Shown here: piece after piece, positions 1-64,000 of the stretch
How positions within the stretch are numbered: position 1 is the stretch's first letter
How the letters are laid out: each line of letters starts with the position of its first letter
DNA from: Sanghuangporus weigelae
Taxonomy: Eukaryota > Basidiomycota > Agaricomycetes > Hymenochaetales > Hymenochaetaceae
Length of the DNA stretch: 64,000 nucleotides
Direction of reading: 5' to 3'
NCBI GenBank assembly: GCA_033182465.1
Contig: CP137318.1
Coordinates: 4,340,001-4,404,000, forward strand
Made by a program: the position numbers and the translations under genes
Notes under the pieces: generated by a model
Told to the model about the DNA's origin: nothing
The model's input: only the letters and a program-made list of their open reading frames with translations
The model's database searches: none

Positions 1-1159
1 AAAGATAATCTTCTATTCCTCTGACACTTTGTACACTGCGGGTGAGACTATTGAAATGGGATAGGATGCTTTCGGACTTGAAGCAATGCCGATCAGGATC
101 AATGGCGTAGAAATTCAATGACTCTGTTGATGTCGGCGGCCTGAAAACTCAGAAAGAGCACGGGCGGGTATGATACTTTACCTTCCACCGCTGCGAAGTG
201 TAGAGAGCGGAAGGAAGAAGACACCGAACGGGTGCCGGATGACGAACCAAAAGTTCAAAATCGGAGTTTCGGCATTTACCGAGTCGACACCGTATGATCT
301 TTTCCTCTACGTTTATCTCATAGTAAACGGTCATCAAGTGGTTGATTGGGAATGCAGAAGGTGTGACTTTCAACGCATGATACACCGAAAGTATTTTTGC
401 ATATATGCCTCTATGACCGTATTTTAATGACATGATATTTCCCAAATTAGCTCCAAACATATTCAAAGATTAGCACTAAGACCAAGCGATTCGGAGGAAG
501 AGGTTCAGAGAAAAATCGCGCCTGCTTTTCGACAATATGCGAAACACACGCATTGGTTTTCTTGCGGTCTGGCATTCTTCGCCTTTTGATCAAATCGTAT
601 GTATGAATGAACTCCTTGATTTGTTTTGTAAGCAAAACAGACTGATTATTTTAGTACTCAATGCTTTTTGTGTACTTTTTTACCCCACCGCAATAGAGTT
701 GGAGGCCATGTAAACGGTAATTATGGAAAACTGCTATTCGATATAGTCCTTATACAATTTTGTATGAGCGGAAGTTTCAAAGGGTTTGTTGGCATGATTA
801 AAACTCAAATCGTCGATCATTACTGCTTGCGGTAAACGAGACGATCGGCGATGGTTTCGGTTTCTCACCTTCTGCCTTCTGGTTCCTTTCCCTTGGACGG
901 CGATGAGCTCCTGCCTGCCTGACCGCATGCTTAGCCTCATGCAATGTGTTTCTCAACATCATCATAATTTCCCTGCGAAATTTGTATAAATAAAATGGCA
1001 TCGCATGCCTCGGTACCTGCTCTTGACAAACGGTCGTTCGGCGCGCCGATTTTGACGAAGAGCAATACTAATAATGTATTCATGGCCACGGAGATCATAT
1101 CCCGGACGGGTCTGAAATTGTTTACATCATGCTTCGTATCCGTACGGGAATAGAACTAC
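1..1159. other. Left-edge region without an assignable gene
   Basis: No recognisable protein family was found. On the minus strand an open stretch (about 149-466, continuing toward position 1 in another frame) might be the 5' part of a gene running off the window, but there is no convincing start, splice pair or motif. The rest, up to the CCAAT and TATA boxes of the P450 gene, reads as intergenic. Confidence 0.4.
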
Positions 1160-1197
1160 CCAATCGATGTATGGAAGCCATGGCTTCTGCTATATAA
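1160..1197 (+). promoter_or_regulatory. CCAAT and TATA boxes of the P450 fusion gene
   Basis: CCAAT lies at 1160-1164 and TATATAA at 1191-1197. The TATA box is 59 nt upstream of the ATG at 1256, a normal fungal spacing. These are motif-level observations; the transcription start was not determined. Confidence 0.55.
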
Positions 1198-1255
1198 CTG
1201 GGGTACAATGCTGGAGTGAGACATCATCATCTCATCGTCCATCGACGACCACGGC

Positions 1256-4200
1256 ATGGCGACGCTCAGTCCAATCCCTCATCCGCCCACGATTCCATTC
1301 CTCGGAAATGCGACTCTGATAGACCTAGAAGTTCCCACGAGGTCGTTCTCGCTCCTAGCCAAGCAGTATGGCGAAATCTATCAACTTGTGGCTGGGGGTG
1401 GTGACATCGTGGTACATTTAACCTCTGTTAACTTAGTCCGCCAAGTGAGCGACGACGTACACTTCAAGAAGTCCCTCACTCGTGGTCTCAAAGAGGTGAG
1501 AAATTTGGCAGGCGATGGTTTGTTCACTGCACACGCGGATGAACCGAATTGGGGAATTGCTCGTAAGTAACTCAGCCGTCCTACCCTTCTTGCTTATCTG
1601 TTCCTGGTATTTTTTTTTATTAGACCGCATTCTCATGCCAGCGTTCGGCGCTGCGAGCATTCGTAATATGTTCCAAGAGATGCGTGACATCTGTTCCCAG
1701 CTCGTCTTGAAATGGGAGCGCTTTGGTTCATCACATATTTTTGATCCGTCGGAAGATTATACGCGTCTAACCTTCGACACAATTGCGCTCTGTAGCATGT
1801 CGTACCGCTTCAATTCGTTTTACGAGCGTGATATGCCCGATTTTACCCAGAGGATGTCGGATTTCTTATCTACGTCCGGCCGGCGTGCATTCCGACCCAG
1901 CGTTACGAAGATGATCCCGTTACTGTACAAGAAGGAGGATGAAAAATATTTCGAGGACGCGAGGCATATGACGGAAGTTGCAAGGGAGATTATCAGACAG
2001 AGACTGGATGAGCCGACGGACAAACCAGACCTACTGACTCTTATGCTTCAAGGTAAGGATCAAAAAACAGGTGCTACACTGTCTGAGGAGAATATCATCT
2101 ATAACGTAAGTCGGAGTCCGAAAACTTCCTTCTTTGGGCTCAACTGCCTTTTTTAGTTACTTACGTTCCTTATCGCTGGCCATGAGACGACAAGCGGCCT
2201 TCTAACGTTTGCTACGTATCATCTTTTGAAAAATCCAACCTGCCTTCAGAAATTACGCGAAGAGCTTGATGAAGTGCTCGGTACGGAAGAACCTACCCTC
2301 GAAGATGTCGGGAAGATGCCATACCTTACCGCAGTTTTGCGTGAGACTCTGCGTCTGACACCCTCAGCTCCAGCGCGAGGTGTTGCGCCGAAGGAAGATA
2401 CAGAGCTCGTCGGTGGCGATGGTGATCCTTCGAATCCAGCAAACAAGAAATATGTGGTCAAACAGGATCAGTCGCTGATAGTGCATACTTTTAATGCGCA
2501 TCGCGACCCACTTGTTTGGGGTGACGACGCCGAAGTCTTCCGTCCTGAACGTATGCTGGATGGCAAGTTTGAACGCCTTCCTAAGCATTCTTGGCAGCCA
2601 TTTGGGTACGGGGGACGTAGTTGTATGTCGACCGTTGTTAAAAATTTTAAATCGCTAATGAAGTGAGCTAGGTATCGGAAGGTCGTTCGCAATTCAAGAA
2701 GCACTGCTGGTGCTAGCAAGCGCATTCAATCAGTTCGATATTTATCTAAACGATCCGAGCTACACATTGGAGATCAAGCAGACGTTGACGATCAAGCCGA
2801 AGGACATGCTTATTCGAGTGGCGCCTAGACAGAGGAAAGGGTCGGTGACGAGAGTGCCGAGGCCTGTCCAATTGGGCGTCAGTCCTCCGCAAGGCGTGCC
2901 AGTCTCCGTTGATAATCAAGCTACTGAGGATGGACAGCCGTTGCTCGTGTTATACGGTAGTAACACTGGTACGAGCCAGGCATTTGCTCAGCGTATTGCT
3001 TCCGATGCTTACCAACATGGTAACGTCTTTTCCGTCGATATGCTATTTTCACTGATTCTCGCCTCCTTAGGCTTCAAGGCGCAGATCAACATGCTCGATA
3101 GCGCAACAAGCCGCTTACCAGCGAACGTGCCTATTGTGATAGTCACGGCATCATTCGAAGGCGAACCTGCCGACAATGCTGCTCAGTTCGTCGCCTGGCT
3201 CTCAGCGCAGAAAATCGATGGCGAGAAAGGCACTCTGAATGGGATAACGTACTCCGTCTTTGGGTGCGGAAACCGCGAGTGGGTCCGGACTTACCAACGC
3301 ATACCGAAGCTCATCGATGAGAAGATGGCCGAGGCTGGAGCGGAGCGCTTGATGGAACGTGGTGAAGGTGACGCGGCATCGCCAGACTTCTTCCAGAAGT
3401 TCGATGAATTCGAGGATCGGATGTGGGGTACACTCGAGAAGGTATATTTGCTTCCTCCTGGGACTAGTCTCAGGATGCTCATGACTGCTTCAGAAATATG
3501 AAACTGGTGGAAAGACGAATGAAGGCGCTAATGACTCTGGTCTGACTATTGAGCTTGCCAGCCCAGATGCAACTCGCACCAAGGTGTTGCGACAGATGGA
3601 TGCTGAACCAGGCGAAGTCCTTACGAACCGGCTCCTCACTAGACCTGGTGCGCCAGAGAAGAGGCATATAAGTGCGTGCAATCCCTCCAAATGCCTTGTT
3701 CTGGTGTCTTCTGACATCTCCCCCCTATAATAGATATTAAACTGCCTGAGGGAATGTCGTATAGGGCCGGAGATTATCTTGCTATGTAAGTACAAGGCTG
3801 GTGATAAACTGCTTACGCTGATCGCGTTCATCAGTCTTCCCACAAATCCCGAGGAGAGTGTTCAGAGAGCGCTCTCGCGATTTAAACTAAACGGTAGTCA
3901 GGAAGTATGCATAAATTCTTGATTCCTATGTCATTCTATTGCTCACAAATGCTTGTAGATTACTATCAAGACGAAAGGGTCGACGAATCTTCCTACCGAT
4001 GTTCCTGTTTCTGTTCATTCTCTCCTCAGTGGATTCGTTGAATTGAGTCAGCCCGCCACGACTCGTGACTTACAGGCGCTAAAGGTTGCTGCGGCCAATG
4101 AAGGTACGATTGCAGATTTGAACGGCCTTCTGGAGAAGTACCAAGGAGAGGTGCTCGCGAAGCGTATCAGCGTGCTCGACCTGCTTGAACAGTACAAAGA

Positions 4201-5054
4201 TATCGACCTGAGCTTTGGTACATTCCTGAGTCTCCTTCCACCGATGCGTATCCGACAATATTCAATCTCCTCTTCGCCACTCGTCGACCCTTCTTGCGTC
4301 TCGCTCACGGTGAGTGTAATTGACGCACCAGCTCTCTCCGGGAAAGAGACCAAACGTTTCAGAGGTGTCGCGTCTACCTTCCTTGCCGGTCTCAAAGTAG
4401 AAGATCGCATTTCGGTAGCTGTAAGACCTTCTGGAGCGCAGTTCGCATTGCCATCAGATCCATTGACTCCCATCGTGATGTCCGCGGCTGGCTCTGGACT
4501 CGCACCGTTCAGAGGATTCGTGCAGGAACGTGCTGCTCAGAAAGCTGCTGGACGCGAAATTGGACGCGCTGTACTGTTCTTTGGCTGTCGGGATCCCGAA
4601 GAAGATTATCTTTACATGGACTCTGAGCTACAAGAGTGGGTAAAGGCTGGTGTTGTTGAGGTTCGACCGGCGTTTTCCAGGAAGAATGAGCTATCCGAGG
4701 GGTGCCAGTATATTCAGCAGTGCGTATCATGATGTTTCACGAACAATTTTTGTCTCTTGCTCATGCTTCGTCGCCAGTCGCATGTGGAACGATCAGCAGC
4801 TCATCGTTACGCTATTCGATAAACGCGCCAAGGTTCGTTTCTAGCTCTTATTCCTTGCTCATCCTGATATCAATCTAATGGTATGGGTACAAATACAGTT
4901 CTACACTTGCGGCTCTCGGCGTGCGGCAAACGGGATCAAACAAACACTAATAGATATCATGAAAGACAATCATCCTGACTGGAGCGATGAACGGACCGCA
5001 GCGGCTTGGGAGAAAGTCCAGAAAGAGCGCTACGCCGCTGATGTTTTTGACTGA
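1256..5054 (+). CDS. CYP505-type cytochrome P450/NADPH-P450 reductase fusion (fatty-acid hydroxylase)
   Basis: This is a self-sufficient P450 of the CYP505 (P450foxy) family: an N-terminal heme domain fused to a C-terminal diflavin reductase. Family members hydroxylate fatty acids near the omega end. Eleven exons (1256-1562, 1624-2105, 2157-2622, 2672-3019, 3071-3441, 3494-3671, 3734-3785, 3835-3904, 3959-4719, 4778-4832, 4899-5054) sum to 3246 nt, exactly 1081 codons plus stop, the usual family length. Visible motifs are I-helix AGHETTS (about residue 270), ETLR of the ExxR motif (about 326), heme loop FGYGGRSCIG with the Cys ligand at about 419 (its codon is split by an intron), FMN loop YGSNTGTSQ, VFGCGNREW, FAD motif RQYSISSS, NADPH loop AAGSGLAPFRG and C-terminal YTCGSRRAAN. 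There is no signal peptide or N-terminal membrane anchor, so a soluble enzyme is expected. No frame breaks were seen. The substrate is inferred from the family. Confidence 0.95.
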
Positions 5055-5725
5055 AGTCCGCTGCCATTGGATTCCATTTAATCTGAGAATTTATGAGTGT
5101 AGAGTATCCATTTATCCAATATACAGATTCAGTGCTGTCGTTTTATCTTTCACAATCGGACCAAATCCTCGTTGTGATTATGTCATCAAAATCGGTGTTA
5201 TTAGAACTTGAAGATGTTAAGCCAGCAGAATTACTCAGCTAGCTTACGGTAATAAATCCCAGCGATGTAGATAACAAGTATACAAAGCATTGAGAGGGAA
5301 AATCAATTCAAGTCGGCTGAGGAGTATGAGAGTTGAATATTGTGCATTACAAGTTGTCAGAAGAATACAGCGACATTGAATGGGAATGAGAAAAGACGCG
5401 TGGTTTTACAACAGGCCAGAAAGAGAAGACTTCGATAGCGGATGCGACAATGGTATAAAGTTCGGAAAGACGGGCACGAGTTTGGGTTCACTACATGTAC
5501 ATAGCAATTACTTAACAATCAGAAGCATGGAGCGTCAGAATTTAAATCAGTCTCAGGTGTCGGTCGGAAATGAATTCGAGGAATATTGGTCCAAGAGACT
5601 CGACACTTTTATGGCACTGAACCAGAAACAGCTTGAATGACATGACTTTGCAATAGAGAATAAGATGATTCTAGCGTACTCTTGCACTTTTTAGTTAGCC
5701 CTGGTCATCGTACTGCGGCGTAAGT
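5055..5725. other. Intergenic, no gene assigned
   Basis: This is the 3' flank of the P450 gene. An 86-codon plus-strand ORF (5380-5640) has an ATG but no recognised motif, and it was not accepted as a gene. The stretch 5695-5725 is open in an alternative reading of the next gene. Confidence 0.4.
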
Positions 5726-6399
5726 CTACGCCACGGCTTGTCGACTGCTTGCAGTATCGGCACGATGGTGAGACACAGCAGAAGCATGTATGCGAGATAC
5801 GTGCGGCTTGTCGGCAGCTGCGCGGAGAGTCTGCCCGTAGAAGATGTCGGATCTGTCGGAAGCTGAAGCACGTCGTGAAGGGCCGGAAGGAATGTGCGGG
5901 TTATCGTTAATGGGTTGGAAGGGCACAGGGGCAACTGTATGTGAAGGTATATATGAGATTATGAGATGCATCGGTGATGGTCAGTTAATATATGAAACGT
6001 ACCGTTAGCACCTGACTCGGGAGTACATGGCATGCTGACATTGAAACCAACTACACGCATTCGAGGAACGGCTTGTTTGGTTTCTTTCCAAGCACGACCT
6101 GGAGTAGACTCATGGTAGTAGTCAGAGTCTTCTCCCTGGTCTTCGCAGTTTTGATACTCTTGACGAGTAGCAGTTTGATGTTGTATTCGATAGCCTTGTT
6201 CGGGCAGCGAGCACGGAGATGAGATGGATGGTGGATGGTAACTGTATGCCGGAGCAACATGAATTATGGACTTTGGCATGTCCTTAGTATTGCGCTCTGA
6301 GCGATGCGTCTTGTCCTTCTCGGTCTGAGTCGTTGATGAGGCAGATACGTTCTTGGAAAGCAATGGAGGACGCGGCTTTGGTATAAAGGTATAGGACAT
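5726..6399 (-). CDS. Small hypothetical protein, two exons
   Basis: Exon 1 (6399-6003) starts at an ATG behind a pyrimidine-rich leader. A canonical intron (5935-6002, GTACGT..CAG) joins it to exon 2 (5934-5726), and the total of 606 nt is in frame (201 residues). The product is rich in Ser, Thr, Pro and Gln, with no recognised domain. The alternative frame of exon 2 runs to 5695 and would encode a hydrophobic segment (TYLAYMLLLCLTIVPILQAV) near a C-terminus, like a tail anchor, but no GT donor of the right phase reaches it. Either the canonical product is real, or a shifted splice or small indel hides a membrane-anchored protein. Function unknown. Confidence 0.4.
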
Positions 6400-7810
6400 T
6401 GCTAGGACTGTGAGTGTGTTAGAAGAAGATTGGGATAAGGGTGCGAGTGTTCGCAGCTTCTGCTTATAAGCCAGTAATTAGACCGAGACAGCATCGTGGA
6501 CGAAGGCAAGGAACACCGAACGCGCGACGAAAAATTGGTGCGGAAAAATTAGCGCGTGCTCGTGATAGTCATGTGATGGATATTGACCGTCGCATCAACT
6601 TGTCTTCTTGCTCCCATCTCAAACGAATAAGTCATGTAAATTCGTCCAGAAAATTTATCGTTGGACGATAGCGAGTTGACTAGTCATCTGATGACTCATT
6701 AAACTGTCCAGAGACCAGCACGGGACCACGCCTTCTTCGCGGTCTCCCAGCTTCTTCCTTCCAGTCTAAATGGCTGGGAACTGTCGGAGGTGCGTCGCCT
6801 GACCACCTGCACCCGACAACCTGGTCTCCGCCGTGGGATTCCCGTAAGCTTCTCCATTAATGAGGTCTTACTCATGATGACTGGTGCTTAGGTGGTTGCT
6901 GATTTGTGCCCCGACATCTTCTTGTCTTCGGGATCTGCCATTCGCACTATGGGCCGCCATAGATCTTGCAATTCTTGCGGCCGTTTATCTGCTATCGCTT
7001 GCTAATCCTGCTTATTTTCCAAACTCTCGAAAAGAAGCTGCCGTTTCAAGCCCGTTGTCATGTTTCTGGTCATTCACTACGCGCCCAGGCACTGAGGCAG
7101 TCTTATTTTAGCAGCGACGCGACTCTCCCAGTCCGAAAGTCCGAATACTTCTTCAAGTCGGCGTCTGGGAATCAGCAATGGTCCATGCTGTGGCTTCTCA
7201 CCCTCAACTGTCACGTTGCTTCTGTGCCACTCGTTTTCTCAGATACTCGTCCTCGTGCCCCGTACGTATCGCTCAAAAACAAGGATGACTAGGGATTACT
7301 CCACTTGATTTGCTGCGTGTCTTTTGGTAATTCGTGTCTCTTGTGATGTCGCTTTGAAATCGGAACATCCTGTGCTTTAAAGGAAGACGCGTCGATCACG
7401 CTGCACAAGTGACAACCTCATTTCCTCACGAGAGCATGCTGAGTAGTAATCCGATACTCTGGCAGGTACGCTCTGCCTACGAAACGAACACTTAGCCCTC
7501 AAGGTAGAAACCCTCTATTTGTCAGTGCCCATTATACTCGGCGTCGTACGACACTTCAAATGCTGAATGATAAACCGAAATCACCCAATCGCTCTACACA
7601 TATCTACTGATGCTGAACGGTCAGTAATGTGTCGATTTTGGAGTCTAACTCGGGTAAACCTCTTTGCTAGAACTACTCAGGTGTCCGCTTTTGAACGTTG
7701 TGGCGCAAGTATCTACTCGTTTTGATCTGAAATTTGTCCGATTCTATTCGTCAAGTCTCTGTACTCCTTCATCTTCCTCTAAATCTTACTCTATTGGATT
7801 TCAAAAATCT
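6400..7810. other. Long non-coding or unresolved stretch before the copia element
   Basis: No recognised gene. The last part (about 7690-7810) stays open in the frame that, once the copia element is removed, continues into an open stretch at 13590-13712 ending at GTAAGC. This could be an exon split by the insertion (see findings). A short hydrophobic ORF near 6884-7111 lacks an ATG. Confidence 0.35.
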
Positions 7811-7815
7811 AAAAC
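7811..7815. repeat. Target-site duplication of the copia element, left copy
   Basis: AAAAC directly abuts the left LTR. The same five bases abut the right LTR at 13585-13589. Five-base duplications are normal for LTR elements. Confidence 0.85.
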
Positions 7816-8148
7816 TTTTGTAATTCTCAGTCGTAGTAATAGTAGACGACTCTGTGTATTCACCTTTTGTAATTCTACATGACAATATAGTGAATTCTAT
7901 GAAAGGAATGATATAAGAGAAGGGTCCTCACCTCAGTCGTAGTAATAGTAGACGACTGAGGTGAGTGGCATGCGCAGTAGATGTTGATATAGGTTGTGTC
8001 AGCCACAGCATGACATAATAGGCGAAGAGCAGAGCAAGAAAAAAAGCAAAGGAAATCTACACGAGATCGACAAAGAGCCATTTACGGAGAGAGGACTCGA
8101 GAACAAAAGTCAAGTCGCACATATGAGAAGAATGCCATATCTTCAACA
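7816..8148 (-). repeat. Copia 3' LTR
   Basis: On the element's own strand it starts TGTTGAAG and ends ACAAAA. The boundary is set by three things: the start of the right-hand LTR match, the abutting AAAAC duplication and the abutting polypurine tract. It contains a strong hairpin (7927-7965) and a second partial copy of the hairpin's left arm near 7827. Confidence 0.92.
7927..7965. repeat. Perfect 14-bp stem hairpin within the copia LTR
   Basis: CTCACCTCAGTCGT (7927-7940) pairs perfectly with 7952-7965 around an 11-nt loop. The same hairpin is present in the other LTR. It may mark the R-region or a terminator/polyadenylation structure; that role is a guess. Confidence 0.8.
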
Positions 8149-8158
8149 CTCCCCCTCG
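8149..8158 (-). other. Copia polypurine tract
   Basis: On the element's strand GAGGGGGAG lies immediately upstream of the 3' LTR, the usual priming site for plus-strand DNA synthesis. Confidence 0.85.
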
Positions 8159-8166
8159 ACAAGACG

Positions 8167-10186
8167 TTAGATCATACCGAGGAGCACAAGGCAGTTGCGA
8201 TGTTTCTCCGCAGAAAGAGGTTTGGTGAGAATATCGGCAGGGTTTTCATTCCCAGGGAGGTGAACCAGTTTGATTCGTCCTTTCTGAACTTCGTCTCGGA
8301 TGTGGTGAATTGGAATGTCGATATGCTTGGTCTTGGAGAGGTATACGGGGTTTTTGGTCATTTGGAGAGCAGGCTGGTTATCTGTATAGATAAGCAAAGG
8401 TTGTTGAAACGTACGCTTGATTTCAGAGAAAAAGTTTCTAAACCAGATTCCCTCTTGAGCACAAGCCGACAGTGCGATATATTCAGCTTCAGCGGTAGAT
8501 TTCGCAACAACAGATTGTTTGCGAGATTTCCATGCGACAGGACCTCCCTTGAGCATGAATAGAAACCCAGTAGTAGACTTTCTATCAGATAGGTCACCAG
8601 CCCAGTCGGAATCAGAGTACGCGATGGGGATTTCTGACCCATCAAAGCGGTAGATGAGTCCAAGATCCTTAGTTCCCTTGAGGTATTGAAGAACACGTCG
8701 AGCTGCTACCCAGTGTACCCTGCCCGGCTTATGCATGTACCTAGCGAGTACATTTGCTGCAAAGGTGATATCAATTCTGAGAATTGTGGCCATCCAGAGT
8801 AGTTCGCCATCGAGTTGTGAATATGGCCAAGGTGGGTTTTCGAATTGTTCTCCTTTGTCCCGATCAAACACTGTAAGAGCCGCTACGGCCATTGGCGTCT
8901 TGACGGTCGGGGCATCAGCAAGTCCGTATTTGGAGAGTGCTTGCTCAATTTTCTGCCATACGGTGAGTTTGATGGTACCCTCTTCTCGCCTCAGATGGAC
9001 ATTCATTCCCAGAACAACGTTTTCGATAGTTGGGTTCTTCTCCTTGAAGTCAAAGAATTGTCCAATTCCGTTTTTGAAGCGATCCGTTTCGGCCATGGGT
9101 TCGCCAGAGAACGTCGTGCATTTTGCATTGCAGTCGTCAACGTGAGTTGCCAATATTGTCTCCCCCTTGTTATCTGAGCGAATGTACACGCTTGGAGCGG
9201 TAATGCATTTAGTATAGTTGAGTTCACTCAGCTTAAGAGAAAAGTGGTCGGACCATGCCCTGGCTCCCTGCTTGAGACCATACAGCGCCTTTGAAAGGCG
9301 GCATACGGGATAATTGAATCCTAGAACGTCGAAACCGGTTGGATATTCGACAAGAATGTTCTCATCTAAAGGACTATTGAGGTAGGCAGAAGTTATGTCG
9401 ATCATAACGAGATTGCTGGTTGTGTTTGCAGAAAGAGCGATGATGATCTTTGCTGTTATGAAATCCCCTGATGCGGTGAAGGTTTCTCCGAACTCGAGTC
9501 CAGGGATCTGCGTATCACATCGCGCTACCCAGCGGGCGCAGTAGTCCAGCGACCCGTCAGCTTGTTCCTTGAGGTTATAGACCCACATTCCCTTAATGAC
9601 GTGTTCGTTTGGAGGACATTCGATGACTTCCCAGCATTTCATTTCAGTGAGTTTGTTGTCTTCGTATTGCATTGCTTTTATCCATTCATTCGCGTATTTT
9701 GAGCAAAGAGCTTCTTCAAGGGTTTTGGGAATAGGTGTATCGGCGACGAAACGAATAAGCATTGAAGAATTCGCGAATTCGGATAATCCGGGAAGTGTAT
9801 CGAGATAGTGGAGCGTTGTTTCTTGTTGCTGGCTAGCTAACGATCGTTTGGTAGGTTTGTGAGGACGATTTGAACGTCGCAAGGATTTGATGGGAGGTTT
9901 TGCTATCTGGTCTGGAAGGGTGGCATTCAAATCGTCATCATAGAGGTAAATTTCGTTTTGAAGGGAAGGATCGCGTGAAGGGCAACGAGAGTAGGTCCTG
10001 AGTTCATCGAAGAGGACGTCACGAGAATAAAAAATTTGACGCGTAGTTGGGTCCATTAGTCGGTATGCAGCGTCGTCTCTATAGCCAAGGAGAATACACT
10101 TGATAGATTTGGGGTCGAGTTTTCGACGTTTCTCTGGAGGTACGCGCATGTATGCGACAGCACCGAAAGTTCGAATGTGGCTGACA
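8167..10186 (-). CDS. Copia polyprotein, C-terminal part (reverse transcriptase and RNase H)
   Basis: This is the downstream half of gag-pol, open from the solo-LTR junction at 10186 to the stop at 8167. It carries the copia reverse transcriptase block (ITSAYLNSPLDE, then THVDD in place of the common YVDD) and RNase H motifs (YSDSDWAGDLSDRKST, STAEAEYIAL, PADILTKPL). An ATG at 10149 lies inside the ORF and is probably not a natural start. The native protein begins at 13184 and crosses this point in the phase KKPDV/SHIRTFGAVAY once the insertion is removed. Confidence 0.93.
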
Positions 10187-10191
10187 TCGGG
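10187..10191. repeat. Target-site duplication of the solo LTR, left copy
   Basis: TCGGG is repeated at 10618-10622, directly outside the TG..CA ends of the 426-bp insert. Confidence 0.9.
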
Positions 10192-10617
10192 TGTTAGGAC
10201 TCGAACATTTTCCTTTTTCTTTTCTTACGTCATCCTTTGATTTTAATATTCTTTTCCTTTTCTTTTATTTTATTTTCTTTTGTGATTACTCATCCACTCG
10301 TTAGAATGTTCTACGACGTTCTACCAGGCTCACTAATCACCCCGCCCCCTCGTCATGTGATTCCTTATTAGAGTAGACCTTTCACGCGCTCGAAGCCTAT
10401 ATAAGTAGATAGTTTGACTCTTTCGATTCCTTGTCTTACTATTCTACTTACCTTCACTTCGACATAGGTACCTACTCTTGTACTACTAGTTTGCTGAAAT
10501 TCTACTTACCTTCACTTCGACATAGCGTGCGATAGCCCGGCAACTCGTGTTTAGCCCGTTGTTTGTTGTTGTGTTGGCCGCCTCGAGATTGACGTCTGTT
10601 AGTCCCGCCGCCTAACA
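10192..10617 (+). mobile_element. Solo LTR nested in the copia element
   Basis: The 426-bp insert starts TGTTAGG and ends CCTAACA, a perfect 7-bp terminal inverted repeat of LTR type, and is flanked by the TCGGG duplication. It contains TATATAA near 10397 and two copies of a 27-bp direct repeat (10441-10467 and 10499-10525). It has no coding capacity. The natural explanation is insertion of a full LTR element into the copia element, then LTR-LTR recombination that left one LTR. It is unrelated to the 333-bp and 1512-bp LTRs in this window. Confidence 0.92.
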
Positions 10618-13184
10618 TCGGGCTTCTTGTCGTATAGTACTTGAAATGGTGATTTATCGTTCACTTTGGATTTGCCCACGCGGTTGTGCACATAGGCGAA
10701 GGTGGCATAGGCTTCTGCCCAATAAGCTTCGGGAAGACGAGCAAAGGAGAGCATCGCTCGTACAGCATCGGCTCCAGTTCTGTTCATACGCTCTATTCTC
10801 CCATTCATTTCATGGCGGTATGGGACTGTTAAGTGATGATAGATCCTGTTTTCAACGTTGAAGGTGGACATGCCGTGATTGACGAACTCGGTTCTATTGT
10901 CTGAGTGCAAAGCCTTTACGGTATGTCCGAACTGGTTTCTGAACTCGGCACATAGGTACTGCCAGAGACTTAGGATTCGGGTAGAGTCCTTAGAGTTAAT
11001 TGCATATGCCCAAACGTAGTTGGAGAATTCGTCAACAAGTTTGAGAGAGATTTGGGCCCCCGAGAATGACTTCGTGCCCATGAACTCAAGATCTGCGTGT
11101 ATAATGTCTCCCGGGGTTTTAGCCCGTAGTTCTCGAGAATAGGATGGCGTAGCTGTCATTTTGGACAGCATGCAAACTTCGCAGTCGGTATTTTCTCCCT
11201 CCTTGATACGAAGGCCGTCAACGATCTGGTTCGCATGGACTTGTTTGATCCTATCAATATTGAGGTGAGCGAAACGCTGGTGCCACACGTCAATTGATTT
11301 TTCGGTTTGATCGACTGTCGTAACAATGTTCGCCCTTTGAGGCATAATCGTGTTAAATAACCACTGATCGCCAACAGGTGTCCCGCGAGCGATTTCCTTC
11401 TCGTCAAGAACGAATATGCACCATAAGGGTTTTTTGAATAAAGTCTCGACACTGTTGTCTCGAAGGAGTTTGAGCGTAGAAAGAAGGTTATATCCGATAG
11501 ATGGGACATGAATGACATTTCGAACGACCAGATGAGTGGTGTGCTCGTTAAGATTGAAACCTAAACGAATTGACCCTCGACCTGTTGCGTTCATTCCTGT
11601 GAGATTAGGCATCCCAACCTCCGTATCGACTGGTTCGTAGTCGATGAAAAGTGACCTATCGTTCGTAAAATGGGAGGTCGCTCCAGAATCGACGAGCCAT
11701 GAAGTGGACTCAATGGGGTGCTCAGTGACAGCCATCATGAATTGTCTTGATGGTTCGGCTGTGACATGGGCGACTTGGGCGAGATGATTCGGGGTCGAAG
11801 TGGCGAGAGCCCTCTCCTTATCCTCTAATTCTTTCCTCATGGACGCAAGATGGGCGCGCTCTTTGTGAAGCAAGTCGGTTGGCACCCTATAACCGGGTGG
11901 ACGATTATTAATTCCGCCTCCCCCTGGTGCCCAGCACTTTTGCACGCTGTGATAGCCTCGTTTACAGTTCGGGCAGAGAGGTCTGCTGGTGTTGCGCCTG
12001 GCACGAGACGGGCCAACGAACGAGGATGGGTTGGAAGGATGAGGTGCGGGTGTTTGATCCACAGTAAGAGCTGTTTGAGGAGGAGGAGACGGGGATCCAT
12101 TCTGGAGGTCGTGTAATTCGAGAGCAGAGAGGATCATTTCGCCATTGGCGAAGAAAGAGCCCATGTTGGCGACCATTTCCCATTTGGGATGGCCGCCAAA
12201 GGAGGCGACAACGATGGAGGTCCACTCCTTGTCGGACAGATCGAGTCCCGAATCTAGGACATCAGCCTTAAGTTTCCTCAGCTGAAAGTTATGATCTTTC
12301 ACGGCTTCGGTGAGCCCAATACGTTTGTTTCTGAGCTCCATAATTGCCTTATTTTGCGACATAGCGTTCTCCGTACCAAAGCGAACCTCGACTTTCGTCC
12401 AGAGATCGGCTGCGCAAGTTATCCCCCCTCGTAAGTTTTGATAGAGGCCGTTGTCCATATTAAAACTGAGTTGTCCTTTGGCTAGATTGTCGACTTGGTG
12501 CCATACCCTCCATTTCTCGGGTTCGACTAGTCTATCTGGACAAGGGAGGGACCCATCGACGTGCTCGAACCAACAATTCCCGTAAAGAATTTGCTCCTGG
12601 AGATCCTTCCAAAGAAAGTAGTTAGATCCATCGGCCTTGAGTTTCGAATTCGCGTCGAAATCCTTGATGCGATATTCTTCAGGCCTCTTGGTTGAAGAAC
12701 GCTGAGGAGCGTCCATTTCTGGCTGGGGTTGAATCCGGTCTAAAAGGACTGGTGGGGAGATGGTATGTCGACGTGAGAGTGGAGAAGAAATGCAACGTTT
12801 GAGCGGCTGACGGATGAATGTAGATGGCTGTCCAGCCGCAGTTTGAAGATTCGGCTGGGTGACACGGCTGGCAGTAAGTGGCCGTATGCTACGGCTTCTG
12901 GCTCTAGACTCTCGGCTTATGGATCGCGAGGGTGGCATATCGGAAAGACTCGGTAGTGAGGTAAGAGGGCTGTTGCCAAAGACAGGAGACGTCAATTGAT
13001 GTTCCAGTGGTTCAATCACTTGGTGATTGTCAACGTCCGGTAATTCGTTCTGTAATTGTTCTTCCGGCGGTTCAATCACTTGATGATCGTCAACGTGCGG
13101 AGGCTCGTTCGTATTCCAAGGATCCAGGTCGATCCAACCAAGTTGGTTCTGGTCACGTCGTCTCCGGCCCCTGGTTGTGGTCAT
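10618..13184 (-). CDS. Copia polyprotein, N-terminal part (Gag, protease, integrase)
   Basis: From ATG 13184 the frame runs to the solo LTR (the ORF itself reads a few codons into it and stops at 10599). In order it shows a Gag region, a CCHC zinc knuckle (CPNCKRGYHSVQKC, about residue 400), the aspartic protease (WLVDSGATSHF, about 495), the integrase zinc domain (HQRFAHLN..CEVC, from about 637) and the integrase core with D (HADLEF), D (LHSDNRTEF) and E (NGRIERMNR). The second Asp motif is SDNRTEF where SDNGGEF is usual, which may weaken this copy. The protein is broken only by the solo LTR. Confidence 0.93.
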
Positions 13185-13240
13185 GCAAAATGAATCTGAG
13201 CGGCTGAAATCAAATAGTAAACTCGATTACTGAGCGACAA

Positions 13241-13251
13241 GGCTCATAACC
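13241..13251 (-). other. Copia primer-binding site, half-tRNA type
   Basis: Directly next to the 5' LTR, the element strand reads GGTTATGAGCC. This complements the anticodon stem-loop of initiator tRNA-Met (around the CAU anticodon), not a tRNA 3' end. Copia and Ty5-like elements are known to prime from such an internal tRNA-iMet fragment. Confidence 0.7.
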
Positions 13252-13584
13252 TTTTGTAATTCTCAGTCGTAGTAATAGTAGACGACTCTGTGTATTCACC
13301 TTTTGTAATTCTACATGACAATATAGTGAATTCTATGAAAGGAATGATATAAGAGAAGGGTCCTCACCTCAGTCGTAGTAATAGTAGACGACTGAGGTGA
13401 GTGGCATGCGCAGTAGATGTTGATATAGGTTGTGTCAGCCGCAGCATGACATAATAGGCGAAGAGCAGAGCAAGAAAAAAAGCAAAGGAAATCTACACGA
13501 GATCGACAAAGAGCCATTTACGGAGAGAGGACTCGAGAACAAAAGTCAAGTCGCACATATGAGAAGAATGCCATATCTTCAACA
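13252..13584 (-). repeat. Copia 5' LTR
   Basis: 333 bp, matching 7816-8148 with a single base difference in my comparison. Bounded by the primer-binding site inside and the AAAAC duplication (13585-13589) outside. Confidence 0.92.
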
Positions 13585-14250
13585 AAAACAGTTGCGGATT
13601 TTGCGCTGTCGGTTTCTAAGCGTGTATACAGGTATATCAAGAAAGTGTTCGGTACCCCCTTATCTTGGAAAGTGATCGGCGCAGATTTCTGCATGTCCAA
13701 GGTACACTTTCAAGGTAAGCGGCCTTGCGTATGCCTATGATGACACGGACTGCACCGGTAGTTTCATTATTTTAGGTGAATTGTGCTAGGGTGGTGTGGA
13801 TGCACGGATTGGCACACACGTATCACTTACCTGGTTAAGCAATGCAGATGTCAGCTAGCAAAAAGGGGATCACCCTCGGCATTTGCCGAGATCATTCGCC
13901 GCAAATCAACGTTTTCCAACACATTTCCCAGCCCAGAGTGTCGTCTTTTCATTACGGTCATCAGAGGGTTCCCATTCCCTTCCGATTTATTGAAGTCCTG
14001 ATTAAGGGGTTATCGGTAGGAACTCCACTGTTCCTCTGCTCTTCAGAGTTTAACTTGACGTCGTTCGCTTATGTTAATCCGTCAGGCTGGCTCTAATTTA
14101 AAATCTCCGCCATGTTGAACTCCGACCCGTCTGGAATTTGGATCCTCTTAGAGGCTCACCCGCAGGGCTCACTAACTTAAAACCGAACTCAACGTACGGT
14201 GAGGGAATTAACCTCTCTGTATTTGCACCAACTGACCAGCGTAAACCAGG
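13585..14250. other. Copia right flank, no assigned gene
   Basis: Begins with the second AAAAC duplication (13585-13589). An open plus-strand stretch to 13712 (containing WKVIGADFCMSKVHF) ends at GTAAGC, a possible donor, and matches in frame to the left flank of the copia element. The remainder holds no recognised gene. Confidence 0.35.
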
Positions 14251-15704
14251 ATGGTCATACGATACGAGAAGTACATACTATCGAGCCAGGAAGGCAATTG
14301 TTATCATTTTTCCGCGAATAAATACCATCTCGTAGACGAGCATGCGTACACTTCACGTACTCATACGACGGCGCCAAAGCCGGTGACTCTCGTTCTTGCC
14401 CATGCTGTCGGTCTTCGTGAGTTGATTTATTTGCCTCTTTCTCTACTGCCTTTTGAAAACAGAAGGTAGACAAAGAGCTTTGGGAGCCATTTCTCGAAGA
14501 TTTGAAGTTGCTACAGGCAAAAAGTCCCTGTTTTCGGAAAAATGGAGTTGTTACGGAGGCATGGTCTGTTGACTGTCCGAGTCACGGCGATGCGGCTATC
14601 CTTAACGAGAAGAGGCTTGTTAACGATGATACCTTTCACAGTCAGTTGGCCTTTTACTGGCCATCTTCCTGAACTCAATCCTTCTAGGTAGCACCGAATA
14701 TGTTCGATCTATGATGGCTCTATTAGAATCTTCCGTCTTTGCCTCTGCACGTTCCCGACGCCTTATTCTTGCGGGCCACTCTGGAGGGGCTTGTGTTGCG
14801 TAAGTTTTGCATGGCTATAACCTTATTGTTTCGTGCTGGAAAAGACCATCAGCGCACTGGTGATGCATGAATGCATATGTCGCTGGGGTATCAGCGGCAC
14901 ACCATTCCATTCACTCGTCATCATCGAGTGTCCTGTAGTTGCCACGCCACTCAGCTCGCTTCAGGAGCGTAGTGACCATTGGACGGCCCTTGGTGGCATG
15001 CTTTCCAAATTCGCCAATAAAAGACGTGACAAGTGGACGTCGGTCAAGGAGGCACACGAGTGGTTTCGCAGACGCTCTTCGTACAGAGATTGGGATCCGC
15101 GTGCTCTGCGTCGATATCTTGTATGTCACTCCTTCACCTTTGCCTTTCACTTTTGCGTTTGACTATTGATAGGAGTTTGGCTTGCGGCCGCTTCCAACCG
15201 CGTTCTATCCTAATGAAACGATAGGCTACACGCTTAAATGTCACAGATCGTTCGAAAGTAGACCTTTTGGCGGACGCGACGAGACTACTACAGCTGGCGC
15301 TGTTCTCGAAGAACTGCATCCGTTCTTCCCTGTCCACATCATATTTGGGCAGCTTAGCCCGTTCAGGTACGCACCATTTCCTTTGCGCCAACCAAGCCGA
15401 AGTGGACAGTAATTATTCTCTCTTGTCAAGACCACCGGACGATGATATACCGCTCCTGACAGCTCAAAGAGGGAGAAATAGTTTTTATGCATCTGTGACG
15501 GATATCCCGGACGCCAATCATATGGTTCGCTTACGTTCTTGTCATCATACTCTCATTCCACGCTTACCAGCTGGGCTGCATTATCTCATGCTCTAGCTTG
15601 TCCAGGAAACACCGGAAATTGTTGCGAGGGCAGTACTCGACACAATGAATATACCGCGGCATCGGGACCCGCCTAATGTAGTCCAATTATATAGTGCGCT
15701 CTAA
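14251..15704 (+). CDS. Alpha/beta hydrolase family protein
   Basis: A fungal alpha/beta-hydrolase-fold enzyme. Exons are about 14251-14416, 14463-14640, 14688-14799, 14853-15120, 15173-15366, 15431-15524 and 15597-15704 (about 372 residues). Visible are the first core strand (VTLVLAHAVG), an oxyanion-side segment (DKELWEPFLEDL), AWSVDCPSHGDAA, the nucleophile elbow GHSGG, and a C-terminal histidine region (PDANHMLVQETPE). Substrate unknown; it lies beside a peroxidase and membrane proteins and there is no sign of a pathway cluster. Oddity: with the only good donor after exon 1 (GTGAGT at 14417) the exons sum to 1120 nt, one base out of frame at the first intron, while all other joins are in phase. 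Either there is an unusual first splice, a sequencing error or an early inactivating mutation. Confidence 0.8.
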
Positions 15705-16280
15705 TGCCTTGAATGCACTGTCTATTGTTCTGTACTGGAGCGATTCTTGTTTTTATTTCTGTCACTCATAGGTGGATTTCCACTGAAGGAAGAGTGGGGC
15801 TCTTTCAAATTCTGTGATAAGTGAGGCTTATGTAATACTGAGCTTTTGCTGGTGATGCACACGGCTCAAACTTGCTTCCATGCTTGTCCGATCACCATCG
15901 TCAAACCTGCGAGGCACGGATTTCTGCTGCAGTAGAGACAGTACGACGTCGCCGGGAGAAATATTCCACCCTTGTTTAGATGTCGGTCCGTTTCTGGCGT
16001 CTTCGTGATTTGACTTGCGGTGCAAGCGCGGTCGATACATGCCCCGTCCATCAACTTTAATGCTTGATGTGGCAAAATGTCCCATTATTGTGCGTTCGGA
16101 GTTTTTCTTCATCCAAATCAAATACTATGTTGAAACTTCATGACGCACGCCGTAGGTAGTATGGACCTAAGGGTCGACGTGCTGTGGACTTGCCGTGTGA
16201 TGACTCACCTACACGGTAGTCATCATTGAAATCGCCCTCTTACCCACTTTTCGCGACTTTTAGGAGGCCGGGCATCCACT
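15705..16280. other. Intergenic
   Basis: 3' flank of the hydrolase gene and 5' flank of the DUF6533 gene. A 97-codon minus-strand ORF (15828-16121) shows no motif and was not accepted. Confidence 0.5.
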
Positions 16281-17924
16281 ATGCTGCCTGTGACCTTTGC
16301 AATGCCTTCGCTGCCGTTGAGAGCAGAGGACCCGATCGTAGAAATTAAGCACGTTTTCGCAGTGCGCTATCTGACGCGTAAGTGTTTCTTTTAGCTACAT
16401 ATCTCAAGTTTTTCCTAATATACTGATAGTGGCGGGGTTCACCGTTCTCCTATATGACGTTTTTCTGACTTTCGGGGACGAGGTCACTGTGGTATGGGGG
16501 TCGGGTCCTTGGACGGTCGTCAAGTTTGCGTACCTCCTGAACCGTTACGGTGCTTGTTTCTTGGCTATGTTCTATCTAAGCTGTACGGTTTCTCCTCAGA
16601 AGCTCGAATATGCCGATGAACTCTATTGTGATAGTTTTGATGCCAGTCTTCAATATATCGGATGGCTGGGTAAGTTCTAAAAACAATGTCTAGCTGAGCA
16701 GACAAATAGCTAACTCCGTTGAAGTATGTTCCGCTGAAAGGCAGAGTTTTACATGGCGATGGGAACGGCTTGCTTCGAACAGCTGTCAAGTTGCTGATTC
16801 TGTCGATATGGTCTTGGACATTACAGTAGAGACCATCGGAAATGGTATGTACGACGATCACCAGAATCTCTATGGTCTCACAATGCTCACTCCAGGGATC
16901 GTGCTATACGAACTGATTTGTCTATGGGGTACGAATAAACGCGTAGCACGCTTGATGGCAGCCGGTTTCATCATCCTACATTCCGTGACAATCATTCCCC
17001 TTGGTACTGCCGTGATTCAGTTAAGGAGTAAGATACGAGCCATGGAACCAGTGCATTTTGTCTGACTACTAGGTTTTCATAGAGAACCTTCACTTTTTCC
17101 GTCTGAATGACGTCTTTCGAGCTTGCTATGCTACAGGGAATCCTCCCGCCTTTAAAAGTATATATATTCCTGTAGTGAGTAAAATCGTTCCGTGCTCCCA
17201 ACCCGATAGTTCATTATCAATGCAGATCGCTTTGGATATCTATGCCTTTATTTTGCTTCTCTTGAATGCCCTTTCACGACCCCGGTCATCTTCTCAGAAA
17301 CTTCTGGACCTTCTTCGGAGTGGCCCAATAACTTTCTTCGTGGGTTCTAAAAAAAAAATTCTGGGGATGATGAGCTGACGAGACGTTAGACGATGTTCTG
17401 TTAGTCTTTCCAGTTGGTTCTATCTTCTCTGACTGACGGTATTACAGCCATGCGCGCCATGTGTCTTATCATCAACGTTGTACCGCCGGTATGTATTACT
17501 CGATACTGATAGACAATGATTGACTCTAGTTTTGATGTCCAGTCGTCCCTATCAGCTCAAGGCTTCAGGTACGTAGCGACTTGCAAAAGTGTGATTCACA
17601 TCGTTGAATTCGCATGTCAGTTCTGCGAGTGTAATAGTTGCGACAGCTGTCTCTCGGCTCTACCTACGCCTCGATGTGTCTTCCATGCATAAGGATCTCG
17701 AGCTATCGATCTATGGAAGTATCTACGTGATCGAGATGCTGCTCGAAGAGTGCGAGCTCCAAAAGCGAAGAGCAAAACTGCACGATTCACGACTCGATAA
17801 GATACAGTTCTCGCATGACGTGTTTCGGGTTGTACATATTCTTAGATTATCTTGCAATCATTGTTTCTTCCCTCCTAATGGTCTTGGACTTGGTGAGCGC
17901 CTGATCCGCTATGTGTGTAAATAA
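16281..17924 (+). CDS. DUF6533 multi-pass membrane protein
   Basis: Member of a basidiomycete integral-membrane family with about seven hydrophobic segments. Exon 1 is 16281-16377 (a second in-frame ATG lies at 16302), joined across 16378-16429 to exon 2 (16430-16669). This gives the family's N-terminal signature LAGFTVLLYDVFLTFGDEV..VW followed by LLNRYG. Later exons, whose limits are approximate, supply LWGTNKRVARLM (the RVYALYG-like region), CYATGNPPAF, ALDIYAFILLLLNALSR, a short INVVPP segment and the closing VATAVSRLYLRLD, with the frame open to the stop at 17922-17924. Function unknown. The topology resembles seven-helix receptors, but no ligand or signalling role has been shown for the family that I can cite. 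Confidence 0.75.
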
Positions 17925-18520
17925 TGTCTAATGGCTGAGTAGTCTGGAGTTAGTACCACGCCTCCGGTAATCGTGGCCGACCTCAATGGCAAGAAATTTG
18001 AATGGGTTGGCTCCGCGTATGTGCTCTAAGCAACTGTATTTTTGCCTATTAACGGAGGACTCGCTCAAGTGTGCATTACAAGTACCTGCTGATACTACAA
18101 TAGACTTACGAGGCTTTCCAGATGTTCGGACGCAGGATTATCATACTGACGATGGTCTTTCTGTTTGCAGTCGGCACTGTAATGTGTGACGCTGCTCCGA
18201 GTCTCAACTTTCTCATTGTGTCGCGAAGTGCGCATAATTCTCCTTTGGCCAAAGTCTTGACTCGCGCTGATATTCTATCTTCAGCACTGCTTGGCATTGG
18301 CGCTGGTGGTGAAGCATCTTAAACGCAAATAATTATAGCGGACCTTGTGCCTCTCCAAGAGCGAGATACGTTCAACAGTCTAGTCGCCATGTAAGGTCTG
18401 CATTGTCAATAGTACTGAATCCCAGGCCCCAGGACACGTTTTCATCACGGCACGTGTACGAATCACGTGAAGAACGTCTGATTACGACCAGCTGAACTCG
18501 AATCTGTTTGCTTGTCAACC
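17925..18520 (+). other. Uncertain region with a short signal-peptide-like ORF
   Basis: An ATG at 18122 opens a 66-codon frame to 18322 whose first residues (RRIIILTMVFLFAVGTVM) look like a signal peptide or anchor. No homology is recognised and no intron evidence supports it. CACGTG motifs occur near 18450-18470. Confidence 0.2.
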
Positions 18521-18787
18521 ATGTCCTCCTTGGGAGTCGGAACAGGACTCGTTGCAGCCAACCTCGCTCAGCATGTACTTACGTGTTGGGAAAGAGACCC
18601 ATTAATTCATCGTCTCTTGAAGTCCTCAATTCCAGAAATGATTCTACATGTATATTGGCGTTCCTTTTGCCCTCGAGTACCTGTGTCGGAAATACGTGCT
18701 GTTTACGGACTACCCACGTCTGTTGCACGACGAAGGTTACTACAACAAATGGAAAATCTGGGACGCCTATCGAATAGTTCGGTATAG
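18521..18787 (+). CDS. Possible small protein of unknown function
   Basis: An uninterrupted frame of 88 codons from ATG 18521 to the stop at 18785. It contains WERDPLIHRLL and VARRRLLQQMENLGRL, helical in character, but has no known motif. It may also be the first exon of something decayed. Low support. Confidence 0.2.
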   Translation: MSSLGVGTGLVAANLAQHVLTCWERDPLIHRLLKSSIPEMILHVYWRSFCPRVPVSEIRAVYGLPTSVARRRLLQQMENLGRLSNSSV

Positions 18788-19447
18788 ACATTGAGTACCA
18801 TCCAAATACTCCATCAGTTGCCCTCAAATCATTAGATCCTGTACCAGTATACGTATACTCGCCTCTGATGGGTATCGCAGTCTGCGTGGCCGACCAACTT
18901 TCACATTGTCGAACTAAGATGCAATCCATTCGGAACATTCCGAGAATGGAAGACGCATAAGTAGGTGAGCCGGTTCATCATGTACCGTCAACGGCCCTTG
19001 TCGATTCGATGGTAACCGAATAGCCTTGGTTCCAGAACACGAGTTCGCGCCCTCGCGCACCCAATAACACGAGTACTCGGCGTTTTCGGCGGCATGACCT
19101 TTTTGGAACGAACAGCACGAACAGTAAGTTGTGTGCAATTTCTCACACAAGATCCTTATTCCACTTCTTCAATTCCTCAGAAGAATGCCATCGGTTTCGA
19201 TTTTTCTGAGTACCGGAATCCTTCAAGCGCCAATTGCTCCAATCGTCCTCGGGATAGTACCGGTCACTTGGTTTGACGGTCTTTCACTCCCGCAGAACGC
19301 TAGGTTTTTGTTCACGCTCCAGATGTTTACCATCTCGCTGCAATTTGACTGGGTCCACGAGATGCAGTTCTGCGAAGTCTGTGAACCGCAGATCCATCAG
19401 CATGGAATACCGGATTACTCAAGGCTGAAAAAGGAGACATAAACAGG
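18788..19447. other. Upstream region of the peroxidase gene
   Basis: No gene recognised. Short ORFs at 19094-19442 have no motif. The stretch probably contains the peroxidase promoter. Confidence 0.45.
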
Positions 19448-19456
19448 TTATTTAAA
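19448..19456 (+). promoter_or_regulatory. TATA-like box of the peroxidase gene
   Basis: TTATTTAAA lies about 70 nt upstream of the peroxidase ATG (19525), a plausible core promoter position. Confidence 0.45.
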
Positions 19457-19524
19457 GGGCCAGGGACTCATCATCCTAATTGCACTCCTCGAGTCCATTC
19501 GTTTTAGTCTCTCGCACAGCTAAG

Positions 19525-21185
19525 ATGTTCTTCAAGCTCTCAGTCTCCTTCATCGCCTTTGCTGCTATCGCTGGCGCTGCAAAGATCAAAAGCGTTCGCT
19601 GCCGAGATGGCAACTTTGCCAGTGATGAAGCAGTTCGTCCCTTGCAATTTATGCTAGTCAATGGTTTGACTGATGCAACGTTTACTATTTTGTAGTGCTG
19701 TCCTTTCTTTCCACTGCGAGATGATCTACAGAATAATCTCTTTGATAACGAGTGCGGAATGGATGCACAGGACTCCGTTCGTCTCGCGTTTCACGACGCG
19801 ATCGGGTTCTCTAGGTCCGGCAAGTTCAAAGGAACTGGAGCAGATGGCTCCATGGTCATCTTCCGCGATATTGAGACTAAGTATGCCGCAAATGCCGGTA
19901 TCGATGAGTTTATCGAGGAGCTGGCTCCGTTCCTCACGCGTCACAACGTGACTGCCGGAGATCTCATTCAGTTCGCAAGTGCCGTTGGCTTGTAAGTGTT
20001 TCGCTCCATTCACAATGAAATTGGTACTGAAATATCCGCAGCTCGAACTGTCCTGGTGCCACCCGTCTTCGATTCCTTGCAGGCCGTCCGAATGCAACAT
20101 TCCCTGCAGAAGACGGTACCGTTCCTCTTCCACAACAGGATGCATCGACCATCCTTGAACGTATGGCTGATGGAGGCGGCTTCTCACCAGCAGAAGTAGT
20201 ACACCTACTAGGTATGAGACCAACATTATCTGGGATCGCGGAATGGCGAATATTTAATCTTGCAAAAGCCTCTCATTCTATTGCAGATAGGTGGGTTTTT
20301 ACTCGTTTTAGAGCATAACGTGAACTCAAGTTTTAATAACAATGATGATAGTGACACTTTGGTACCCGGACACAGTCCCCCATTCGATTCTACTCAATTT
20401 ACGTTCGACACTCAGTGAGGCATTTTTGCGTTTTTTGTTTTGTTTTGTTTTGTTTTGTTTGTTTGTTTCTTTTTTTAATGATTTTTTATTACTTTCTAAA
20501 TCGTTCGTGCCCAATGAGATAAACTGACCTTTTCTCTGTACCCACGCTTAGGTTCTTCCTTGAGGTCATGCTTAAGGGAGTTGGCCTGCCGTTTGGCGTA
20601 AACAGCAGTACTCCCGGTGCTGAGGTCGACTCGCCGCTTCCAGAGGCAGGAGAGATGCGTCTTCAATCCGATTTTGTGCTATCACGGGATAAGGTGCCTT
20701 GATTCTACCCTTGTTTCGCTTCACAGTTTCCTTCTGATCATTGCGGAAACGACAGCGTACGGCATGTGAATGGCAAAGTCTGATCGATAACCAAGATAAG
20801 ATGGTGGTCAAGTTTAAAACGGCCATGGCGAAACTTGCGGTAATTGGTCATAATCCAAACACCCTTGTTGATTGCTCGTACGTTGTCCCAGAGGCGAATG
20901 TGCCTTTGAAAAAGAAGCATGCGACGTGAGTTGTGCTACTTCCTTGATATCCATATTTACTAGCTGATTATGTCGTTTCCACTAGTCTGCCCGCTGGGAA
21001 GAATTACGCTGACATTGAGCAAGCATGCCCATCGCCATTCCCTCATGTTGGTGCTGATGGTGAGTATACTCTTTTTCAGATGTCCCCTCATTCCACCGCT
21101 GACACTTGAGCGTCGTATTTAAGGTGGGAGACCGACACAAATTCCATTGTGTCCAGAAGGTAGCGATGATGATTGCGAGTCTTGA
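19525..21185 (+). CDS. Secreted class II heme peroxidase lacking Mn-site and surface-Trp residues
   Basis: Fungal class II (lignin-modifying superfamily) peroxidase, secreted. Nine exons (19525-19632, 19696-19991, 20042-20211, 20269-20290, 20352-20414, 20552-20693, 20756-20925, 20986-21059, 21124-21185) sum to 1107 nt, 368 residues in frame. An N-terminal signal peptide ([18 protein letters not shown]) precedes Cys-rich mature protein. Distal RLAFHD has Arg65 and His69; the calcium-site region is GTGADGS; proximal His is in LLASHSIAD (His194); later come [13 protein letters not shown] and RTACEWQSL. Using the known versatile/manganese peroxidase spacing from these two His residues, the two Mn-binding Glu positions are Met58 and Asp62, the Mn-binding Asp is Ser200, and the surface Trp of lignin/versatile peroxidases is His189. 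It is therefore best called a generic or atypical peroxidase. N-glycosylation sequons NVT and NAT are present. Confidence 0.93.
20415..20551 (+). other. Long T-rich intron of the peroxidase gene
   Basis: At 137 bp this intron is about twice the length of its neighbours and contains a TTTTG microsatellite (about 20433-20475). Splice sites are GTGAGG and TTAG. The expansion looks like simple-repeat growth. Confidence 0.7.
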
Positions 21186-21403
21186 TTTATATACTCTCTA
21201 GAACAATGTTGAGTGATCAGCTGAACTCGTCTGATTGATTCCGAATCGAATAGAAAGGAGTGCGGTTTCATTTTTGTATCTACGCGGAATGGAATTAGAT
21301 TTCAAAGTTACGCAACTGCTCGTGATAAAATTTGGTTTCTTCCGCAGAAGCGCCACGTATCGGAGAGTGTTGTCTCTTTCTGAGTTTCTCACCAACAACC
21401 ACC

Positions 21404-22966
21404 ATGAGCTCAATCTACAACGTACGTATTTATCACCTTTCCCCCCTGCATTTTCGTCGCTGCCGCTCCCGTCGATCTCGAACGCCAGCTCATTGTTGCA
21501 GCCGAGGATGCAGTGTTCTGCCTATCATTTAATTCTGTCGTCTCGTCCGTTGTGCGGCGTTGACACGAATCATCCCCGTTTTTCTCTTCTAGCACCGGTC
21601 TTTGCAGCCTCAGGGCCAGCCTTCAGTGCCTCCTCAAGCTCATTCTCCAGCGCGAGTGACAGAAGCGCTAAATATTCTCTGCCAGGAGTTTGAACTCTCC
21701 GCTCAAGATGTCGTCCTGCTTCGCGGTCAAAAGGATGAATTCGAGAACAGAAGTGAGTCTGTTGCTTTTAATATACCTCCATTTCTTTCGAAATTGAGGC
21801 GTCAGTGCGGATGGCATACTCCGATCTGCCTCTGAAATTCGGACTTCGGTTGAATGGTGTATTTTCATGTGTCGGATCCAATCATACCTAATTCGAAGCT
21901 CACGCCCAGATCAACGAGCTCAACTATATCAAGCGAATGGTTTACGAGCTCGAGAATCAGTATATGAAGGCGCGGCAACAGTATGAGGATGACGTGAATC
22001 GTCTGCGTGCGGAATTGGCTCAAGCTCGTCAAACGATCCAGCAGGCTCAAGCTCAGCCATCAATTCTTCCTCCCCATCCTGCAACAGCTGGCACTCCTGC
22101 TACGGGACCTCCTCCTCGAGGGACCCTCCCTCCGTCAAGCGCAAGTCCTCATACTGCACATGCAGGCCTGGGACATCCTGGACCTGGCTATGGAGATCCG
22201 CCATATGGTTATCGTGGTCGCGATGACGTCCGAGAACGTGACTTGCTGGACGTGCGCGATTCCAGGGATGTGTGTGATGTGCGCTAGCGAGATGTGCGTG
22301 ACAGAGACCTCCGCGATATCCGAGAGCTGCGTGATCGTGATGTCCGAGATCGCGATTTGCGCGATCGGGAGACAGGATAACGAGAAAGGGAGCTGCGTGA
22401 TAGGGACTCGCGGGAGGTGAAATGCATAAAGACCGAAGGATGAGTTCTCCTTCGGCAGCAGCGAACATATCTAACTCATCTTTTACATTAAGAACTATGC
22501 ACCATCTGCTGCCCACAAATCTTACCCAGAGTCCAGTTCTTCGGTGGTTGTCGTCTCATCCTCATCCCCCTTGCCTCCTCCTCCTCCTCCTGTTGCAGGG
22601 CCTACGCCTTATCCTGCGTCTGCCCCTCCCGCATCGGGTGAAGCTTTCCTTGTCGACATCAACCCAGAGACGCTCCCTCCTGATTTGAAAAAGGAAGGCC
22701 CTGACTGGTTTGCGATCTTCAATCCTAAAGTTAGGCGGGTACTTGATGTCAACCTTACCAATACGCTGAACCACGAGAGTTATGCCTTGTATCTCTTAAT
22801 GAAATGTAGGTATGCTGATCGTGTGTGCAGTTTCGTAGGTTGTGTGCGCTTCTCCGCGGACGGGAAGTATCTCGCAACCGGGTGCAACAGAGCCGCTCAG
22901 ATCTACGATACGAAGACTGGACAGAAAATCTGGTGTGTTGCGCCAATGAGCGTGTTCAGATCGTAG
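21404..22966 (+). pseudogene. tup1-like: Tup1-like transcriptional corepressor, truncated pseudogene
   Basis: The start is typical Tup1: exon MSSIYN (21404-21421), then 21593-21752 and from 21899, with the Tup1 N-terminal tetramerisation helix (RVTEALNILCQEFELSAQD..RGQKDEFE, then INELNYIKRMVYELENQY). The Pro/Gly-rich linker passes into an Arg-Asp repeat with in-frame stops (TAG ending at 22287, TAA at 22378-22380). The linker to the WD repeats resumes in another frame (DWFAIFNPKVRRVLDV), followed by one WD40 repeat (VRFSADGKYLATGCNRAAQIYD), then TGQKIW and a stop at 22966. The remaining six WD40 blades expected in Tup1 are absent downstream. The helix region is still well preserved. It is most likely a decayed partial duplicate; a functional Tup1 presumably lies elsewhere. 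Confidence 0.82.
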
Positions 22967-24555
22967 TGCCTAACTGCTGGTACCAGGAATCAGTCCCCGG
23001 GAGCATGAGTTATATCTGTTATATCTGCATAGCGTGGTAAATGCAATGGAAATATTGAGAGCAGAAATATAATTCATACCTTTTATGGCCCGGGTGGCAC
23101 TTGAGTGGTTTGAAAGCCAAGTCTCCGAGGCGAGGCTGGTGAAAAGGAAGAAAAGGGAAGAGTTGATCGATTTTGGTGGTATCCTAAAGGACGGGACACA
23201 CGAAAGGTTGAAATTTCGTGCTCGACATTCAGAACTCTGCTCTTTTGTAGATGTCTTGTCGTGTGCAAAAGTCCACCGGCCGCATGATCAGCGATGGTAA
23301 AGGTGCCATTAGTGTCCCTATAGTGCTCGCACTCCCACCAGCTAACAGCGTTTCGAACGCCGTTTCTACTTACGATTTGCCGACAGCTTCCATTGTTTTT
23401 TCGAAGCGTGCTTCAATGATAGAATGCCAATGCACGTACGGACGTTAGGCTTGATCCCTTGACTTAGTCTGAAATTTCGTTACTCGGATACTCGGCAGGA
23501 ACCATAATACTGTGGTATATGATGTAGGCGACCATTGGCACTGGCTGACTGCGTAAGAGAAAAAGACGAGAATGTCCGGAACAGAGAACCGGAAGAGACC
23601 TGATTTAAGCATGGCGAAACAAAAACCATAGACGCCTGATACACACGAGAGCAGTTAATTTGGCTAACTTCCTCCATGTACAACCTTTCTGCGCCCTCCA
23701 TGGTTGAACCGTGTTCCAAAAATCCAAATGAAAGTGGGGACATTTCCTGTATGATGGATGGTCTATTGCGCAGTGATATCGGCGATGGCTGTTTCGGCAT
23801 GCTCCATTCGCATCATAGTGCATGTATTAGTCAAGTACTCGTTGGGGACGAAGGAGGTTGTGCATCCTGTCTGATCACGATTTTTCAGAAAAATATCGTC
23901 TATATGGAGTCGCAGATCATGATATCAACTCGAACAAATTGGAGTTGAGGTCTTCGGAACTTTCCGGTTTTTATAGCTTCCCACGCGCACGTCTTCCCAA
24001 CCTTCTTTTGGTACTTGGATGCTCGCGTCGAGCTTCAACCAGGACTCCAGATCGGCATCATAAGACCAGGAAGCGAGCAACTTCATTTTCTCGGTCGGTG
24101 AGATCTCTCGCTAACACTCGTGCGCGCCATCAGTCAGAATAATCGTGCAGCCGTGTGAATTTGCCAATTGCAATCCAGCGCTTTTATTCGCCGGTTTGAT
24201 AAAGATTACAGTGTTGCACCCGTTATTGGTGCATCAGGAAAGCAATCTTCTCAGCATCATTGCGGACTTCAACGCTCGTTATAGACGTCATAATCGCTCC
24301 CGTCTCGACTCGCAAGCATCTGACCTTATGATTATGGCACCGCGGAGAATCGAAATGTATCTATTGAGGCTATGTAAATCCATATGCTCCGCGGAAATAT
24401 CGAGTTTGATATTTGACTGATATACATCACATTTTCTATATTTATGTGGCCGTAACGCGATAAATAGAGCGTGATTCGTGTCCTCTTTGAACCTTGGTAC
24501 TTCCTTTTATGCCCCCCGCGACACTTTGGGCTGTAAAAGCCAGAAGCAAAGATCA
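22967..24555. other. Region without a recognised gene
   Basis: No WD40 remnants follow the Tup1 pseudogene. A 53-codon minus-strand ORF from ATG 24086 (starting KLLASWSYDADLESWLKLD) has protein-like composition but ends at a TGA without continuation. Other ORFs show no motif. Possibly relics of one or two genes. Confidence 0.35.
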
Positions 24556-26099
24556 ATGCTCCTCGAAAGGTCAACTGCTCTTAAGGACGATATCTATCTT
24601 GTCCAAGCGACAAAATTTGCCAATGGTGAGCATGTTAATGGCATTGTTGCATCCATGTTGACTGTGAACTGCTCCTTGACAGCTTCTGCAATGACACTAT
24701 ACCTTTACAACTATTGTTGGTACTTGAAATTTTAGTCTACATCTGTCTAACAGCATATACAATGTTAGTGCTGACATTCTACGACGAGTTGTCTTACATG
24801 TGGGTGAGTTTGCTTCTGCATAGCATCATTCAAGTTGTGCTTTGCTACTCAGACTATCTCAAGAGAGCCGAATTCGGTCTAGGAAAGGTCATCTACTTTG
24901 GGGTAAAGTCAAGCAACTCATCTAGGAAATCTTCGTACTGATTCAGACTTGATTAGATTCGATATTCGACACTGTTCATTGTAATGTAAACGTGTTTTCT
25001 TTCTTGTAAACCAATTTCCGAATTGACACAAGGGTTTTCTCTCAGAATCACTAATACGGGTATGGAAGTGTGATCCAGTCTATGGTGTTACTGACAAAGA
25101 TCGCAGCTATATTTTTGCCTCACGCAACGAACAAAGTATGTATCCATCTCTGCTGCATGGCAATGGAGGATAATGACCCATACATCTCTCAGATGTTTGC
25201 ATACATCCGAACGATAGATTTTTCTGATATTTACATTCTTGATTTGCAGGTGTATGGAATCTCTTATTCTTGGTCGAGGCCCAATGTAAACTCACGGAAA
25301 CTTATGAAGGTTCGAGCTTGTTTCAATTTCATTGCAGTACCGCTGTTATTCTGGGTATTTTGATGGAAGGTGCATTTCATTACTTATTGGAACGATCGGG
25401 CTGACATTACCGTAGTTCCGTTACTATTGCGTATTTACGCACTATATAACAAGTCTCGGCCAGTGCTGGCGCTTATGATATCTTGCCTCGCTGCAACTGC
25501 ACTGGGTATGGTGGCAATTACAGCCAGGATGTTGGAACAGGAACAATGTGTGTGACTCATTGTTCCATGGAGTTTTTTTTGAATGGTACTAAAGGACGGT
25601 CTCGTGACATTAGTTGTCATACTTACATACATTAACGATACCCGGAGCTGAGAATGCGTCTTGCGTGATAGCGAAGCTTTCGGGATCACACATCTTTTTC
25701 TGGGTCCCACTGATGCTCAACGAGGCGCTGCTTCTGTTTCTCGCGCTGCTTAGGATGATCAAGAATATGAGAGAATATGGTACGCAAAACTCGATTGTGA
25801 ACGAGATGGTCAAGGACTCTGACCTTTACTTCTTTACGTGAGTCAAATTTGGTATTCCGTATGCACTACCGTTCATTCTTTGTGCATAGTACATTCCCTT
25901 TGCTATTCGTGAACCAACTTATGTGGGCATTTGGAGGGGTAAGCGGACAGAAGTCATGACCAAGAGAGCCGTTGCTGACTCGCTTACACGATAGGCAGCC
26001 TATCTAATGATTCCGGTTGGATTTTCAGTGGCGATGAACAGCATCATGTCGCAAAGGCTACTTCTAAGAGAGGAAATATCATTTCGGTCATTATTTTGA
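24556..26099 (+). CDS. Second DUF6533 multi-pass membrane protein (possibly broken)
   Basis: Exons 24556-24625, 24683-24715 and 24769-24803 join to give the family signature ASAMTLYLYNYLLTFYDELSYMW. Downstream segments include GLGKVIYF, a hydrophobic helix (MVLLTKIAAIFLP), LLLRIYALYNKSRPVLALM (the RVYALYG motif), FFWVPLMLNEALLLFLALLR, VKDSDLYFF and the C-terminal MIPVGFSVAMNSIMSQRLLL, with the stop at 26097-26099. Two joins are poor: after the TGG at 24801-24803 the next exon is one base out of frame, and the family NRY motif near 25050 is not readable. The gene may be decaying or contain sequence errors. Paralog of the gene at 16281-17924. Confidence 0.6.
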
Positions 26100-27269
26100 G
26101 GAACGTGGACAACGAAGGAATCATCCTACAGTTTCTGGAACAAGGATGCGGGCTTCGAGTTATAGCATTGAAATGGCTGCTATGAGGTTTCGCTCATCAG
26201 ATACGGAATTGGTCGGTCAGTAAGCAATATTATTGTGCTTTTCACAAGCAAAGTGCTCGTAGGCTCCCAAGCCCGTATAATAGAATCTGATCCAGAACTG
26301 CGGGTAATGCTTTCGCTTTAGAAATTATAGAATAATCCCTTCGATCGCAAGGACAAACCCATTTGGTCATGCTTACAGAATTACGGTCATATTGTTTTGC
26401 AGGGTCTTCCACATGGATTCCTACAAAGTATTCATTTCGCGTCGCGCAACAGTTCAAAGAAAAAGTAGAGATCGGAGATAACTAACTACAAATCACTTCG
26501 ATGGGAAACGACTGGTATCATGACGCGATGATGCTCAAGAAGTCCATATTAGCCGTGTCATACTATCAACACAAAATCATGTATCCGCAAGATCAAAGGT
26601 GTGGCGTTGATGCACAGTGGCCTGCCTAATGAGCTATTGTAAGGGAAGTATAATCCAGATAAAGCAAGGGGGACCGAGCGTAACCAACAATGTTACTGAG
26701 GATCCCATGCTGTACGAAAGTTGACAGCCTTAAGCTTGCTTGAAGAAAAGCGCAAATGAATTGAGATGATCCCGGCGGAGAAAAGGCAGGCCACCGTCAG
26801 CAAAGAATGACAACAAGTAAAAAAAATCCATAAATCGACCGGATCTCCAGGCAACGGCAGGGTTGCCCATACGCTTCTCAAAGCTTCAGATCAGAAGACG
26901 CAGTGAAAAACAAATCAAGGATTGATACACTCGTCCTGGCATGTCTTCTCAATTGGGGAACGCGACCAAAAACGGTCAATGCTCAGACAAGGCTCGAAGA
27001 AAAATCGGAGGATCATGTGGATGTCAGTCATTTTGTGAGAGAAAGGAAGCACAGTCAAGAGTTTTCCCGTACAAGTCCACAAGGTGACTTGCACAAATTT
27101 TTGGGATAAAGTTAGGGTTGCAGTATATCGCAGATACCGCGAACCTGATATGAGTGAGAAAATCTTCGAAAGAAGTGTACATTATGTAATAAAATGATGG
27201 AACAAGGCTCGAAGTCATTCACCAGCACCAGATAGATCTTGTCTTCGTCTTCCACCACGTCCTCCCACA
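26100..27269. other. Intergenic, no gene recognised
   Basis: Between the second DUF6533 gene and the G-alpha gene. Minus-strand ORFs (26242-26457, 26693-26881) show no motif. Presumably contains the G-alpha promoter. Confidence 0.45.
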
Positions 27270-29175
27270 ATGGGTCGCTCTCTCGAAGTCGACGACCCGC
27301 TGGCACAGGCAATCGCCCCGCCACCAGACGAGTCTCCGGAAGAACGTGAGGGTCGCTTATCCCGGGAGCGCGAGGCTAAGCGGATCTCAGACGATATCGA
27401 CCAGGCTCTTCGAGACGAGCGCGCGGCTTTGAAGAGGAGGAAAAAGCCTGTGAAGGTTCTGCTACTAGGTTAGTCGTATATGTGGAACAGTATTTGGCAC
27501 TAACCCGATCGTTCTCGATGCGATACAGGACAATCCGAGTCCGGAAAATCCACGACGCTGAAAAGTATGCAATTACTTCGACACCAAGCGAGCTTCTGCT
27601 CTTTCTGACGCTTTGCAAAGATTTTCAGCTCACATACGCGCGTAAAGCATGGCAAGAGGAGCGAGATAGCTGGCGTGCTGTTATTCAACTCAATCTTCTC
27701 AGGTACGATTATGCTTGTTTTGATGTCGGAGTTTTGTAGTCATTCATTGCCTATCTCAGATCTGTCAATACTATTTTGGACATCCTGCAGCGTGAAATGA
27801 CCGGTTCTGGCTATATATCTTCGCCTACTTCTTCAGATTCCGAGGATGAAGATGAACAGCACGACGCAACACATTTGCAATTCACTGAAATGCACAAACT
27901 TCTGAAGTTAAGACTGGCACCCCTTCGTCGCGTGCAGAAGGATTTGGAGTGTCGTCTTGGATCCGGCGCAGAGGAGCCCACTGATGCACCTCCTGGGACG
28001 ATAACCGAGGCTGCTCCACAAGAATTTTATGTTCGCTCGTCAACCGGATGGAAGAGTACCTTGGAAAAACTGAAATCGCGTAATTCGACAGGGAGCCGGG
28101 ACGATTCCCACACTCGTGAATGGCGTGAAAGGGAAGCAGAAGAGACTAATGCCATCATTGCCGGGTGCCGGGACGAGTACGTTATTACCCTTCTATCTCA
28201 TTGAAGCCTGTCTTCATGTTGACCTTAGTATGCGTTCTTTGTGGCTCGATCCAACAATTCGCCAGATGCTTGCGCGACGCAAGCTCCGCCTAGAAGACTC
28301 TGCTGGCTTCTTCCTTGATGACGTAGAGCGCGTTGCGGCAATCGATTATTCACCTTCAGACGATGATGTTGTCCGAGCTCGCCTGCGTACAATGGGGGTA
28401 CAGGAGTACCGGTTTGTCTTTGACAAAGGAAGTGAAGCCGGTCAGGAATGGCTAATGTATGACGTGGGTGGTACACGGACACTGCGACAGGTACAGCACT
28501 GTTAGCTCTGTCTCCACTCGCGCTTCGCTAATGGCTTCTAATAAAGGCCTGGGCCAGCTACTTTGACGACGTTAACGCAATCATCTTCCTTGCTCCCATC
28601 AACTGCTTCGATGAGAAGCTCGCTGAGGATAGACGTGTGAACAGACTAGAGGATAGCTTTTTGCTCTGGAAGGCTGTTTGCTCAAGTAAGCTACTGGCGA
28701 AGACGCAGCTCGTTCTCTTCTTGAACAAATGTGACCTGCTGGATAAGAAATTGAGGTCAGGGGTACAAGTGAAGGATTACGTACCTAGTTTTGGGGACCG
28801 TAGTAACACTCTGGGTACTGTCGCAAAATGTAGGCATTCATTGCAGTTTATCGCTCTTCCCTGAACCGAGAGTCATTTATTGCTGCACAGACATGCGAAC
28901 AAAGTTCCGTGACATGTCAAAGCAATACTCGCCGGAATCGCGCCCAATCTATACGCACCTAACTTCTGTCATCGTGAGTGCATTCTTTCTTTCATTTTGT
29001 TCTCATCAAATTTTTTATTTTAGGACACGAAAGCAACGGCCCTTACACTCGGTGCAGGTGCGTTTCTACCGTGTCTTCTCTCGTATCTGACTTTGACGTA
29101 ACCTAATCGAATGAATTATCGATAGTGCGAGAGGGCATCCTCAGAAACCACTTGAAAGGTGCTTCCATTCTGTGA
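27270..29175 (+). CDS. G-protein alpha subunit, fungal long type with acidic insert
   Basis: Heterotrimeric G-protein alpha subunit. Nine exons (27270-27468, 27529-27564, 27621-27702, 27760-28176, 28229-28490, 28547-28829, 28891-28973, 29024-29057, 29126-29175) sum to 1446 nt, 481 residues in frame; classical G-alphas are about 350. Gly2 could be myristoylated, although Ser is at position 4, not 6, and no Cys3 palmitoylation site is present. P-loop is GQSESGKST (about 67-75). A long insert in the helical domain holds SSDSEDEDEQHD. Switch I is RLRTMGV (canonical RTTGI-like), switch II is DVGGTR (about 323), then NAIIFLAP, LEDSFLLWK and base-binding NKCD. The catalytic Gln after DVGG is Thr327, and the TCAT loop is replaced by TSVIDTKAT. 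Such a protein may hydrolyse GTP slowly; that is inference. It belongs to the divergent basidiomycete G-alpha group. Confidence 0.92.
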
Positions 29176-30072
29176 ACTACACAAGCGATCGATTGTTAAA
29201 CTGGTTCCGTTATACTCAGGTGCCGACTTTCTGTGATTCCAGAGTGGATTGCGATATTAATTGGCTCCGTTTCGTGCTCTCGTATCGTTCGCCTAATTTG
29301 CTCGTGGTGCTTCGATACCGATGCTACGTAATACTGCAAATATATTTACTCGAAATCACGGACTCAAACTATTCGCGCCATTACCTTTAAACGGGTAGTA
29401 GGAAGCCTTCTTTGAGGGACTTATCGCACACGGTGACCTTACTCAGGCGTGAGGAGCGGTCTGACAACGTTAGCTAATCAGTTTTCACGAAGTTTCGTTC
29501 TTGCTCTGGTTCGGAAGTACTAATGCTTCTGCTTTCGCTTCGTATTCTACCACATTTTTCTGTAGCTTTCCGGCTTCCGTTATCTTCCCTCCGTTCCGCT
29601 TTTTTCTTTAATTTCTTGCATACACTGATTGTATTTTCCTGTTGCTGGAGTGTAGTACTAGATTGAAATGCTCTGCTCTTAATGTCGACATTGACATAAT
29701 CTCATTGTGTGACTCTGTCTCGAACTCGGTGCGTTTGTTGTTGTACCAGTTCATGCTTGAGACACCGAATATTTCTCTAGCAGCGATGCAACACTTCTTA
29801 CACCACCAGTCATTCCTTTCGCACCTGACAAGTTCCAATTAAATATCCGAATTCTACAAATTTGCTCGTGTGTATCTTAGGCAAGGGCATCATGCCTTGA
29901 GCTTGCCTCTTACCTCGTGCGTCCGACTTGCACTAGCTCCATGCTGCAACCCGCGAGATCGATCAGCTGTGATTTCCTGTGCTGTTCTACCTCCGTATCC
30001 TCTACCAGTGATCATCTGTTGTCCGTAGTGGTACTTTCGTATGTTCAGAAGAAGCCTCTGGGACATGATGCT
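29176..30072. other. Intergenic, no gene recognised
   Basis: 3' flank of the G-alpha gene. Only short ORFs without motifs on both strands. Confidence 0.5.
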
Positions 30073-30744
30073 TAGTGTTCCGACCGTATGCGTATAATGC
30101 GTATACGGCTTTCCGTATACGCAATACAGCCGTATCGTATAAGAGAAAAAGAAGAAAATATACGGCCCGTATATATACGGCCGTATATATACGGCCGTAT
30201 CCCATATAGAGTTGGGAAAGAAATGCCGTATACGGCATATGCGCCATATACGGCACAGTACTAGTCGGCACTGAGTAGAGGAGTTCCGGTGAGTTTTTTT
30301 TCTTCGTGTCACACACATTGACAAGTTCCGTGCGGCCGTGCTCGATTTCCCATTTTATCTCGTCTTACCAGAGACATTCATTGTATTCCTAGTAAGCTTT
30401 GTCCTTCGTACTATACTAATTGCTTACTAAGATTGTTCAGGCTCGTTGCTGTTGAGCGTATTTTCTCAAGCGGACGCGACACAATTGCTCTCCGACATGC
30501 TAGATTGAAGGCAGGAACAGTTAGGGACCTTATGATACTTAAACACTTAAAGCGACCGTGTAATTATTTTAATTATTTTTTCTAAAAAAGTATGCTGCCG
30601 TATGCGCCATATAAGCCGTATACGGGCCTCCCGTATGCGTATAAAGGTCTGAGTACTCAAATATACGGTCGTATCTATACGGCCGTATCCGTATAGAGTC
30701 TAAATTATACGGCCGTATCCGTATACGATACGGCCGGAACCCTA
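30073..30744 (+). mobile_element. Short hAT-type transposon remnant with palindromic subterminal arrays
   Basis: Left end TAGTGTTCCGACCGTATGCG and the reverse complement of the right end (TAGGGTTCCGGCCGTATCG) resemble each other as degenerate terminal inverted repeats. Both subterminal regions are packed with ATACGGCCGTAT palindromes: perfect copies at 30175-30186, 30189-30200, 30677-30688 and 30707-30718, plus many near copies. hAT elements often have subterminal repeats bound by their transposase. Inside lies a hAT dimerisation-domain tail. No 8-bp target duplication was found, so the ends are approximate. Probably an internally deleted, immobile copy. Confidence 0.6.
30442..30585 (+). pseudogene. 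hAT transposase C-terminal dimerisation fragment
   Basis: A 47-codon open tail, LVAVERIFSSGRDTIALRHA followed by RLKAGTVRDLMILKHL, matches the hAT C-terminal dimerisation domain (the (A/V)xERxFSxGxD motif). It ends at TAA 30583-30585. An acceptor-like TTCAG precedes it, so an intron may once have joined it to upstream exons, which are now lost. The catalytic core is absent. Confidence 0.75.
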
Positions 30745-33437
30745 GCCGTTCAGTCGGCGAGCAACATAATCTGAAGTAAAGTTTCGAGCAGTAGAATTGA
30801 ATGTTATGAGAGGATATCCTAACATTGGCGTGAAGTTAGGTGAGTGCGTATGAGCGAAAGCAATCGCTATTTATCTTTGTAACGAGCATTCAGGACTCGA
30901 TAGTGTACGTAACTGATAAGTCTCTTGAGTATACGTGTATACGTCACCATAATAAGTGACGATGACGAAAGCGCTAAAATCAAGCCTAAAGGGAAACAGA
31001 GGAGATGATAGCGGCCCGGGCATCGAGTTTCCTCGTCGCGTCCATCACATAATTTTTTTGTTCGAGTATGGAACGACTCGATATCTTCTAAACACTTGAT
31101 TTATCAAAGCAATCTTCCTTCTGCCTCAAATACTATATGAGATCTGCGAGATTCTAATATATTTAGACAAGTTCTTGAAGATTATTTAAAATCGTGAGAA
31201 ATCTCGGGACTTTCCGTTGCGTCCAGTCGATCGTATCGTCTCGTCGTCCTTGAAGGCAGCACTTATCGTCTCACCGCTTTACCCTCTTTCAATACATGTC
31301 AACAAGTCTGGAAACAGAACCAATTCTCCTCAATCAAGACTTTACGAAGGCACACCCAAATTTGCGGATGCTTGCGACCAGCTGACGCATTCATTGGTAG
31401 TCGATGAATGCGTTCATAGATATTTTTATAAGAAGGTCCTGGTTAACTCGTTTTCATAACCCCTCTTACAGTTCTCTCTTTCATCACAGGTGGCAGAGCT
31501 CATTAAATTCAACCGCTGGTATATACCACTTCGTACATCTATGCACTATCAAGCAATCGATCATTCCCCTCGCCCCACGATCTCGTCAGACTAAAAAAGA
31601 CATAGAACTTGAACCTGACAGCTCGATCCGACGTGGAGCCTCTTAATCCACGTGTGGTAGCACCAGCGGTCTGGGCTACAGCCATTATCATCTATTGAGA
31701 ATGGATGACAAGTGGAGCGGAATGTTAGCGAGAAGAGATTCTCCTCATTTTTCATACTTAGCTCATTGAGTTCAGAGTTCTTCCGACGGCATCGCCGGTT
31801 CTATAAAAACGTACATTGGAGAAGTCCGAACAACTCGACGGCGTTGGGCTGATCCACGTCATTATTCAGCATCAAGTTATATACATTTTTACAGTAAGTC
31901 CTTGTTCGCGTGACCAAGAGTGGCCTAAATATCGTCCAAGTAGAATTGGAGGGAGGAAGCGTGCTTGATTTTATCGCTCGCATGATGCATGTAAAGCCGC
32001 CGATTCTATGAATTATTGGTAAGTGGATGTTGATCCATTTGAAGAAAGAGGCGTAGTGTACTTCAACGATGGGAGCGGCTGTAAGTAATCCCACGATTTC
32101 TATGGAAGTCCCAGACCAATCGCGAGCGTCTATAATTGTAACCTTTCAGAGTACGGCATATCATTCAGCATGGAACTGGAGACGGGCAACGGGACAACGC
32201 AAGTCTCGTCTAAACCGTCATTGCAGAAGTCGAGATATATTCTATCTACATCTGTACGATGATTTTTCTGAAAGCTTCAAGAAGGTTGATCGTGTGGCAG
32301 TTGATACTCTTATAAAATTATTTATAAGAGTGTTCATTGTCACACAGCATTCCTACTATGAAAAAGCCGGAAGAAACGTATATATAGTTATACAGCATAA
32401 GCCTTGGTAAAGCTGAATCATTCGTCTACACTTTCCCAGTTATATGCGCTATGTACGATAGAGAATTTTGTCACCGACTGATTCCGGATTATTTTGCACC
32501 TTCACTTCGGATGTATCTTGTTTGACCTTTTTTCTTTATTCCGCTAGTCATGTCAAACACGTATCCCATGGAGTCCTTTTCATTGGGCTATCGGTACTAT
32601 TGTCGGAGCGTTTGATGGAAGTCTGGAATAGACACTGCAAGTCATCACCATAGGAAGACTAAAGCATGCGCAATTGGACTCGCGCTTCGCGCCCTTGCCA
32701 ATAAAAAACGGAAAGATTTACGATAGTCTGCATGGAGTCGTAAATAAGATGTCTTCATCTTATCTTCTCTAAAGCTCGATAGATTCGGAGAATAATTCAA
32801 CCGACGCGTCCATCCGGAGTGAGTTTTCACAAGCGTCAAGTTAAAGCAAACAAGGGATGGAAATTGGATGCGTGGATGCAGGTGCATTTTGATAATGGGT
32901 GGTCTCTCACGGTTCGGTCGACGCGACATCACTTCAGTCGGTTGTCCTTTTTCGTCTCAGAAATCTGCTCGAAGCTACACACTGTCGTCGCCGAGTATCA
33001 TCTTCTCGTTGCTGCAAACAAATGGTTAGGTGATACCAACCTCACAACCGTCTCGTTATGCAGCGGACTTGTCCGCGGTGCTTACTCCTTTCTCGGTCTA
33101 TCTTGCGACGAGGTCACAGGCCTACTAGGAAGAGATACGATCTATCACTTTTATTTGGAATAGCGATTATACTTACTCACCATATTCCCACTGATCCATG
33201 GGAAAAAACTGACCTTGTCTTTGAGCACGTATCTGTATTACCATAAGCATTTTGATATACGGGTTCTTATTCTCAATGAAACCTCAAATCAGTAGCGATC
33301 TTGATCCTCACCAGCCGGATCTGGATAGAAGATGTGAAGGCCATATATAAATACGGTCAGCTCTGGTTGTCTCCGTTCTCGTTATTCTCGCTCACCAGCT
33401 TTCTGCCTCATTCTTCGCTCTCTTTGTGAACAAAGTC
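30745..33437. other. 2.7-kb stretch without a recognised gene
   Basis: ORFs of 60-114 codons (for example 31217-31459, 32069-32410, 32819-33163) show no family motif, consistent starts or splice chains. Moderately AT-rich. It could hold decayed genes; none can be named. Confidence 0.4.
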
Positions 33438-34984
33438 ATGTCTGAACAGGATGAAATCACTTCACATGTTCATCTTCGTCTGGACAATTCACTTGGCGCA
33501 GTTTTCATTGGGCTCATCATGACCGCCATGTGAGATCTTTTCCTCTTCAATCCTCTTCTGTCGTTACCCTGACTGTCCTCTGAGCAGCCTGTTTGGAGTC
33601 ATAAATGTTCAAGTTCTCGATTTCTTCCAGCGCTCGGAGCGCGATTCTCGACACGTAAAAGTTCTGGTAGGCAGCCGGTTTCTTTTTCCTTTTATAGGTT
33701 TAATTTTCTACTCCCCACTTGTCGAACTATATAGATTGCACTCTTATGGTACACATGTCCAGGAAAATTTTGCTTGAACACATCAGCTTACGACGTCTTA
33801 GGCTTCTCGATGCACTTCATGTTGGCGTTGTGTCGCACTATCTATATTTCACCTTCGTCACGAACTTCACAAATCTTCTCGCTATCGGAAAAGTGACTTG
33901 GAGCTCTGGTGTACGTACTTATGTAGTCATTTTCTCCTTCATCATTGCACTGCTCTGGGCGTATCCAGATGATTGTCGTTGTCTCGTTTTTAATGCACTG
34001 CAGATTATCCGAAAATTCTCACCATTTTCCAAATATTTCAGAGCACAAGTGACTTCATGGTTCGACTGTAAGCACTCCATTGATCATGGATAGCTCTAGA
34101 TTCTGACAGCGCGTGGAGGTATTACATACGACGAATCTGGATCAGTGCGTACCGTTTTCAAGAGTGTCGTTGATATTGATGAGTTTTTTCTTAGTGAGCA
34201 GCCAAAACATGCTCTTGATGGTGATCTCGGTGCGTGTCTCTGGAAGAGGTTCTCTCGAAGAGTATTGAATCTCATCTAGGCTGTCCTGAATATGGGAGCA
34301 TTTGGTAGTATTACATTCTCTTCTGAGTTTAAGCGTACTTTTTTGATACAGAATGTAGTATCTGCTCTGGTATTTTCTGGTAAAGAGTAATCCTGCTCCT
34401 TTCTTAGTCCGCCTTCGCTTGCAGCTGATATCGAATAGGTTATCATTAGTCTCTCTGCTACAGGTTACAGAAATTTCTGTGCGTTTGTCCATCAGCTTGA
34501 ATTCCGAAAGAACGACTCAATACCATACCCGTATCCATCTTTAAGTGGCTTTTGTACACCAGCTACGGTTTGAGTGTTGCGGCGGATTTGTGGAGCGCAA
34601 CTGTTTTAACCTATCTCTTGAGAAAGAACAAGTCCGGGTTCGAATTGTAAGCTTTCAACTCAATGAAGTGACGAGACTCACAGTCTGCATTAGCACTGAC
34701 TCCATAATCGACAAAGTATCAATATATATAATCGGTACCGGCCTCCTTACAAGCATCGTTGCAATATGCTCTCTTCTTTCGGTTTGACATCTCTCCATTT
34801 CGCTTGAAGTAAAATTTGCGCTAAATTCTATCTAACAGTTTGCTGTCATGCCGCACAATACCATCTACCTGGCATTCTACGTCTGTCTTTCAAAACGTAC
34901 GTTCGGCTGTTCATGCGATGTAGTATAGCTAACGTGGTGTTTTTTCTTTCTTTCTTTCTTTCTTTTTTTTTTGGAAGTGTATTT

Positions 34985-35505
34985 TACAGCCGTTTGCAAA
35001 AGTAATGAGAATCACGTGATTTCACCACTTTTCTCGCCATGAGAGCCTCAAAACACAGATAAAATCATATCTCACCCAAATCTCAACGGTTTCACATCAT
35101 CTAAGTTGCTAAATTCATCTTTTCGAAAGGGCTTTCGCTTAAAGAAAACTGTAGAGAAAATAGAGCGAAAAATGACCCTAAAATGGCGAAAATATCGGTT
35201 TTTGCCTCTTCCTTGCATGTGCAATTTTTTCTGTGATCCCTGCTGATCCAGCACCTCCCCAAAGCTATCCAGAATGATAATATGATTATAAAATGAATTT
35301 ACAGACTGAGTTTGAGTTGAATTGTGTACCAGAATGTGCTGCTTTGAGCTATGCCTGAATCACTCAAAACTCATCATTTCCCCCTAGCCTCCCAGGCTCC
35401 AGGAAAAATTCTTACAGGCCAGATTCATGCATGTAAATTCATTTTGGATATAATAGACTAGGTTTGTGTACTAGCTAAGGCCTCAGCATCCACTGGTGAG
35501 CTGGG
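34985..35505 (+). repeat. Foldback element, left arm
   Basis: Reverse complement of 35552-36072. The symmetry axis is at 35528.5 and holds at the outer ends, the inner ends and the mirrored ORFs. Confidence 0.9.
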
Positions 35506-35551
35506 AAGATGCTGTCTAAAATGATGCATACAACCAGAATCACTTGTTCAG

Positions 35552-36072
35552 CCCAGCTCACCAGTGGATGCTGAGGCCTTAGCTAGTACACAAACCTAGT
35601 CTATTATATCCAAAATGAATTTACATGCATGAATCTGGCCTGTAAGAATTTTTCCTGGAGCCTGGGAGGCTAGGGGGAAATGATGAGTTTTGAGTGATTC
35701 AGGCATAGCTCAAAGCAGCACATTCTGGTACACAATTCAACTCAAACTCAGTCTGTAAATTCATTTTATAATCATATTATCATTCTGGATAGCTTTGGGG
35801 AGGTGCTGGATCAGCAGGGATCACAGAAAAAATTGCACATGCAAGGAAGAGGCAAAAACCGATATTTTCGCCATTTTAGGGTCATTTTTCGCTCTATTTT
35901 CTCTACAGTTTTCTTTAAGCGAAAGCCCTTTCGAAAAGATGAATTTAGCAACTTAGATGATGTGAAACCGTTGAGATTTGGGTGAGATATGATTTTATCT
36001 GTGTTTTGAGGCTCTCATGGCGAGAAAAGTGGTGAAATCACGTGATTCCCAACAATTTTGCAACTAGCTGTA
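35552..36072 (-). repeat. Foldback element, right arm
   Basis: Reverse complement of 34985-35505. The terminal 24 bp have diverged from the left terminus while the interior matches. Confidence 0.9.
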
Positions 36073-36281
36073 ATACACGAAAGCGGCGGCGAGCACAAAT
36101 GACACTGAGAGGAGTAGAACTTGGCGGCAGCTCATATCAGATGTCACGCATCGTAAATATTACTAGTGCTCACTCGAACGATCATCCCAATACAGAAAGT
36201 GAGATTTCCCTTGGTGCCAGGGAAGTCAACCCTGGACAGTTGGAGATGAGATATGCGATTAATATTCATAAGGCAAGTTGA

Positions 36282-36693
36282 CTGTCCCAGTATTTTTCTG
36301 GCAATGTATTTTGATCACCAGCATTTAGAATAATCGCGCCTTCTCAATCTCTGTCGAGCATGAGGCGAGCAACATATCTTGCGTGCGAAAGTAGATACAT
36401 CTCACTGCTGTCTTACAGTAACCTCCTTGCTTACGGTGTACGTCTCTGATTGGTTGAGTATCAATCTTCATGAACATCTACGAAATCTTATCGAAATGAG
36501 TTTGCGGGGGAAAAAATAGAGAAGAGCACACATTGTGAGGCGTAAGGTCTCATTGAGAGCACTAATCGCATAGGCATCCCATTTTCTGAGAGTGATATGT
36601 GCGAGATGCTCGCGACCAGTTGAGGAAATCATACAAATTTTAAAAGACTGGTCAATAACGACAAGTGCTGTGCTGTAAGTCAATAACTCCGAT
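36282..36693. other. Short intergenic stretch
   Basis: Follows the DUF6534 stop codon. A 71-codon minus-strand ORF (36468-36683) has no motif. Confidence 0.4.
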
Positions 36694-37340
36694 TACAGCC
36701 GTTTGCAAAAGTAATGAGAAAAGCCTAAATCACGTGATTTGTTGACACATGTCGTGCCCTTGAACAACAAAAATGAATTGAGTGCTCTATTTCTCGGTCA
36801 ATACTGCATGTAAAAATATGATATGGCTATGTAAAAAAAGTGCTCGAAAATGTGCTTCCAACGGTGTAAGAATGTATGAGAAATATAGTGTGTACATGAC
36901 AGAACAAAACAGACAACCTTGTCAACCCATCCCTCACAACCATCCCTCAGGCCATTGAAAAATCACCACTCATGAAATACTCCATGTAAAAATATAATTC
37001 AGGTGGCATAATTCATGCAAGTGCAGAAGGTATCTGTGTACAAGTTCTTGTGGCAGGCATATTGATAGGCCCTTCAATGGTAGAGTAAGGCAACAGCCAT
37101 TCATGCCCACTTGCAGAACCCCTCTCCTCAGCCTCCTTGCAGGGCACTAGCACTCATCATTTCAATTACCAACAGGTCAGTACTTGCCCTTCACTGCCTA
37201 TCCCATCCAGTCGAAGCTCTGAAGAGAAAATGCAGCAGCCTTTGGAGCCAGGTCCGTCAACATCTTCATATTCTTCTTTGCATCTTGAGCCAAAGCGGTC
37301 AAAGCAGGCTAAGGAGCCTCAACGACAGATCAGTTAGCTA
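36694..37340 (+). mobile_element. Truncated relative of the foldback element's parent transposon
   Basis: At 36694 the end TACAGCCGTTTGCAAAAG recurs, followed by the same ATCACGTGAT palindrome after an 8-nt insertion. The following sequence differs from the foldback arms, and no matching right terminus was found. A short ORF around 37137-37337 ends in a Ser/Pro-rich, then Lys-rich segment that may be the N-terminus of a lost protein. The right limit is arbitrary. Confidence 0.4.
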
Positions 37341-37899
37341 CAATTTGTTGTTATCGCTCAGTACACAGCTCGCACGTACAGATCATATTAAGTACAAGAA
37401 GCAATTCACGACTGAAGGCAAACTCTCGATCAAACGAGAGCAGGTGGAACTCGAATCATCGCTACTAAAAGAATACGGTCTGAAACTGCATATGACAGCC
37501 AAAATACACGGGAATACAGAGGTAGAATGACATATAGAAGAACAGAATACTTATTCAGATAGGGAGGGAACAAGAAGAGCATGACACAGCAATTCCTGCT
37601 GTACACGTGTTACAAGGCAAGGCAAATGGAGCCACTGTGTGGTGACCTACCGCAGCGTGCTCTTGGTATACTCAAACAGCCGCAAAAGGGATCAATGTGC
37701 CTGCGTAAGAAGTAAGAAGACTGAGTCGAAATAAATAAACACGAAATGAGATCCTTTCGAGTAATGACCACCAAACTAGACAAAGGAGAGGTGAAGAGGG
37801 CATAATTCCGTCCGTGGAGGGCAAGCGATTGTCCGGTCCGTAGTACTTTCGGCCTCCCACAGTGGGAGTGAGGCAAGGCTGGATGGTCCCTCGCCCAGC
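37341..37899. other. Unassigned
   Basis: A plus-strand open stretch around 37380-37530 (LSIKREQVELESSLLKEYGL) is helical and charged but has no start and no family. The rest is non-coding. Confidence 0.3.
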
Positions 37900-38500
37900 T
37901 CACGTCACCTTCCCCTTCCCCTTCCTCTTCACCTTCGCCTTCGAGTCCGTCGCCTTCGCCTTCGAGTCCGTCGCCTTCGCCTTCGAGTCCGTCGCCTTCA
38001 GCTCCTGATCCGTCTGAGTAGGGTTAGCTGACTCCATCCATTGTAACAGAATAACGTAGTCCGGATTTGTCACATCTATTCCGGAACGTAGCTGCACTTC
38101 GATGAAAATATCAATTTCCTTCTCCGTCAACACGTCGTCCTTGGCAAAGTAATCACTCTCCATAAGAACACGATGTGCCTCTTCAAGTTCCTTGCCATGT
38201 GCAATCTCTTTTCCATCTTGCCGCGTCTCGTCAAATACAGCAAACAGATGCATATAACCTTTATCGGCGATATCTTTTCAAACCCTCTCAACCAACTGTT
38301 CGACATCTCATATGGACTCCTCGTAATCTTTGTCGTATGCGTGCCTGGAGTGTGCTAGATAGTTCAGCGCATTTCTCAATACCGATGGGCCAGTTACTGC
38401 AAGACGGAGTATATTGTCGGAAAGGAGGATATGAAGACACTTTCGGAGCATGTCGAATTGTCTCTTGGCTCTGGCAAGTTGACCTTCAGCCCCTCACATG
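37900..38500 (-). pseudogene. Hypothetical protein pseudogene with three in-frame TGA codons
   Basis: One minus-strand frame stays coding-like from about 38500 to the stop at 37900. It includes LRKCLHILLSDNILRL, LRNALNYLAHSRHAYDKDYE, DIADKGYMHLFAVFDETRQD and MESDYFAKDDVLTEKEIDIF, and ends with three KATDSKA units and a Lys-rich tail. It is broken by TGA at 38494-38496, 38308-38310 and 38278-38280, each of which would be CGA (Arg) before one C-to-T change. The SDYFxxDD stretch resembles the SDYFISDD stretch of the gene split by the gypsy element, so the two may be distant relatives. Function unknown. Confidence 0.55.
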
Positions 38501-38624
38501 TGCGAAATGTTCTCCCTCTGCTGTTGGGCAGTCCCTTCTTTGGTATGCTGCCAGGCAGGTGTCACCAAGGTACTTTGAAGTGCCTGGGGATGTGAGGTCC
38601 TCTCAGGAGGGTCCTGAGCAATTT

Positions 38625-38702
38625 GGGCGAGTTGGCCCTCGTCCGAATAGGGCGAGTTGGCCCTCGTCCGAATAGGGCGAGTTGGCCCTCGTCCGAATAG
38701 GT
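38625..38702. repeat. Three tandem 24-bp repeats
   Basis: The unit starts GGGCGAGTTGGCCCTCGTCC and is repeated three times almost exactly, with a degenerate fourth unit running to about 38720. No function inferred; a minisatellite. Confidence 0.8.
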
Positions 38703-38720
38703 CGAGTGGACCTTCTCGAG

Positions 38721-39729
38721 CCCTTCAGCGGCATAACTACGGATTGAGGTTGACACGTCGGCTTTGAAACGGGGTCGCGAGCCTCTGTATGCGTTACCAT
38801 CGCTGGTCGGCTTTCGCTTTAGTTGTGCCTTCTTTCCCAGTCCCGGCGGGGAAAAACGGGGCAAAGCCCCCAGTGCTTCGCTGAAACTCCTGTGGGCGTT
38901 CTGATACCGGACAGGGAATATAAAGTTCGAGGGGCTGCCCTAGAATACCCTTGAGTAGTTAGCAGAGAGATACACCTAGACCAAAGGCAAGTGGAAATGA
39001 AGGGATAATGGAATATACGAGAGAAGGGTTGTATGAGGGCTGAGGAACGCGTGGGAAGCGCTCGAGGAAGGATTACGAGGATGGGCTTCTCCCGAGATTG
39101 ATGGTGGCGGTGCAAAGGCTAAATCGACTCTCCAGCTCAACTGCGAGCTCTGGACTAAAGCCGACTTACACAAGGCACAAAAACTAATCTAACTAAGGCT
39201 ATGCTAGTCGAACCACCAACTCGAACGTGACTAATCGACCGTGCTAACTCACTGGGAAGCGACGGCAGCCGATCTCACTCGGAGTCTAAAGTGTCGGAAC
39301 GCGGCGTAACGATTCGAAACGCAATATGAAGGACGGGGACGGTAACTGAGCGACCCTAACGTGATACAAGAGACGGAGGGACTTTACGGTGATGGAAAGG
39401 GATAATATGGTGTCCTTTTCCAACGACAGTGGTGAGGGGAAGGTGTTACGAGACCGAAAGCACGCGGCACGCTAAGTAATTGGGTTACGGGCGAAACCAG
39501 CGAAACCGATCGGAACACGCAATGAAGTTTCGATCCGGATGACAGAGACAGGATGGGTCCTATATATGAACCAGGCGAACTATACGAACGTACGAACGAC
39601 TCTGCTGCGAAGAGAGGTCACCGATCGACTGTACAGAACACGAAATATTGTTTATTATGCTTTAGAGACAAGAGAGTTTTCTACGAACAAGAAGAACTCA
39701 AAGCTGGGGGACTAGAGACGGTGTGAGAA
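38721..39729. other. Non-coding, possible old LTR
   Basis: About 1 kb without ORFs of interest. TATATAT at 39561-39567 followed by an AT-rich stretch (near 39650) has the look of an LTR promoter and polyadenylation region. It is directly followed by a polypurine-tract-like motif on the minus strand. No second LTR or target duplication was found, so this remains a possibility only. Confidence 0.3.
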
Positions 39730-40080
39730 CTCCCCCTCTCCACTACGAGAGTCGTGCTAAATTTATACTAAGCGTCCAAACTGAGCCTCCCATCGGTCAG
39801 AAAACATAAGCTATAAGAAAAAGGGGAACGCATATCACTTATCCACCATGGAGAGGGGCGCATATGAATGGTTAAGGGACACATAAAACAGAAAGAAACA
39901 ATACTAAGCATGGTCGGAACGAGAGCATAAAGAAATAAACGGGACGCATATAGAAAGGTGAGATCATAAGCGAAGCCTTCGGAACCGGGTGTCTTTGAGC
40001 GGAACGAGTCGGAACTTGGGGAAAAGACTTGGAAAGACCTCGGCTAGCCTTACAGAGCAAATCTGCGACGTTTTGAATGG
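39730..40080 (-). mobile_element. Probable degenerate copia 3' end
   Basis: On the minus strand, IQNVADLLCKA at 40078-40046 resembles the NVADLLTKAL motif near the end of copia RNase H, and the frame stays open to 39872. GGAGAGGGGGAG (39741-39730) looks like a polypurine tract. Together these suggest the 3' end of an old copia copy ahead of the LTR-like region at 38721-39729. No other element parts were recognised. Confidence 0.3.
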
Positions 40081-40356
40081 GAGAGGGACTGTGGACGACG
40101 CTGCAGGGTCAAATCTCTTTGTCAGGAGTACGGATCCGGGATCCGGAGACTTGTGATTGACGCGTGTAGGATCGTCGCGTGATTCTTCCGCCGTGTCTTA
40201 TATGATGGCCGATCACGGAACGGTGCACGTGCTATTTAGACTATGGCGTTCTTGCTAAGTCCCCTCGCTCCAGCGAAACCAGTCGGAACCAGGCGAAACC
40301 AGTCGGAATACCGCGGAACTGGTCGTAACGACTTTGTACGCTCCCAAGCTTTAGTC
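40081..40356. other. 3' flank of the gypsy-split gene
   Basis: No gene. It contains several imperfect copies of CGAAACCAGTCGGAA between 40270 and 40330. Confidence 0.45.
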
Positions 40357-40656
40357 TTACTCTTCATCGCCCCACTCAGGTTTCCGTCGTAACTCTTGCG
40401 CTGTTCCAAACGCAAGTTCGTCCCCAGTGCCATCATTATTGGAAACTTCATTGCCAGGCCCCTTGGGTGGGGATTGTTCACCGATGAACTTTAACGCTCC
40501 CACAATGTCTCCTGCTTCCATGAGTTCGAGCGTCCTTCGGAGCGAACTGTTTTGATCCTTAAAGTATTGCACCTGCTGGCTCCACATCAATATGTCACGC
40601 TTCGTCTCCATGAATTTCCATATAAAGATTGGCGCGAAGAACCTTAGCTGTCTCGC
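40357..40656 (-). pseudogene. 3' part of a host gene split by gypsy copy A
   Basis: This is the C-terminal coding part (ending GTAQELRRKPEWGDEE, stop at 40357) of the gene whose 5' part lies at 52964-54106. Its last residues before the break read ARQLRFFAPIFIWKF. Removing copy A and one CTCGC duplication fuses the two parts with no frame change. A helical region (DILMWSQQVQYFKDQNSSL) precedes a Gly/Asn-rich tail. Function unknown. Confidence 0.8.
40652..40656. repeat. Target-site duplication of gypsy copy A, left
   Basis: CTCGC is repeated at 52964-52968 directly outside the right LTR. Confidence 0.92.
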
Positions 40657-42168
40657 TGAAAGGATCCGCTCAAAATCTCGCATCAGGATCAACGCGATCA
40701 ACAGATCTACACGATCAGCTTTCCAAACGCGACCGGTAACCAAGCCAGCTATCAAAGGCCCAAGCAATCGAGCGGCCTAGGCAACAGTAACCCGTTACCA
40801 CCCGAGCGCTAGAAGCACCGAAGCGGATACGTAATCCCGCTAACAGCTAACACCGCCGACCGCCTATTACCGCGGACTACCACTCTAACGCCGCCGACCA
40901 AGCAACCAGAGCGACCTCGATCAAAAGAAGCGATCAAACTTCTTAGAAGTCCAGAAGCACAACTACTAAAGCCTAAACGCTAAAAGGCTAAAGGCTAATA
41001 AGGTTTATGGAGACCTCACTGGCATTTCAGCACTGTCAAGTCTGTGCACGAGTTTACATGGTCCTTTATGAAGTATACTACTTAGTATGCACGGCAACGG
41101 TTGGTACGCGTGACTGTCACATCGAAACCGAGCGACACCTTCAGGATACAATGCATTCCAATCCACCAAGCCCAATAGTACCCAAGAAACGAGAGGAGCT
41201 CACGATCACAACTCGGACCCCTCGAACTGCGAACCCGATAACTTGGAGAATGATTGGATGGTATAGACCGGAGTTGCACACACCATGTCCAGCATCTACG
41301 ATACAGGCAAACCTTTATTTACCGAGAGATGCGAACCTGGAAACCAAGCAATTACAACTCCTTATACAACGAAGGATATGGCGCTACATTCGAGATATAC
41401 GATACGAAGGCAAAGCATGGCTAGTCACCAGAACCCAGCAGAACCCACCAGCAGAGCTTATGCAGTTCATGATATGCCTTGGACCATACTCTACACCGAC
41501 CCGACACCTTAACACTGACGTGCGAGTTATGCTTACCCTCGCTGGACCTCGAGATGAATTCCGAAGAATCACATACCGAGCAGCCTACATCGCTCCAAGA
41601 GCAAAGATGCCACTCAATGACGGCAATGACATCGTTATGGAGTACTGACAGCGGAGCATTCCATATCGGAGCACCACCTCTATTGTCTCAGTCAGCAACT
41701 CCAAAGAATTCTGTCATAGTGGAGACGACCTTACAAAGATTGGAGCAAAGTGGAGCGAAGCGCAGCAGGATGACAAAGGAACAGATGTAATGGTGGAGGA
41801 AAGTGGAGTAAAGTGGAGACAGGATGAGTAAGAAATAGGACGGAAAATGGAATATCTGGGAGCATAAATAGTTGTAGGATTAGGCCCTCATTTCCCCATC
41901 TTTCGATCCTCTTAACACACTGGTGTAAAGCTTGCCCTACAGCGAGCTATTACTGTGTGCTTTGTACTATCACGCCTCTTGGAAATCCCAATCTGCTTTA
42001 CTATTACCTCGTATCTGAAAGCATCCATAACTCGGACCGCGACTAGGAAGGCTAGTAAGGGACCGCGTGGTACAGCCAGACGTGGGTAGATAAGATCACC
42101 TCTGCACAACACACCGCTGCTTAGGCAAAAGGATCAAACCGGTGTAACCCCGGGCCTACTCCCTAACA
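40657..42168 (+). repeat. Gypsy copy A 5' LTR
   Basis: 1512 bp, TG (TGAAAGGATC) to CA (CCCTAACA). Matches 51452-52963 and, inverted, 55418-56929. It contains a 213-codon ORF. Confidence 0.95.
41007..41648 (+). CDS. LTR-embedded ORF, 213 residues (5' LTR copy)
   Basis: An uninterrupted frame from ATG to TGA inside the LTR, identical in all three LTRs of the window. The product is Thr/Pro-rich at first (SPIVPKKREELTITTRTPRT), then shows alternating strands and Arg residues (LQLLIQRRIWRYIRDIRYEG). There is no signal peptide or known domain. Three overlapping shorter ORFs in other frames are shadows. Whether it is translated is unknown; length and integrity alone are weak evidence in such young copies. 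If sense LTR transcripts start upstream it could be expressed from either LTR. Confidence 0.4.
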   Translation: METSLAFQHCQVCARVYMVLYEVYYLVCTATVGTRDCHIETERHLQDTMHSNPPSPIVPKKREELTITTRTPRTANPITWRMIGWYRPELHTPCPASTIQANLYLPRDANLETKQLQLLIQRRIWRYIRDIRYEGKAWLVTRTQQNPPAELMQFMICLGPYSTPTRHLNTDVRVMLTLAGPRDEFRRITYRAAYIAPRAKMPLNDGNDIVMEY

Positions 42169-42169
42169 T

Positions 42170-42181
42170 TGGATCGAAAGA
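42170..42181 (+). other. Gypsy copy A primer-binding site
   Basis: TGGATCGAAAGA begins one base after the LTR end. It would pair with a tRNA 3' end of ..TCGATCCA. The exact tRNA was not determined. Confidence 0.65.
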
Positions 42182-42229
42182 TCACTCGCTAGTTTTACCA
42201 CCACCTCTCACGGGCAAGGTTCTTGGCTA

Positions 42230-42571
42230 GTGTTTTATCGAGGCGAGGACCGTCGACCTCAAGTCCCTATCGACGTTACTAGTTTCGAGACTAGTACCCA
42301 TATCGAATCCTCAGGACAAGTGCACATCCTGGAGAACGACAAACCCGATTCACTTAAATCACACATCTACTATCATAACCCCTACAACGACGAAGTGTAC
42401 CTAATAGCAAAGGCATCTGGTAGCCCTGCAGTTGGGAGCACGCAAACAACAACCACGAAAGTAGCAGCAGTCCCTTCCACTATTGCTACATTCGACGAGA
42501 AAGGAACTACTTGGTTAACAGCACCAAGGAACAATAACCCTGAAGCATCAGGCGAGAAACGAAGTTCATGA
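42230..42571 (+). CDS. Gypsy copy A leader ORF, about 113 residues
   Basis: Open from a GTG (no ATG) at 42230 to TGA 42569-42571, which overlaps the next ORF's ATG as ATGA. The residues are polar (TSFETSTHIESSGQVHILEN). It may be the tail of a frame begun upstream by splicing or a non-AUG start, or a chance ORF. No domain. Confidence 0.3.
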   Translation: MFYRGEDRRPQVPIDVTSFETSTHIESSGQVHILENDKPDSLKSHIYYHNPYNDEVYLIAKASGSPAVGSTQTTTTKVAAVPSTIATFDEKGTTWLTAPRNNNPEASGEKRSS

Positions 42572-43602
42572 ACCGATCAGGAAACGCCAACAACAGAAGT
42601 AACGGTCATCGAACGAACGAACGGGCGAACGATAATCAAACGAGGTTCACACCTAGATCCCTCGACGAACGAGTTCAACATATCACCAACAGGCTACGTA
42701 GTCTGGAAAGCGATCACGACATACTATACGCGACAACGAACCACAGCATATTGTATCCACCAGTGATCAGAAGGCTACAAGAAAGGGTTGAACGACTGGA
42801 AGAACGAACTGCAAACACGGGGCAGTCAAACAGTCTACCAACCGGAGCATACGCGACAGCAGTAGGAGATCGATTCGAAGCACTAGAAGCAACTACTCAA
42901 AGAATTGGAGCACAAGTAGCAGCTCTAGAGAGATATACTCTGGAATTGGATCGAGCAGCAGGAGCACTCAATCATCGGGTCATAGACGGAAACGGAGTAC
43001 TTGACCGAGAGCTCAACGCTATCCGGAACAGGATTACTGCTCAGGAACAACAACTACAAACGATTGAGACGAGAGTCGGAGAGCTTAACAGGACAGCTCT
43101 AGATCAACCAAGGATTGTTCAAGACATCCATAACCTGCGAGAAGCCCTACTCCAACTAGGACAAACAATCGAGTCGAGTCAACGCACCTACGCAGCTATA
43201 CTCACATCGGTACAGACAACCGAAACTACCTCAAGGAACATACTCGAACACGCTCAACGAATTCGAGAAGTAGCTCAGGCAGCACAACGCTGGGAATACT
43301 TTCTACCAAGAGAGAGAGCCCAACAGGAACAGAGTTCTGACGAATCAGTGTCCTCAGACGAAGAAGCATCACGAAGGCCATTCTTACTCAGAACCCCACC
43401 TCGAACGGTTATCATCCAAGTACCAACAGTACCTGCAGTACCAGCAAGTGGTTCAGTAGCAACCCAAGCGCCAGAGAATCCACCACCACCATCCTATTCA
43501 CCACCAGCAGTGCCCATAAGCACTTACGATCATGTCGACAACCGACCAGAAGGTGCAAGCACTGGAGCAGCAACTACAGACTCTTCAGACACAACTCTCT
43601 AA
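42568..43602 (+). CDS. Gypsy copy A pre-Gag ORF, 344 residues, coiled coil
   Basis: ATG 42568 to TAA 43600-43602. Long heptad-like stretches (for example RLQERVERLEERTANTGQ and RDRITAQEQQLQ-like segments) predict an extended coiled coil, followed by a Pro-rich tail (APENPPPPSYSPPAVP, which contains a PPxY-type late motif, PPSY). It overlaps Gag by 71 nt in another frame. It could be a structural or matrix-like protein of the particle; PPxY motifs recruit ubiquitin ligases in other retroelements. That role is inference. Confidence 0.65.
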   Translation: MNRSGNANNRSNGHRTNERANDNQTRFTPRSLDERVQHITNRLRSLESDHDILYATTNHSILYPPVIRRLQERVERLEERTANTGQSNSLPTGAYATAVGDRFEALEATTQRIGAQVAALERYTLELDRAAGALNHRVIDGNGVLDRELNAIRNRITAQEQQLQTIETRVGELNRTALDQPRIVQDIHNLREALLQLGQTIESSQRTYAAILTSVQTTETTSRNILEHAQRIREVAQAAQRWEYFLPRERAQQEQSSDESVSSDEEASRRPFLLRTPPRTVIIQVPTVPAVPASGSVATQAPENPPPPSYSPPAVPISTYDHVDNRPEGASTGAATTDSSDTTL

Positions 43603-44620
43603 ACACAGCATCAAGCTTCCGAAGTACTATGGCAAGCGAAGCGAAGATATTGATCTGTGGATTAGTCGATGTATCTCGAAGCTGGCACAGCATGGAGTCA
43701 AGGATGAGGAGGAGATCGCAAAGAGCCTATTCGCAGCACTCGAAGGCGATAGCTACGATTGGTTTGCAGAGAAGAATACCCTAACATCATTCGATGCCAA
43801 TGGGAAACTGAAACCGGTACCTGCAATTATCGCTGCAACAAACGGAATGTTCGCATCACTCAAGGACATGCTGAACTGGATGAGGATCCGAGCAGGACAT
43901 CCGATCATTGGAGAACAGGAAGCCCTATTCCAACTACTATGCATCCAGCAGAAAGGAGCAAGCATTAGGGCGTACAACGACGAATTCCGACGACTCAAAG
44001 CACGAGCACCAGACACGATGGATAAGCAGATGCTCAAGTACATCTATGTCAAAGGACTAGACATGTGGGTCAAACGACGAGTCGAATCTGTACAACCCGA
44101 CGCTTTCGAGAAGAACGACCTCGATGCATGGATGGAATGGACAAGCAACCTAGCAAACTCTGATGCCAGGCAAAGGCTCATGGGTAGTCAAACATACACC
44201 CCGAGATTCAAATCGAACGGACAGTCATCTTTCCGACCACCAGTACAAACAACGAAACGAGATCCAGACGCCATGGATGTAGATGCACTCCGAGGCTTGC
44301 CGAAGAAGGGAGGCAAATGCTACAACTGTGAAAAGTCAGGACATTATGCAAAGGATTGCAAGGCACCAAGGAAGCAAAAGGGTTCTTCCTCTAAGCGGCC
44401 GAAGAAGACTAATGGTGTAAAACGGAGGACGATGACAACACGAACAATCGATTTCAAGGAAACATGTCCCGATCCACACTGCCGAAGGCCAGTCCACTAC
44501 GACCATGTAGCATGGGCTAAAGGCGACGAATCAGCAGGATGGACTTGCAAGCATGACGAAGAATACCGAAACAACATTCGCAAATCCCTAGCAAGTAAAG
44601 AGCAACAGGGAAAAGATTAA
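43532..44620 (+). CDS. Gypsy copy A Gag, 362 residues
   Basis: Retrotransposon Gag: an N-terminal coiled coil (VQALEQQLQTLQTQL), then the capsid-like retrotrans_gag region (about residues 25-215, with IKLPKYYGKRSEDIDLWISR and IRAYNDEFRRLKARAP), a CCHC zinc knuckle (CYNCEKSGHYAKDC) and a basic tail followed by a second Cys/His cluster (CPDPHCRRPVHYDHVAW..CKHD). Starts at ATG 43532 inside the previous ORF and stops at TAA 44618-44620. A slippery heptamer just before the stop leads into pol. Confidence 0.92.
   Translation: MSTTDQKVQALEQQLQTLQTQLSKHSIKLPKYYGKRSEDIDLWISRCISKLAQHGVKDEEEIAKSLFAALEGDSYDWFAEKNTLTSFDANGKLKPVPAIIAATNGMFASLKDMLNWMRIRAGHPIIGEQEALFQLLCIQQKGASIRAYNDEFRRLKARAPDTMDKQMLKYIYVKGLDMWVKRRVESVQPDAFEKNDLDAWMEWTSNLANSDARQRLMGSQTYTPRFKSNGQSSFRPPVQTTKRDPDAMDVDALRGLPKKGGKCYNCEKSGHYAKDCKAPRKQKGSSSKRPKKTNGVKRRTMTTRTIDFKETCPDPHCRRPVHYDHVAWAKGDESAGWTCKHDEEYRNNIRKSLASKEQQGKD
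44608..44614 (+). promoter_or_regulatory. -1 ribosomal frameshift heptamer at the Gag stop
   Basis: G GGA AAA in the Gag frame, followed by GAT TAA. A -1 slip continues as AGA TTA AGA CCT and stays open through 44725 into pol. It therefore fuses Gag to pol without a break and explains the absence of a Gag-pol reading frame. Confidence 0.7.
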
Positions 44621-44724
44621 GACCTCCATCGAACGAGACTGCGCGATGTGAGTGTAACAAGGGTGACGAGAAAGGTTTCAACAACCAGTGTTTCAAACCT
44701 CCTGGGTTCAACCCCAGTGAAGCG

Positions 44725-47700
44725 ATGTACAATAAGCGATTGCCAATACAAGCATTGCATCCCCGATTACCTATTCGAGTGAAGGTTGGAACAAAGACCC
44801 TAGCAGTCAAAGCGTTAATCGATTCCGGAGCTACATGCAGCACGATACACCCCAACTTGGTACGACACTACAGCCTATTCAAAAAGAGGCTTGATCACCC
44901 TCGACCTTTGAATAATGCAGATGGAAGTCCCAACCAAGGAGGAGCAATCACGCACGAGGTCTACACATTAATTTTTGATGGACCTAGACCGCAGCCACAA
45001 ACGTTGGCAGTAGCAACCACAGGACAGGATCAAGTGATCCTAGGAATTGACTATTTGGCCAAAGTCAATCCCGAAATTGATTGGAAGAATCAAGTATGGA
45101 ATCGGAATGGTAATTCGATACCATTCGAGCTCAACGTCATACGAGCTACCAAGAAGCGAAGGCACAGGAAGCGCAAACGGAAACGGCAAACGAAAGGCAA
45201 ACCTGACAAGACAAGACCTAGGCATAACACGAAGCAACAGGCTCAGGACAGAGACAACTATCGACACTCTGGAGCACCAGGAATAATATTTGCGCCAAGG
45301 AGAGACAACAACGGACACTCTCACGAAATGAAGCCACAAGTGAAGCCGGAAGCAAGACCAGCAACACCAAGACTGGAACAGGCAAAACAGACGCCAGAAG
45401 TGAAGAGTCCGAGCACGGAAAATATACCAGACTCTGCAACGAAACAGCCACAACAGGAAACGGCAAACAAGCATCATCGAGATGAGGAGGAAATAAACTA
45501 CACTCCCAAGCGATGGAAGAAACAGGCACCACAAGGAACGAGTATAGTGCAACGACGACCAAGGCACATACCGAGACGGATGATCCCAGCATGGCAATTG
45601 TACCAGACATCCGAAGGCGAAACAGAAGAGATAACAGGCAAGCATAGCCTAGACGAACAGGAGGAAATAAACGACTCTCCGAAACGTTGGAAGAAACAAC
45701 CACCACAGAAGATACATCCACTGAGGCAAAACATGCCGGAAGATGAAGAACTCTGGCCATCACCAGAAGAAAACCCGGGCATGAAGTATAGGATACGACC
45801 ACGAAAGACACGGTATCCAGAGAAGCCAGTGGCAGGCATTATACGACCGAGAACGGCATCGTTAATGCGAGGAGCTAGTCCCACACCGAAGCGTACAAGA
45901 TGGGCAGACAACGAAAGCGATATCGAGATGCAAGACGAGCAGGAGACAACAGAAGACACTCCTATGCACGATATAGAGCCAGAAGACATTGAAAGTCTTA
46001 GGACGACCAACCAACCAACTACCCTTACCAGAAAGGAAGAGCTCGCTGCAAAGCTAGAGCTAGACATCAATCGAAATTGGTCACCAAGGCAGCAGAACCA
46101 AGTCTCACAGCCTCTGAACAAAGCGAGTTCAGTATCCCAGCAGTATTCTCAACAAAAGGCAGCTGCAGAAGGACTACTAGGAACACAGAAACGAGATTGG
46201 CGAAAACTCCTACCAAAGGAAATAGAAGACTACGCAGATGTCTTTGATCCTGACAAGTCAAGAAGGTTACCCAAGCATACGAAATGGGATATGGCAATTA
46301 ACCTCAAAGAAGGAGTACCATTACCGAAACCGAGGCCTATTATCAAGCTCACACGAGAAGAGCAGGCAGCACTCGATGCTTATGTCAAAGAGTTACTTGA
46401 CAAAGGATGGATTGAAAAGGTTCAACCACATGAACCATGTCCGGTAGCAGCACCAGTCTTCTTTGTAGGAAAGAAAGACGGAGGAGCACGAGCAGTAACC
46501 GATTACCGAGACATCAACGACACGACAGTATCAGACCCATACCCGATACCGATCATGAGTGTTCTCCCAGAGAAACTGGAGAAAGGAAAATTCTTCTTTA
46601 CACTCGACATGCGATCAGGTTACAATAACCTGCGAATCCGAGAAGGAGACGAGTGGAAGGCAGCATTCCGAGTTGGCAATGCAGTCTACAAGCCAAAGGT
46701 CATGATGTTTGGAATGAAGAACTCACCTGCAGTATTCCAACGATTCATGAATGACAACTTCGAATATTGGCTCAGGACAGAAGAAGCACTCAACTATTTG
46801 GACGACCTTATTGGTCAAGCACAAACTGAAGAGGAACATTGGAAACTCCTCAGGGCAATTCTACAGAAATGCCGAGAGCTCGACATTTACCTCAAAATCG
46901 AGAAATGTCACTTCCTCCAAACCCAGCTCGACTACTTGGGATTTGTAGTAGGAACGAAAGGCATCCAGATGGATCCTTATAAGCTCAAAGCTATTCACGA
47001 ATGGCCAGTGCCAAAGACGAAACGACAAGTTCGAAAGTTCCAAGGATTTTGTAACTTCTACCGAAGATTCATCAGGAACTATGCCGATACATTCGCACCT
47101 ATTGGCGACCTTATCAAAAAGGATCGCAAGTTCATATGGGCAGAGGCACAAGATAAGGCATTCGAAAGTATCAAGAAGGCATTCGAAACGGAAGTCGCAT
47201 TGGCAATGCCAAAGCCAGACAAACCATATACATTGGAAACCGATGCATCCGATGTAGCGATTGGTGCAGTCTTACAACAAGAAGACAACCAAGGAGAACT
47301 GAGACCTTTAGGTTTCATGTCGAAAACTCTAACGAACACCCAACGAAACTATCCGACGCATGACAAAGAGATGCTAGCAATCATGGAAGCACTCAAGCAT
47401 TGGAGACACCTATTGGAGGGAACCAAAGAACCAGTAACAATCCGAAGCGATCATGCAAACCTCCGATACTTCATGACAGCTCAGAATCTATCGAGACGTC
47501 AAGCGAGATGGGCATTAGAGTTATCACGATATAACTTCAAGATTCTCCATTGGCCAGGCAAGAAGAACCAAGCTGACGAGCTATCACGACGATCCGACTA
47601 TATGCCAGAGGACAAGGACAACTTAGGAGTTACCTTATTACCTCCTGATACGATCAAGCAACAAACATTGCGACGCACAGAGATCAACGGTCTATACAAG

Positions 47701-49203
47701 CTAGAAACTGAAATGGTCACTATCTCTGATCCTATTATCCGAACGATCAAGAGGAACTACAATACCGAGGAGGCTAAGAAGGAAATTCAGGCGATCAAGC
47801 AGAGCAACGGCTACAGTTACAGGAACGGCTTGCACTACGTAACCAATGCATTATATATCCCGCCGTCCGCCAACCTACGAGCGTTGCTAATCCGAAGGCG
47901 CCATGATCACAAACTTGCAGGCCACCCAGGAGCAGAAAAGACCATAGAGCTTGTAAAGCGATCATACTATTGGCCGAAGATGGAAGAAATGATCCGAGCA
48001 TATACCGCAACCTGCGACATATGTCAGCGTGCAAAACCGATTCGACAGTTTCGAAATCCGCCGCTCCAACCGTTGGAGGCACCACATCAACCATGGGAAA
48101 CCATAACCTGTGACCTGATTACCGACTTACCAGTCAGCAATGAAGGCTACAGCGCGATACTCGTTATAGTGGACAAACTCACTAAAATGGGGAAGTTCAT
48201 TCCTTGCCAAGGAATACCCAATGCTAAGCAGTTGGCACGTTTGTTCCGCCAACATGTCTTCAAATACTACGGGGCCCCTAAACGAGTAATCTCCGACCGA
48301 GGTAGCAACTTCACCGCGCAATTCCTCAAGGAGTTCTGCAGACTCATCGATGTCGATTGGAAAACTAGTACAGCGTATCATCCACAAACCGATGGTCAAA
48401 CCGAGCGACTAAATCAAGAGCTTGAACAGTACTTACGCTGCTATGTGTCCTACCGACAAACAGATTGGGCAGAGTACATCGATATAGCAGAATTCGCCTA
48501 CAACAACAGGAAGCACAGTACTACACATCAGTCACCATTCTATACACTGTATGGATGGCATCCTCACCTGGACGTTGCGGAGACCGGTGATTCAAACGTC
48601 CCAGAAGCAATAAATCACCTAGAGGAGCTTCGACAAGTACAGCAAGAAGCCTATAATTCGATTAGGCAAGCGAATGAAGCAATGAAGCTTTATGCAGACC
48701 TGCATCGAGGCAAACTGCCAGAGTACAAGCCGGGAGACGAAGTGTTACTAGACATGAGGAATCTCAGTCGATTGGAACCAACGAAGAAACTTGCAATGAA
48801 ATGGGCAGGGCCTTATAAAGTCGAGAAGGCAGTCGGACAAGTGTCATTCAGATTACGCTTACCCGAAACCCTTCCGATCCACCCAGTGTTTCATGCGAGT
48901 CTTCTCAGGCCTTACAAACGAAAGGAATACCCTGGAAGACCCACTTTGGATGAACCACCACCTATTGAAGTGGAGGGAGAAGCAGAGTACGAAGTGGAGA
49001 CAATTCATAACACAAGACGTCATCGGAGCAAGGTCCAATACCTTATCCAATGGAAAGGATACCAGGAGCGAACATGGGAGCCACTTGACAACCTCAAGAA
49101 CTCCTATCAAATGATCGAAGCATTCCATAAAAAGTATCCTCAGGCAATCCAGCCACCGAACCTTAACCAATGGATCGCCGCACGAAAACGAATGAGGCAA
49201 TAG
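44725..49203 (+). CDS. Gypsy copy A Pol, 1492 residues from first ATG
   Basis: Protease, reverse transcriptase, RNase H, integrase and chromodomain polyprotein. Protease has ALIDSGATCSTIH (Asp at about 33). A long basic/acidic linker (about 150-480) follows. Reverse transcriptase spans about 520-720 with YLDD at about 691. RNase H begins YTLETDASDVAIGAVL. The integrase zinc domain is HDHKLAGHPGAEKT..CDICQRA (about 1059-1110); the core has D (CDLITDLP, about 1129), D (SDRGSNF, about 1190) and E (TERLNQELEQY, about 1226). The C-terminal chromodomain is YEVETIHNTRRHRSK..YLIQWKGYQERTWEPLDNL (about 1420-1470). The frame is open upstream to the frameshift heptamer, so the native protein likely starts as Gag-Pol. 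Chromodomains direct such elements to heterochromatin, yet both copies here landed in genes. Confidence 0.97.
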   Translation: MYNKRLPIQALHPRLPIRVKVGTKTLAVKALIDSGATCSTIHPNLVRHYSLFKKRLDHPRPLNNADGSPNQGGAITHEVYTLIFDGPRPQPQTLAVATTGQDQVILGIDYLAKVNPEIDWKNQVWNRNGNSIPFELNVIRATKKRRHRKRKRKRQTKGKPDKTRPRHNTKQQAQDRDNYRHSGAPGIIFAPRRDNNGHSHEMKPQVKPEARPATPRLEQAKQTPEVKSPSTENIPDSATKQPQQETANKHHRDEEEINYTPKRWKKQAPQGTSIVQRRPRHIPRRMIPAWQLYQTSEGETEEITGKHSLDEQEEINDSPKRWKKQPPQKIHPLRQNMPEDEELWPSPEENPGMKYRIRPRKTRYPEKPVAGIIRPRTASLMRGASPTPKRTRWADNESDIEMQDEQETTEDTPMHDIEPEDIESLRTTNQPTTLTRKEELAAKLELDINRNWSPRQQNQVSQPLNKASSVSQQYSQQKAAAEGLLGTQKRDWRKLLPKEIEDYADVFDPDKSRRLPKHTKWDMAINLKEGVPLPKPRPIIKLTREEQAALDAYVKELLDKGWIEKVQPHEPCPVAAPVFFVGKKDGGARAVTDYRDINDTTVSDPYPIPIMSVLPEKLEKGKFFFTLDMRSGYNNLRIREGDEWKAAFRVGNAVYKPKVMMFGMKNSPAVFQRFMNDNFEYWLRTEEALNYLDDLIGQAQTEEEHWKLLRAILQKCRELDIYLKIEKCHFLQTQLDYLGFVVGTKGIQMDPYKLKAIHEWPVPKTKRQVRKFQGFCNFYRRFIRNYADTFAPIGDLIKKDRKFIWAEAQDKAFESIKKAFETEVALAMPKPDKPYTLETDASDVAIGAVLQQEDNQGELRPLGFMSKTLTNTQRNYPTHDKEMLAIMEALKHWRHLLEGTKEPVTIRSDHANLRYFMTAQNLSRRQARWALELSRYNFKILHWPGKKNQADELSRRSDYMPEDKDNLGVTLLPPDTIKQQTLRRTEINGLYKLETEMVTISDPIIRTIKRNYNTEEAKKEIQAIKQSNGYSYRNGLHYVTNALYIPPSANLRALLIRRRHDHKLAGHPGAEKTIELVKRSYYWPKMEEMIRAYTATCDICQRAKPIRQFRNPPLQPLEAPHQPWETITCDLITDLPVSNEGYSAILVIVDKLTKMGKFIPCQGIPNAKQLARLFRQHVFKYYGAPKRVISDRGSNFTAQFLKEFCRLIDVDWKTSTAYHPQTDGQTERLNQELEQYLRCYVSYRQTDWAEYIDIAEFAYNNRKHSTTHQSPFYTLYGWHPHLDVAETGDSNVPEAINHLEELRQVQQEAYNSIRQANEAMKLYADLHRGKLPEYKPGDEVLLDMRNLSRLEPTKKLAMKWAGPYKVEKAVGQVSFRLRLPETLPIHPVFHASLLRPYKRKEYPGRPTLDEPPPIEVEGEAEYEVETIHNTRRHRSKVQYLIQWKGYQERTWEPLDNLKNSYQMIEAFHKKYPQAIQPPNLNQWIAARKRMRQ

Positions 49204-49378
49204 TTGCATCACATGCACTCCACCCGATGGAGCCGCTTATGGATCCACAATAGAGATGATGAGTAAGGTCCCCAATGACCTTACCAAGCGATGACATCAA
49301 TGTGGCACACCAAAGCGAGAGCAGAGATAGAAGAATTAGGCAAGACACCGCCGACATACCAACAAGATGGTATAAAAC

Positions 49379-50455
49379 ATGGAGAACTTCGAGCTAAGGA
49401 ACAACAACTCGAATCTCAACAGCTCTACTTCACTGCAGACGAACTACTACTCAGCTATGCCTATCTTCGATGAGCTACATGCATTCTGTCAACCAGAAGA
49501 TGCACCAGAATGGACATTTGCACTTAGGCCACCGACCGAACGTTATCAATGGCCACAGCTGTGCAACCGATTCAACGAAGAGAACTACGAAGACGAAATC
49601 GTACCCCTATGCCCAGGAAAGTACTTCGACGATCTATTTGACAAGTGGAATGCAGTCCACCACAACCGAGACGAAATACCCCATCTTATGATGGCGAATC
49701 ACTCAGACGAGTGGTTATTCAAACTCAGTAACCCTCGAGACGCAGCATTACGCCGACTCAATGATGATGCATTTCTAACCTACGCGATCGAACTCGAAAC
49801 ACAAGCATTACATCGAGGCAAGATCGACTTTAGGCAAGAAACGACATACAAGAACATCATGGGCATCTATCATTCGGCAATTCAAATTTGCGCCTACCGA
49901 CGAGACATGACTACCGCAATTCTTAACCGAATGATGCGATGGAGTCACTATCATCCGATGAGCATCGATGCGATGAAGTACATTATATACATAGCCGACC
50001 AGACGGGCTTCTATGCATCCCACACCATGCAGTTCATGACGGTACTCAACATGACGAAGTATTACGAAGGAACGAGATACCGAACGGTTATTGAAGCGAG
50101 GAACTCTACTACGGACGAGGTACCACTCGACAACATCGAGCACCACGTAGTCGAAGGCAAAGAGGTTAACTACGACCCTCATTACCTTATGGAACTCAAC
50201 AACCGAGAGGAAGAAGCCAGAGAGAAACTACAGGCTACACGACACCCATTGCTGGAAGATCTGATGATCTCAGTCTACCAGTACCCGAACGAACTCTACC
50301 AGCCGGACGAGATGCTTACTATGTCGGAACAGGAGGACATGTACATACACTCCGACGATACAGAGTCAAGTGAAGAAGGTGAAAGCAGGGAACTATATAC
50401 CCCAGCGAACTCGGCCCAGACTACACCTGAGGCTGAAGAATCCGAAGATTTGTAA
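49379..50455 (+). CDS. Gypsy copy A post-pol accessory ORF, 358 residues
   Basis: ATG 49379 to TAA 50453-50455, in the position where env lies in retroviruses. There is no signal peptide or membrane segment, so it is not an envelope. The middle is rich in Tyr, His and Met (for example MDAMKYIIYIADQTGF-like segments) and the C-terminus is acidic (HSDDTESSEEGESREL). It is identical in copy B. No family recognised. It needs its own mRNA, reinitiation or splicing for expression. Confidence 0.75.
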   Translation: MENFELRNNNSNLNSSTSLQTNYYSAMPIFDELHAFCQPEDAPEWTFALRPPTERYQWPQLCNRFNEENYEDEIVPLCPGKYFDDLFDKWNAVHHNRDEIPHLMMANHSDEWLFKLSNPRDAALRRLNDDAFLTYAIELETQALHRGKIDFRQETTYKNIMGIYHSAIQICAYRRDMTTAILNRMMRWSHYHPMSIDAMKYIIYIADQTGFYASHTMQFMTVLNMTKYYEGTRYRTVIEARNSTTDEVPLDNIEHHVVEGKEVNYDPHYLMELNNREEEAREKLQATRHPLLEDLMISVYQYPNELYQPDEMLTMSEQEDMYIHSDDTESSEEGESRELYTPANSAQTTPEAEESEDL

Positions 50456-51011
50456 ACAACTCTTCTTTTATGCAACCCCTTTCCCATATCGTGACCCGAC
50501 ATGGTCAATTATGCATTTCATTCTTACCTTATGATATTTATGGTCACATCCGACCAAATTATGCTTTATGCACCTCTTTATTTCACGCTTATTCGGCCAA
50601 CCAGCACAAATGAAGCACTATGCAGAAGTGTCAAAGAACCTACAAGGGCCTAGACATTTTGTATATTGTTTTATTGTGCCGGCTCCGAATTAGCAGATTA
50701 TGCCTACTTTTTATTATCCTCTATGCAACGGAGAAGCCAAAAGTTTACGTGAAGTCACTCCCTTGCATCATGCTAGGATGTGCATTCACGCTGAAAGGCA
50801 CTCCAATTACACTCTTTCTTCGAAAAACTCCATTTGGGGGTTGAAGAGCCGTAGGTAAACACCTGGAACTTCACTCCCAAATTGGTATAAAACTTATTCA
50901 TTAACGACTTAATGATTTTAATGACTTTATAATTTCTTTCTTATCACTTTCAATTGCGTCATATTCTTTACATGATGCACATTTCATATTCATATCCCTT
51001 CCCACCACCCT
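50456..51011. other. Spacer between the accessory ORF and the antisense gene
   Basis: No ORF of note. Both neighbouring genes converge here, so it should contain their 3' ends. Confidence 0.5.
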
Positions 51012-51327
51012 TTACAAGTCAATGTCTTCCCAGACACCCTTTTCACGACGTTCCTGCGAAGCAATACCTGCATTTTCGACGACTGGATCGATATCCTCAA
51101 CGTCATAACCGAGCGCGAGGTGAACTCGAAGCGCAACAGTCGTAACATTGCGCTGGAACGATTGCATTTCAAAGTCGGCCTCCTAGAGGAAGATTAACGA
51201 CTTGAAACGGCACAGAGCATGCATCACTTACCTGAGCACGCCTCTTACGCTCCAAAATCCAATGATTTATGCCGAAAATCGCGACAATAACGACAAAAAC
51301 AGTAACAGCAGCGGCGACTTTCAACAT
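51012..51327 (-). CDS. Antisense spliced gene of gypsy copy A: 88-residue single-pass membrane protein
   Basis: On the strand opposite to gag-pol, exon 1 (51327-51232, 32 codons) encodes MLKVAAAVTVFVVIVAIFGI, a clear membrane helix, then NHWILERKRRAQ, a basic stop-transfer segment. A canonical 49-nt intron (51231-51183, GTAAGT..CTAG) leads to exon 2 (51182-51012), whose 56 codons encode a mostly polar domain ending REKGVWEDIDL. The total is exactly 89 codons with the stop. An in-frame ATG lies further up at 51360, but the splice-supported start at 51327 directly precedes the helix. The same gene is in copy B. The intron is on the antisense strand, so it would not be removed from the genomic RNA and can persist through retrotransposition. 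Function unknown. Confidence 0.7.
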
Positions 51328-51438
51328 TTTGGAGCAGAGATGATGATGGTCTGATAGCAAAAATCAACCATCACTAGGCGACCCTTTATCCGAGCTTTCT
51401 CACGGATTAGGATGAACATTTCTCCGAAAGTTCATCTT
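51328..51438 (-). promoter_or_regulatory. Probable promoter region of the antisense gene
   Basis: The 110 bp between the antisense ATG and the polypurine tract contain GATAAAG (antisense strand) about 65 nt before the ATG and a small hairpin (GATGAAC pairing with GTTCATC). The location is the only room for an antisense promoter short of the LTR itself. Inferred. Confidence 0.3.
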
Positions 51439-51446
51439 AGGGGGGG
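51439..51446 (+). other. Gypsy copy A polypurine tract
   Basis: AGGGGGGG five bases before the 3' LTR. Confidence 0.85.
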
Positions 51447-51451
51447 TGTAG

Positions 51452-52963
51452 TGAAAGGATCCGCTCAAAATCTCGCATCAGGATCAACGCGATCAACAGA
51501 TCTACACGATCAGCTTTCCAAACGCGACCGGTAACCAAGCCAGCTATCAAAGGCCCAAGCAATCGAGCGGCCTAGGCAACAGTAACCCGTTACCACCCGA
51601 GCGCTAGAAGCACCGAAGCGGATACGTAATCCCGCTAACAGCTAACACCGCCGACCGCCTATTACCGCGGACTACCACTCTAACGCCGCCGACCAAGCAA
51701 CCAGAGCGACCTCGATCAAAAGAAGCGATCAAACTTCTTAGAAGTCCAGAAGCACAACTACTAAAGCCTAAACGCTAAAAGGCTAAAGGCTAATAAGGTT
51801 TATGGAGACCTCACTGGCATTTCAGCACTGTCAAGTCTGTGCACGAGTTTACATGGTCCTTTATGAAGTATACTACTTAGTATGCACGGCAACGGTTGGT
51901 ACGCGTGACTGTCACATCGAAACCGAGCGACACCTTCAGGATACAATGCATTCCAATCCACCAAGCCCAATAGTACCCAAGAAACGAGAGGAGCTCACGA
52001 TCACAACTCGGACCCCTCGAACTGCGAACCCGATAACTTGGAGAATGATTGGATGGTATAGACCGGAGTTGCACACACCATGTCCAGCATCTACGATACA
52101 GGCAAACCTTTATTTACCGAGAGATGCGAACCTGGAAACCAAGCAATTACAACTCCTTATACAACGAAGGATATGGCGCTACATTCGAGATATACGATAC
52201 GAAGGCAAAGCATGGCTAGTCACCAGAACCCAGCAGAACCCACCAGCAGAGCTTATGCAGTTCATGATATGCCTTGGACCATACTCTACACCGACCCGAC
52301 ACCTTAACACTGACGTGCGAGTTATGCTTACCCTCGCTGGACCTCGAGATGAATTCCGAAGAATCACATACCGAGCAGCCTACATCGCTCCAAGAGCAAA
52401 GATGCCACTCAATGACGGCAATGACATCGTTATGGAGTACTGACAGCGGAGCATTCCATATCGGAGCACCACCTCTATTGTCTCAGTCAGCAACTCCAAA
52501 GAATTCTGTCATAGTGGAGACGACCTTACAAAGATTGGAGCAAAGTGGAGCGAAGCGCAGCAGGATGACAAAGGAACAGATGTAATGGTGGAGGAAAGTG
52601 GAGTAAAGTGGAGACAGGATGAGTAAGAAATAGGACGGAAAATGGAATATCTGGGAGCATAAATAGTTGTAGGATTAGGCCCTCATTTCCCCATCTTTCG
52701 ATCCTCTTAACACACTGGTGTAAAGCTTGCCCTACAGCGAGCTATTACTGTGTGCTTTGTACTATCACGCCTCTTGGAAATCCCAATCTGCTTTACTATT
52801 ACCTCGTATCTGAAAGCATCCATAACTCGGACCGCGACTAGGAAGGCTAGTAAGGGACCGCGTGGTACAGCCAGACGTGGGTAGATAAGATCACCTCTGC
52901 ACAACACACCGCTGCTTAGGCAAAAGGATCAAACCGGTGTAACCCCGGGCCTACTCCCTAACA
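51452..52963 (+). repeat. Gypsy copy A 3' LTR
   Basis: 1512 bp, equal in length and, at the ORF level, identical to 40657-42168. The outer boundary is fixed by the CTCGC duplication at 52964-52968. Confidence 0.95.
51802..52443 (+). CDS. LTR-embedded ORF, 213 residues (3' LTR copy)
   Basis: Identical in sequence and position to the ORF at 41007-41648. In this copy transcripts from the LTR promoter would run into host DNA. Confidence 0.35.
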   Translation: METSLAFQHCQVCARVYMVLYEVYYLVCTATVGTRDCHIETERHLQDTMHSNPPSPIVPKKREELTITTRTPRTANPITWRMIGWYRPELHTPCPASTIQANLYLPRDANLETKQLQLLIQRRIWRYIRDIRYEGKAWLVTRTQQNPPAELMQFMICLGPYSTPTRHLNTDVRVMLTLAGPRDEFRRITYRAAYIAPRAKMPLNDGNDIVMEY

Positions 52964-54106
52964 CTCGCCAGAGTTGCACTCCCTTCTTCAATCTGCTCGT
53001 ACTCCAGCACAGCACGATTTCTACCGTCGCAAATGAATACACAACGACCGGCATCGAAGAGAGCTTTGTAAGGTAGATCCTTCATTAAAATTGAGAAAAC
53101 GCTCTTGTCCTGGATTGCTCGAAATCTCTGGTAACGACGCTCTTTGTCAACGAACTCGTTGCCACGATCGTCAACGTGCTCATTGCCACCACCCTCAGCG
53201 TACTCATTGCCACCACCCTCAGCGTACTCATTGCCACGATCGCCAACGTACCCACTGCCACCATCCTCAGCGTACTCATTGCCACCATCCTCAACGTACT
53301 CATTGCCACCATCCTTATTGCTGTCGAAGTCCCGTTGGAACTGGTAACAGGACTCCCACGCCCGGACAACCTGATCGGTAAACTTCCACCATATCACCTC
53401 ACGCTTTTGTGGGTCGTACTGGTTGACAAGATCATCACTGATGAAATAATCACTCATAGCAAGGATGAATCCTTGTGCGACGGCAGCACAAATATCATCA
53501 AGGTGCTGACAGACAACGATAGCCTCGTGGCTTCCCTTGTACTAGAAACAAGACAACATTAGACAAAATGCGCTTGAATGCTATGCGGCATGCTCACCTT
53601 AAGTGTCTTAGATTCCAACAGTCTCGTTACTTGTACGAGTTGCTCCAGCACCTCAGCTTGTTCCCCGATATCGCTCTTAACCGTTGTGATAACCTTTTTG
53701 AGTACTTCCTCGTGTTCTTCAATCTCCTTCTCTTTCGTTTCAAGTTTGCTGGACAACAATTGGACACGATCATGGATTTTGGCGATCGCATCCACCGCCT
53801 TGTCGATAACAGCAGCAGAACCAGCTTCACCTTTCGACGAGGACAAGCGTGATACCAGGTCATCTCTCTTCTTCAAGACGTCCTTGAGCGCCACTATAAC
53901 TCTGATTAGTAATGCCAAACGGGTAGCATGCAGCATCCCAAAGGTCACGTACGATCCAAAGCTTTATCCTGTTGTCCTGTAGTGTCTGTAGTGTCTGTGT
54001 CCATGGGTGGAGAGGTTGAGAGAGATCGTAGGAGATCGATGGACCAGGTTAGGTCAGGATGGTGGTAAGATGAAAAGTAACGGCTGACTCGAACCTCGTC
54101 TGACAT
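52964..54106 (-). pseudogene. 5' part of a host gene (coiled-coil protein) split by gypsy copy A
   Basis: Start ATG 54106, exon 1 54106-53953, intron 53952-53900, exon 2 53899-53598, intron 53597-53542, exon 3 from 53541 to the insertion at 52964. Exon 1 is Ser/Thr-rich (HPDLTWSIDLLRSLSTSPP). Exon 2 is a strong coiled coil (DRVQLLSSKLETKEKEIEEH and following). Exon 3 has HLDDICAAVAQGFILAMSDY and a 9-residue tandem repeat (GGNEYAEDG-like, about seven units). With the 3' part (40651-40357) the three exons total 154+302+873 = 1329 nt, exactly 442 codons plus stop. The ORF now ends three codons inside the LTR. Unknown family, apparently fungal-specific. Confidence 0.82.
53155..53320 (-). repeat. 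27-bp coding tandem repeat in the split gene
   Basis: About seven units encoding variants of GGNEYAEDG. The repeat explains the three overlapping open frames in this stretch (Thr/Ile-rich and His/Cys-rich readings on the plus strand), which are shadows. Confidence 0.8.
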
Positions 54107-54263
54107 GGTGATAAAAGTGACGGGGTTCTTATCCCAGTGATGCGGAGGGTTCGTAAGTATGTAAGAGAAGAAGAGAAGAGACGAACGGAAAGGACACGTG
54201 TCAGACAGTAACGTCACGGTTTCTCTTAGTTTCTCTTTTCCTTTGCCCTTGCCCTCACCCACC
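54107..54263. promoter_or_regulatory. 157-bp divergent promoter of the split gene pair
   Basis: The two start codons (54106 minus, 54264 plus) are 157 bp apart. The spacer contains the palindrome GACACGTGTC (54193-54202, a CACGTG E-box), AACGTCAC (a CRE-like motif, about 54210) and a purine-rich stretch (AAGAGAAGAAGAGAAGAG-like, 54163-54181). Head-to-head pairs of this spacing are often co-regulated; this is inference. Confidence 0.55.
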
Positions 54264-55417
54264 ATGTCTACTGAGCTGTCTTCGAATCTATCTGCGGCAG
54301 CGATTGTAAGAAGCAGACGCCGGCCAAAGCCGTCTCAGAAGGTTCTCGATGCAGCTGCCCAAGACGTCCCTATGGTCAAGCGTGGTCGTGGGCGCCCTCG
54401 CAAAGTCGCACCAGAACAGCAGGGCTCAAATGTTGATTCCTGCGTTGACAAAGCCAAAGTATGCTCCTTCTTTTCTTTCACCTTGCACTGGTTTCGACAT
54501 ATTTATTGCAGCATGCTGTTCAAGCCGTGAGAATTCACTGTGAAGACAGGACTGGAACTGACAGGGATGGTCAGGTAATGATGGCCTTGTTTCCCACTTT
54601 TATATCTGCTATTGACCACTTCTGAAGCAACAAGAACGTCGTAGAATGGGGTATTTTGACCCAGAGCTGAAAGATGCTGTCGTCACTATGGATTCCGAAA
54701 GAGAAACAGACGATAAGGTATATTCCCGATCTCATAAATTTGCTTATGTCTTAATTCTTCTGAAGTCCATTGTACCGCCTCGCAAACGTAATCATTTTCC
54801 ACAACCACCTCTACCATTGGACCCGCATAATCCAACTCCAGAGGTATCCAGGCTCTGATGTACGTAATTTATTTGTTCATCGTTACTGATCAATACTCAT
54901 CCGAAGAAAACTTTCTTACCGTCCCCCGGCGGAGGGCCTGCTGATGCCAGTACTTTTGATGAGGAGTTTTCGGACAATGTACTTGCACAGATCCTTGTAG
55001 ACGGAATAGCGAACTCTACAATCCCTTTGTCCGATTCTGATCTTGAGGAAATTGAAGACGACGGTAATAAATACCATGCTTTTGTTGCTGAATGAAATCC
55101 ATACTAATTGTGATGAAGATGATAAATTATCACTAGTCTCATCAAACTCGAGTAGAGGCAAGAACACATGTCGCACCCCAAAACGACCGGAGATTGAAGA
55201 GATAAAAGTCAAGGTCCACGACGGACTGGCAGAATGAATCGTTACCATATCATCTTTGGACAAGCACGCCGACATCTTAGAGAAGGCTGCCCAAGCGATG
55301 AAACGACCAAATCATCTTGTTGAGATCGGGTATGAAGCCCCCTGGAGCTCAAAGATAGGGACGAAGAAGAGCCTTACATATCTTTCCAACCCGGATGAAC
55401 TTACGGAGTTCTGGTGT
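54264..55417 (+). pseudogene. AT-hook protein gene truncated by gypsy copy B
   Basis: Exons 54264-54458, 54512-54574, 54628-54717, 54766-54843, 54907-55063 and 55119 onward are all in phase with GT..AG introns. Exon 1 has an AT-hook (KRGRGRPRK) and basic RSRRRPKPSQK, suggesting a DNA-binding nuclear protein. Exon 5 is acidic (LSDSDLEEIEDD). In exon 6 an in-frame TGA (55235-55237) is followed by 60 further open codons with protein-like content (LDKHADILEKAAQAMKRPNH, LTYLSNPDELTEFW) up to the LTR, so the TGA is probably a mutated CGA (Arg). The C-terminus lies beyond copy B, outside the window. Function unknown. Confidence 0.68.
55413..55417. repeat. Presumed target-site duplication of gypsy copy B, left
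   Basis: GGTGT abuts the LTR. Its partner would lie beyond the window's right edge, so it cannot be confirmed here. Confidence 0.4.
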
Positions 55418-56929
55418 TGTTAGGGAGTAGGCCCGGGGTTACACCGGTTTGATCCTTTTGCCTAAGCAGCGGTGTGTTGTGCAGAGGTGATCTTATCTAC
55501 CCACGTCTGGCTGTACCACGCGGTCCCTTACTAGCCTTCCTAGTCGCGGTCCGAGTTATGGATGCTTTCAGATACGAGGTAATAGTAAAGCAGATTGGGA
55601 TTTCCAAGAGGCGTGATAGTACAAAGCACACAGTAATAGCTCGCTGTAGGGCAAGCTTTACACCAGTGTGTTAAGAGGATCGAAAGATGGGGAAATGAGG
55701 GCCTAATCCTACAACTATTTATGCTCCCAGATATTCCATTTTCCGTCCTATTTCTTACTCATCCTGTCTCCACTTTACTCCACTTTCCTCCACCATTACA
55801 TCTGTTCCTTTGTCATCCTGCTGCGCTTCGCTCCACTTTGCTCCAATCTTTGTAAGGTCGTCTCCACTATGACAGAATTCTTTGGAGTTGCTGACTGAGA
55901 CAATAGAGGTGGTGCTCCGATATGGAATGCTCCGCTGTCAGTACTCCATAACGATGTCATTGCCGTCATTGAGTGGCATCTTTGCTCTTGGAGCGATGTA
56001 GGCTGCTCGGTATGTGATTCTTCGGAATTCATCTCGAGGTCCAGCGAGGGTAAGCATAACTCGCACGTCAGTGTTAAGGTGTCGGGTCGGTGTAGAGTAT
56101 GGTCCAAGGCATATCATGAACTGCATAAGCTCTGCTGGTGGGTTCTGCTGGGTTCTGGTGACTAGCCATGCTTTGCCTTCGTATCGTATATCTCGAATGT
56201 AGCGCCATATCCTTCGTTGTATAAGGAGTTGTAATTGCTTGGTTTCCAGGTTCGCATCTCTCGGTAAATAAAGGTTTGCCTGTATCGTAGATGCTGGACA
56301 TGGTGTGTGCAACTCCGGTCTATACCATCCAATCATTCTCCAAGTTATCGGGTTCGCAGTTCGAGGGGTCCGAGTTGTGATCGTGAGCTCCTCTCGTTTC
56401 TTGGGTACTATTGGGCTTGGTGGATTGGAATGCATTGTATCCTGAAGGTGTCGCTCGGTTTCGATGTGACAGTCACGCGTACCAACCGTTGCCGTGCATA
56501 CTAAGTAGTATACTTCATAAAGGACCATGTAAACTCGTGCACAGACTTGACAGTGCTGAAATGCCAGTGAGGTCTCCATAAACCTTATTAGCCTTTAGCC
56601 TTTTAGCGTTTAGGCTTTAGTAGTTGTGCTTCTGGACTTCTAAGAAGTTTGATCGCTTCTTTTGATCGAGGTCGCTCTGGTTGCTTGGTCGGCGGCGTTA
56701 GAGTGGTAGTCCGCGGTAATAGGCGGTCGGCGGTGTTAGCTGTTAGCGGGATTACGTATCCGCTTCGGTGCTTCTAGCGCTCGGGTGGTAACGGGTTACT
56801 GTTGCCTAGGCCGCTCGATTGCTTGGGCCTTTGATAGCTGGCTTGGTTACCGGTCGCGTTTGGAAAGCTGATCGTGTAGATCTGTTGATCGCGTTGATCC
56901 TGATGCGAGATTTTGAGCGGATCCTTTCA
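55418..56929 (-). repeat. Gypsy copy B 3' LTR
   Basis: 1512 bp, inverted relative to the two LTRs of copy A. The outer end begins TGTTAGGGAG on the plus strand. Confidence 0.95.
55938..56579 (-). CDS. LTR-embedded ORF, 213 residues (copy B)
   Basis: Same predicted protein as at 41007-41648 and 51802-52443, with no substitution. See the first entry for description. Confidence 0.35.
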   Translation of the reverse strand: METSLAFQHCQVCARVYMVLYEVYYLVCTATVGTRDCHIETERHLQDTMHSNPPSPIVPKKREELTITTRTPRTANPITWRMIGWYRPELHTPCPASTIQANLYLPRDANLETKQLQLLIQRRIWRYIRDIRYEGKAWLVTRTQQNPPAELMQFMICLGPYSTPTRHLNTDVRVMLTLAGPRDEFRRITYRAAYIAPRAKMPLNDGNDIVMEY

Positions 56930-56934
56930 CTACA

Positions 56935-56942
56935 CCCCCCCT
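56935..56942 (-). other. Gypsy copy B polypurine tract
   Basis: Mirror of the copy A tract (CCCCCCCT on the plus strand), five bases from the LTR. Confidence 0.85.
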
Positions 56943-57053
56943 AAGATGAACTTTCGGAGAAATGTTCATCCTAATCCGTGAGAAAGCTCGGATAAAGGGT
57001 CGCCTAGTGATGGTTGATTTTTGCTATCAGACCATCATCATCTCTGCTCCAAA

Positions 57054-57369
57054 ATGTTGAAAGTCGCCGCTGCTGTTACTGTTTTTGTCGTTATTGTCGC
57101 GATTTTCGGCATAAATCATTGGATTTTGGAGCGTAAGAGGCGTGCTCAGGTAAGTGATGCATGCTCTGTGCCGTTTCAAGTCGTTAATCTTCCTCTAGGA
57201 GGCCGACTTTGAAATGCAATCGTTCCAGCGCAATGTTACGACTGTTGCGCTTCGAGTTCACCTCGCGCTCGGTTATGACGTTGAGGATATCGATCCAGTC
57301 GTCGAAAATGCAGGTATTGCTTCGCAGGAACGTCGTGAAAAGGGTGTCTGGGAAGACATTGACTTGTAA
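57054..57369 (+). CDS. Antisense spliced gene of gypsy copy B: 88-residue membrane protein
   Basis: Exon 1 57054-57149, intron 57150-57198 (GTAAGT..CTAG), exon 2 57199-57369. The protein and intron are the same as in copy A (51012-51327). Here it lies on the plus strand and is opposite to this copy's gag-pol. Its presence with an intact frame and intron in both copies supports it as a regular part of the element. Confidence 0.7.
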
Positions 57370-57925
57370 AGGGTGGTGGGAAGGGATATGAATATGAAAT
57401 GTGCATCATGTAAAGAATATGACGCAATTGAAAGTGATAAGAAAGAAATTATAAAGTCATTAAAATCATTAAGTCGTTAATGAATAAGTTTTATACCAAT
57501 TTGGGAGTGAAGTTCCAGGTGTTTACCTACGGCTCTTCAACCCCCAAATGGAGTTTTTCGAAGAAAGAGTGTAATTGGAGTGCCTTTCAGCGTGAATGCA
57601 CATCCTAGCATGATGCAAGGGAGTGACTTCACGTAAACTTTTGGCTTCTCCGTTGCATAGAGGATAATAAAAAGTAGGCATAATCTGCTAATTCGGAGCC
57701 GGCACAATAAAACAATATACAAAATGTCTAGGCCCTTGTAGGTTCTTTGACACTTCTGCATAGTGCTTCATTTGTGCTGGTTGGCCGAATAAGCGTGAAA
57801 TAAAGAGGTGCATAAAGCATAATTTGGTCGGATGTGACCATAAATATCATAAGGTAAGAATGAAATGCATAATTGACCATGTCGGGTCACGATATGGGAA
57901 AGGGGTTGCATAAAAGAAGAGTTGT

Positions 57926-59002
57926 TTACAAATCTTCGGATTCTTCAGCCTCAGGTGTAGTCTGGGCCGAGTTCGCTGGGGTATATAGTTCCCTGCTTTC
58001 ACCTTCTTCACTTGACTCTGTATCGTCGGAGTGTATGTACATGTCCTCCTGTTCCGACATAGTAAGCATCTCGTCCGGCTGGTAGAGTTCGTTCGGGTAC
58101 TGGTAGACTGAGATCATCAGATCTTCCAGCAATGGGTGTCGTGTAGCCTGTAGTTTCTCTCTGGCTTCTTCCTCTCGGTTGTTGAGTTCCATAAGGTAAT
58201 GAGGGTCGTAGTTAACCTCTTTGCCTTCGACTACGTGGTGCTCGATGTTGTCGAGTGGTACCTCGTCCGTAGTAGAGTTCCTCGCTTCAATAACCGTTCG
58301 GTATCTCGTTCCTTCGTAATACTTCGTCATGTTGAGTACCGTCATGAACTGCATGGTGTGGGATGCATAGAAGCCCGTCTGGTCGGCTATGTATATAATG
58401 TACTTCATCGCATCGATGCTCATCGGATGATAGTGACTCCATCGCATCATTCGGTTAAGAATTGCGGTAGTCATGTCTCGTCGGTAGGCGCAAATTTGAA
58501 TTGCCGAATGATAGATGCCCATGATGTTCTTGTATGTCGTTTCTTGCCTAAAGTCGATCTTGCCTCGATGTAATGCTTGTGTTTCGAGTTCGATCGCGTA
58601 GGTTAGAAATGCATCATCATTGAGTCGGCGTAATGCTGCGTCTCGAGGGTTACTGAGTTTGAATAACCACTCGTCTGAGTGATTCGCCATCATAAGATGG
58701 GGTATTTCGTCTCGGTTGTGGTGGACTGCATTCCACTTGTCAAATAGATCGTCGAAGTACTTTCCTGGGCATAGGGGTACGATTTCGTCTTCGTAGTTCT
58801 CTTCGTTGAATCGGTTGCACAGCTGTGGCCATTGATAACGTTCGGTCGGTGGCCTAAGTGCAAATGTCCATTCTGGTGCATCTTCTGGTTGACAGAATGC
58901 ATGTAGCTCATCGAAGATAGGCATAGCTGAGTAGTAGTTCGTCTGCAGTGAAGTAGAGCTGTTGAGATTCGAGTTGTTGTTCCTTAGCTCGAAGTTCTCC
59001 AT
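57926..59002 (-). CDS. Gypsy copy B post-pol accessory ORF, 358 residues
   Basis: Identical in predicted sequence to the copy A ORF at 49379-50455; intact from ATG 59002 to the stop at 57926. Confidence 0.75.
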   Translation of the reverse strand: MENFELRNNNSNLNSSTSLQTNYYSAMPIFDELHAFCQPEDAPEWTFALRPPTERYQWPQLCNRFNEENYEDEIVPLCPGKYFDDLFDKWNAVHHNRDEIPHLMMANHSDEWLFKLSNPRDAALRRLNDDAFLTYAIELETQALHRGKIDFRQETTYKNIMGIYHSAIQICAYRRDMTTAILNRMMRWSHYHPMSIDAMKYIIYIADQTGFYASHTMQFMTVLNMTKYYEGTRYRTVIEARNSTTDEVPLDNIEHHVVEGKEVNYDPHYLMELNNREEEAREKLQATRHPLLEDLMISVYQYPNELYQPDEMLTMSEQEDMYIHSDDTESSEEGESRELYTPANSAQTTPEAEESEDL

Positions 59003-59177
59003 GTTTTATACCATCTTGTTGGTATGTCGGCGGTGTCTTGCCTAATTCTTCTATCTCTGCTCTCGCTTTGGTGTGCCACATTGATGTCATCGCTTGGTAA
59101 GGTCATTGGGGACCTTACTCATCATCTCTATTGTGGATCCATAAGCGGCTCCATCGGGTGGAGTGCATGTGATGCAA

Positions 59178-62100
59178 CTATTGCCTCATTCGTTTTCGTG
59201 CGGCGATCCATTGGTTAAGGTTCGGTGGCTGGATTGCCTGAGGATACTTTTTATGGAATGCTTCGATCATTTGATAGGAGTTCTTGAGGTTGTCAAGTGG
59301 CTCCCATGTTCGCTCCTGGTATCCTTTCCATTGGATAAGGTATTGGACCTTGCTCCGATGACGTCTTGTGTTATGAATTGTCTCCACTTCGTACTCTGCT
59401 TCTCCCTCCACTTCAATAGGTGGTGGTTCATCCAAAGTGGGTCTTCCAGGGTATTCCTTTCGTTTGTAAGGCCTGAGAAGACTCGCATGAAACACTGGGT
59501 GGATCGGAAGGGTTTCGGGTAAGCGTAATCTGAATGACACTTGTCCGACTGCCTTCTCGACTTTATAAGGCCCTGCCCATTTCATTGCAAGTTTCTTCGT
59601 TGGTTCCAATCGACTGAGATTCCTCATGTCTAGTAACACTTCGTCTCCCGGCTTGTACTCTGGCAGTTTGCCTCGATGCAGGTCTGCATAAAGCTTCATT
59701 GCTTCATTCGCTTGCCTAATCGAATTATAGGCTTCTTGCTGTACTTGTCGAAGCTCCTCTAGGTGATTTATTGCTTCTGGGACGTTTGAATCACCGGTCT
59801 CCGCAACGTCCAGGTGAGGATGCCATCCATACAGTGTATAGAATGGTGACTGATGTGTAGTACTGTGCTTCCTGTTGTTGTAGGCGAATTCTGCTATATC
59901 GATGTACTCTGCCCAATCTGTTTGTCGGTAGGACACATAGCAGCGTAAGTACTGTTCAAGCTCTTGATTTAGTCGCTCGGTTTGACCATCGGTTTGTGGA
60001 TGATACGCTGTACTAGTTTTCCAATCGACATCGATGAGTCTGCAGAACTCCTTGAGGAATTGCGCGGTGAAGTTGCTACCTCGGTCGGAGATTACTCGTT
60101 TAGGGGCCCCGTAGTATTTGAAGACATGTTGGCGGAACAAACGTGCCAACTGCTTAGCATTGGGTATTCCTTGGCAAGGAATGAACTTCCCCATTTTAGT
60201 GAGTTTGTCCACTATAACGAGTATCGCGCTGTAGCCTTCATTGCTGACTGGTAAGTCGGTAATCAGGTCACAGGTTATGGTTTCCCATGGTTGATGTGGT
60301 GCCTCCAACGGTTGGAGCGGCGGATTTCGAAACTGTCGAATCGGTTTTGCACGCTGACATATGTCGCAGGTTGCGGTATATGCTCGGATCATTTCTTCCA
60401 TCTTCGGCCAATAGTATGATCGCTTTACAAGCTCTATGGTCTTTTCTGCTCCTGGGTGGCCTGCAAGTTTGTGATCATGGCGCCTTCGGATTAGCAACGC
60501 TCGTAGGTTGGCGGACGGCGGGATATATAATGCATTGGTTACGTAGTGCAAGCCGTTCCTGTAACTGTAGCCGTTGCTCTGCTTGATCGCCTGAATTTCC
60601 TTCTTAGCCTCCTCGGTATTGTAGTTCCTCTTGATCGTTCGGATAATAGGATCAGAGATAGTGACCATTTCAGTTTCTAGCTTGTATAGACCGTTGATCT
60701 CTGTGCGTCGCAATGTTTGTTGCTTGATCGTATCAGGAGGTAATAAGGTAACTCCTAAGTTGTCCTTGTCCTCTGGCATATAGTCGGATCGTCGTGATAG
60801 CTCGTCAGCTTGGTTCTTCTTGCCTGGCCAATGGAGAATCTTGAAGTTATATCGTGATAACTCTAATGCCCATCTCGCTTGACGTCTCGATAGATTCTGA
60901 GCTGTCATGAAGTATCGGAGGTTTGCATGATCGCTTCGGATTGTTACTGGTTCTTTGGTTCCCTCCAATAGGTGTCTCCAATGCTTGAGTGCTTCCATGA
61001 TTGCTAGCATCTCTTTGTCATGCGTCGGATAGTTTCGTTGGGTGTTCGTTAGAGTTTTCGACATGAAACCTAAAGGTCTCAGTTCTCCTTGGTTGTCTTC
61101 TTGTTGTAAGACTGCACCAATCGCTACATCGGATGCATCGGTTTCCAATGTATATGGTTTGTCTGGCTTTGGCATTGCCAATGCGACTTCCGTTTCGAAT
61201 GCCTTCTTGATACTTTCGAATGCCTTATCTTGTGCCTCTGCCCATATGAACTTGCGATCCTTTTTGATAAGGTCGCCAATAGGTGCGAATGTATCGGCAT
61301 AGTTCCTGATGAATCTTCGGTAGAAGTTACAAAATCCTTGGAACTTTCGAACTTGTCGTTTCGTCTTTGGCACTGGCCATTCGTGAATAGCTTTGAGCTT
61401 ATAAGGATCCATCTGGATGCCTTTCGTTCCTACTACAAATCCCAAGTAGTCGAGCTGGGTTTGGAGGAAGTGACATTTCTCGATTTTGAGGTAAATGTCG
61501 AGCTCTCGGCATTTCTGTAGAATTGCCCTGAGGAGTTTCCAATGTTCCTCTTCAGTTTGTGCTTGACCAATAAGGTCGTCCAAATAGTTGAGTGCTTCTT
61601 CTGTCCTGAGCCAATATTCGAAGTTGTCATTCATGAATCGTTGGAATACTGCAGGTGAGTTCTTCATTCCAAACATCATGACCTTTGGCTTGTAGACTGC
61701 ATTGCCAACTCGGAATGCTGCCTTCCACTCGTCTCCTTCTCGGATTCGCAGGTTATTGTAACCTGATCGCATGTCGAGTGTAAAGAAGAATTTTCCTTTC
61801 TCCAGTTTCTCTGGGAGAACACTCATGATCGGTATCGGGTATGGGTCTGATACTGTCGTGTCGTTGATGTCTCGGTAATCGGTTACTGCTCGTGCTCCTC
61901 CGTCTTTCTTTCCTACAAAGAAGACTGGTGCTGCTACCGGACATGGTTCATGTGGTTGAACCTTTTCAATCCATCCTTTGTCAAGTAACTCTTTGACATA
62001 AGCATCGAGTGCTGCCTGCTCTTCTCGTGTGAGCTTGATAATAGGCCTCGGTTTCGGTAATGGTACTCCTTCTTTGAGGTTAATTGCCATATCCCATTTC

Positions 62101-63656
62101 GTATGCTTGGGTAACCTTCTTGACTTGTCAGGATCAAAGACATCTGCGTAGTCTTCTATTTCCTTTGGTAGGAGTTTTCGCCAATCTCGTTTCTGTGTTC
62201 CTAGTAGTCCTTCTGCAGCTGCCTTTTGTTGAGAATACTGCTGGGATACTGAACTCGCTTTGTTCAGAGGCTGTGAGACTTGGTTCTGCTGCCTTGGTGA
62301 CCAATTTCGATTGATGTCTAGCTCTAGCTTTGCAGCGAGCTCTTCCTTTCTGGTAAGGGTAGTTGGTTGGTTGGTCGTCCTAAGACTTTCAATGTCTTCT
62401 GGCTCTATATCGTGCATAGGAGTGTCTTCTGTTGTCTCCTGCTCGTCTTGCATCTCGATATCGCTTTCGTTGTCTGCCCATCTTGTACGCTTCGGTGTGG
62501 GACTAGCTCCTCGCATTAACGATGCCGTTCTCGGTCGTATAATGCCTGCCACTGGCTTCTCTGGATACCGTGTCTTTCGTGGTCGTATCCTATACTTCAT
62601 GCCCGGGTTTTCTTCTGGTGATGGCCAGAGTTCTTCATCTTCCGGCATGTTTTGCCTCAGTGGATGTATCTTCTGTGGTGGTTGTTTCTTCCAACGTTTC
62701 GGAGAGTCGTTTATTTCCTCCTGTTCGTCTAGGCTATGCTTGCCTGTTATCTCTTCTGTTTCGCCTTCGGATGTCTGGTACAATTTCCATGCTGGGATCA
62801 TCCGTCTCGGTATGTGCCTTGGTCGTCGTTGCACTATACTCGTTCCTTGTGGTGCCTGTTTCTTCCATCGCTTGGGAGTGTAGTTTATTTCCTCCTCATC
62901 TCGATGATGCTTGTTTGCCGTTTCCTGTTGTGGCTGTTTCGTTGCAGAGTCTGGTATATTTTCCGTGCTCGGACTCTTCACTTCTGGCGTCTGTTTTGCC
63001 TGTTCCAGTCTTGGTGTTGCTGGTCTTGCTTCCGGCTTCACTTGTGGCTTCATTTCGTGAGAGTGTCCGTTGTTGTCTCTCCTTGGCGCAAATATTATTC
63101 CTGGTGCTCCAGAGTGTCGATAGTTGTCTCTGTCCTGAGCCTGTTGCTTCGTGTTATGCCTAGGTCTTGTCTTGTCAGGTTTGCCTTTCGTTTGCCGTTT
63201 CCGTTTGCGCTTCCTGTGCCTTCGCTTCTTGGTAGCTCGTATGACGTTGAGCTCGAATGGTATCGAATTACCATTCCGATTCCATACTTGATTCTTCCAA
63301 TCAATTTCGGGATTGACTTTGGCCAAATAGTCAATTCCTAGGATCACTTGATCCTGTCCTGTGGTTGCTACTGCCAACGTTTGTGGCTGCGGTCTAGGTC
63401 CATCAAAAATTAATGTGTAGACCTCGTGCGTGATTGCTCCTCCTTGGTTGGGACTTCCATCTGCATTATTCAAAGGTCGAGGGTGATCAAGCCTCTTTTT
63501 GAATAGGCTGTAGTGTCGTACCAAGTTGGGGTGTATCGTGCTGCATGTAGCTCCGGAATCGATTAACGCTTTGACTGCTAGGGTCTTTGTTCCAACCTTC
63601 ACTCGAATAGGTAATCGGGGATGCAATGCTTGTATTGGCAATCGCTTATTGTACAT
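59178..63656 (-). CDS. Gypsy copy B Pol, 1492 residues from first ATG
   Basis: Same domain order as copy A: protease, reverse transcriptase (YLDD), RNase H, integrase (HHCC, DDE) and chromodomain. All catalytic motifs are intact. One residue differs, Lys for Gln in the linker between protease and reverse transcriptase (CAA to AAA, plus-strand position 62786). Confidence 0.97.
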   Translation of the reverse strand: MYNKRLPIQALHPRLPIRVKVGTKTLAVKALIDSGATCSTIHPNLVRHYSLFKKRLDHPRPLNNADGSPNQGGAITHEVYTLIFDGPRPQPQTLAVATTGQDQVILGIDYLAKVNPEIDWKNQVWNRNGNSIPFELNVIRATKKRRHRKRKRKRQTKGKPDKTRPRHNTKQQAQDRDNYRHSGAPGIIFAPRRDNNGHSHEMKPQVKPEARPATPRLEQAKQTPEVKSPSTENIPDSATKQPQQETANKHHRDEEEINYTPKRWKKQAPQGTSIVQRRPRHIPRRMIPAWKLYQTSEGETEEITGKHSLDEQEEINDSPKRWKKQPPQKIHPLRQNMPEDEELWPSPEENPGMKYRIRPRKTRYPEKPVAGIIRPRTASLMRGASPTPKRTRWADNESDIEMQDEQETTEDTPMHDIEPEDIESLRTTNQPTTLTRKEELAAKLELDINRNWSPRQQNQVSQPLNKASSVSQQYSQQKAAAEGLLGTQKRDWRKLLPKEIEDYADVFDPDKSRRLPKHTKWDMAINLKEGVPLPKPRPIIKLTREEQAALDAYVKELLDKGWIEKVQPHEPCPVAAPVFFVGKKDGGARAVTDYRDINDTTVSDPYPIPIMSVLPEKLEKGKFFFTLDMRSGYNNLRIREGDEWKAAFRVGNAVYKPKVMMFGMKNSPAVFQRFMNDNFEYWLRTEEALNYLDDLIGQAQTEEEHWKLLRAILQKCRELDIYLKIEKCHFLQTQLDYLGFVVGTKGIQMDPYKLKAIHEWPVPKTKRQVRKFQGFCNFYRRFIRNYADTFAPIGDLIKKDRKFIWAEAQDKAFESIKKAFETEVALAMPKPDKPYTLETDASDVAIGAVLQQEDNQGELRPLGFMSKTLTNTQRNYPTHDKEMLAIMEALKHWRHLLEGTKEPVTIRSDHANLRYFMTAQNLSRRQARWALELSRYNFKILHWPGKKNQADELSRRSDYMPEDKDNLGVTLLPPDTIKQQTLRRTEINGLYKLETEMVTISDPIIRTIKRNYNTEEAKKEIQAIKQSNGYSYRNGLHYVTNALYIPPSANLRALLIRRRHDHKLAGHPGAEKTIELVKRSYYWPKMEEMIRAYTATCDICQRAKPIRQFRNPPLQPLEAPHQPWETITCDLITDLPVSNEGYSAILVIVDKLTKMGKFIPCQGIPNAKQLARLFRQHVFKYYGAPKRVISDRGSNFTAQFLKEFCRLIDVDWKTSTAYHPQTDGQTERLNQELEQYLRCYVSYRQTDWAEYIDIAEFAYNNRKHSTTHQSPFYTLYGWHPHLDVAETGDSNVPEAINHLEELRQVQQEAYNSIRQANEAMKLYADLHRGKLPEYKPGDEVLLDMRNLSRLEPTKKLAMKWAGPYKVEKAVGQVSFRLRLPETLPIHPVFHASLLRPYKRKEYPGRPTLDEPPPIEVEGEAEYEVETIHNTRRHRSKVQYLIQWKGYQERTWEPLDNLKNSYQMIEAFHKKYPQAIQPPNLNQWIAARKRMRQ

Positions 63657-63760
63657 CGCTTCACTGGGGTTGAACCCAGGAGGTTTGAAACACTGGTTGT
63701 TGAAACCTTTCTCGTCACCCTTGTTACACTCACATCGCGCAGTCTCGTTCGATGGAGGTC

Positions 63761-64000
63761 TTAATCTTTTCCCTGTTGCTCTTTACTTGCTAGGGATTTG
63801 CGAATGTTGTTTCGGTATTCTTCGTCATGCTTGCAAGTCCATCCTGCTGATTCGTCGCCTTTAGCCCATGCTACATGGTCGTAGTGGACTGGCCTTCGGC
63901 AGTGTGGATCGGGACATGTTTCCTTGAAATCGATTGTTCGTGTTGTCATCGTCCTCCGTTTTACACCATTAGTCTTCTTCGGCCGCTTAGAGGAAGAACC
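63761..64000 (-). CDS. Gypsy copy B Gag, C-terminal part (cut by window edge)
   Basis: The last 79 codons of Gag (basic tail and the second Cys/His cluster) with the same stop codon and the same -1 slippery heptamer (63767-63773). The rest lies outside the window. Confidence 0.9.
   Translation of the reverse strand, partial: GSSSKRPKKTNGVKRRTMTTRTIDFKETCPDPHCRRPVHYDHVAWAKGDESAGWTCKHDEEYRNNIRKSLASKEQQGKD
63767..63773 (-). promoter_or_regulatory. -1 frameshift heptamer, copy B
   Basis: GGGAAAA on the element strand, in the same frame position as in copy A. Confidence 0.65.

Follow-up and report, generated by a model that had tools for sequence, protein, structure and literature searches.

A probable spliced antisense gene for a small membrane protein in a Ty3/gypsy chromovirus of Sanghuangporus weigelae

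The antisense genes of LTR retrotransposons are, for the most part, open reading frames (ORFs) without a shown function. One of them, brtn of Boty, is reportedly the subject of Zhao et al. 2011. As described in the passages that treat these elements, antisense ORFs between pol and the 3' LTR (aORF-3R) include gene23 of maize Grande and those of rice RIRE2, Silene Retand (TRP28) and PvRetro13 (PMC7264820, PMC11963269), and brtn is an antisense gene of a fungal Ty3/gypsy element in Botrytis cinerea (PMC7264820, PMC4227169, PMC8365987, PMC5987419), a CHROMO domain being described for Boty-like gag-pol (PMC4227169). A 2020 review, in the part concerned, urges attention to antisense and spliced transcripts (PMC7264820). 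Among retroviruses, HBZ of HTLV-1, a bZIP factor, and APH-2 of HTLV-2 are encoded by spliced antisense genes at the 3' end of the element and are nuclear regulators for which the relevant section describes no membrane helix, while ASP of HIV-1 is antisense and membrane-associated, with about 190 residues, two membrane segments and a location in the env region, an intron going unmentioned in the same section (PMC10186651). Small or accessory membrane proteins are also encoded by LTR elements outside the retroviruses. The sORF2 of Drosophila MDG1 and sORF2-like proteins, likened to the FAST proteins of reoviruses, have 63–107 residues and a single helix followed by a basic patch, are read from the sense strand, possess an ectodomain of about 30 residues and are often myristoylated, according to the portion of the survey that characterizes them (PMC11952523). 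The Env-like ORF3s of bdelloid rotifer elements are accessory ORFs with membrane segments, 220–230 aa long in Vesta4 and with two membrane regions, and the text on them makes no mention of an antisense ORF (PMC5408684).

We analyzed a 64,000-nt stretch of the genome of the basidiomycete Sanghuangporus weigelae (contig CP137318.1, positions 4,340,001 to 4,404,000; hereafter the window), in which self-comparison, flank reading and Pfam domains delimit a complete LTR retrotransposon of 12,307 nt on the plus strand (40657–52963). Its 3' LTR (51452–52963, 1512 nt) is identical to the 5' LTR (40657–42168) and the element is bordered by a CTCGC target duplication (40652–40656 and 52964–52968), which together indicate a recent insertion. 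An upstream sense ORF of 344 aa (42568–43602), for which Pfam yields only weak, sub-cut-off coiled-coil matches, overlaps gag (43532–44620), which contains a CCHC zinc knuckle above the Pfam cut-off. The pol frame (44599–49203) contains RVT_1, RNase H, rve, a Tf2-1-like SH3 domain and Chromo (E 4e-10) above the cut-offs, with protease models falling just short of theirs. A chromodomain, reverse transcriptase, RNase H, integrase, an LTR pair and a target duplication together mark the host element as a Ty3/gypsy chromovirus. Pol is followed by a third sense ORF, ORF3 (49379–50455, 358 aa), without a match in a Pfam search; its dN/dS between the window copy and other copies is 0.12–0.23, and the six homologues found by protein search all come from four Sanghuangporus species. 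An Rfam search of 40000–53500 returned no match.

The antisense gene (51012–51327, minus strand) is the convergent neighbor of ORF3, situated between the end of the latter (50455) and the polypurine tract (51440–51446), and thus in the same pol-to-3' LTR interval as the aORF-3R. An earlier note on this DNA had proposed a two-exon gene with a canonical 49-nt intron and 88 residues, and this structure is borne out. Exon 1 (51232–51327, 96 nt), with the ATG at 51327, encodes a membrane segment and its basic flank, the intron (51183–51231) has the form GTAAGT...GTTAATC...CTCTAG, and exon 2 (51012–51182, 171 nt including the stop codon) encodes an acidic tail; read from 51327 to 51012, the spliced frame of 267 nt consists of 88 codons plus the stop. 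The note's description of the gene as opposite to gag-pol holds for the strand but not for the position, because the gene does not overlap gag-pol and sits downstream of ORF3. Sequence comparison shows a further copy of the element within the window, in inverted orientation, with the gene at about 57054–57369 on the plus strand.

The note had also stated that no chromovirus gene like this is described, which is too strong in view of Grande, RIRE2, Retand and the brtn gene of Boty, a chromodomain element. Like brtn, the gene is antisense within a chromodomain-bearing Ty3/gypsy element of a fungus; the host of Boty is an ascomycete, and the likeness is one of published descriptions. As far as the available descriptions go, the products of known aORF-3R (gene23, SMC, TRP28) are nuclear or DNA-binding-like, whereas here an intron-containing gene in a basidiomycete chromovirus predicts a short membrane protein, and the latter feature likewise sets it apart from HBZ and APH-2, which it resembles in location and in its predicted splicing. 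Our searches of the open-access literature turned up no account of a non-retroviral LTR element with a spliced antisense gene, of a basidiomycete chromovirus with a gene on its antisense strand, or of a spliced antisense gene encoding a single-pass membrane protein in an element of this kind.

The gene is a regular constituent of a large family. A protein search of the S. weigelae genome located exon 2 at 108 places and a query with a diverged copy added one more; all 109 copies were fetched and aligned. Since only the best candidates are scored in such searches, this total represents a lower bound, and more decayed copies may be missing. Most of these more than 100 copies are near-identical. 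Start, frame and stop are intact in 108, the exception being L051, which has one in-frame stop near the C-terminus. A GT...AG intron is present in all 109 copies, with a length of 49 nt in 106, 50 nt in two and 48 nt in one; in L012 (gene near 5709–6290) a 1-nt deletion has altered the donor to GTAGTG and left the frame intact. Neither an intron-less copy nor an exon indel was found among the 109. The earlier note had argued that an antisense intron, unlike one in the sense strand, can persist through retrotransposition, and its universal retention fits this argument, being expected if the element is copied through sense RNA only. At 105 of the 108 listed ORF3 N-terminal matches the antisense gene is found downstream and convergent (the three without a listed one are C2:3814683, C5:2492171 and C13:1432635), and four of the 109 antisense genes lack a listed upstream ORF3 N-terminal match. 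Occurrence in most copies, together with homologues elsewhere (in Sanghuangporus baumii, see below), is a further trait in common with the aORF-3R.

Two copies, L009 and L051, are diverged, with 55% identity at the level of the antisense protein. L009 (contig C9) lies within a rearranged remnant of an older subfamily, and L051 (C6:1292000–1301900) represents a third subfamily, with an ORF3 that is 49% identical to that of the window and 76% identical to an S. baumii protein. Conservation of the frame and splice sites in more diverged copies had been set beforehand as a test of the gene, and both copies pass it: the exons of 96 and 171 nt and both splice sites are kept, with an intron of 50 nt. 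The length change is confined to the intron, which has one gap column as against zero in the exons, and the 112-nt 3' flank contains 26 gap columns in each of the two copies. Within the intron, L009 and L051 have CTAAT where the window copy has TTAAT, which we take to be a branch-like motif. Identity to the window copy is 68%, 67% and 70% in L009, and 67%, 69% and 65% in L051, for exon 1, the intron and exon 2, respectively. The dS of L051 to the window copy is 0.32 for pol, 1.68 for ORF3 and 1.2 for the antisense gene; judged from these distances, the L051 element looks like a mosaic and, since its pol is close while ORF3 and the antisense gene are both far, the last two appear to have diverged or moved jointly, as a single module.

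Selection on the predicted protein was assessed in several ways. The dN/dS between divergent copies, a check proposed in the earlier note, is 0.17–0.30 (Nei–Gojobori) for six representatives drawn from the 107 main-family copies compared with L009 and L051, values that are imprecise because dS exceeds 1 and is near saturation; for comparison, pol of the window copy gives 0.11–0.29 against other copies. Among the six representatives dN/dS lies between 0.11 and 0.60, with 2–3 synonymous changes underlying the two high values, and between L009 and L051 it is 0.46, the changes showing no bias towards third positions (24, 18 and 25 at positions 1–3). Relative to L024, third codon positions change most in the diverged copies (39 of 84 and 43 of 96 changes). 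The 107 main copies contain 64 distinct variants, of which 33 are synonymous and 31 are nonsynonymous, compared with 45.0 nonsynonymous expected (P = 0.0001), and none of the 64 creates a stop (P = 0.022). In this test the same base changes were placed by shuffling and counted against a real copy, and as the copies are related the variants are not fully independent. L009 has 40 amino-acid changes where 49.3 are expected (P = 0.002) and L051 has 42 where 53.8 are expected (0 of 5000). At the level of sequence, this substitution pattern is that of purifying selection on the antisense protein, and the antisense gene is very likely real and selected. The pol frames of L013, L014, L051 and L010 contain seven, six, eight and one stops, respectively, and in L010, L013 and L014 the antisense frame is nevertheless intact; the coexistence of an intact antisense frame with a broken pol says little, as the former is more than 10 times shorter.

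Three other readings of the frame were rejected. A chance ORF is made very unlikely by the intactness of 108 of 109 copies, by the substitution pattern and by the 88-aa homologues in S. baumii. Coding on the sense strand of the element is contradicted by the failure of L009 and L051 to keep the longest stop-free stretches, whose lengths in codons are 70, 73 and 67 for the window copy, 39, 57 and 47 for L009, and 43, 52 and 37 for L051. An unspliced, intron-retained product is discounted since such readings stop at different points in the window copy, L009 and L051.

The coding part of L051 is not its best-kept stretch. In this copy the 3' flank is 81% identical to that of the window copy and the 5' flanking stretches are 93% and 80% identical, as against 65–67% in the exons, whereas in L009 the 3' flank is only 51% identical. 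The best conserved of six stretches compared is a 124-nt block beside the 3' LTR (51328–51451), defined by sequence comparison, which lies upstream of the antisense ATG, includes the polypurine tract and is 85% (L009) and 93% (L051) identical to the window copy, compared with 65–70% for the exons. Folded as the sense strand it gives a z-score of -2.07, with 8 of 200 shuffles as good, and as the antisense strand -1.70. Across 25 distinct sequences of the block, variation affects 15 of 78 paired and 26 of 47 unpaired positions, with some of the changes disrupting sense pairs; because the structure was derived from one of these same 25 sequences, the evidence for a fold is suggestive only. Such observations would suit a conserved non-coding or sense-strand function to which the antisense frame is incidental. 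That reading leaves the deficit of amino-acid changes, the lack of exon indels across 109 copies and the decay of the sense ORFs unaccounted for, and we regard it as very improbable. The block itself is a candidate antisense promoter or leader, or a candidate sense RNA structure; the polypurine tract within it, and possible hairpins on both strands, suggest that it might function both in the sense RNA and in antisense expression.

Beyond S. weigelae, species were compared through their predicted proteins, and the antisense protein was found in one of them. With one sequence as the query, 5.8 billion proteins gave a single match, an S. weigelae protein, and using an alignment of the diverged copies as the query added five clusters from S. 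baumii (18, 2, 1, 1 and 1 members), each of exactly 88 aa and 56–61% identical. The S. baumii proteins ACEPAG_5826 (antisense protein) and ACEPAG_5827 (ORF3) carry consecutive tags on the same contig of 2,780,392 nt, which suggests the same arrangement of ORF3 and antisense gene in that species. ORF3 homologues were recovered from S. sanghuang and S. vaninii as well, and the antisense protein was not found among the predicted proteins of these two species, in which the gene may be absent or unannotated. The public gene models are themselves predictions, as the annotation was made with BRAKER3 and the section describing it mentions no RNA-seq (PMC12001456). The normal fungal structure of the gene, and the fact that antisense intron-bearing insertions can be carried without loss, would be compatible with a host gene captured as a passenger. 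We consider this origin quite improbable, in view of the selection pattern, of the constant place of the gene within the element in the copies examined and of the 5.8 billion proteins among which, at the sensitivity of that search, no homologue was detected outside Sanghuangporus. The conserved frame and intron, the selection pattern and the S. baumii homologues make the gene look, as the earlier note supposed, like a dedicated antisense gene of the chromovirus, and that it is a spliced protein-coding gene serving the element is the explanation that, on the sequence evidence, we hold to be quite probable.

The predicted protein has a simple plan. An N-terminal membrane helix with a basic segment had been anticipated, and the sequence indeed contains one hydrophobic segment (approximately residues 3–24; maximum of 2.65 in a 19-residue Kyte–Doolittle window, residues 4–25 being free of charge) followed by a basic patch at residues 26–31, with a charge of +3 in four of the five proteins tested and +1 in L009. 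The tail is acidic, from -3 to -10 in the five proteins (L051 being cut at its stop), and the N-terminus reads MSKV, or MLKV in the window's element (three copies) and in L051. AlphaFold2 models a helix over residues 3–55 from one sequence (pLDDT 74.4) and a weaker structure from six (pLDDT 62.9, pTM 0.31). A Pfam search of the protein gave nothing above cut-off, and a sequence search of the PDB no convincing match (best E 0.33); by Pfam, a bZIP or other nuclear-factor domain is absent, the protein having a membrane segment instead. Under the positive-inside rule for membrane protein topology, the basic patch predicts that the tail faces the cytosol. Since nucleocapsids are usually basic and the tail is acidic and probably cytosolic, a tentative guess, less likely to be right than wrong, is that the tail anchors Gag/RNA complexes or particles at a membrane, whether internal or plasma, and thereby makes assembly or trafficking more efficient.

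The same plan of 88 residues, a single membrane helix, a basic patch and a helical tail corresponds in hydropathy and charge to the general architecture described for sORF2 (PMC11952523), and would be expected of a FAST-like passage protein that takes particles across septa or from cell to cell at hyphal fusion. The agreement ends there: about three residues precede the helix, which begins at residue 3–4, in place of an ectodomain of about 30 residues, the MGxxxS/T motif is lacking, and the gene is antisense, whereas all sORF2-like candidates reported in the corresponding part of the survey are sense-oriented (PMC11952523), so that we find a passage protein of this type improbable. A broader possibility, unlikely enough to be called speculative, is that the membrane protein acts at a step that is new for chromoviruses, such as membrane-bound assembly or passage at septa or hyphal fusion, and is expressed from a provirus in which the sense promoter may be shut off. 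If true, a non-retroviral element would possess a membrane equivalent of HBZ.

For the preferred reading, that of a spliced protein-coding gene, we infer the following course of transcription, splicing and membrane insertion. RNA polymerase II would start within the 3' LTR or the 124-nt block and read leftwards, host splicing would remove the 48–50-nt intron from the antisense RNA, and the mRNA would end before or within the convergent ORF3. Translation would yield the 88-residue protein, which the N-terminal helix would insert into a membrane; the basic patch and the helical, acidic tail would lie on the cytosolic side. In the sense genomic RNA the intron would be reversed, hence unspliceable, and passed on unchanged.

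Ty1 restrains its own copy number with a Gag fragment and antisense RNA, and the S. weigelae gene might be self-limiting in a comparable manner, its transcript, its membrane protein or both restraining copy number through sequestration of Gag or through pairing with sense RNA that feeds RNA interference. The convergent antisense position near the 3' LTR would give an RNA complementary to the genomic RNA, and control by double-stranded RNA is proposed for plant antisense genes in the relevant part of a review (PMC7264820). A role of the RNA alone would leave the protein-level selection pattern unexplained, and an element with more than 100 mostly near-identical copies does not look tightly restrained; we therefore think self-limitation unlikely.

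With more than 100 copies, three subfamilies and two species, the gene offers evidence for selection on an antisense protein. Its intron is a clean molecular mark, as it can be lost in antisense mRNA only, and a membrane product would raise anew the question of what a fungal retroelement, presumed to be intracellular, does at membranes.

Several other features of the window deserve mention. A sense ORF of 213 codons lies entirely within the LTR (51802–52443, and also in the 5' LTR). Searched without its Met (51805–52440), it is recognizable in L009, L050, L051, L010, L013 and L014 with 2, 2, 4, 0, 2 and 0 stops, respectively; its dN/dS to the window copy is 0.22–0.29, with changes chiefly at third positions, and it has no match in Pfam. 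A protein gene encoded by an LTR would be unusual. The inverted element copies (44381–52963 and 55418–64000) are 99.988% identical across 8583 nt and separated by 2454 nt, and a third copy, identical across a 601-nt query, is found about 15 kb past the second, outside the window. The interval between the two elements includes a 24-nt tandem repeat (53147–53338) within long frames, and a stretch of about 1.1 kb at 34977–36078 matches its own reverse complement at 95.8%.
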